A stretch of 35,315 nt of DNA from Gammaproteobacteria bacterium (GTDB taxonomy: Bacteria; Pseudomonadota; Gammaproteobacteria; SZUA-140), in contig JACREF010000031.1 of the NCBI GenBank assembly GCA_016218365.1, positions 1-35,315 on the forward strand, in the 5' to 3' direction. Made by a program: the position numbers and the translations under genes. Position 1 is the stretch's first letter; every line of letters begins with the position of its first letter. The notes under the pieces were generated by a model. The model was given only the letters and a program-made list of their open reading frames with translations. It did not search any database and was not told the DNA's origin. Below, in pieces: positions 1-35,315 of the stretch.

Positions 1-38
1 GAGCTCGAGTCCTAAACATAATGAGGGAGAAACTCAAA

Positions 39-944
39 ATGATGAATAAAAAACTGATCGCACTGGCCGTGGCCGCTGCTGTAACCGGTGGTGTATCTGT
101 GGCCCAGGCTGCGGACGTGACCGGGTTTGCTGCTGCACAGTTTACCGTCTCTGACGATACTGCCACCAATGAGAGCGCTTTCCATCCTACCGGAGACACG
201 CTGGCCGAAGTTGATGTTGCCGCCAAGGGCGTGCGCATTGACGTGGATACCAGCGCAGGTGGCGACCTGAACTTCGAGCAGGCCAATGTGACGACCGACG
301 TCGGTCCAGCCAGCCTGACCGTCGGTGTATTCAATAGCAACATCGGTCTGGAGAAGCAGGACGTCAACGAGCGCAGCTTCATCGAGACCGGTCTGGCATT
401 CAATCATATTGCTACCCAGAATGCGATCAACCTGACGGGCGCGAATGTCGGCTTCAAGGCCGGCCCGGCAGCGATCGGCGTGGCGCTGGTCAATGACCCG
501 ACCTTTACCCCTGCTGCGGGTGAATCAGATAAGACTTCATTTGGTGTCAGCGCCGACTTTGACGTGGCTGGCGTGGGCGTAGGCGTGGATTACCTGACCC
601 AGGACAGCACTGCGGTCGGTAACATTCTGGACCTGAGCCTGACCTACTCTATGGGCGCGCTGGGTCTGAACTTTGAAATGGTGAATGACGATGCCGTTGA
701 TTCACTGTATCAGTTCGGTGGTACCTTTGATGCAGGCAATGGCATCACGGTAGCTGCACGCTATGGCATGCAAACCAATGCCGCTACTGGCTCTGACGAC
801 CAGACCAAGCTTGATCTCGCTGTGAGCTATGCACTGGCCGACAATGTCGATGTCAGCGCCGAGTACTCGAGCTACGACGACGGCTCAACTGCCGGTACCA
901 CCAATCGTGACGTTACGCTGGTTGGTGTAGTTGCCAGCTTCTAA
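39..944 (+). CDS. Porin-like outer-membrane beta-barrel protein
   Basis: A 301-residue secreted protein. A signal peptide with a KK n-region and an Ala-rich core ends near an AQA-A cleavage site around residue 24. The mature part alternates short hydrophobic/polar strands with Gly, Asp and Asn turns, has no cysteine, and ends in VASF; a C-terminal Phe is the usual beta-barrel assembly signal. I start it at 39 because GGGAG (24-28) lies about 10 bases upstream; the ATG at 21 overlaps that ribosome-binding site. The size fits a small general porin of 12-16 strands, but I recognise no substrate signature. It has its own terminator and is separated from the cytochrome cluster by about 770 bp, so it is probably an independent transcription unit. 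Confidence 0.75.
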   Translation: MMNKKLIALAVAAAVTGGVSVAQAADVTGFAAAQFTVSDDTATNESAFHPTGDTLAEVDVAAKGVRIDVDTSAGGDLNFEQANVTTDVGPASLTVGVFNSNIGLEKQDVNERSFIETGLAFNHIATQNAINLTGANVGFKAGPAAIGVALVNDPTFTPAAGESDKTSFGVSADFDVAGVGVGVDYLTQDSTAVGNILDLSLTYSMGALGLNFEMVNDDAVDSLYQFGGTFDAGNGITVAARYGMQTNAATGSDDQTKLDLAVSYALADNVDVSAEYSSYDDGSTAGTTNRDVTLVGVVASF

Positions 945-972
945 TATCCGCTTCGGATAGCTGGAACGGAGA

Positions 973-1000
973 CCGGGCCCTTGTGGCCCGGTTTTCTTTT
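973..1000 (+). terminator. Rho-independent terminator of the porin-like gene
   Basis: A perfect 7-bp stem CCGGGCC/GGCCCGG (973-979 with 985-991) closes a 5-base loop and is followed directly by TTTTCTTTT. It starts about 30 bases after the stop codon. A smaller hairpin TATCCG/CGGATA (945-959) sits between the stop and the terminator. Confidence 0.9.
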
Positions 1001-1079
1001 GGGGATAGAGCCCGCCAGCGGGGTGTTCGAGTAGTCTTTTCGAGCGATAAACCGGATGGCCTGTTGTCGTGCCGGGTGC

Positions 1080-1615
1080 TATTCATGGTTCGATACGCGC
1101 TGCTACGCAGCGCTACTCACCACGAACGGTCTTCTTCCTCTCTCCGTTCGTCCTGAGTAGCGGCGCGAGCCGCGTATCGAAGGACGCCTGCTCACCACGA
1201 ATGGTCTCCTTTATTCGTTCATCCTGAGTAGTGTCACCGGCCGTTCATGGTTCGATACGGCGCTTTCGCGCCTACTCACCACGAACGGACTCATTCTACA
1301 CGCGCCGCTGCGCAGCGCTACTCACCATGAACGGTCTTCTTCCTCTCTCCGTTCGTCCTGAGTAGCGGCGCGAGCCGCGTATCGAAGGACGCCTGTTCAC
1401 CACGAATGGTCTCCTTTATTCGTTCATCCTGAGTAGTGTCACCGGCCGTCCATGGTTCGATACGGCGCTTTCGCGCCTACTCACCACGAACGGACTCATT
1501 CTACACCACGAACGGTTTCCTTCCTCCCTCCGCTCGTCCTGAGTAGCAGCGGGATGCCGCGTACCGAAGGAGCCTGTCCTGAGTAGCAGCGGGACGCTGC
1601 GTATCGAAGGGACGC
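1080..1615. repeat. Cluster of REP-like palindromic intergenic repeats
   Basis: The gene-free stretch 1001-1717 is dominated by copies of two related motifs in opposite orientation. One form is TTCGATAC, a short hairpin, then TACTCACCACGAACGG. The other is CGTTCGTCCTGAGTAG, a short hairpin, then GTATCGAAGGA. Examples of the hairpin cores are GCGCTGC/GCAGCGC (1097-1113), GCGGC/GCCGC near 1170, and GGCGC/GCGCC near 1265. At least seven partial or full copies occur up to 1615. Similar GTATCGAAGGA elements are common between genes in proteobacteria, from general memory. I see no coding potential here. Confidence 0.8.
1096..1505. repeat. 205-bp direct tandem duplication (1096-1300 and 1301-1505)
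   Basis: The block 1096-1300 is repeated head to tail as 1301-1505. Aligned by eye, the two 205-base units have no indels and differ at five positions (1101/1306, 1105/1310, 1123/1328, 1191/1396 and 1245/1450). Each unit carries about three of the palindromic elements. The high identity points to a recent duplication, probably by slippage or unequal recombination between flanking palindromes. Confidence 0.9.
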
Positions 1616-1663
1616 TTTTCCCGCTTCCATCGAATATGTTATAAGTGATTGTCTGTCATGGCA

Positions 1664-1688
1664 GACCCGTTATTATGTCATACGGGTC
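1664..1688. promoter_or_regulatory. Inverted repeat upstream of the cytochrome cluster
   Basis: GACCCGT (1664-1670) and ACGGGTC (1682-1688) form a perfect 7-bp inverted repeat with an 11-base AT-rich spacer, ending 29 bases before the tetraheme cytochrome start. It lies where a leader or operator would be. It could be a regulator-binding site or a 5' mRNA hairpin. I could not identify convincing -35/-10 boxes. Confidence 0.4.
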
Positions 1689-1717
1689 GGTGTAATCAGG
1701 ACCAGCGAACTATAACG

Positions 1718-2542
1718 ATGAAAATGTCTCGGCTGTGGATGGCAGGGGGTGTGGGGGCGGTGCTGGTGCTGATCGGCGCCGGGGCCGCGCTCGCCGGCAT
1801 CTTCAATACCAAACATAACCTCGGCAGCAGCGGCGTCAACGCCGCCAGCAACTTCTCCGGCACCGAGGAGATCTGCGTGTTCTGCCATACCCCGCATGGC
1901 GGCGATTCGACCGCCGCGGTGCCGTTATGGAACCGTCACCTCGACCCGGCCGGTTACCAGACCTATGACCAGCGCGGCACCACGACGCTCGACGCCAACA
2001 TCGAGCCGATCGGTTCGGTGTCGGTGGCCTGTCTGTCGTGCCATGACGGCACCCAGGCGATGGACTCGGTGATCAACGAGCCGGGTTCCGGGGCCGATGT
2101 CTGGGCCTTCTCGCAGGGGCGCTGGCGTGGCCAGGCCGCCGCCGTCTCCGGCCGCATCGGGCCGGTGACCGTGATCACCAACCTCGGCAAGGACCTGACC
2201 AACGATCACCCGATCGGCGTGCAGTTTGCCGGTGGCGGTTATGCCGAGGCCAACCCGGCCGGGCCGGGCCGTGACCGCGACTTCCATGCCGCCGAGAGCA
2301 AGGTCGTTGGCAGCACCCGCATCTGGTGGGTCAATACCAGCACCGAGGGCGGCACCGCCGATTTCGAAAAGTCCGACATGAAGCTGTATACCCGGGTGGC
2401 GACCCGCGGCGCCTATGCCGGCGAGCCGCAGCCCTTTGTCGAATGCGCGTCGTGTCATGACCCGCACGTCGATTACAACCCGACCTTTCTGCGCATCAAC
2501 CCGGCCGGCAGCAACGTGTGTCTGACCTGTCACAACAAGTGA
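1718..2542 (+). CDS. Secreted tetraheme cytochrome c (doubled-CXXCH type)
   Basis: A 274-residue periplasmic or exported cytochrome. The signal peptide covers residues 1 to about 25 (hydrophobic core, ALA-G end). Four CXXCH heme sites start at residues 53 (CVFCH), 105 (CLSCH), 243 (CASCH) and 268 (CLTCH). Four further conserved histidines (NTKHN, TPHG, NDHP, DPH) are the right number for bis-His ligation of every heme. The NTKHN...FCHTPHG...LWNR...CLSCHDGT...DHPI...SCHDPH...CHNK layout is a recurrent multiheme module and is repeated at the N-terminus of the 11-heme protein at 11151. The start at 1718 gives a proper signal peptide; a GTG at 1649 would add a long hydrophilic leader. No strong ribosome-binding site is visible. 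It is the first gene of the cytochrome cluster and could be the terminal or filament-forming subunit, which is inference. Confidence 0.88.
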   Translation: MKMSRLWMAGGVGAVLVLIGAGAALAGIFNTKHNLGSSGVNAASNFSGTEEICVFCHTPHGGDSTAAVPLWNRHLDPAGYQTYDQRGTTTLDANIEPIGSVSVACLSCHDGTQAMDSVINEPGSGADVWAFSQGRWRGQAAAVSGRIGPVTVITNLGKDLTNDHPIGVQFAGGGYAEANPAGPGRDRDFHAAESKVVGSTRIWWVNTSTEGGTADFEKSDMKLYTRVATRGAYAGEPQPFVECASCHDPHVDYNPTFLRINPAGSNVCLTCHNK

Positions 2543-2553
2543 CGGGGGAGGGC

Positions 2554-3579
2554 ATGGCAAGGCGGGCCAGGTGTGGTTTGACGGGACGGGCAGTGCTGCA
2601 GGCCGGACTGCTGGCAGTCAGCGCGGGGATGCTGTCGATCGCCGCGGCCGCCGAGACCGTGTTGCGGCCCGGGGTGTTTGCCAGCGTCGATGGTGTCGAG
2701 ATCGCGCGCGAGGAGTTCGAGGTCCATGTCGAGACCGGCCTGCGGCAGCGTTTGTACCATGGTCACGCCGATGCCGCGCGCCTGGCTGCGCTGCGGCGCG
2801 AGATCGGCGAGCAGTTGATTGAGCAGCGCCTGCTGCTGCGCGAGGCGCGGCGGCGCGGCCTGAAGGTGGATCGTGCCGCGGTCGAGGCCGGGGTGCAGCG
2901 GATCGAGGCGCGCTACCGCGACAGCGCGGGTTGGCGCAGCCGGCGCCAGGCCATGCTGGCCAGCCTGCGTGACACGCTGGAACAGGATGATCTGATCCGG
3001 CAGTTGAAGGACAGCATCACGACCGTGGCGCTGCCCGATGAGCGGCAGTTGCGGGCCTGGTATGCCGGGCACGCCGACCGCTTCACGACGCCGGAGCGGC
3101 AGCACGTGGCACTGATCCTGCTGAAGGTCGAGCCGTGGGCGCCCGCGGCCAGCTGGCAGGCGGCACTGGATGAGGGGCAGCGGCTGCGCAGCACGCTGGC
3201 TGCGGGCGCGGATTTTGCCGCGTTGGCGCGGCTGCATTCGGCTGATCCGTCGGCGCAGGCCGGCGGTGACCTGGGGTTCGTCCACCGCGGCATGTTGGCC
3301 GATGAGGCCCAGCAGGTGGTTGACCGGCTGCATGAGAACGAGGTGTCGGCACCGGTCAGGCTGCTGCAGGGGGTGGCGCTGTTTCGCTTGCTGCAGCGCG
3401 CGCCGGCGCACTTGAATCCCTTTGAGCAGGTGAGCGAGCGGGCGCGTGGCCTGTGGCAGCGCGAGCAGGCCGAGCAGGCGTGGCAGCAGGCCAGACAGTC
3501 GCTGCGCCGTCAGGCGCGGGTCGTGGTCGATGAAGCCGCCTACGCGGCAGATAACAACAATGACAAGGCCGCGCCGTGA
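2554..3579 (+). CDS. Periplasmic parvulin-type peptidyl-prolyl isomerase (SurA/PpiC-like chaperone)
   Basis: A 341-residue protein with a signal peptide (about residues 1-32) and an N-terminal helical region rich in Arg, Glu and Leu (about 45-160) that resembles SurA/PrsA chaperone segments. A parvulin domain follows (about 170-285). The domain shows the usual pattern: an ERQHVALILL strand, a helix ending in GADFAALARLHSADPSAQAGGDLGFV, then a final strand GVALFRLL. A Gln/Arg-rich helix closes the protein. Start 2554 is chosen for the GGGGGAGGG ribosome-binding site just upstream. It lies 11 bases after the tetraheme gene and overlaps the start region of the beta-barrel gene. A dedicated isomerase here suggests it helps fold the proline-rich cytochromes or the barrel during export. 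Confidence 0.85.
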   Translation: MARRARCGLTGRAVLQAGLLAVSAGMLSIAAAAETVLRPGVFASVDGVEIAREEFEVHVETGLRQRLYHGHADAARLAALRREIGEQLIEQRLLLREARRRGLKVDRAAVEAGVQRIEARYRDSAGWRSRRQAMLASLRDTLEQDDLIRQLKDSITTVALPDERQLRAWYAGHADRFTTPERQHVALILLKVEPWAPAASWQAALDEGQRLRSTLAAGADFAALARLHSADPSAQAGGDLGFVHRGMLADEAQQVVDRLHENEVSAPVRLLQGVALFRLLQRAPAHLNPFEQVSERARGLWQREQAEQAWQQARQSLRRQARVVVDEAAYAADNNNDKAAP

Positions 3580-3614
3580 TGCACGGCGAGCGGTGGTGGC
3601 TGGCAGGGCGTGAC

Positions 3615-5399
3615 ATGACGGCTAGGGTGGTGATGACGGCGCGGAACAGGGCATGGCTGGCAGCAGCGCTGATGGCGATGCCTGTCCCATTGCTGGCGGC
3701 CGCCTTTGCCGGGACCCCGGAGATCTCGGGCAATCTTGGTTACACCGTACGGTCGATGGTGGGCTCTGACAGCAGCGATTCCTTCAGCAATCAGGGGCGC
3801 GCCTCGCTCAGTGGCAGCAGTTATCTGCTGCAACCGTGGATCGCCAACTATGGCTTTGGTCTCAACATGACCGCCGATCTCAGCTCGACCACCGATGTCA
3901 CCAGCGGCAAGATCCGGAAAAATGCCACCCGGATGGTCACCGGCGATCTGGATATCGGCGTGTTGCCCAGCAGCCATACCCCGTTTCACCTGACCTATCG
4001 CCAGAACGACAGCCGCGTCGATAACTATATTGCCCACAATGCGCTGAATGCGATCCATGACGTTGAATACGCCAGTCAGCGGCTGGCGTTGACCCAGTCG
4101 TTGCTGACCGAGGCCGGTGATCGCTACCAGTTGCGCTATGACAATGATCACTATACCTCAACGCATTCATCGTATGACGATGAGCTGCTGGGGATTGATG
4201 CCGATCTGCGCTTCACCCACCAGACACTGCTGGCCAAGGCCAGCCTGCAGAACACCGACTATTCGATGCTGAGTCAGTCCAGCACCAACCAGGTGCTGAA
4301 CATCGACCATTTCTTTTACCCGAACCGGGTATGGCGGCTCGATACCATGGGCAGTCTGTACCGCTATGACCGGACGTCGCAGCCGGTGGTCAATGCCACC
4401 AACCAGCCGGACAGTACCACCGACCTGTCACAGTTCTCGACCTTCGTGTTTTATCGCCCCGAGGACCGGCCGCTGTCGGTCAGCGGCGGGGTCCGGCTGT
4501 ATGATCTGGCGAGCCAGAACACCGGCAATGCGGTCGCGGTCACCAGCTGGAACGCCACCGCCGGGCTGCTGTACCAGACCACCCGCCACCTGCGCCTCGA
4601 TGCCCGGGCCGATATGATGACCAACAGCGGTGACGGCCAGCAGTCGGACACCACCCAGCAGCGGCTCGGCGCGTTGTATCAGTCTGATCTGTACGCGGTG
4701 TTCGACAGTGCCTCGTATCAGTGGTATCTGTCCGGGTCCGCCGCGCAGCGCGACAGCAGCGGGGCGGCACCGTCGTCGGAGCTGTTGCAGAACCTGCGTT
4801 TTGGCCATGATGTGCTGCAGTCCTGGCGCAGCAGCGAGAGCAGCGGCTGGCGATTGAGCCTGAGCCAGACGGTGGGCGCGGACGTGGTCAGTGGCTCGTC
4901 CGGGGACAGTGACAGCCAGCAGCTGACCCATGCGGCGAGCCTGGGCTGGGACAGCCGCGATGGCAGCGGCAGCAATCTGGCCCAGCTGACCCTGTCAGAT
5001 TCCCGGACCGGTGGCTCCCAGGTCAATGAGCAGCAATTTGCCAATTTCCAGCTGTCACGCAACCAGTCACTGACACCGCGCAGCGACCTGTCCGGAAACC
5101 TGACCGTGCAGACAGTGCGCCAGGTCTTTAACGACGGCGGCGACAGTGTTACAGTTACCACGGCGACCGGTCAGGTGAATTATCAGCATTCGCGTGTCCT
5201 GGGTGTCCCCCGGCTGCGTTTCGGGTCGGACCTGCGGGTATCGCAGGCGGCCTATGATGAGGGGATCGACCGTCTCGAGTGGGAGAATGCGCTGGATTAT
5301 GCCATCGGCCTGGTCGACAGCCGGGCCAGCTGGCGGATGATTGATCTTAACGGTACCCGTTTTGATCTGCTGTATTTGCAGGTCACGCGGCGCTTCTGA
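3615..5399 (+). CDS. Outer-membrane beta-barrel protein, candidate porin of a porin-cytochrome conduit
   Basis: About 594 residues with no cysteine. After a signal peptide the chain is a long series of amphipathic strands separated by Ser/Asp/Gly/Asn-rich turns (for example DSRVDNY, TSTHSSYDD, GSSGDSDSQ). It ends in LLYLQVTRRF, a typical barrel C-terminus with a terminal Phe. Length and composition suit a large barrel of roughly 20 or more strands, comparable with MtrB/PioB-type or Geobacter Omb-type barrels that sheathe cytochromes; I cannot confirm family membership by eye. The frame opens at GTG 3576, overlapping the isomerase stop by 4 bp. Internal ATGs at 3615 and 3633 each follow AGGG and give a more normal signal peptide, so the exact start is uncertain. 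Confidence 0.75.
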   Translation: MTARVVMTARNRAWLAAALMAMPVPLLAAAFAGTPEISGNLGYTVRSMVGSDSSDSFSNQGRASLSGSSYLLQPWIANYGFGLNMTADLSSTTDVTSGKIRKNATRMVTGDLDIGVLPSSHTPFHLTYRQNDSRVDNYIAHNALNAIHDVEYASQRLALTQSLLTEAGDRYQLRYDNDHYTSTHSSYDDELLGIDADLRFTHQTLLAKASLQNTDYSMLSQSSTNQVLNIDHFFYPNRVWRLDTMGSLYRYDRTSQPVVNATNQPDSTTDLSQFSTFVFYRPEDRPLSVSGGVRLYDLASQNTGNAVAVTSWNATAGLLYQTTRHLRLDARADMMTNSGDGQQSDTTQQRLGALYQSDLYAVFDSASYQWYLSGSAAQRDSSGAAPSSELLQNLRFGHDVLQSWRSSESSGWRLSLSQTVGADVVSGSSGDSDSQQLTHAASLGWDSRDGSGSNLAQLTLSDSRTGGSQVNEQQFANFQLSRNQSLTPRSDLSGNLTVQTVRQVFNDGGDSVTVTTATGQVNYQHSRVLGVPRLRFGSDLRVSQAAYDEGIDRLEWENALDYAIGLVDSRASWRMIDLNGTRFDLLYLQVTRRF

Positions 5400-5453
5400 T
5401 GGGGCGTCGGCGCGACCTGAAGAATAAAAAATCTGTGAAAGGGGAGTAAGTCT

Positions 5454-5894
5454 ATGTCAGTCAAGACCGAGCGTCGTTATCTGTGGAAGACCCTGTTGCT
5501 GGGGCTGATGGTGTGGGTGGGTGGCATGATGGCACCGCAGCCGGCCCAGGCCGAATATGCCGACGTGGTGATCAACAACTATTCTGATGCGGCCGGCATG
5601 CGCCCGGCGGTGTTTCCACACTGGTTCCATCGCATCCGCTTCCGTTGCAAGGTATGCCATGCCGACCTCGGCTTTCAGTTCAAGGCCGGCGGCAACAAGA
5701 TCACGATGGCCAAGATCATCGATGGCCAGTTCTGCGGCGCCTGCCATAACGGCGAGGTCGCCTGGTCGGTCGAGAATTGCGCGATGTGCCATTCCGGTGT
5801 TCCGGGTACCCCGACCCATTTCCACGGCAGCACGGTACAGCGCCTGATTGCGCCGGTATACCAGCCGCTTAATGACAACAAGAAAGTGCAATAA
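5454..5894 (+). CDS. Triheme c7-type cytochrome, short form
   Basis: A 146-residue secreted cytochrome with a signal peptide to about residue 33 (PAQA-E). CXXCH sites start at residues 65 (CKVCH), 94 (CGACH) and 109 (CAMCH). The order FPHWFHRIRFRCKVCH, then GGNKITMAKIIDGQFCGACHNG, then the third heme is the c7-type triheme domain. FPHWFH supplies candidate distal ligands. The start follows the strong ribosome-binding site AAAGGGGAG. It is the smallest of three paralogous triheme proteins in the cluster and lacks the extra N-terminal domain of the other two. Its likely role is periplasmic electron transfer to or within the conduit. Confidence 0.85.
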   Translation: MSVKTERRYLWKTLLLGLMVWVGGMMAPQPAQAEYADVVINNYSDAAGMRPAVFPHWFHRIRFRCKVCHADLGFQFKAGGNKITMAKIIDGQFCGACHNGEVAWSVENCAMCHSGVPGTPTHFHGSTVQRLIAPVYQPLNDNKKVQ

Positions 5895-5908
5895 GGGGTA
5901 TGGCGACC

Positions 5909-6571
5909 ATGAACTACAAGGCGAATATCACAGTTGTTTCTCTGGTGGCATTGTTGGTGGTGGTGTGTGGCGGTGCGCAGGCGGCACCGGTCCAGCCGAA
6001 GGTCATCCAGCTGGCAGCGGCCGATGTGTCGGATGCCAACATCTTCAACCGCAATCTGAAGAAACCGAAGGCGTATAACCTGCCACCGGCCGAGGATGGC
6101 ATCCACGATGCCGGCAACGATGCGACCCATACGCTGCAAAAGCCGCTGGAGGCCTATCAGGGCCTGCCGACGACCGAGTTCGGCAACCGCATCGACTGGG
6201 TGCAGTCCATCGACAAGGGGCTGCTGAAGCCACGCTGGGACCGGGTTGATCCAAATGAAGAACCGTTCGTCATGGACCTGGACATCGTGCGTCCGGTGAA
6301 GGCCTCGGTGCCGGATGTCGTGTTCCCGCATCGCCAGCATACCGAGTGGCTGTTCTGCTCGAACTGCCATCCGGCCATCTTTATTCCACAGAAGGGTGCC
6401 AACCAGATCAGCATGTCGGCGATCCTGCTCGGCCAGAAGTGCGGGGTCTGCCACGGCAAGGTGTCATTCCCGATTGCCACCAATACCTGCAAGAAGTGTC
6501 ATTCCAAGCCGAAGCCGGCCGACTGGACCCCGCCACTCAGCGAGGCCAGCGTCAAGAATCCTTGGAAGTGA
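5909..6571 (+). CDS. Triheme c7-type cytochrome with extra N-terminal domain
   Basis: About 220 residues. A signal peptide (about 1-25) is followed by a domain with EDGIHDAGND, a Leu-Gln-Lys-Pro helix and RIDWVQSIDKG (about 50-120). The triheme domain follows, with FPHRQHTEWLFCSNCH (heme at 150), CGVCH (178) and CKKCH (194). I prefer ATG 5909 over ATG 5900 because AAGGGG at 5893-5898 is 10 bases from the former and abuts the latter. It is a clear paralogue of the gene at 8254, sharing the DGIHD, DWV and HPAIFIPQKGAN segments. The two flank the cupredoxin-like lipoprotein gene. Confidence 0.85.
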   Translation: MNYKANITVVSLVALLVVVCGGAQAAPVQPKVIQLAAADVSDANIFNRNLKKPKAYNLPPAEDGIHDAGNDATHTLQKPLEAYQGLPTTEFGNRIDWVQSIDKGLLKPRWDRVDPNEEPFVMDLDIVRPVKASVPDVVFPHRQHTEWLFCSNCHPAIFIPQKGANQISMSAILLGQKCGVCHGKVSFPIATNTCKKCHSKPKPADWTPPLSEASVKNPWK

Positions 6572-6618
6572 TGGGCCGTTACTGATCGCGCTGGCAGTTA
6601 CAGGATAGAGGGGTGGAC

Positions 6619-8253
6619 ATGGCTTTCCGGCAGCGGTGGGCGTGGCTTGCGGGAAGTGTGTTGGCAGTTGCGGCCTGCAGCCATGCGCCGACGATCTCCC
6701 CGGTTGGTCAAGACAACGGAGGCCGCCCGATAGCGGCCTCCGTCCCGGTAGAGAAGACTCCACAGGCTGAGGCGGCAACGGCACAGCCGCTGCCTGGTGA
6801 AACAGCCCCGAGCGTGATCGAGACCCCGCTCAGCGTCGCACCGGCCGCCGCGCCAGCCCCCCCGATAATGGTTGAAAGTGCTCAGGCGCCAGCCCGTGCG
6901 GCCGCGCCCGCGGCCACCAAGCCAGCAGCCCCTGTTTCCCAGGACAGCGCAGCGGCAGCCGTGCCTGATGAAAATGCCCCGCACCATCAAAGACGAAGTC
7001 TGCCGATCGACATGATGACCGAGGAAGGTCCGGCCGATTTCGTCATCACTGCCGCAGTCAAGGATCCCAAGCATCCGTTTTACGGCGTCGGTCACACCCA
7101 GGGCCTGGTCGTCAATGGTGAATCAGGCAAGGAGCTGATCGTGGTGCGCGGCCAGGGTTATCTGTTCAAGGTCGACACCGGGGTGCAACACGACTTTTAC
7201 CTGTCGACCAGCCCGCGTGGCTGGGGGGCCGCAACACTGGCCGACGGGGTCAGGGGGAATTTCACCTATAACGGCTTGGTCGAATTCACCCCGGGCCCGC
7301 AGACCCCGGCGCTGGTCTATTACCAGTGCCGCAATCACAAGAACATGGGCAGCATGATCCATGTCGTCAACAAGGGCGACGAGGGTACGGTCAAGCTTGG
7401 CGTCAGGCCTGAGAGCGGTGACGCGGCAGACGCGGCAGCGGCCGCCCGGCCGGCGGCCAATGGCGGTGCGGATTCACCGGCGCGGCAACGGCTGCGCTTT
7501 GCCCAGATGTTCATTGACATGTCACCGGCAACCAAACGTATCGAGTCCGGTAGCAACGGCGAGGCCAAGCTGATGCTGGGCCGTGCCCGGGATACGCTGA
7601 AGCTGGCGCAGCAGTTGCTGGACAAAGGCAAGGATGATGAGGCCCTGGCGCGGATCAATGACGCGATGCAGGCGGTGACCGAGGCCGGCAAGCTGGTGCC
7701 GGATGATAGCCAGCAGGCAGAGCAGAAGGCCCGCTATGATGAGCATGTGCATGCCGTCCAGACCTTCCGCGATTCCTATCAGCGTAATTACAAGCTGATG
7801 ACGCAGAAGAAGGGCAAGAAGGTTCAGGGGCTTGATCTGCAGGATCTCGATGGCAAGGTTGCGCAGGCGCAAGCGCTGGCGGCGGCACAGAAATATGTCG
7901 AGGCCAATCGGCTGCTGGGTGAACTGCAGCGTACCCTGACCACAGGACTGGCGAGTCTGCTTGAGGATGAGGTGGTGTCGTATGAGCTGACCTTTGACTC
8001 GCCGCAGGAACAGTATGAATACGAGCTGTCGCGCTACCACAGCCATGAAGAGCTGGTGCCGCTGGCGATCGAGCAGAAACAGCCGTCCCAGCAGATCCTC
8101 GATCTGATGAACCGCTTTGTTGATCGTGCCAAGGAGATCCACGGGCTGGCGCTGAAGGAAGGCGAGAAAAAGAATTATGGCGAGGCCATCCAGATGCTGG
8201 AGGGTGCAACCAGTCATCTGCAGCGGGCCTTGCAGACGGTGGGGGTGCGCTGA
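6619..8253 (+). CDS. Lipoprotein with cupredoxin-like domain and C-terminal helical repeats
   Basis: A 544-residue protein with a lipoprotein signal (VLAVAAC, lipid Cys at 20) and a long Ala/Pro-rich linker to about residue 130. A beta-rich domain follows (about 140-260). It contains a His in GVQHDF (residue 191) and YYQCRNHKNMGSMIHVV with Cys237, His240 and Met243. His plus C-x2-H-x2-M is the ligand set expected of a cupredoxin-like type-1 copper fold; copper binding is inferred. The C-terminal half (about 290-544) is helical, with TPR-like Ala/Leu/Gln repeats. Start 6619 is chosen over GTG 6613 because AGAGGGG lies 5 bases upstream. I do not recognise the whole architecture. Membrane anchoring and its position between triheme genes suggest a role in electron transfer, copper handling or complex assembly. 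Confidence 0.7.
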   Translation: MAFRQRWAWLAGSVLAVAACSHAPTISPVGQDNGGRPIAASVPVEKTPQAEAATAQPLPGETAPSVIETPLSVAPAAAPAPPIMVESAQAPARAAAPAATKPAAPVSQDSAAAAVPDENAPHHQRRSLPIDMMTEEGPADFVITAAVKDPKHPFYGVGHTQGLVVNGESGKELIVVRGQGYLFKVDTGVQHDFYLSTSPRGWGAATLADGVRGNFTYNGLVEFTPGPQTPALVYYQCRNHKNMGSMIHVVNKGDEGTVKLGVRPESGDAADAAAAARPAANGGADSPARQRLRFAQMFIDMSPATKRIESGSNGEAKLMLGRARDTLKLAQQLLDKGKDDEALARINDAMQAVTEAGKLVPDDSQQAEQKARYDEHVHAVQTFRDSYQRNYKLMTQKKGKKVQGLDLQDLDGKVAQAQALAAAQKYVEANRLLGELQRTLTTGLASLLEDEVVSYELTFDSPQEQYEYELSRYHSHEELVPLAIEQKQPSQQILDLMNRFVDRAKEIHGLALKEGEKKNYGEAIQMLEGATSHLQRALQTVGVR

Positions 8254-8895
8254 GTGGCGCGGTGGAGCAGCAGGGTGCGCTGGCTGGCAGGCGGCATGTC
8301 GCTGGTGATACTGGCCGGTTATCTGGCCATGGCGGTAGCCGCCGAGACCAGGCCCGCTGCAGCGGCAAAGAATGCCGCCACCAAGGCTGGCCAGGACAGG
8401 CCGTTCTGGGCGGGCGGCAAACATTATCAGCTGACCGGTGATGTGGTGCTGGTCGAGAATGACGGTATCCATGATCCGAGCAATGACACGGTCAAGGTGT
8501 TGCAACAGCCATATGAGGCGATGTCCGGTTTTCCGCGCGATACCCAGGGCATCCTTGACTGGGTCAAGGTGCTGGATGACGGCAAGATTGCGCCGCGTGG
8601 CAGCATCGATGGCAGCGAGGAGATGTTTCCGGTTGATTTCGACATCATCTTCAAGAACACGGCATCGATGCCCTTTGTCCGCTTTCCGCATCGGCCGCAT
8701 ACTGAATGGCTGACCTGCGCCAACTGCCATCCGGCCATCTTCATTCCGCAAAAGGGCGCCAACCCGATCACGATGTCACAGATCATCGAGGGAAAATATT
8801 GCGGTGTCTGTCATGGCAAGGTGGCCTTTCCGCCGACGATGAACTGCGGGCGCTGCCACTCGGTGGCGCGTGAGGCGATCCTGATAAACCGTTAA
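8254..8895 (+). CDS. Triheme c7-type cytochrome, paralogue of the gene at 5909
   Basis: A 213-residue protein starting at GTG, directly after the stop of the preceding gene. Residues 1 to about 30 form a signal peptide or N-terminal anchor. A domain with NDGIHDPSND and ILDWVKVLDDG (about 65-115) matches the paralogue at 5909. The triheme domain has CANCH (155), CGVCH (183) and CGRCH (198). FPHRPHTEWL just before the first heme supplies distal His candidates. The shared HPAIFIPQKGAN stretch shows the two arose by duplication, with the lipoprotein gene between them. Confidence 0.85.
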   Translation: MARWSSRVRWLAGGMSLVILAGYLAMAVAAETRPAAAAKNAATKAGQDRPFWAGGKHYQLTGDVVLVENDGIHDPSNDTVKVLQQPYEAMSGFPRDTQGILDWVKVLDDGKIAPRGSIDGSEEMFPVDFDIIFKNTASMPFVRFPHRPHTEWLTCANCHPAIFIPQKGANPITMSQIIEGKYCGVCHGKVAFPPTMNCGRCHSVAREAILINR

Positions 8896-9009
8896 CCGGA
8901 CGCGTGACGGGCGCATGGCCCGTAGGGTCGTTTGATCACTCACAGCATGATGATGAGGCGGGATGGCGGTGCCATTTCCCTGATAACAGCGGTGCGGCAC
9001 GTAGAGGGT

Positions 9010-10053
9010 ATGACAAGAGTGTCTTACAAGGATGGGTTGCTTGGACTGTGCCTCGGCATGGCCCTGATGGCATCCGGTTGCGCGCTGCATCTTCCCGGCA
9101 CGGAGAGACTGGCGGCACGCTCTGGCGCAGTTGACCCGCTGCAGCAATGGACGGTGATCGATGGCGGCAAGACCGGCAACATCCTGTTCGGCTATGTCGT
9201 CATGCGACTGGTGCGTCCGGTCGCTGTGGCGGCACGCGGCAGCCAGATCTATGTCATCGATGCCGGCCAGTCGGAATTATATGCCATCGACCGTGAACGA
9301 CGCCGGATCCGCCGCGTGCTGGATCTGCGTTCGATCACCCGCGGTGAGATCACGGATATCTATGTGGCAGCGGATCTGAGCTATTACCTTGCCGATGTCA
9401 CCAATGATCGGGTGCTTCATTACACCAGCGAAGGCCGGTTGTTGTCCGAGATCCATCTGATGACCGAGGTTCATGACCTGATCCTGACCGGCAAGTCGGT
9501 TGAGATCTCCGTCGATGAACGGACCGGTATGCTGTATGTGGCGGATGGCTACGACGATGATGTGACGATCTATAACTCCGACGGGGTGCTGTTATCCGAG
9601 ATCGGCGAGCGCGGTGACAGCGCAGGGAAATTCCGCGGCCTGACGGCGTTTGCCCGCAGCGACAGCGTCATGTATGTCGGCACCCGTTTCGGCGCCCGGC
9701 GGGTTCAGAAGTTTGACCACACTGGCGCATTCGTCTCGGCGCTGGAGGCCGACACCGTGACCTTTCCGGCGGCGATTGCGGTTGATGAACAGGGCAGGGT
9801 CTATGTCAGTGATAATGCCGACAACACCATCAAGGTGTATGCGAACGACAGGCTGGTTGCCACGCTGGGCGGAACCGGCAGTACGCCGGGGCGCTTCATG
9901 CGGATCACTGATCTGTGGATCGACCAGGGCATGTTGTACGTGGCCGACAGCCTGAATGCCCGTATCCAGCTGCTGCCGCTGAGCGCTGTGCCGGGCCAGA
10001 TTCAGAACCCGTCGCAGAACCCGCCCTCTAATCAGACCACCAGGGGGCAGTAG
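9010..10053 (+). CDS. NHL-repeat beta-propeller lipoprotein 1
   Basis: About 347 residues. A short charged n-region and hydrophobic core end in a lipobox LMASGC (Cys24). The rest is a series of units of about 40-50 residues with the propeller signature of a Tyr/Val-Asp strand, DRVLHYTSEGRLLSEI, RTGMLYVADGYDDDVTIYNSDG, GRVYVSDNADNTIKVY and GMLYVADSLNARIQLL. I count about six blades. The frame is open from 8932. ATG 9010 or GTG 9019 gives a normal lipoprotein signal, and GAGGG at 9004-9008 is better spaced for 9019, so the start is uncertain by a few codons. NHL propellers usually act as scaffolds. It abuts a second NHL lipoprotein, and both probably sit on the outer membrane. Confidence 0.8.
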   Translation: MTRVSYKDGLLGLCLGMALMASGCALHLPGTERLAARSGAVDPLQQWTVIDGGKTGNILFGYVVMRLVRPVAVAARGSQIYVIDAGQSELYAIDRERRRIRRVLDLRSITRGEITDIYVAADLSYYLADVTNDRVLHYTSEGRLLSEIHLMTEVHDLILTGKSVEISVDERTGMLYVADGYDDDVTIYNSDGVLLSEIGERGDSAGKFRGLTAFARSDSVMYVGTRFGARRVQKFDHTGAFVSALEADTVTFPAAIAVDEQGRVYVSDNADNTIKVYANDRLVATLGGTGSTPGRFMRITDLWIDQGMLYVADSLNARIQLLPLSAVPGQIQNPSQNPPSNQTTRGQ

Positions 10054-11154
10054 GTGAGGTCAGGCCGCGGCTTGGCAACGGCCGCGCTGCTGCTGTTGTC
10101 ATGGCTGGCGGTGGGTTGCGCCAGCGCCCCAGTTGTTGCGCCGGGTGTCACGGGCAGCGCGGGTTTCCAGCATCTGCATGTTGACGAGCTGGGCCAGCGC
10201 GACCGGCTGTGGCCGGCGGCGCCCGAACCTGCCCGCTATCGGTTTGTTGGCCAGCTGACCGGCGAGGATAACTTCCCGCGACCGCATGCATCGTTGACCA
10301 GGCGATTTTTTCGCTGGCTGGTGGGCCTGGGTTCGCGGCGGTTGCAGCGGGTGGAGCTGCAGCGTCCGCAGGGGATCTATGGCGACGGGGCCGGGCGCTT
10401 GTATGTCACCGATGTCAGCCGTGGTGCCGTCTATGTGTTTGACGATGCGCAAGGCCGCTTGCAGGTGTGGGAGATGGCCGCCGCCAGGACCCGCTTCGAT
10501 ACCCCGATCGCGATCACCGGTCTTGCCGATGGCAGCCTGCTGGTCACTGACAGCAAACTCGGCAAGGTCGTCAGGCTCAGCCATGACGGGGTGCCGCAGG
10601 GGTATTTCGCCGACGGCGAACTCGAGCGCCCGACCGGTATCGCCCGGGATGCGCAGCGCGGCCGGATCTATATCGCCGACAGCCGCCGGCACCATATCAA
10701 GGTGTTTGACGAGCAGGGGCAGTGGCTGCAGACGCTGGGCAGTCCCGGTGACGGTGCCGGGCAGCTGAATACCCCGACCCACCTGCATGTCGGGCATGAT
10801 GGCAGTCTGTATGTGTCGGATACCCTGAATGCGCGGATCCAGGTGTTTTCCGCCGCCGGCCGGCCGCTGCAGACCGTGGGGCGGCGCGGGCTGTTTGTCG
10901 GTGACATGCCACGACCCAAGGGGGTGGCCACCGACAGTCATGGTCATGTCTATGTGCTGGAATCCTATTACGATTATCTGCTAGTATTTGACGCAGATGG
11001 CAAGTTTCTGCTGCCGATCGGCGGCACCGGCAGCGGTGTCGGCGAGTTCTATCTTCCGGCCGGGATGTGGATAGACGACAACACGGACCGGATCTTCATC
11101 GTCGATGGTTTCAATGGTCGGGTTGTGATTCTTCAGTATCTGGGACAGGCATGA
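10054..11154 (+). CDS. NHL-repeat beta-propeller lipoprotein 2
   Basis: A 366-residue protein starting at GTG immediately after the TAG of propeller 1. The lipobox is LAVGC with lipid Cys at 22. Six or so NHL units follow from about residue 100, for example GRLYVTDVSRGAVYVFD, GRIYIADSRRHHIKVFDEQG, GSLYVSDTLNARIQVFSAAG and GHVYVLESYYDYLLVFDADG. The DTLNARIQ/DSLNARIQ blade is almost the same in propeller 1, so the pair are paralogues. Its TGA overlaps the ATG of the 11-heme cytochrome by 4 bp, implying coupled synthesis. In the Geobacter omcS region, NHL proteins and a prolyl isomerase also accompany nanowire cytochromes (from memory), which suggests an assembly scaffold. Confidence 0.82.
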   Translation: MRSGRGLATAALLLLSWLAVGCASAPVVAPGVTGSAGFQHLHVDELGQRDRLWPAAPEPARYRFVGQLTGEDNFPRPHASLTRRFFRWLVGLGSRRLQRVELQRPQGIYGDGAGRLYVTDVSRGAVYVFDDAQGRLQVWEMAAARTRFDTPIAITGLADGSLLVTDSKLGKVVRLSHDGVPQGYFADGELERPTGIARDAQRGRIYIADSRRHHIKVFDEQGQWLQTLGSPGDGAGQLNTPTHLHVGHDGSLYVSDTLNARIQVFSAAGRPLQTVGRRGLFVGDMPRPKGVATDSHGHVYVLESYYDYLLVFDADGKFLLPIGGTGSGVGEFYLPAGMWIDDNTDRIFIVDGFNGRVVILQYLGQA

Positions 11155-13865
11155 GACGTGGGCGGCTGAATCGGGCGTTGCTGGTCGGCGCTGCATTATT
11201 GACCGTAACCGGGCTGGCCGTGGCCGCGTCGATGGCCGACATTCGCAACACCAAACATAATTTCTCGGCGCTGGTGGTGCCGTCGGCGGTCAACCGCACC
11301 GCCTCGGCCAGCACTGAATCGCAGATCTGCGCCTTCTGTCACACCCCGCATGGCGCCACCGATGCCCCGAAGGCCCCGCTGTGGAACCGCCAGCTGTCCG
11401 GTGCGACCTATATCCCGTACAGCTCGACCTCGATCGATGCCACTGACCTCGGTCAGCCGGGCGGCAAGTCCAAGCTGTGCCTGTCCTGTCATGACGGCAC
11501 GATTGCGCTGGGGTCGGTCAATGTGCTGAACCGGGTCGAGAATCCGCAGATCGGCTTCACCGGCACCCAGTCCGACGGTACGATACCGGAAGGGCCGCAC
11601 GGCGCGAGCACGGGATTTACCCGGCGTCTCGGCGTCGACCTGCGCAACGATCATCCGATCTCGTTCACCTTTGATGCCGCACAGGCGGCGCGCGACACCG
11701 AGCTGTATACGCCGGCCACGGTTGCACACCTGGCCAATCGTGATGCCAAGCAGGGCATCAAGCCGACATTGCCGCTGGAAGACAACAAGGTGGAGTGCAT
11801 CAGCTGCCATGATCCGCATGTGCGCTCCGATGTGCCGGGTGAAAATATCAAGTTCCTGCGCGTCAACCGCTTCCAGCAGCAACCGCCGGTGCAGGGCCAG
11901 TTCGATGCCAAGAATGACCTGATCTGCCTCGGCTGCCATAACAAGGAAGGCTGGGCTGGCTCGGCCCATGCCCATCCGGCCGTGGCTGATGAGCATTATC
12001 AATCCGCAGCGGCGCAGTTGCGGGAGTTTCCGGACAATACCCAGGTGTGGCGGGCGGCGTGCCTGAATTGTCATGATCCGCATACCGTGCAGGGTTCACG
12101 GCGTTTGCTGCGTGAAGGTACCGATGGCCCGGTGACGGTGACCAATCAGGGTGCGCGTTATAAACAGGGCGGCAATCCGGCGATCGAGGAGGTGTGCTGG
12201 GCCTGTCATTCGGCCGATGGCGCGGTGCTGCAGGGCCAGATCGATCCGAGCAACAATCCGGCCTTCCAGGTGCCGGACATCAAGACCGATTTCACGACCA
12301 TGGCGCGCCATATGCCGATCCAGAGCGCGGACCAACCGGCCGGTTATGAGGTGCACAGCATCGGCAGCGGCCCCGGCGACCAGCCGCGGCGTGGCCAGGA
12401 TTTTCTTGAGGACCCGAATAACCTCGGCAAGACCGATCTGACGAATCGCCACGCCGAGTGCACCGATTGCCACAATCCGCACCGCGTCATGAAGAACCGG
12501 TTGTTCAATTCCGACAACAGCACGCCGCACCTGGCCGGCACCCATGCCCACACGCCGGCACAGCTGGCCGAGGCCGGACAGACCAAACACACCAATCTGG
12601 CCTCCGGTGTGCTGCGCGGCATCTGGGGGGTTGAGCCGCAATATGGCTCCACGGCCTTCGGGTCCGCCGGTGTGCCGGCCACCTTTGAGGTCAAACGCGG
12701 TGACCCCGGAGTTAACCCAAATACCGACGTCAGTGCGTCCTATCTGACCCGTGAATACCAGATCTGCTTCAAGTGTCATTCGAACTATGCCTATGGCAAC
12801 GATGTCAGCAATACCGAGGCCGGTAATGGCCCGCCATTGCTCGGCTCGTTCAGTGGTGGTACGCCGTACAGCACCAATGTGATGAAGCAATACACCAATC
12901 AGGCGATGGAGTATCAGTCACCGACGGACCATATGGCGGAAGGGACCTCGGGATCGCCGACCGGCGCCTATGACGGCAGCAGCGGCTGCAGCGTCACCAA
13001 TGCCAGTACCGAGAGCGGCATCAACCTGACGATCAATGGCACGCTCGATCATGACGGCAATTGCACTGACTGGAGGAATGACAATCACCGCTCGTGGCAT
13101 CCGGCGGTCAGGGAGACCGGCCGCACCCCGGCAGTGCGCAAGGCCGATGCCAATGACTGGCGTTCACCGTTCAATCTGGCGGTTGGCGAGCAGACGATGT
13201 ACTGCACCGATTGCCATGGCTCGTCGACCGCGCCGGATACCGTGGTGCCGAACGGCGGCGAGGACGGTTATCCATGGGGACCGCATGGCTCGAACGACAA
13301 CTTCCTGCTCAAGGGCGGCTGGTCGGACCAGACCGGTGTGCCGGCGGCTGGACAGAACGATCTGTGTTTCCGTTGTCACCAGCCCGACCAGTACCGGCCG
13401 ACCGCGGTGCCGGGTGTGGTCCAGCTGAGCGGCTTCCGCATGGCGCTGGGCAGCGGCAGCGGCTGCCTGAGCTTCAAGCTGACCAATCTGCATGTTGCGC
13501 ATGCGACCGGGGTTAACGGGGTTGTGAACTTCCGTTGCACCTATTGCCATATCGCAGTACCGCATGGCTGGAAGAACAAGGCCTTCCTGGCCAACCTCAA
13601 TGATGTTGGGCTGGAGGCGCCGTTACTGGCCGGCGAGGCCGGATCTGCTGACAGCCGTCAGGTGCGCTACACCGGTGCGCCGCAAGGCACCGGCCGTTAT
13701 TACAACGGCCCGTATTACAACGGCGCGGTACTGAAGGTGCGCAAGTTTGCGCGCAGCGGCGAATGGCTGGATGTCAATTGTGGTTCATCCGGTACGCCGG
13801 GTAATGGTATCGCCGGCGTCAGCTGGATGAACAACAACAGCGAGACGTGCCGCAGCCTGCCGTGA
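11151..13865 (+). CDS. Large secreted 11-heme cytochrome c
   Basis: A 904-residue protein with a signal peptide ending near residue 25. CXXCH motifs start at residues 60, 110, 216, 259, 304, 349, 437, 539, 685, 739 and 796. Residues about 28-265 repeat the tetraheme module of the gene at 1718 (NTKHN, CAFCHTPHG, LWNR, CLSCHDGT, LRNDHPI, CISCHDPH, CLGCHNK). The other seven hemes are spread over a longer, Gly/Asn/Ser-rich region. The last 100 residues are heme-free, with YYNGPYYNG and several extra Cys (GCLSF, NCGSS, TCRSLP) that could form disulfides. ATG 11151 overlaps the upstream stop by 4 bp and begins a clean signal peptide. It is probably an exported extracellular or cell-surface electron carrier. 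Confidence 0.88.
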   Translation: MRRGRLNRALLVGAALLTVTGLAVAASMADIRNTKHNFSALVVPSAVNRTASASTESQICAFCHTPHGATDAPKAPLWNRQLSGATYIPYSSTSIDATDLGQPGGKSKLCLSCHDGTIALGSVNVLNRVENPQIGFTGTQSDGTIPEGPHGASTGFTRRLGVDLRNDHPISFTFDAAQAARDTELYTPATVAHLANRDAKQGIKPTLPLEDNKVECISCHDPHVRSDVPGENIKFLRVNRFQQQPPVQGQFDAKNDLICLGCHNKEGWAGSAHAHPAVADEHYQSAAAQLREFPDNTQVWRAACLNCHDPHTVQGSRRLLREGTDGPVTVTNQGARYKQGGNPAIEEVCWACHSADGAVLQGQIDPSNNPAFQVPDIKTDFTTMARHMPIQSADQPAGYEVHSIGSGPGDQPRRGQDFLEDPNNLGKTDLTNRHAECTDCHNPHRVMKNRLFNSDNSTPHLAGTHAHTPAQLAEAGQTKHTNLASGVLRGIWGVEPQYGSTAFGSAGVPATFEVKRGDPGVNPNTDVSASYLTREYQICFKCHSNYAYGNDVSNTEAGNGPPLLGSFSGGTPYSTNVMKQYTNQAMEYQSPTDHMAEGTSGSPTGAYDGSSGCSVTNASTESGINLTINGTLDHDGNCTDWRNDNHRSWHPAVRETGRTPAVRKADANDWRSPFNLAVGEQTMYCTDCHGSSTAPDTVVPNGGEDGYPWGPHGSNDNFLLKGGWSDQTGVPAAGQNDLCFRCHQPDQYRPTAVPGVVQLSGFRMALGSGSGCLSFKLTNLHVAHATGVNGVVNFRCTYCHIAVPHGWKNKAFLANLNDVGLEAPLLAGEAGSADSRQVRYTGAPQGTGRYYNGPYYNGAVLKVRKFARSGEWLDVNCGSSGTPGNGIAGVSWMNNNSETCRSLP

Positions 13866-14854
13866 ACCGCGCCCTTCGCTATCTGGGTTCAACGCGTTTC
13901 ACCTTGCTTGGCATGGCGGCGCTGGCGCTGGGCGCCGCGCTCAGCTATGACAATCCGGCGGGCACGCCGGCATGGGTACTGGTGGTGCCGCTGGCGGCGC
14001 TGGCGCTGAACCTGCTGCTGGCGATGTGCATCAATCCGCGCATCCATCGCCAGTGGGGCCTGCTGGGCTTTCACCTCGGGTTGCTCGGTGTCGTGGTGCT
14101 GGCCGCGATCGGCCGGTTGACGTATATGGAGGCCCATCTGGAACTGGTGACCGGCAGCGCCTTTGATGCCGGGGAGTTGTTTGATGTGCGACGCGGACCG
14201 TGGCATGACGGTGGACTGCAGCAACTGCAATTTGTCCAGGGGCCGTACACCGTTGATTATCGCGCGGGTATGGTGCGCGGCCGGACGCACAGCCAGGTGC
14301 ATGTTGCCGGCCCGCATGGTCAATGGCAGCCGCAGGACGTGGGTGATGACCGGCCATTGCGCGTGCACGGCTATCGTTTCTACACCACGTTCAACAAGGG
14401 TTTTGCCCCGGTGCTGACCTGGATGGCGGACGGCCGCCCGGCGGTGACCGGCACCGTCAACATGCCTGCCTATCCGTTGTTTGATTTCCGGCAACAGAAC
14501 AGCTGGACGCCGCCCGGTGGCCGCGCGATCCGTTTCTGGCTGAAGCTCGACACCGGACGCGATGACCAGCGGGCGTGGCGTCTTGATGTGCGTACGGTCA
14601 GCAGCCGCCTGATCGTCAACAGCGACGAACAGCGCATCGAGCTGTTGCCGGGTCAGCAGGTGCGGCTCGACGGCGGGGTGTTGCGTTATGATCGCCTGGC
14701 GGCATGGATGGGGTATAAACTGTTTTATGATCCAACGCTGCATGCCTTGTTTGCGGCGGCGGTGTTCGGCATCCTCGGTCTGTTTGTGCATTACTGGCGC
14801 ACGATGTTCCGGCAGCCGTTGCCTGGCGCTGACGCCGGGGAGCATCTGCAGTGA
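13862..14854 (+). CDS. ResB/Ccs1-like cytochrome c maturation protein (System II)
   Basis: About 330 residues. I place the start at GTG 13862, which overlaps the TGA of the 11-heme gene (GTGA); an ATG at 13847 would add five residues. Three hydrophobic segments occur early (about residues 10-30, 35-55 and 68-88). A periplasmic domain with many beta strands follows (about 90-280), and a last membrane helix contains His (LHALFAAAVFGILGLFVHYW). This is the layout of ResB (CcsB/Ccs1), which with CcsA exports heme and attaches it to CXXCH apocytochromes. It is shorter than classical ResB proteins of 450-600 residues. Next to CcsA and the cytochromes, a dedicated maturation role is the natural reading. 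Confidence 0.78.
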   Translation: MNRALRYLGSTRFTLLGMAALALGAALSYDNPAGTPAWVLVVPLAALALNLLLAMCINPRIHRQWGLLGFHLGLLGVVVLAAIGRLTYMEAHLELVTGSAFDAGELFDVRRGPWHDGGLQQLQFVQGPYTVDYRAGMVRGRTHSQVHVAGPHGQWQPQDVGDDRPLRVHGYRFYTTFNKGFAPVLTWMADGRPAVTGTVNMPAYPLFDFRQQNSWTPPGGRAIRFWLKLDTGRDDQRAWRLDVRTVSSRLIVNSDEQRIELLPGQQVRLDGGVLRYDRLAAWMGYKLFYDPTLHALFAAAVFGILGLFVHYWRTMFRQPLPGADAGEHLQ

Positions 14855-14887
14855 TTCAGGGACCACTGCGGCACAGGGATGTGCCGC

Positions 14888-14986
14888 CATCGTCAATGAC
14901 AGCGGGTCATTGACGATGAAGGAAAACGAAAACCACGTTTTCCGTTTTCCGTGCCCTGAGAATTCCAGGATGGAATTATTCAGGGC
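14888..14986. other. Three consecutive stem-loops between the resB-like and ccsA-like genes
   Basis: The first is a perfect 13-bp stem CATCGTCAATGAC/GTCATTGACGATG (14888-14900 with 14906-14918) with loop AGCGG. In the second, GGAAAACG plus AAAAC (14921-14933) pairs with GTTTT and CGTTTTCC (14937-14950) around one bulge. In the third, GCCCTGA and AATTCCA (14953-14967) pair with TGGAATT and TCAGGGC (14971-14986) around a small internal loop. Together they fill almost all of the 154-bp gap. No long T-run follows, so this is not a classical terminator. It may be an RNA processing or stability element, or a mobile palindromic repeat. Confidence 0.8.
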
Positions 14987-15008
14987 TTCATTTTAGAGGG
15001 CAGGCGTG

Positions 15009-15848
15009 ATGATGAGCGGTGAAGTGCCATGGCTGTATGCCGGGCTGGCGAGTTATGCGCTGGCTACTGTGCTGGCGTGGCGTGGTCTGACGACGCTGCA
15101 GCTCGCTGTGCCGGCCGTGCAGCGGCGGGCCGAGTATCAGGTATTGATCGCCGTGCTGGCAGGTGTGGCCTTGCTGGTGACGGCGCTGGCGCTGCGCTGG
15201 CAGCGTCTGGGGCACGGACCGTTCGTCAATCTGTTCGAGCTGCTGATGAGCCAGCTGTTCAGTCTCGGTCTGATCTATGCGCTGGTGTACTGGCGGGTGC
15301 CGCAGGTACGGCCGGCGGCGGCAGTCACGCTGGCCTTGTTCTGGGTGCTGGGTCTGTGGATACTGGCGCTCGAGCCGGTCGACAGTGTGCTGCCACCGAC
15401 CTATTCGAATGACTGGTTATGGGCGCATGTCGGTTTCGGCAAGGTCTTTCTGTCATTCTGCCTGGTGGGCAGCGGCATCGCCGGCGTCATCCTGTTGCGG
15501 CGCGCGCACTGGTTCGCCCGTCGCTGCGCACGCCTGCCGGATGATGCTGTACTGGACCAGCTGGCGTGGCGCTTCATGCTGATTGCATTTGTCTTCCACA
15601 GCCTGATGCTGGTGGCCGGTGCAGTGTGGGCCCAGGATGCCTGGGGACGTTACTGGGCGTGGGATGCACTGGAGACCTCATCGTTCCTGAACTGGCTCGG
15701 GCTCGGTGCCGCGCTGCATGCGCGCGCCACCTATCGGGTGCCGGTGCGGGTTGGCGCGGCACTGATCTGTATTCTGTTCGTGTTTGCATTTTTTACCTAT
15801 TTCGGCGCGCCGTTTTACAGTGAGGCGGCGCACAAGGGGGTCATTTGA
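15009..15848 (+). CDS. ccsA: CcsA-like heme exporter/cytochrome c synthase subunit (System II)
   Basis: A 279-residue integral membrane protein with about seven or eight hydrophobic segments. The diagnostic tryptophan-rich WWD-type motif is present as WGRYWAWDALETSSFLNWL (about residues 213-231), preceded by a conserved His in FHSLMLVAG and another in WAHVGFGKVFLSF. These features define the CcsA/CcmC/CcmF heme-handling family, and the size fits CcsA. I choose ATG 15009, 8 bases after AGAGGG; GTG 15006 and ATG 15012 are alternatives. It lies about 150 bp after the resB-like gene, separated by three stem-loops, and just ahead of the TPR gene. Confidence 0.88.
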   Translation: MMSGEVPWLYAGLASYALATVLAWRGLTTLQLAVPAVQRRAEYQVLIAVLAGVALLVTALALRWQRLGHGPFVNLFELLMSQLFSLGLIYALVYWRVPQVRPAAAVTLALFWVLGLWILALEPVDSVLPPTYSNDWLWAHVGFGKVFLSFCLVGSGIAGVILLRRAHWFARRCARLPDDAVLDQLAWRFMLIAFVFHSLMLVAGAVWAQDAWGRYWAWDALETSSFLNWLGLGAALHARATYRVPVRVGAALICILFVFAFFTYFGAPFYSEAAHKGVI

Positions 15849-16498
15849 CGGTGGGTCGATTATCCGATGCGCTGGTCAGTGCCGGATCGTTGCTGGTGGT
15901 CGCGGCAGTGCTGGGTGTGCTGGTGGTGCTGGCGCGCCAGCCGGCGCTGCAGCAGTTCATGCCGGCACAGATCCATCGCGGCGGCGCGGTCAATGATGAA
16001 TTGACGGTGCGCTTCCAGCAGGCGGCGATGATGTTGCATGCCGGCCGTTATGATCATGCGCTGGCGGCATTGCATCGCGTGCTGGAGCTCTCGCCCCGTT
16101 TGCCCGAGGCCCATGTCAACATAGGCTATGCCTTGCTGGGGCTGGGCAAGCTGGAGGCGGCGCGGGGGTTTTTCCTCAGCGCCATTGATCTGCGACCCTA
16201 TCAGGGCAATGCCTATTGGGGGCTGGCCCAGGTCTATGAACAGCAGGGCGACCTGCCGGCCGCCCTCGGCGCCATGCGCACCTACATCCATCTGGCGCCA
16301 CCCAATGACCCCTATGTGCGACGCGCCCGCTCCGCTCTGTGGGAATGGGAACAACAGTTGCAGCGTGGTCCATTGCCCGAGGCCGAGCAGCGCTTCCTCG
16401 ACCAGGGTGCGCGGCAGTGGGAGGATCGCAACAGCCCGCAACTCGACAGTGCCGATCCGCCACCGTCCGGCATGACGGATGCTCCGCTGCAGCCATGA
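15845..16498 (+). CDS. Membrane-anchored TPR protein of the cytochrome cluster
   Basis: About 217 residues. An N-terminal membrane helix (about 10-30: ALVSAGSLLVVAAVLGVLVV) is followed by at least three TPR units (about 55-155), including GRYDHALAALHRVLELSPRLPEAHVNIGYALLGLGKLEAA. A Pro/Ser-rich acidic tail closes the protein. The start is uncertain: TTG 15845 overlaps the ccsA stop and follows AAGGGGG, and GTG 15851 is also possible. TPR proteins such as CcmI/CcmH and NrfG present apocytochromes to the heme ligation machinery in System I. Between ccsA and a thiol oxidoreductase gene, a similar apocytochrome-holding role is plausible but unproven. Confidence 0.75.
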   Translation: MTVGRLSDALVSAGSLLVVAAVLGVLVVLARQPALQQFMPAQIHRGGAVNDELTVRFQQAAMMLHAGRYDHALAALHRVLELSPRLPEAHVNIGYALLGLGKLEAARGFFLSAIDLRPYQGNAYWGLAQVYEQQGDLPAALGAMRTYIHLAPPNDPYVRRARSALWEWEQQLQRGPLPEAEQRFLDQGARQWEDRNSPQLDSADPPPSGMTDAPLQP

Positions 16499-17124
16499 AG
16501 ACGCTGCTGGCCTTGTGCATCGCAGTGTGGTCGTGGCCAGTGATGGCGACGCCGCCATCGTTTCAGGCCGGGGTGCATTATCAGCTCATTGAGCCGCGCC
16601 CGCCGCTGACCACGGCCGCGGGCAGGGTCGAGGTCATCGAGCTGTTCTGGTATGGCTGCCAGACCTGTTTTGCCATTCAGCCTGAATTGACGCGCTGGCT
16701 GCAGCAGCATCAGGCCCAGGTCAGCGTGCTGCGGGTGCCGGCATTGACCGAGCCGCAGATGCTGCCGCTGGCCCAGGCCTATTATGTCGCGGCCGAGCTG
16801 GGCATCCTCGGCCGGGTCCATGAGCGCTTGTATAACGCGGTGCATCGCCAGCAGCGGCCACTGCGTGATATGGCGGACGTGGCACGGCTGTTCGCCGAGT
16901 ACGGCGTCGATGCCCGGCGTTTCAATACCACGCTCCATGGCCGCGCGGTCGGTGAAAAGATCCGCCAGGCCCGGCTGCTGGGGCAACGGCTGCGGATTCG
17001 TGGCGCGCCGACGCTGATCATTGATGGCCGTTATCGCCTCGATGCCTCGATGGTCGGCAATGCGCGCGAGATGATGGCAGTGCTTGATTATCTGGTGCGG
17101 CAGGCGCAGACCCCGGCGCGGTGA
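16495..17124 (+). CDS. DsbA-like periplasmic thiol:disulfide oxidoreductase
   Basis: A 209-residue protein with a signal peptide to about residue 18 (VMA-TPP). The thioredoxin-fold active site is FWYGCQTCF, with Cys55 and Cys58. A helical insert follows, and the cis-proline loop is RGAPTLIIDG (Pro172). These positions match DsbA, whose usual site is CPHC; the CQTC dipeptide should alter the redox potential. ATG 16495 overlaps the TPR gene stop by 4 bp. In the cytochrome cluster it may keep heme-binding or structural cysteines in the correct redox state. Whether it oxidises or reduces cannot be told from sequence. Confidence 0.85.
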   Translation: MKTLLALCIAVWSWPVMATPPSFQAGVHYQLIEPRPPLTTAAGRVEVIELFWYGCQTCFAIQPELTRWLQQHQAQVSVLRVPALTEPQMLPLAQAYYVAAELGILGRVHERLYNAVHRQQRPLRDMADVARLFAEYGVDARRFNTTLHGRAVGEKIRQARLLGQRLRIRGAPTLIIDGRYRLDASMVGNAREMMAVLDYLVRQAQTPAR

Positions 17125-17178
17125 CGGGGTGTTCACGCCATGCCGGACTTGGCATACTGGGATGCGACAGGAGGGGGC

Positions 17179-19215
17179 ATGCGGCGGCGAGCAGTGTGGA
17201 ACAGGGTGAGGCGGTGGTCATCAGGCGTGCTGGTGGCGGCACTGGTGTTACCAGGGTTGGTCGCGTGCGGGGGTGGCAGCACTGTAGACCAAGGTGCGCC
17301 GACCCTCACAGCCGTGACGCCTGCTGACGGCGCCACCGGCGTTGCCACCACGGCCAGTATCACACTGACCTTTTCCAAGGCGCTGGACGCGCATACCGTC
17401 ACGGCGGCCAGCGTCGGGGTGTTTTCCGATCACGGCTGGGTCGCCGGCGTATTGGCACACTCGGGCGACACCGTGACCTTCACCCCGGCATCCGCGCTGA
17501 CGGCGGCACGCCAGTACAAGATCTATGTGGCCTCGACACTGGCCGATGCCGCGGGCAATACGCTGGGGCAGACGATCAACAAGTCCTTCACCACGGCAGC
17601 GCAGCTTGTCATACCAACGGTGCTGGGGCACACACCGGCCGATGCCAGCGTGGCCTTTCCGGCACGCATCACCGCCCGTTTTTCAGGCCCGCTCAATCCC
17701 GATACGGTGAATACTGCGCGCTTCTCGCTCAGTGATGGCAGCAACCCGCCCTTGGCCGGATCGGTCGCGGTGGTCAATGATCAGGCGATATTGACGCTGA
17801 GGCCGGACGCCGTGATGTTGCCGGGCACCTCCTATACGGCGACGGTGTCACATCTGATCCAGGATGCGGGCGGGACACCGCTGGGCGGGGATGTCGTCTG
17901 GTCGTTCATCACACCAGCGCTGCGCGGCACCGCCCAGCTGATCGAGGCAGACAATACCGGCAACGCCACCGCACCCGCTGTGGTGGCGGACACTGCCGGC
18001 AATGCGCTGGCGGTGTGGCAGCAGTTCGATGGCAGTTATAACAGTGTTTATGCCAATTATTACAAGGTTGGGCTGGGCTGGCAGGGGCGGGTGCTGGTCG
18101 CGACGGCATCCGCCGGCGATGCCAGCGGCCTGCAGCTGGCGATCAATCCGCAGAGCGGGGACGCCACGGCGGTGTGGCTGCAGCGGACACTGACCATGTC
18201 AGCGGGCGTGGTGACAGCGGTCGGGACGCAGGATCTCTATGCTGCACGATTTACTGCCGCCACGCAGACCTGGGGGGCGGCGGCATCCATTGAATCATTG
18301 GCCGGTGATGCGAGTTCGCCGCGGCTGTTGCTCGACAGCAGCGGCGCCGCGGTGGTGGCCTGGCTGCAGGATCAGGGCACGTACAGCCGCTTGTATGTCA
18401 AACGTTACAGCGGCGGCAGCTGGGTTGGCGAGGTTGCCTTGAGTACCTTGACGCGCGATGCGCGCGATCCGGCGCTGGCGGCCGATGGTGCTGGTCACGT
18501 GCTGGTGTTGTGGGCGGAGAGCGATGGCAGTCAGTACAGTGTGCTGGCAAATTATTATAACGGCTCGGCCTGGGGCAGTACCGCGGATGTCGATCAGTTC
18601 GCTGACGGTGATGCCGCCGAGCCCGCCGTGGTGTTTACCGGCACTGGCACAGCAACGGCAGTATGGCAGCAGCAATACGCCAGTGACGGCACCAATCCGC
18701 GCCAGACACTGCATGCCGGCCACTTGGAGGCCGGCAGCTGGTCGACGGTCGAGGTGCTGGAACAGGCCGATGCCGGCAACGTACTGGGGGCGGTCGTGAC
18801 GGCAGATGGCAATGGGGCGGTGACAGCGATCTGGCAACAGCATGATGGCCTGCACTGGAACCTGCTGGCCTGTCGTCGCAGTGCCGGACAGTGGGGCGAT
18901 GTATATCAAATCGAGAATGATGACAGCGGTGACGCGCTACGGCCGCGACTGGCACATGACAGTCAGGGAAATATCGAGGTGGTGTGGCAGCAGCATGATG
19001 GTCTGCGCTGGAACATCTGGTCCAGTTCATATTCGATGACCGGTGATGCCTGGCAGGCACCGACCTTGCTGGAGAATGACGCGTTGCGGGATTCAAAAGG
19101 CGCGGCGCGTAATGCCGAGCAGCCGGCGGTGGCCATTGATGGTGATGGCAATGTCACGGCGGTGTGGCAGCAGCACGATGGTACGCGATTCAATATCTGG
19201 GCAAGCCGCTACTGA
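17179..19215 (+). CDS. Lipoprotein with two Ig-like domains and eight propeller-like repeats
   Basis: A 678-residue protein with lipobox GLVAC, its Cys followed by GGGS. The start at 17179 follows AGGAGGGGG. Two Big_5/SbsA-type Ig-like domains are seen (about residues 35-135 and 140-250), each opening with a P-T-x-x-x-x-TPAD motif. From about 255 to the end, eight units of 50-60 residues each carry VWQQ.DG or a variant (VWQQFDG, VWLQRTL, AWLQDQG, LWAESDG, VWQQQYA, IWQQHDG, VWQQHDG, VWQQHDG), followed by a short strand ending in an aromatic residue. This suggests an eight-bladed propeller or similar solenoid. It is co-directional and 54 bases after the dsbA-like gene, so it is probably the last gene of the cluster. 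A surface-binding or scaffold role is inferred. Confidence 0.78.
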   Translation: MRRRAVWNRVRRWSSGVLVAALVLPGLVACGGGSTVDQGAPTLTAVTPADGATGVATTASITLTFSKALDAHTVTAASVGVFSDHGWVAGVLAHSGDTVTFTPASALTAARQYKIYVASTLADAAGNTLGQTINKSFTTAAQLVIPTVLGHTPADASVAFPARITARFSGPLNPDTVNTARFSLSDGSNPPLAGSVAVVNDQAILTLRPDAVMLPGTSYTATVSHLIQDAGGTPLGGDVVWSFITPALRGTAQLIEADNTGNATAPAVVADTAGNALAVWQQFDGSYNSVYANYYKVGLGWQGRVLVATASAGDASGLQLAINPQSGDATAVWLQRTLTMSAGVVTAVGTQDLYAARFTAATQTWGAAASIESLAGDASSPRLLLDSSGAAVVAWLQDQGTYSRLYVKRYSGGSWVGEVALSTLTRDARDPALAADGAGHVLVLWAESDGSQYSVLANYYNGSAWGSTADVDQFADGDAAEPAVVFTGTGTATAVWQQQYASDGTNPRQTLHAGHLEAGSWSTVEVLEQADAGNVLGAVVTADGNGAVTAIWQQHDGLHWNLLACRRSAGQWGDVYQIENDDSGDALRPRLAHDSQGNIEVVWQQHDGLRWNIWSSSYSMTGDAWQAPTLLENDALRDSKGAARNAEQPAVAIDGDGNVTAVWQQHDGTRFNIWASRY

Positions 19216-20819
19216 TCGCCTGATTGGCCGCCGGGCGTGAATGAGCGGGGTGACCAGCGGTCATCGCTGGCAGGCGGCTGCGTCACGCGTTGCCGGTCGT
19301 GCAAGCGCTGCACCATCTCGCTGACGCGGTGTGACAATGCCGCCTCACCATCCGGTCGTTTGTCGCGGCCGTAATAATATCTTTGCAGGTCCAGCACCAG
19401 CTGCTGCAGTTCGGTATCCGGACCGTGTTGGGTCTGCCATTGTGACAGACCTTCGTCCAGCGTCCGGCCCGGTAGCGCTGCCAGCAGCGCCGCGCTCAGT
19501 GCCGGTTGCTGTGATCTGAGCGGTTGCTGATTGCGGGGCCGTGAGCGGTGACGCTGCCACCACAGCGCCAGCAGCGTCAGGGCCAGCGCCGTCAGCAGCG
19601 CTGACAGTATCGATCGGCGCCAGTTCATGGCGGTGGGCGCGGGAGTGTGTTGATCGGCAGCCCCGGACAGGGTCGCCGGGCTGCTCGCCGTTGCAGCCTG
19701 TACCTGCAGTCGTTGAGCAGGGGCCACGGCGGCGCGTACTGCACCGTGTTGCGGATCGAAATAGGACAGGCGGATCTCCGGCAACAGGAACTCGCCTGGG
19801 CCGCGGGCCATCAAATAACCGGTGTATTCGACGACGCTCTCAACCGGCGTGCGGCTGTCATCAATGTGGCGTTCACTGCGATCAATATAGACCATCAATT
19901 GTGGAGGGAGCGTTTGTGCCGGCAATTGCTGTGGCAAGGCCGACAGCGGCGCCGTGCTGCGGATCACCACCTGCCATGGGTAACTCTGGCCCGCGATCAG
20001 TGGCGCATCAAAGGTTGTTTGCCGGATCTGCACTGTACCCACCGGGACCCCGGAGGGTGGTGTGTTTACAGGCTCAGTGATATTCAGTCTGACGCGGCTG
20101 ACCGGCAGCCGCAGCCGGCGGCCGGCCGCAGTCTCGATCCAGATATCAGGTAATGTCAGCGTCACAGGGCCGCTGCGTGCGGCGCTGACCCGCCAGGCGC
20201 TGCGTGTCACCTGGTATTGATGTCCGTGATAGAGGGTTGATGAATCGCGTGCCGGCAGGATCTCGACGCTGAGGGCGTGTGACGTGGCATCGAGCGCGGC
20301 ACCGAGCCGGGCGGTCTTCAATGGCACGCGGGAATATAGATCGAGGTAGGCCAGTGTGGCCTGCTGCGGCAGCAGTTTCAGTTCGGTGGCGCCGGAACGC
20401 ACAAAGACCTCCGGTGCCGCTTCGATGACGGGATCGAGGACGCGGATCTGCAGCGGTCGCGAACGGCCGTTCTCAAGCTGATAGGACGGGATCAGCAGGC
20501 TGCCACTGCGCCTGGGGAACAGCGCAAGCTGCAGCGTTGAGACCGGTTGTCCCTGACCATTGGCCAGCGTAAAACGATGCCGGGTCACGATCGGCCCCAG
20601 CTCAAAATCCCCGGTCAGGCGTGACAGATCGATATTGGGTTTGATGCCGTCGCCGCGCAGCCGGGTATCGCTGCCCTGCAACGTGAAGGTCAGCATCAGG
20701 TATTCATTTTGATGCAGGGTATCGCGATCGGTGCTCGTCAGCAGCGTTGCCGCCGCGCTAGGCAGGGCATGTGTGATCAGGACCAGCCACATCAGGCCGC
20801 ACAGATAACGGCTTACCAT
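19209..20819 (-). CDS. batD: BatD-like membrane protein
   Basis: A 536-residue protein with a signal peptide (about 1-23) and a large beta-rich periplasmic region. The region opens with LLTSTDRDTLHQNEYLMLTFTLQG, and GDFELGPIVTRHRFTLANGQ is the BatD/oxygen-tolerance signature. One membrane helix (ILSALLTALALTLLALWW, about 400-420) leads to a basic cytoplasmic tail. Its start overlaps the stop of the VWA-TPR gene by 7 bp, so it is the last gene of the Bat operon. Its TAG and the TGA of the convergent + strand lipoprotein gene overlap within 19209-19215, leaving no room for a terminator. Bat proteins are linked to stress tolerance in several bacteria, but their mechanism is unknown. Confidence 0.85.
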   Translation of the reverse strand: MVSRYLCGLMWLVLITHALPSAAATLLTSTDRDTLHQNEYLMLTFTLQGSDTRLRGDGIKPNIDLSRLTGDFELGPIVTRHRFTLANGQGQPVSTLQLALFPRRSGSLLIPSYQLENGRSRPLQIRVLDPVIEAAPEVFVRSGATELKLLPQQATLAYLDLYSRVPLKTARLGAALDATSHALSVEILPARDSSTLYHGHQYQVTRSAWRVSAARSGPVTLTLPDIWIETAAGRRLRLPVSRVRLNITEPVNTPPSGVPVGTVQIRQTTFDAPLIAGQSYPWQVVIRSTAPLSALPQQLPAQTLPPQLMVYIDRSERHIDDSRTPVESVVEYTGYLMARGPGEFLLPEIRLSYFDPQHGAVRAAVAPAQRLQVQAATASSPATLSGAADQHTPAPTAMNWRRSILSALLTALALTLLALWWQRHRSRPRNQQPLRSQQPALSAALLAALPGRTLDEGLSQWQTQHGPDTELQQLVLDLQRYYYGRDKRPDGEAALSHRVSEMVQRLHDRQRVTQPPASDDRWSPRSFTPGGQSGDQ

Positions 20820-22492
20820 GGACGCAGCTCGCGCCGCGCCGGATAGCGGCTGTCCTGCGCCGCAAAACGCTGACGCAAGACCTGGCGGGCATCATCAGGC
20901 AGGGTGCGGGCGGGATCACTGGGGTGTGAGGTCAGTAAGGTGTCCGTCGCCTGACGGCGGGTGATTGGTGGCGAGCTGCGCTGCCCGTCAATCGAGGTAT
21001 CAGCGGCATCGTCAGCCGGTTGCGGGCCATTGCCCTGGTGCGATCGCGCTGCGGCCATGGCGGCATCCTGGGTCTGGAGTTGCTGCCGGCGTCTGATCTG
21101 TTGCAGGTTGTAGGCGGCCTTTTTGTGCCAGCGATCCAGCGTCAGCGCCTGCTGATACCAGTGGATCGCCTGCGCAGTATCATCGAGTTCAAACAAGGTA
21201 TTGCCGAGATTGAAGCAGGCGCTGGCGCGTTGTTGAGCGGTCTGTGCCAGCTGCCGGGCGCGTAGAAAGGCCTGCTGCGCCCTGGGGTAGTCACCGCGGC
21301 GATAGGAGGCAACGCCGTAGCCGAGCTGGCCGTTGTAGGTATTGCTGTCCCGGTACAGGCGTTGTGCCAGCGGGTAGTCGGCGCGCATCAGCGCCTGATG
21401 TGCGCGCTGTTCATCCACCATCCCGGCCCGCACATGCCCTGGCAATACCAATATAGATAATAGCAGCCAGCCGGCCAGTAATGCCGTAGTGAGGCGTCGA
21501 GGTGCGATGATCTGGTCGATGACCAGCAGCACCATGGCCAGTGCCAGCGGCCATTGAAACAGCGCGTGGTGGTGCTGGGTGTCGGCGCTGCGCTGGTCGT
21601 GAGACAGCTGCCGCAGCTGTGCGGACAGTGTCGACATCGATCCGGGATCGGACAGTGGCAGATAGCGGCCGCCGGTCAGTGTCGCCAGCGTGGCAAGTAC
21701 CGGCGCCTGCAGCCGGCTCACCACCGGGTGATCCTGTTCGGTGACAATCCGTCCCGTGCTGTCGCGTACCAGTGCACCACCGGATGTCCCGACGCCAAGG
21801 GTGTACAGGCGGACATGTTGCAGCGTCAAGTGCCGCGCGGCAGACAATGCCTCGTCATGGTCATGCAGATCGCCGTCACTGATCAGGATGGCTGCACGGT
21901 TGTTGGTCGGGCCGTGTGACAACTGCCGGGCAGCGAGCTCCAGCGCGGCAGAGAGATTGCTGCCCTGCAACCGCGTCAGGTCGGTGTTCAGTGCGGCAAC
22001 AAAATGATCGACGGCATCCAGATCCGATGTCGGCGGCAGTATCTGATAGGCATTGGCCGAATAGGCGATCAGTCCGATGCGATGACCCTGCTGCGAAGGC
22101 AGCCAGTGCCGCACTCGTGTGAGTGCATTGTCGAGGCGGCTGGGGGTGACATCAAGCGATGACATCGATGGCGACACATCGACGATCAATGCAATATCCA
22201 GTGACGGGCGGTTGCCGGGATCGGTGGTGATATAAGGACTGGCCGCGGCCAGGACCAGTAACGACCACGCCGCGGGCCACAACCCGCGGACGGTCGCAGC
22301 GGCCAGTTGTTTGGCCGGCAGCAGAAACTGCCACAACGCCGGTTCTGCATATTGCTGCAGGCGGTGGTGGCTGCGGCGCCGCCAGTGCCGGATCAGCAGC
22401 GGCAGTCCGAGCAGTAACAGCAGCCACGGCCGCTCCAGGCCAACTGCGGGCAGGCCGCTCAGCACGGCAGCACCTGATGACGTGACCGCCAT
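20813..22492 (-). CDS. VWA domain plus TPR membrane protein (BatB/BatC-like fusion)
   Basis: A 559-residue protein. Two N-terminal hydrophobic segments precede a von Willebrand A domain with a MIDAS start of DVSPSMSSLD (about residues 85-95), a conserved Thr/Asp region and ISDGD. A membrane segment lies around 310-350. TPR units follow (about 370-465: YDQLAQRLYRDSNTYNGQLGY-like and ACFNLGNTLFELDDTAQAIHWYQQALTLD). A low-complexity Gln/Asp/Ser tail ends the protein. The fusion combines roles that are separate BatB and BatC genes in Bacteroidetes. It starts inside the end of the preceding VWA gene (34-bp overlap). Confidence 0.85.
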   Translation of the reverse strand: MAVTSSGAAVLSGLPAVGLERPWLLLLLGLPLLIRHWRRRSHHRLQQYAEPALWQFLLPAKQLAAATVRGLWPAAWSLLVLAAASPYITTDPGNRPSLDIALIVDVSPSMSSLDVTPSRLDNALTRVRHWLPSQQGHRIGLIAYSANAYQILPPTSDLDAVDHFVAALNTDLTRLQGSNLSAALELAARQLSHGPTNNRAAILISDGDLHDHDEALSAARHLTLQHVRLYTLGVGTSGGALVRDSTGRIVTEQDHPVVSRLQAPVLATLATLTGGRYLPLSDPGSMSTLSAQLRQLSHDQRSADTQHHHALFQWPLALAMVLLVIDQIIAPRRLTTALLAGWLLLSILVLPGHVRAGMVDEQRAHQALMRADYPLAQRLYRDSNTYNGQLGYGVASYRRGDYPRAQQAFLRARQLAQTAQQRASACFNLGNTLFELDDTAQAIHWYQQALTLDRWHKKAAYNLQQIRRRQQLQTQDAAMAAARSHQGNGPQPADDAADTSIDGQRSSPPITRRQATDTLLTSHPSDPARTLPDDARQVLRQRFAAQDSRYPARRELRPW

Positions 22493-23448
22493 TCAGACCA
22501 CAGCAGCAACAACAGCGCCGAAGATAATGGCAGCCAGAACAGCTCATGATGTCTGGCGGCACTGGGATCTGTCACCCTGCCCGGTTCCAGGTGATCGATC
22601 TCGGCGAAGGCCTGATCCAGCGTGTGTTGCGCGGTTATATGAAAGAAGCGGCCGCCGCAGCTGGCAGCGATCTGCTGCAACAGCGCGGTGTCGGGCGGCA
22701 GCGCCGTGGTCAGTGGTGGCAGCACCGGACCGCGCGGAAAGGCCACCTTGCCGGCAGTGCCCAGCGCTACTGTATAGATACGGACATGGTGTTGCCGGCA
22801 GAGCTCCAGAGCCTGCAGAGGGCTCAGCCTGCCGGCGGTATTCGCGCCATCCGTCAGCAGTATCAGGATGCGTGAGGTGTCGACGTGCTGCAGCCGGTGG
22901 CTGGCCAGTGCGATCGCATCACCGAGTGCGGTACGTTCACCGGCCAGTCCCTGCTGCAGGTCGGCCAGCAGCCCGGTCAGCAATGCGTGATCGGTGGTTA
23001 ATGGCACATAGGTGACGGCATCATCGGCAAAGGCGATGATGCCGATCCGGTCGCCGGCACGGCGGGCGATGAAGCCGGGCAGCTGCTGTTTAAGCATGTC
23101 GAGGCGGCTGATCGCTTGCCTGTCATGCTGGTAATCCAGCGTGCGCATCGAGCCCGAGACATCGATGGCCAGCATGATGTTGTGTGCCGGATGTCCGCTT
23201 GCCGTAGGCCCGATGATCCACAGCGGACGTGTCAATGCCAGGCATAACAGGGCGATGCCCAGCCACCAGGGCCAGCGCGCCGTCCTGTTATGGTCGGCTG
23301 TGACCAGTGTCGCCAGCAGCCTGGTCTGGGGATGCAGCAGGGACGGCAGGCGCAGCGGGCGCTGGGTGCTGAGACGTGAGGACAGCCACAGTACTGTGAT
23401 GATCAGCGGCAGAGCCAGCAACCAGTGTGGCGCGGCCAGTGTCAGCAC
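22459..23448 (-). CDS. VWA domain membrane protein (BatA-like)
   Basis: A 329-residue protein. Two N-terminal hydrophobic segments (about 5-20 and 60-80) precede the VWA domain, with MIDAS motif DVSGSMRTLD (about 94-103), a conserved Thr in GERTALGDAI, and LLTDGANTAG. A final membrane helix is near the C-terminus (FWLPLSSALLLLLWSEWRSR). The GTG start overlaps the end of the DUF4381-like gene by 7 bp. Paired VWA proteins next to MoxR and DUF58 form the standard MoxR/Bat module, thought to assemble or chaperone metal-bound or envelope complexes. Confidence 0.87.
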   Translation of the reverse strand: MLTLAAPHWLLALPLIITVLWLSSRLSTQRPLRLPSLLHPQTRLLATLVTADHNRTARWPWWLGIALLCLALTRPLWIIGPTASGHPAHNIMLAIDVSGSMRTLDYQHDRQAISRLDMLKQQLPGFIARRAGDRIGIIAFADDAVTYVPLTTDHALLTGLLADLQQGLAGERTALGDAIALASHRLQHVDTSRILILLTDGANTAGRLSPLQALELCRQHHVRIYTVALGTAGKVAFPRGPVLPPLTTALPPDTALLQQIAASCGGRFFHITAQHTLDQAFAEIDHLEPGRVTDPSAARHHELFWLPLSSALLLLLWSEWRSRHQVLPC

Positions 23449-23894
23449 GGCGTGTCCGTATTGACCGTGGCCGCGGTCAGCAATCCGGTGATGAGATCAA
23501 AGAGTCCGTCGTCGATATCCCCGCCGCTCTGTGTCGGGTAGCGCAACGCATCAAGGCGTTGCAGCGCGGCGCGCCATTGCGCGGCCGGCAGCCGTGGAGG
23601 CGGCGCGTCTGCCTGCAGTCTGGACAGGTTCAGGCCGAGACGTAACGCGGTGGCCAGGCGGTACGCCGCTTCACGCGGATCGATCGCCCCCAGCTGCCAT
23701 TGCTGGCGGATCTGCTGAATGACGGCGAGGGCGGAGTGGGTGACCGGGGTCGGCAGGGTTGAGTGCTTGCGCTGCCATATAAACCACCACAGCAGGAGCA
23801 GCGCCAGGATCAGCAGCGTTATTGCCAGGACCAGTGGCCAGACGGCCGGGGCGACCGGCAGGTCAAGGTCGGCGAGCTGCGGCAACGTGTTCAC
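23442..23894 (-). CDS. DUF4381-like single-pass membrane protein
   Basis: A 150-residue protein. A short N-terminal segment with LADLDLPVAP precedes one strong membrane helix (about 19-43: WPLVLAITLLILALLLLWWF). A cytoplasmic helical part with Leu/Arg/Gln follows. Small proteins of this type sit between DUF58 and the VWA genes in many Bat operons and are annotated DUF4381. The GTG start overlaps the DUF58 stop by 4 bp. Function unknown; probably a structural partner of the VWA proteins. Confidence 0.75.
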   Translation of the reverse strand: MNTLPQLADLDLPVAPAVWPLVLAITLLILALLLLWWFIWQRKHSTLPTPVTHSALAVIQQIRQQWQLGAIDPREAAYRLATALRLGLNLSRLQADAPPPRLPAAQWRAALQRLDALRYPTQSGGDIDDGLFDLITGLLTAATVNTDTPC

Positions 23895-24808
23895 AGCACA
23901 TGATCCAGCTGCATCAGCGCGTCCCGATCGTTATCCAGCGTCAGCAGTGTAATGTTGGCGCGGCGGCAGCGCCGTGCCAGCTGCTGATCATGCTGAAGCA
24001 CGGCCGCGGCATGACGCTGGCGAATGACCGGATCACTGCTGTCAACGACCAGCATGGCATCGCCTTCCGGGCTGCGCAGCCGCAGCCAGCCGGCGTCGGG
24101 CAGGGTAAGTTCGGCCGGATCACGGACCCGGATGAAGACGGTGGACAGCTGCTGGCCGCAACGTTGCAGTTGCGCATCGCTGACCGATCCGATGTCAGCG
24201 AGATCGCTGATCACACACAATGCAGTGCCATGCGAGCGCTGTCGCAATGCCAGGTCGATGGCCTGCGCCAGTGACGGTGAAGCTTGAGGTGATGACGTGG
24301 GCGGTGCCGTGACGGCCTGCAGCAGCGGTGTCAGGGCCTGGGTGCTGCGGCCCGGCGCAAACTGCTGCAGCCCATGTTCCAGGACGATGCCGCCGACACG
24401 TCCGCCATCGGCCAGCGTCGCAAAGGCCAGCAGTGCGGCGCAGCGCGCAGCGGCAGTCATCTTGATCTCGCGCCGTGTCCCAAAGGCCATGGCGGGGCGG
24501 CGGTCAACGATCAGCAGCAGTGCGGGCTGACGTTCGGCGATGAATACGCGCGCATAAGGCCGGCCGCGCCGTGCGGTGGCGCGCCAATCGAGGTGACGAC
24601 GTTCATCGCCGGGTTGATAAGGACGCAGCTCGTGTAATTCCAGTCCCTGTCCGATGAACGGCGAGTGGCGGGTTCCCGGGAACGGTGTGGTCGTGCGGCG
24701 GCGTTGCCGGTCGCGGCGGGTCAGCATCTGGCTGCGCAGCCGGGTCAGTTCGGTGTCGCTGAGCAACGGCCCCGGAGCGACGGTCGTGATCAGGGTGCGG
24801 GTACGCAC
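23891..24808 (-). CDS. DUF58 domain protein of the MoxR/Bat operon
   Basis: A 305-residue soluble protein. The DUF58 signature is clear: GQGLELHELRPYQPGDERRHLDWRATARRGRPYAR (about residues 53-87), then a VWA-like core with LLLIVDRRPAMAFG and CVISDLADIG. Start GTG 24808 overlaps the moxR stop by 19 bp. DUF58 proteins accompany MoxR ATPases almost invariably and probably bind them; the biochemical role is unknown. Confidence 0.88.
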   Translation of the reverse strand: MRTRTLITTVAPGPLLSDTELTRLRSQMLTRRDRQRRRTTTPFPGTRHSPFIGQGLELHELRPYQPGDERRHLDWRATARRGRPYARVFIAERQPALLLIVDRRPAMAFGTRREIKMTAAARCAALLAFATLADGGRVGGIVLEHGLQQFAPGRSTQALTPLLQAVTAPPTSSPQASPSLAQAIDLALRQRSHGTALCVISDLADIGSVSDAQLQRCGQQLSTVFIRVRDPAELTLPDAGWLRLRSPEGDAMLVVDSSDPVIRQRHAAAVLQHDQQLARRCRRANITLLTLDNDRDALMQLDHVL

Positions 24809-25749
24809 TGCAGCAGCCGATCGATGAATTGCCGCGGGGTCAGGCCCTCGGCGCGCGCCGTGAACCCGAGGCCAATGCGGTGATTCAAGATGTCACCGGC
24901 TAGCGTGATGACATCGCCGGGTTCGACGAAGTCACGGTCACGCAGCAGGGCCAGGGCCTGGGCACCATATGCCAAGGCCAGGGTGGCGCGCGGTGAGGCC
25001 CCGTATTCGATCTGGCCGGACAGGGCCTGGTCCCAGTGTTCGGGATGGCGGGTCGCTGCAACCAGTTGCACGATATAGCGCTTGACCATGTCATCGATAT
25101 AGATACCGTTGACCGCAGCGCGTGCAGTAGCCAGTTGTTCCGTGGTCAGTGCGGGGGGTGAGGTGAGGACGGTCTGTGGCCGCTGGCGTTGTCGCTGCGC
25201 CTGCTCAAGGATCGCAAGCTCCTGCTCGGTGTCGGGGTACTCAACATTCACCTTCATCATGAAGCGGTCGAGTTGCGCCTCCGGCAGCGGATAGGTGCCC
25301 TCATGTTCAAGCGGATTCTGTGTGGCGATGACCAGGAACCACGGTGACAACGGCCGCGTGACGCCGCCGGCCGTGACCTGCCGTTCCTGCATCGCCTCCA
25401 GCAGCGCCGATTGCACCTTGGGCGGGGCACGGTTGATCTCGTCGGCGAGCAGGATATCCGTGAACAGCGGCCCCGGGACGAAGTTGAAACTGCGTTCATC
25501 GGGCAGAAAGATCTCGGAGCCGGTGATGTCGCCGGGGATCAGGTCCGGTGTGAACTGGATACGGCGGAAGTCGAGCTGCATGCCATCGGCCAGTGCCCGC
25601 GCCGCTGTGGTCTTGGCCAGTCCGGGCAGGCCCTCGATCAGCAGGTGACCGCCGGTCAGCAGGCTGACCAGCAGCCGTTCACGCAATGCGGACTGTCCAA
25701 TGATGATCTGTTGCAGGTGGCTGTTCAGTGTATCGATGCCGTACCGCAT
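24790..25749 (-). CDS. moxR: MoxR-family AAA+ ATPase
   Basis: About 319 residues. Walker A is [14 protein letters not shown] (about residues 37-50), Walker B is [24 protein letters not shown], and sensor 1 lies in [24 protein letters not shown], the MoxR hallmark. The C-terminal lid region has [17 protein letters not shown]. Two ATGs are possible, at 25755 and 25749; GGGAG sits only one base before the first and seven before the second, so I use the second. MoxR ATPases act as chaperones for metal-cofactor insertion or complex assembly with their VWA partners, which follow here. Confidence 0.93.
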
Positions 25750-25783
25750 GTGCATGCTCCCACTTCAATGATTGCCGTGATGC

Positions 25784-26689
25784 TCAGGGTTGCTGCTTGT
25801 CATGTTCAGCGGGTGGAGGAGTGTCGAGCTGGTTCTGTTTGATCCGCATCTGATCACCAAGCGGATGCGCCTGGCGGCGGCTGTTCATATCGCTGATCTG
25901 CTTGTCGATCATCTGCTGCACCTTGCCGATATCTTCCATGGTGATGTTGGCATCCTGATGCGACGGGATGGTGCGCATGTTTTCCTCGAACAGTTCCTGG
26001 CGTGTCATCTGCGGGTAGCCCGCCGGGAAATTGAATGTGCCGGCGGCAAAGCCATCGACCTCGCGGATGGCAGTGATGCGGTGCAATACCTTGCCGTCCG
26101 GGGCCACGGTCCGCAACGGGATGCCCAGTTCCAGATAATAATTGTCGACCAGCTGTTTGGCGGCCTCGCAGGGCGGCAGTTTCTCTATCGGTGCGCCGAG
26201 TACCACGGGTTGATAGGGCTGGGATGCGGTGGCGACGGCGCCGAGCAGGCGGCGGATATCGTCATTGCGGATCGCCGACAGCGACTGGTATTCATCGAAG
26301 CAGTGGATGGCGTCGGCGGTCACGCGGTAACGGGTGGTGGCATGGCCGATGATCGAGGGGCCTGGGCCCTGGGCGACGACATCAATCCTGGGCAGTGGCG
26401 GCGCGGCCGGTGGCGTGTCACCCTCCGGCAACGGGTAGCTGGGGGGTGGCGAGTTGAGATCGAGCACCACGCGTTCGGCATGATTGATGGCGAACAGTTG
26501 TTGCAGCGGAAAATTGATCAGCGTGTAGCCGCCGTTGTCAGCGCCGTCGATACGGGCGTAGGTCTGAGAGATCAGGATGCGGCTGACAGCGCCATGCTGA
26601 TCGACGCTTTCGATCAATGTATCTGCGAGCAACGTGCCGGTACACAGTGATAGGGTGATGAGCAGCAGGGGCAGACGTGTCAGGTGCAT
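25784..26689 (-). CDS. Secreted protein of unknown function, possibly DUF4412-like
   Basis: A 301-residue protein with a signal peptide (about 1-22, ending LLA-D). The N-terminal part has short strands around SRILISQTYARIDGADNGGYTLINF and AINHAERVVLDLNS, resembling the start of DUF4412-type proteins that handle a redox or metal-related substrate; this link is weak. A Pro-rich linker (about 82-105) follows, then a domain with two Cys (IHCFDEY and LPPCEAA) that could form a disulfide. The C-terminus is Gln/Pro/Asp-rich and hydrophilic. It starts 9 bases after the M16 protease stop and ends about 34 bases before moxR, so it probably belongs to the same transcript. Confidence 0.7.
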   Translation of the reverse strand: MHLTRLPLLLITLSLCTGTLLADTLIESVDQHGAVSRILISQTYARIDGADNGGYTLINFPLQQLFAINHAERVVLDLNSPPPSYPLPEGDTPPAAPPLPRIDVVAQGPGPSIIGHATTRYRVTADAIHCFDEYQSLSAIRNDDIRRLLGAVATASQPYQPVVLGAPIEKLPPCEAAKQLVDNYYLELGIPLRTVAPDGKVLHRITAIREVDGFAAGTFNFPAGYPQMTRQELFEENMRTIPSHQDANITMEDIGKVQQMIDKQISDMNSRRQAHPLGDQMRIKQNQLDTPPPAEHDKQQP

Positions 26690-26698
26690 ATCTTAAGA

Positions 26699-29623
26699 CT
26701 ACAGACGGATGACGTGCATGCCAAGATCACCCAGGCCGTCGAGTCGGGCCTGGTTGGTGATGACAGCGGTGCTGGCAGTGTCAGCTTTGAGGTAGCGTTC
26801 ACCGACCTTGTGCAGATCACTCAGTGTCACGGCCAGCACACGGGCACGGAAACGCTGCCGCTGTTCCGGGGTCCGGCCATACAGGGTGTTGTGAAAAGCG
26901 TCCTTGGCCTCACCTGCCGGAGAGCCGGGTTTATCCATGCCGCTGATGACTCCCAGCAGCGCCTCTTCGAGCTGTTGTGTGTCATGTTTATAACTGAGCA
27001 GCCAGTCTATGGCGTGAGAAAAATCCTGCAGCGTCTCCACCAGCCGCGGGTCACGATAGGAATAAAAGCGGAAGGCTGCGGAGTCGCTGTCATATCCGGC
27101 GCCGCCGCCATAGGCGCCCCCTTGTTCGCGGATGGCACGGTGCAGATAGCCATTGCGCAGAAAGCCGCCCAGCACGGTCAATGCGGCAGCATCAGGATGC
27201 TCGATCGCCACCGCAGGGTAGGCGCGGGCGCAGAAGCTGACCTGGGTGCTGGTGATCCACATTTGCTGGACCGGATAGCGTGCTGCAGGCAGGGACAGCC
27301 GTGCCCCAGCGGGCGGGCGCTGTTGAGGCCAGAGGTGTTGCAGATCCTGTTCCATGGCCGGGATGCGGGATCTTTCACCGATCACCAGGAATTGCCGTGG
27401 CGCATCACGAATGATGCGGTGGCAGGCGGCCAGGCCGGCTGCAAAGGTCTCCAGTTCTCCGGCATCATCAAGACTGTCATCGAGTTGTTTCAATGCCTGC
27501 AGGCCCGCCAGGCCGCGTACCCGGTGGCTGAGCTCCGCCGTCGGGCTCATGCCGCTGCACGCGGCCATCATCGCCAGGCTGTGTCCATGACCGGTGATGC
27601 CTTGTTCGCGGCGTGCCCGGTCCTGGGCGATCAGTTCACGTAATCGAGGCAGTTCGTCAAAACGGGCAGTGAGCAGGGTCTGATACATCAATTCACTGAG
27701 TGCGGGATGGTTGCGGTTCAATGCCTTGCCCGACAATACAAAATGACCATGCACCTGCTGTTCATCATCGATCTGGCCACGGATGGTCGTATAGGCGCTG
27801 ATCCCGCCACTGACGCGATCCTGCCAGGTCTGCATCTCCAGATAGCTGTGTTGTCCGCAGCCTACTTCAGTCAGCATCCTGGACAGATAGATGGTGGAGA
27901 ACAGTGCCTGAGGATCGCCGGGCGGCAGATCAATGATGATCTGCTGATACGCGATGCCGTTGGTGCCCTGTTCATAACAGGTCAACGGCAGGCCAGTGGC
28001 TGGCGCACGATATCCCTGGGCAATCGTTGTGACAGCGGGGATGTCGGCACGTGTCACGGTAGGCAAGATACCGGCGTCATCAGGCTTGCCCTGACGCTCG
28101 GCCAGACGTTGCGCCAGCGCAATGATCTGTTGTGACTGCTGCGTGGTCAGGCCCTGCTTGATCTCCGCCAGCCGCTGTGTTTCCTGCTCGGTCTGTATCT
28201 TGCCCAGCTCGGTGTCGGGTCGCATCGTCAGCCGGATGCGGTGACGGTTGTCGAGCAGGTGTTTGCGGATCAGCTGTTTGATGAAGTCCGGGTTATTGAT
28301 CTGCTGGCGCAGATTTTCCAGGATCGGATCAGGATTCAATGCGGCAAACGGATCGCCGCGATGGATCGCTGCCGGCAGCGCGGACATCATCAGGTGCAGG
28401 CCATACGGGTAGCCGTCGCCGGTGATCTCGCGATGACTCAGTTCCAGCTGATGCAGCACCGCCTCGACCTGAGGCTGAGGCACGCCCCGTTCGGCGACAT
28501 CACGCAACACGGCAAAGACCAGATCCTCGAGGGCGGCAGCATGTTCCGGCTTGCTGCCTTCGATGCCACAGATAAAGCTCATCTCGCGATTGGAATCTTC
28601 GAGGCCGCACAGCGGTGATGGCGCGCTGCCCAGTTCAGTGGTTTCCAGCGCATGACGCAGCGGTGAGGCGCTGTTATCCAGCAATACACTCGACATCAGG
28701 TGTGCGCACAGCAATTCCTCAGGGTCGGAGCTGTGGCCGAGCAGCCAGCCAATGACGATGTGGGTCTTGTCGGCATTGTCATCGGCCGGGTCAACGGCAT
28801 AACGGTCCTCGATCTGCAGCGGTGCGGCCAGGCGTTGTTCATCCGGGACGCTGATGACCCGATCCAGCTTGTCGAAACGGGACAGCGCCAGATTTTCGAA
28901 GCGCAGATGATGTTCATGAACCGGGATGTCACCAAAGGTCATGAACACGGCATTCGCCGGATGATAATGAATCCGGTAAAAGTCCAGCAGCTGCGGGTGG
29001 CTGAGATCAGGGATGCGGGCCGGGTCGCCGCCGCTGTTATGATGGTAGGTGGTGGTTGGGAACAGCTGGCGGCACAAGGCCTCCCACAGCACGCTGGTGG
29101 GCGAGCTCATCGCCCCTTTCATCTCGTTGTAGACCACGCCCTTGAAGACCAGCGGCGTTGCCGCATCGTCCGGCTGTGCAAATTCGACCCGGTGACCCTC
29201 CTGGGCGAAATCCAGCGGATCAAGCCGGGAGAAGAACACTGCATCCAGGTAGACCTCCAGCAGGTTGTTAAAATCCTTTTTGTTCTGGCTGGCAAAGGGG
29301 TAGGCGGTCCAGTCGCTGCCGGTCAGCGCGTTCATGAAGGTGTTCAGCGAGCGGCGGATCATCATGAAGAACGGATCGCGTACCGGATAGCGCTCGCTGC
29401 CGCACAGCACGGTGTGTTCGAGGATGTGGGCCACCCCGGTGGAATCGGTCGGTACCGTGCGCAATGCGACCATGAAGGCGTTTTCACTGCTGTCCGAGGC
29501 GATATGGTAATGCGCGGCCCCGGTCTTGAGGTGGCGGTACTCTGTGATATCTATGCCGAGACTGGGGATGATTTCACTGCGCAGCCGTGCAAAGGCCGGA
29601 TGCTGGGGCGGGGTCTTGGGCAT
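26699..29623 (-). CDS. M16C metalloprotease, presequence-protease (PreP)-like
   Basis: A 974-residue protein, the normal length for the PreP/Cym1 subfamily. The inverted zinc motif is HILEH (His66, Glu69, His70) in GVAHILEHTVLCGSERYPVRDPFF. The downstream Glu ligand is in VVYNEMKGAMSSP. The C-terminal half holds the non-catalytic M16 repeat, with a typical GGAYGGGAGYD loop. I start it at ATG 29623: from there the protein begins MPKTPPQHPAF as in relatives, and upstream codons look non-coding. No signal peptide is seen, so it is probably cytoplasmic and degrades short peptides. It is the most upstream - strand gene of the run leading into the Bat operon. Confidence 0.92.
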   Translation of the reverse strand: MPKTPPQHPAFARLRSEIIPSLGIDITEYRHLKTGAAHYHIASDSSENAFMVALRTVPTDSTGVAHILEHTVLCGSERYPVRDPFFMMIRRSLNTFMNALTGSDWTAYPFASQNKKDFNNLLEVYLDAVFFSRLDPLDFAQEGHRVEFAQPDDAATPLVFKGVVYNEMKGAMSSPTSVLWEALCRQLFPTTTYHHNSGGDPARIPDLSHPQLLDFYRIHYHPANAVFMTFGDIPVHEHHLRFENLALSRFDKLDRVISVPDEQRLAAPLQIEDRYAVDPADDNADKTHIVIGWLLGHSSDPEELLCAHLMSSVLLDNSASPLRHALETTELGSAPSPLCGLEDSNREMSFICGIEGSKPEHAAALEDLVFAVLRDVAERGVPQPQVEAVLHQLELSHREITGDGYPYGLHLMMSALPAAIHRGDPFAALNPDPILENLRQQINNPDFIKQLIRKHLLDNRHRIRLTMRPDTELGKIQTEQETQRLAEIKQGLTTQQSQQIIALAQRLAERQGKPDDAGILPTVTRADIPAVTTIAQGYRAPATGLPLTCYEQGTNGIAYQQIIIDLPPGDPQALFSTIYLSRMLTEVGCGQHSYLEMQTWQDRVSGGISAYTTIRGQIDDEQQVHGHFVLSGKALNRNHPALSELMYQTLLTARFDELPRLRELIAQDRARREQGITGHGHSLAMMAACSGMSPTAELSHRVRGLAGLQALKQLDDSLDDAGELETFAAGLAACHRIIRDAPRQFLVIGERSRIPAMEQDLQHLWPQQRPPAGARLSLPAARYPVQQMWITSTQVSFCARAYPAVAIEHPDAAALTVLGGFLRNGYLHRAIREQGGAYGGGAGYDSDSAAFRFYSYRDPRLVETLQDFSHAIDWLLSYKHDTQQLEEALLGVISGMDKPGSPAGEAKDAFHNTLYGRTPEQRQRFRARVLAVTLSDLHKVGERYLKADTASTAVITNQARLDGLGDLGMHVIRL

Positions 29624-29718
29624 GTGCGCGCCATATTTCCTGGTTGCTGGATAACCGGCACATTCTAGCGTGCATCGCCCGCTCGCCGCCATGGGGCGGC
29701 ATTACAGCTGCGGGGAGG

Positions 29719-30621
29719 TCAGATGTTGAAAAGGCTGGCGGTGGCGGCAAACAGCTGGCCGGCTTCGCCAATCACGCCCTCGGCATCAAACGCCTGCTCG
29801 TTGATATGCAGAGTACTCCAGACACATGGGTCGATCTGGTCATTGCCCTGGGTGAATTCGATAAAGCCGCCGATCTCCGAGCGGTTGGCCAGTGCATTGC
29901 CGATGTGCAACAAACAGGCCTCGATCGGTGCCGTGTCAGGCGCCTTGGCCGGCTCATGATGCCAGCGGACGGCCTCGCGCAAGGTGTCGGGCAGATTCCA
30001 GCGCTTCAGCAGCAGATAACCGAGGTCGGCATGTGTGAAACCCAGCGACTTCATCTCGGCCCGGTACAGTGTGTCCTCATTGCCCTTGGATTGTTGCAGC
30101 AGGTCGCGTGCTATCTCCGGGATCCTGTTATAGATCACCATGTTGCCGATGTCATGGAGCAGACCGGCGACGAACAGACGTTCCGGATGCAGGACGTTGC
30201 AGCGTTGTGACAGGATGCGGCAGATCAGGCCGGTGTACAGGCTGTGACGCCAGAAGGTGTCGATATTGACGATGTTCTTCGGAATGTTGTGGAAGGTCTT
30301 CACCGCCGACACCGCGATGATCAGGCTGTACAGTTCATGGATGCCGACGATGGTGACGGCCCGGCTGATGGTGTCGACCTTTTTCCCCGGGAAGAAGGCC
30401 GGACTGTTGACCAGCCGCAGCAGCTGCGCGGTCAGATTGGGGTCCTGGCTGATGATCTGGCCAATGTCCTTGCTGGTGGTGCCCGGTGAATCGATGATGT
30501 CAAAGATCTTGATGCATACATCTGGCGGCGAGACCAGCCCGGCAACGTCCTGGACCCAGGTGCCTGCCACCTCATAGGCCTCTGCAGTGCCAGGTGTCAA
30601 ATTTGTACGTACCTTGCTCAT
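29719..30621 (-). CDS. HDOD domain signalling protein
   Basis: A 300-residue cytoplasmic protein. The HDOD domain covers most of it. PPDVCIKIFDIIDSPGTTSKDIGQIISQDPNLTAQLLRLVNSPAFF opens the domain, then ISRAVTIVGIHELYSLIIA, an HD pair in FVAGLLHDIGNMVIY, and AVRWHHEP near the end. No GYP motif is present, so it is not an HD-GYP phosphodiesterase. HDOD proteins act in signal transduction, often with cyclic-di-GMP or stress networks; the partner is unknown here. The start at 30621 excludes 26 upstream codons of non-homologous sequence. It is divergent from the DUF1631-like gene. Confidence 0.88.
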   Translation of the reverse strand: MSKVRTNLTPGTAEAYEVAGTWVQDVAGLVSPPDVCIKIFDIIDSPGTTSKDIGQIISQDPNLTAQLLRLVNSPAFFPGKKVDTISRAVTIVGIHELYSLIIAVSAVKTFHNIPKNIVNIDTFWRHSLYTGLICRILSQRCNVLHPERLFVAGLLHDIGNMVIYNRIPEIARDLLQQSKGNEDTLYRAEMKSLGFTHADLGYLLLKRWNLPDTLREAVRWHHEPAKAPDTAPIEACLLHIGNALANRSEIGGFIEFTQGNDQIDPCVWSTLHINEQAFDAEGVIGEAGQLFAATASLFNI

Positions 30622-30663
30622 ATTAATAAACCAGTTCCAGATCAGTGAATTAAGTTTTATGCC

Positions 30664-30692
30664 GGTCCACCGGGGTCTGCAAAGCGTGGACC
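30664..30692. promoter_or_regulatory. Inverted repeat in the divergent intergenic region
   Basis: GGTCCAC (30664-30670) and GTGGACC (30686-30692) form a perfect 7-bp inverted repeat with a 15-base spacer. It lies in the 151-bp gap between the HDOD gene and the divergent DUF1631-like gene, where both promoters should be. A shared operator is possible; no known regulator motif is recognised. Confidence 0.3.
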
Positions 30693-30772
30693 TGATCACA
30701 TCATCGGCCAGGTGGAAGTGTTATTTAATTGTGGCCCGGAACAGACGGGGTCATTTGCCAGGGGATGTGTGT

Positions 30773-31528
30773 ATGAAGAGTAGCCAGGCCGGCAATAAAG
30801 AAATGGATAATCAATCAAATAAAGACAATCTCCGCGGCGGACTGGTAGAGCTGTTGGTGGAGGCCCTGTACCCGGAGGTGTTGAAGGAGCTGGTTCGAGT
30901 CGAGAGTACGCTGGCGGCGCTGTCGCAGCTTGGGCAGGGCAAGGCTCTGGAACAGATATATGGTGATGCCCGGCAGCGCACCCGGCAACAGCGCGAACGC
31001 TTGGCCGAATCGTTATCGCGTCGCATCAGCGATGTCGTGGGCAGGTTGCAACATGCCGAGCTCGGCGCCGGCAACATTGGAGGGGGTGGAGCAACAACCG
31101 CTACGGCACCGCCCAATGAACGCCAGGCGCTGATCAAGCGTATGATGGCCAGTGGTCGTGTTGCGATGGAGGAGATCGTCATCGGCAGTCCCAGTCATCA
31201 TGATGCCCAGCTGATAGAAGAGACTGCCGTGACCACGCCAGAAGATCCATATCTTGCGCTGGTCAAGGGATTGCCCAAGGGGGGGTGGCTGGAATTTACC
31301 CGGCCGGATGGTCATGTCTACCGCGCGCAGCTGGCCTGGAACAACGGGGAGCGCTGCCTGTTTATCAATGAGCGCGGGATCAAGGTTGGTGATAAATCAG
31401 TAGAGATTATGGCGGCAGAGTTTCGTGCCGGCCGTGCCCGCTGTCTTGAGGCCGGGGCCGACGGTTCATTGCTGAATCGCTCGGTTGGCAGTCTTATCAC
31501 CGGTGTCCGTAAAGGCTCATCCCGTTAG
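30773..31528 (+). CDS. Short DUF1631-like protein
   Basis: A 251-residue cytoplasmic protein. The first part (about 10-85) is helical and charged (LVELLVEALYPEVLKELVRVESTLAAL, then Arg/Gln-rich coils). The C-terminal part (about 160-245) has GLPKGGWLEFTRPDGHVYRAQLAWNNGERCLFINERGIKVGDKSVEIMAAEFRAGRA. That segment matches the C-terminal, PilZ-like end of DUF1631 proteins as I remember them, which are normally 700 residues or more. Start 30773 follows AGGGGA at good distance. No frameshift or remnant of the missing part is seen around it, so it looks like a genuine short form. Confidence 0.65.
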   Translation: MKSSQAGNKEMDNQSNKDNLRGGLVELLVEALYPEVLKELVRVESTLAALSQLGQGKALEQIYGDARQRTRQQRERLAESLSRRISDVVGRLQHAELGAGNIGGGGATTATAPPNERQALIKRMMASGRVAMEEIVIGSPSHHDAQLIEETAVTTPEDPYLALVKGLPKGGWLEFTRPDGHVYRAQLAWNNGERCLFINERGIKVGDKSVEIMAAEFRAGRARCLEAGADGSLLNRSVGSLITGVRKGSSR

Positions 31529-31563
31529 CAGGCTGTCAGTGCATCATCCAGCAGATGCTGCGT

Positions 31564-31600
31564 CAATCCCGGCTCCGCCGTTGCGGCCGTGGCGGGATTG
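31564..31600 (+). terminator. Hairpin after the DUF1631-like gene, possible terminator
   Basis: CAATCCCG (31564-31571) pairs with CGGGATTG (31593-31600), enclosing a smaller GCCG/CGGC hairpin. It lies 36 bases after the stop. Only CTGTTT follows, so termination would be weak. Confidence 0.35.
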
Positions 31601-31645
31601 CTGTTTAATCACTATAGATTCAGTAATACAGATGTGGAGGGTGGC

Positions 31646-31921
31646 ATGCGTGTGCACAAGGTGTCAGGTCAGGCGATGTTCGCGGCAGCATTCATGTTGG
31701 CAGCCATGGCCGGGGGCGTCCAGGCCGCGCAACCGGAAAAGGCGTATTGCCCTGATAACAAGAGTATTTCTATTTTCGGTTATCAGCTGATGAACAGGCA
31801 GGAGCGGGAGGGGTATTGCCAGACTGTGCAGGGCCTGAAGGGCAAGGAGCGTCAGGCATATATAGATGATCACAAAAAGAAGATCACACAGCGCGCCAGG
31901 GACGTGGGCCTCAAGCTGTAA
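31646..31921 (+). CDS. Small secreted protein with two cysteines
   Basis: A 91-residue protein. The signal peptide (about 1-27, ending VQA-A) leaves a mature part of about 64 residues, rich in Lys, Gln and Arg. Its two Cys, in KAYCPDN and GYCQTVQG, are probably a disulfide pair. The centre has SISIFGYQLMNRQEREGYC, and the tail is KKKITQRARDVGLKL. Start 31646 follows the strong GGAGGGTGG ribosome-binding site. No family is recognised. It stands between hairpin 31564-31600 and rdgC, with 57 bases to the latter. Confidence 0.72.
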   Translation: MRVHKVSGQAMFAAAFMLAAMAGGVQAAQPEKAYCPDNKSISIFGYQLMNRQEREGYCQTVQGLKGKERQAYIDDHKKKITQRARDVGLKL

Positions 31922-31978
31922 GACTGGTCATCGGGTTGGCATTGCGGGATAATCTCGCCCTTTGCCCGGGAGCTTGGC

Positions 31979-32911
31979 ATGTGGTTTAAGAATCTGCGAC
32001 TCTACCGGTTGACCGGGCCCTTTACGCTGTCGGCGCAGGCGCTGGATCAGCAACTGGCCTCCAGGGCGTTTGCCCCCTGCGCCCGCACCGCGACCTTCAG
32101 CTATGGCTGGGAGTCCCCGTTCGGCAGCACCAACCCCTTGCAGGTGCATGCCGTCAATGGCTGTTTGCTGATCTGTGCCCGCCGCGACGAGAAGATCATG
32201 CCGGCCGGGGTGTTGCGTCATATGGTGCGCAACAAGGTGGCGGCCCTGGAACAATCCCAGCAGCGCAAGGTGCACAAGCGCGAGCGCGAGGCGATCCGCG
32301 ACGAGGTCATCCAGGATGTGCTGCCCAGGGCGCTGCTGCGCTCGTCACTGACCCACGCCTATTTGTGGCCATCCCAGGGCTGGTTGATCATCGACACCGC
32401 CAGCACCAAGGCGGCTGAGGCCCTGATAGGATTGCTGCGGGCGACACTGGGCAGTTTTGTTGTCGAGCCGCTGAGTGTCCAGCACACGCCTGCGGCCGTC
32501 ATGACCCAGTGGCTGATGCAACGCGCCATGCCTGCGGGCCTGGTGGCAGAGGATGAGTGTGTATTGCAGGACCCCTTTCAGGATGGCGGCACGGTCAGGT
32601 GCCGCGGTCTGGACCTGGCGGGCGCCGAGGTTCGCGCCCATCTGGAGGCTGGAAAACTGGTGACGCGGCTGGCTTTGTGCTGGAATGAATCGTTGTCGCT
32701 GGTGCTGGAACAGGATCTGGCCATCAAACGCCTGCATTTTGCCGACCTGTTGCGTAGCCGGTCCGAGGACATAGGCCATGAAGATGCGGCCGCCCAGCTC
32801 GACGCGGATTTTGCAATCATGACGCTGGAGTTGTCACGCGTGCTGACGGCGCTGGTTCAGATGTTTGGTGGTGTAGCCTCAGCCAGTCAGCCTGCCGTTC
32901 AGGCCGCCTGA
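31979..32911 (+). CDS. rdgC: Recombination-associated protein RdgC
   Basis: A 310-residue protein, normal for RdgC (about 300). It starts MWFKNLRLYRLT, has WESPFG and CLLICARRDEKIMPAGVLRHMVRNKVAALEQSQQRKVHKREREAIRDEVIQDVLPRAL, and FAIMTLELSRVL near the end, all typical of RdgC. RdgC is a ring-shaped DNA-binding protein that limits RecA and takes part in replication and recombination. No operon partner is obvious; argC follows after about 50 bases. Confidence 0.95.
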   Translation: MWFKNLRLYRLTGPFTLSAQALDQQLASRAFAPCARTATFSYGWESPFGSTNPLQVHAVNGCLLICARRDEKIMPAGVLRHMVRNKVAALEQSQQRKVHKREREAIRDEVIQDVLPRALLRSSLTHAYLWPSQGWLIIDTASTKAAEALIGLLRATLGSFVVEPLSVQHTPAAVMTQWLMQRAMPAGLVAEDECVLQDPFQDGGTVRCRGLDLAGAEVRAHLEAGKLVTRLALCWNESLSLVLEQDLAIKRLHFADLLRSRSEDIGHEDAAAQLDADFAIMTLELSRVLTALVQMFGGVASASQPAVQAA

Positions 32912-32959
32912 GTACAGGCACCGGCTGGATCACTTTTCTCTAAGAGGATGGGTGTTCGG

Positions 32960-34003
32960 ATGTCGACACGGAAGATCCGGGTGGCGGTGGTGGGTGGCAC
33001 GGGTTATACCGGTGTGGAGTTGCTGCGGCTGTTATTGGCACACCCGCAGGTCGAGCTGACGGCGATCACGTCGCGGGCCGAGGCCGGGCAGCGTGTCGTT
33101 GACCTGTTTCCTAACCTGCGCGGCCGGACTGCGTTGCGTTTCGCCGCGCCCGATGTGGCGCTGCTGGCCGACAGTGACCTGGTCTTTTTTGCCACCCCCA
33201 ATGGTACGGCGATGAAGATGGCAGCGGAGCTGTTGTCGCGGCAGACCCGGATCATTGATCTCGCGGCTGATTTCCGCCTGCGTGATGCTGCGTTATGGCA
33301 GCAATGGTACGGCATCGAACACGCCTGTCCGGAATTGTTGTCCGAGGCGGTGTACGGCCTGCCCGAGGTCAATCGCGTGCAGATCCGCAACGCCGCTCTG
33401 GTGGCCAATCCCGGCTGTTATCCGACCGCGGTCCAGCTGGGCCTTCTGCCTTTACTCTCCTCCGGCACAGTGGATTTTTCATCGCTGATTGCCGATAGCA
33501 AATCCGGGGTCAGTGGCGCCGGTCGCAAGGCCGAGGTGGGTTTTCTGCTCAGCGAGGCCTCCGAGAACATGAAGGCCTATGCGGTGGCCGGGCACCGGCA
33601 TCTGCCGGAAATACAACAAGGCCTGACGGCGGCGACCGGTCACAAGGTGGGCTTGACGTTTGTCCCGCACCTGACGCCGATGATCCGCGGTATCCACGCG
33701 ACATTATATGCGCGTCTGACCGGGGAGCCGGGCAACCTGCAGGCCATGTATGCGGAATACTACCGCAATGAGCCGTTTGTCGATGTGCTGGAAGAGGGTG
33801 CCCACCCCGAGACCCGTTCGGTACGCGGCGCCAATGTCTGCCGCATCGCGGTGCATCGCCCGCAACAGGGTGATACGGTCGTGGTGTTGTCAGTGATCGA
33901 CAATCTGGTAAAGGGGGCGGCAGGACAGGCGGTGCAGAATATGAACATCATGTTCCAGTTTGATGAAACCCTCGGCATCAGCCAGACGGCCTTGCTGCCC
34001 TAG
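32960..34003 (+). CDS. argC: N-acetyl-gamma-glutamyl-phosphate reductase
   Basis: A 347-residue enzyme of arginine biosynthesis that reduces N-acetylglutamyl phosphate to the semialdehyde with NADPH. The dinucleotide-binding loop is [18 protein letters not shown] at the N-terminus, and the catalytic Cys153 lies in [17 protein letters not shown] and [14 protein letters not shown] are the other family motifs. ATG 32948 and 32960 are both in frame. AAGAGG abuts the first and is 12 bases from the second, and the second gives the usual N-terminus. The order argC, DUF6776-like, bactofilin, erpA is common in gammaproteobacteria. Confidence 0.96.
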
Positions 34004-34051
34004 GCCGCGATGCGGAACCGTAACCTGCAACCCGGCGTGTAACCTGGCTAA

Positions 34052-34777
34052 ATGGCAGCGAAAAACTCTCATGTGATCATCCGCCAGCGTCACCCGCTGC
34101 TGCAAAAGGGCGGGTACGTGCTGGCCGGGCTGGCCGTGCTGCTGGGGATCTGGCTGGCCTTTGACTATGGCCGCGCGCGCGCCGGTTTCGACAGTGGCCG
34201 GGCCGGTGACCGGCAATCGCTATTGCAGACCAAGATTGATGACCTCGAGGATATTAACGAGGAGTTGCGGAATCAGAATGCGGTGCTGGTCCAGGCCAGT
34301 CAGGTCGATCGCAAGGCCTATATGGACGTGGAGCAGAGCCTGAAGGGGCTGCAGGACGAGATCCTTGAGCTGAAGCAGGAGATCACCTTTTATCAGGGGA
34401 TCGTCAGTCCCAATGGATCGGCACGTGGCGTGCGGGTCCAGGATTTCAGGCTCAGCAAGGGCGGCAGCAGTGGCGCATTTCATTATGAGTTTGTATTGAT
34501 GCAGGTGGTCTCCGGCAGCACCCAGGTCAAGGGTGTTGCCGAGATGACCATCGTCGGCCTGCTGCATAACCAGCCGCATGAGCTGCGTTATGCCGATGTC
34601 ATACAGGGCGAAAACAGGCAGCTGGCCTTTCAGTTCAAGTTCTTCCAGAAGCTGACAGGTGATATGGTATTGCCCGACGGGTTTGTCCCGCAGCAGGTCA
34701 AGGTGCGGGTGATACCCGAGGAGAAGAAGCTGGCGCCGGTCGAGAAATCCTATGACTGGAACGAGTTGATCGCGTAA
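34052..34777 (+). CDS. DUF6776-like membrane coiled-coil protein
   Basis: A 241-residue protein. One membrane helix (about 22-38: VLAGLAVLLGIWLAFDY) precedes a coiled coil (about 55-110: LQTKIDDLEDINEELRNQNAVLVQ and LKGLQDEILELKQEITFYQGIV). A beta-rich C-terminal domain follows, with FHYEFVLMQV and PDGFVPQQVKVRVIPEE. This layout and its place between argC and a bactofilin gene fit the DUF6776 family. It ends 13 bases before the bactofilin start, so the two are probably co-transcribed and may cooperate at the inner membrane. Confidence 0.82.
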   Translation: MAAKNSHVIIRQRHPLLQKGGYVLAGLAVLLGIWLAFDYGRARAGFDSGRAGDRQSLLQTKIDDLEDINEELRNQNAVLVQASQVDRKAYMDVEQSLKGLQDEILELKQEITFYQGIVSPNGSARGVRVQDFRLSKGGSSGAFHYEFVLMQVVSGSTQVKGVAEMTIVGLLHNQPHELRYADVIQGENRQLAFQFKFFQKLTGDMVLPDGFVPQQVKVRVIPEEKKLAPVEKSYDWNELIA

Positions 34778-34790
34778 AGGAGAGCATGCG

Positions 34791-35207
34791 ATGTGGGGAG
34801 ACAGTAAAAAACAGAAGACCGGGAAGGTCGATACGTTGATCGGTTCCAACACCGAATTGCACGGTGATGTGATGTTCAGTGGCGGGCTGCATATCGATGG
34901 CCGCATCAAGGGTAATGTGATCGCCGGCAGCCAGGGCGGGGCTGCGACGCTGCTGGTGCTCAGTGACAAGGGCTCGATCGAGGGCGAGGTGCGGGTGCCC
35001 TTTATGATCATCAACGGCCTGGTCGTTGGCAATCTCTACGCTGCGGAATCGGTAGAGCTGTCACAGAACGCCCGGATCACCGGCAATGTCTATTACAACC
35101 GCATCGAGATCGCCCTGGGCGCCGAGGTCAATGGCAGCCTGGTGCACCAGGAGGATTTGTCCAAGGGGGCGTCCTCCGGCAAGTCGCCAGCGGGTGGCGG
35201 TAAGTAG
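34791..35207 (+). CDS. Bactofilin, polymer-forming cytoskeletal protein
   Basis: A 138-residue protein. The bactofilin beta-helix is clear: TLIGSNTELHGDVMFSGGLHIDGRIKGNV, then GSIEGEVRVPFMIINGLVVGNLYAAESVELSQNARITGNVYYNRIEIALGAEVNGSL. Short disordered ends (SKKQKTGK and a Gly/Ser/Lys tail) flank it. Bactofilins self-assemble into filaments that localise cell-wall or envelope proteins. Start 34791 follows AAAGGAGA. Its TAG lies within the erpA promoter region. Confidence 0.95.
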   Translation: MWGDSKKQKTGKVDTLIGSNTELHGDVMFSGGLHIDGRIKGNVIAGSQGGAATLLVLSDKGSIEGEVRVPFMIINGLVVGNLYAAESVELSQNARITGNVYYNRIEIALGAEVNGSLVHQEDLSKGASSGKSPAGGGK

Positions 35208-35236
35208 TTGACTAAAACTCTATGGAATAGTATCCT
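35204..35236 (+). promoter_or_regulatory. erpA promoter with possible IscR type-1 site
   Basis: TTGACT (35208-35213) and TATCCT (35231-35236), separated by 17 bases, make a good sigma-70 promoter. TAGTTGACTA (35205-35214) matches the left half of the IscR type-1 consensus as I remember it, and the right half (to 35228, ending GGAAT) matches partly. IscR control of erpA is established in E. coli. An 8-bp inverted repeat ATGGAATA/TATTCCAT (35222-35244) overlaps the -10 region. Confidence 0.6.
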
Positions 35237-35265
35237 TATTCCATCTATATAGTAGGGGGATGACC

Positions 35266-35315
35266 ATGTCAGCCAATGCAGCAGCAATCGAGGCACCGAG
35301 CTTGTTGTTCACCGA
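35266..35315 (+). CDS. erpA: Iron-sulfur cluster insertion protein ErpA (5' end only)
   Basis: Only the first 16-17 codons are inside the window. They encode a short Ala-rich leader and then APSLLFT, the usual beginning of ErpA (xPLxFTD). ErpA is an A-type carrier that delivers [4Fe-4S] clusters. ATG 35266 is 6 bases from AGGGGG; ATG 35260 abuts it. Identification rests on the few residues, the conserved gene order after bactofilin, and the IscR-like promoter. Confidence 0.8.
   Translation, partial: MSANAAAIEAPSLLFT

Follow-up and report, generated by a model that had tools for sequence, protein, structure and literature searches.

UetF, the middle subunit of a Uet-type porin-cytochrome conduit, very probably carries a blue-copper (type-1) domain, as predicted from its sequence and modelled structure. 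The uetF gene described here lies at positions 6619–8253 (+ strand) of a 35,315-nucleotide gammaproteobacterial contig (JACREF010000031.1), hereinafter designated the window, which is contig C17 of a genome of 2.26 Mb that is 97% complete and in which the gene is single-copy. The most likely function of the protein is that of a putative periplasmic one-electron copper relay from the Uet trihemes to the respiratory chain. A named subunit is given a new interpretation here and an evolutionary variant of it is recognised; the system itself is not new.

The window contains a multihaem operon on the + strand. Specifically, the UetA position is occupied by a tetraheme cytochrome with four CXXCH motifs (1649–2542), the UetB position by a PpiC-type peptidyl-prolyl isomerase with a Pfam match (2518–3579), the UetC position by a putative β-barrel porin (3576–5399), and the UetD and UetE positions by c7-type triheme cytochromes (5454–5894 and 5900–6571). 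Downstream of the uetF gene are a third c7-type triheme cytochrome at the UetG position (8254–8895), two NHL-repeat proteins with Pfam matches at the UetH and UetI positions (8932–10053 and 10054–11154), and an undecaheme cytochrome with 11 CXXCH motifs at the UetJ position (11067–13865). UetA, UetB, UetD/E/G, UetH/I, and UetJ are thus present in order, with CXXCH counts of 4, 3/3/3, and 11. The UetC-position reading frame (607 residues) is assigned by synteny; it is conserved and rightly placed, but matches no Pfam or NCBIfam family, and the barrel is putative. A cytochrome c maturation set, consisting of ResB, CcsA, TPR, and DsbA-like genes (13847–17124, +), follows, as it does 3’ of uetJ in relatives. 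Directly 3’ of this set, a 691-residue protein with Big_5/CopC-like domains is encoded at 17140–19215 (+), and a Bat/MoxR-type set (BatD, two VWA proteins, DUF58, and a MoxR-type AAA ATPase) occupies 19209–25755 on the opposite (−) strand.

The order tetraheme, isomerase, barrel, c7, c7, UetF, c7, NHL, NHL, undecaheme is kept in relatives across many families. The slot between UetE and UetG is filled, by position and by homology, in relatives that include a Ca. Tenderia MAG (locus L077), where a protein with the same cupredoxin domain has the same place in the operon. Because both the slot and the neighbour order match the Uet operon, and because the Ca. Tenderia MAG has the same domain, the window gene is uetF. 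The original prediction had correctly placed the gene among cytochromes.

The operon uetABCDEFGHIJ (undecaheme electron transfer) was reportedly named by Eddie et al. in 2022. Its composition has been published for Tenderiales and some Gallionella and is the same as in the window (PMC10734462). In Ca. Tenderia electrophaga, Tel_16515, Tel_16520, and Tel_16530 encode the trihemes and Tel_16545 the undecaheme cytochrome, and the UetF slot holds Tel_16525, which was described as a tetratricopeptide protein with a possible role in aligning cytochromes; the triheme genes are among the most highly expressed, and Tel_16525 is apparently cotranscribed with them (PMC5371394). The window protein and Tel_16525 (Eddie et al. 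2017, 2022) therefore share the slot between trihemes E and G and the neighbour order, whereas only a TPR domain is given for Tel_16525 in the 2017 text, with no mention of copper, and a cupredoxin domain is predicted for window UetF. Within the Uet literature covered, which includes PMC5371394 but not the 2022 naming paper, copper is not mentioned for the UetF slot. The architecture had been called undescribed; that label has to be given up for the gene, which has a name and a published TPR description.

The window reading frame ends at the stop codon at 8253 and could start at GTG 6613 or ATG 6619. The latter is likelier, since an AGAGGGG stretch lies just 5’ of it (6607–6613), and it gives a protein of 544 residues plus stop, composed of a lipobox, an Ala/Pro linker, a cupredoxin domain, and a helical domain, as delimited by the reading frame, the homologue alignment, and the AlphaFold2 model. 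The signal peptide runs to the lipobox VAA-C20 (6619–6678) and is followed by Ser at +2, which by the Lol rule would sort the lipoprotein to the outer membrane. A disordered linker of 117 residues (21–137; 6679–7029), 41% Ala plus Pro, leads to the cupredoxin-fold domain (residues 138–256; 7030–7386), and the helical domain (residues 287–541; 7477–8241) contains 10 helices. A lipoprotein with an Ala/Pro linker is thus what had been proposed. The long lipid-tethered linker is real in the window protein but is not general: the lipobox pattern is present in 24 of the 46 aligned UetF homologues, about half, and soluble-type relatives whose linkers span 14–19 residues also occur.

An AlphaFold2 model computed from the 46-sequence alignment predicts a β sandwich at residues 140–260 with pLDDT above 90, a helical domain that is mostly above 90 with one dip near residues 451–460, and disordered linkers at residues 19–137 and 266–283. 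In a fold search, the top PDB match of the β part is Hyphomicrobium nitrite reductase through its N-terminal cupredoxin domain (Z 9.3), and further cupredoxin matches include two-domain laccases (Z about 8.6), rusticyanin (Z 8.4), and plastocyanin. Because Z scores of 8–9 are moderate, the cupredoxin assignment was put to a second, profile-based test. In hhalign, the domain profile aligns with PF00127 proteins of the same class at a probability of 89.5%, against 1.5% and 0.9% for reversed controls, and all four residues His191, Cys237, His240, and Met243 fall on copper ligands. Against a narrower PF00127 set, the probability is 22% and the ligand register is unchanged. The same four residues are thus predicted as type-1 copper ligands by two separate routes, the model with its fold search and the profile alignment.

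The window protein has no match to PF00127 (Copper-bind) at E values up to 1 and none of the 46 members has one at E values up to 0.01; no Pfam copper-protein family matches the window protein. PF25489 (At5g54830-like) matches 37 of the 46 members over the cupredoxin region at E values up to 0.01 (best 1.6e-08), while the window protein scores 19.4 bits, under the family cut-off of 27 bits. PF25489 takes its name from a plant protein and points to no function for UetF. Sequence searches of solved structures returned nothing beyond weak matches, designed helical proteins among them, and no relative was found in the viral contigs searched.

The predicted ligands, the free periplasmic Cys included, rank with the best-conserved positions of the domain. 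The codons of His191 (7189–7191), Cys237 (7327–7329), His240 (7336–7338), and Met243 (7345–7347) are exactly where the original prediction had placed them, counted from 6619. Among the 46 aligned homologues, which are 30–42% identical to the window protein and many of which were found by a scan whose pattern contained Cys and His, the first three are zero-entropy columns and Met243, the predicted axial ligand, is kept in 45. Whole-protein searches that were not conditioned on the motif give the same picture, with Cys-x2-His-x2-Met in 74 of 76 cupredoxin-containing reading frames; the two exceptions are a fragment from a broken frame and the paralogue outside the operon that is also the sole Met243 exception. 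This paralogue (L064:9902–11221) has CRNHKYAGG in place of the motif and lacks a conserved His152 as well. In another locus (L085:9620–11276), the UetF frame is broken within the cupredoxin domain by a frameshift or an assembly error, and the cluster is otherwise intact. The homologues have exactly one Cys in their mature domains, as does the window protein. Cys237, the predicted copper thiolate ligand, is the sole Cys besides the lipidated one and therefore neither forms an internal disulfide nor ligates a haem. Structure prediction and ligand conservation, two checks named in the original prediction, thus both turned out in its favour: the best PDB matches are cupredoxins, no loss of ligands was seen in close homologues, and a type-1-like His/Cys/His/Met set does reside in a protein encoded within a multihaem conduit operon.

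UetF has in common with type-1 cupredoxins (plastocyanin/pseudoazurin/amicyanin and rusticyanin) the predicted fold, the His...Cys-x2-His-x2-Met order, and the PF00127 register. It differs from them by its fusion partners, a conserved helical domain and, in the window protein, a lipid-tethered linker. Gallionella and other genomes also encode the cupredoxin domain alone, or nearly so, at sites apart from Uet genes (L080:5767–6450, L081:9674–10384, L152:7262–8065, and L164:6587–7477). In Sideroxydans ES-1 grown on magnetite, the cupredoxin-domain proteins Slit_1816–1818 have been connected with the uptake of electrons from solid iron; unlike UetF, two of these have multicopper oxidase motifs, and they belong to another kind of cluster that is not a porin-cytochrome operon (PMC12016527).

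The C-terminal part was said to consist of TPR-like helices. It is indeed helical and shares homology with the helical-only proteins that copper-less Uet clusters encode, as described below, but it is not recognised as a TPR domain: Pfam TPR models match none of the 46 members at E values up to 0.01, whereas the TPR gene at 15845 scores strongly. The Pfam scan gave weak YfdX and FliS matches in this part. The fold-search list was taken up by cupredoxin matches, and the helical fold was barely probed by it.

Relatives were found at 51 loci of named genomes, which by title are Gammaproteobacteria or Gallionellaceae/Nitrosomonadales, one being labelled only Proteobacteria. Of the 39 genomes with a UetC homologue in a class-wide sample, 32 have a cupredoxin UetF; five of the other seven have helical-only proteins in the slot, one has none in the cluster, and in one the contig is too short to tell. 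In a phylum sample, the matches outside the class are helical-only and usually tandem pairs. There is thus a divergent Uet form, described here for the first time, in other classes and in some Gammaproteobacteria, with helical-only slot proteins and usually a fourth triheme gene. Loci without any cupredoxin are L146, L147, L149, L158, L161, and L242–L256, where the helical-only protein is usually a tandem pair (none in L158) and the fourth triheme c7 gene lies 5’ of an NHL gene. Because these copper-less clusters exist and retain the helical part, copper is not essential to a Uet-type conduit.

The two forms mostly differ in the number of triheme genes. In all 44 intact loci with cupredoxin UetF, a count that includes some genomes represented twice, the stretch from the barrel to UetJ holds exactly three triheme genes and two NHL genes, while 20 intact clusters that lack cupredoxin UetF carry four c7-type genes and, for the most part, a single NHL gene. 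There are two exceptions: G352 has a helical-only pair with three trihemes and two NHL genes, and Gallionellaceae BIN13 has a Uet cluster (L241) with four trihemes, no UetF, and two undecaheme genes. A strict rule that copper replaces one triheme is weakened by both. Four UetF-like genes of the cupredoxin-helical type (L058, two copies at L059, and L064) lie elsewhere in the BIN13 genome, with no cytochrome cluster around them.

In a UetJ tree rooted on other classes, helical-only clusters are basal and 23 copper-type sequences group in a single clade (SH-aLRT 100), close to which lies one further copper sequence on a long branch; the copper form is derived on this tree. A separate tree does not reject the copper-less gammaproteobacterial clusters as a single group (p-AU 0.46). 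Together, these results suggest that the copper domain was probably gained once, and the association between copper and one fewer triheme rests on about one evolutionary change. A possible scenario, which we put forward tentatively, is that a haem-only conduit was rebuilt in one gammaproteobacterial lineage: the tandem helical pair would have given way to a cupredoxin-helical fusion, one of four trihemes would have been lost around the same time, and some of the periplasmic relaying would have passed to copper, probably at a higher potential.

We consider it probable that UetF is a periplasmic subunit of the conduit with one type-1 copper, in which the helical domain docks or scaffolds and the copper relays electrons from the trihemes to a periplasmic acceptor. 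Specifically, UetF would be lipid-anchored in this organism, probably at the inner face of the outer membrane. External electrons would arrive at the trihemes UetD, UetE, and UetG, which the helical domain would dock or hold in place, by way of UetA/J and the outer-membrane barrel, and the copper centre would hand the electrons singly to a periplasmic acceptor and on to a terminal oxidase or into reverse electron flow. Where it is present (in the window protein and about half of the homologues), the long lipid-tethered linker would allow the copper domain to move from one partner to another. Given that the blue-copper domain is very probable in a protein of the Uet operon, one carrier on the inward route is probably copper and not haem. 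The consistent presence of three trihemes in the 44 cupredoxin loci, versus four in nearly all others, speaks for such a predicted redox role.

It is unlikely, although conceivable, that UetF is mainly a scaffold whose helical domain lines up the trihemes as a bridge, with a stabilising or secondary copper domain off the electron path. The Ca. Tenderia gene has been interpreted in this way in print (PMC5371394), and helical-only relatives do occupy the same slot in copper-less clusters; a spectator domain, however, would not need copper ligands, including a free periplasmic Cys, that are among its most conserved residues. The same conservation across in-operon homologues, in register with copper proteins, makes it highly improbable that the site binds another metal or none and that the fold is vestigial, as the Met-less paralogue outside the operon might suggest.

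Cupredoxin folds are generally known in copper-handling proteins, but we regard delivery of copper to an oxidase or its storage as a very improbable task for this domain, since the gene travels with cytochromes and its His, Cys, His, and Met, with an amicyanin-like Cys-x2-His-x2-Met loop, form what we take to be a ligand set of the electron-transfer type. A copper sensor had been offered in the original prediction as an alternative to a carrier, and the domain could act as a sensor or redox switch, adjusting how the conduit is assembled or gated according to copper or potential. In Ca. Tenderia, Tel_16525 peptides are more abundant at a suboptimal electrode potential (PMC5371394), which speaks for a switch; carrier amounts also vary with potential, however, and no regulator or signalling partner is found among the annotated neighbours in the window, which makes this reading improbable and leaves the sensor option without a partner there.

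The host genome encodes RuBisCO and a haem-copper oxidase, which is consistent with autotrophy and an aerobic electron sink. Uet is a proposed route for electron uptake from solids by uncultured electroautotrophs and iron oxidisers, and the predicted blue-copper centre in its middle subunit is a candidate carrier for the electrons that leave the trihemes. Clusters with and without copper constitute a natural experiment on what copper contributes to the conduit.
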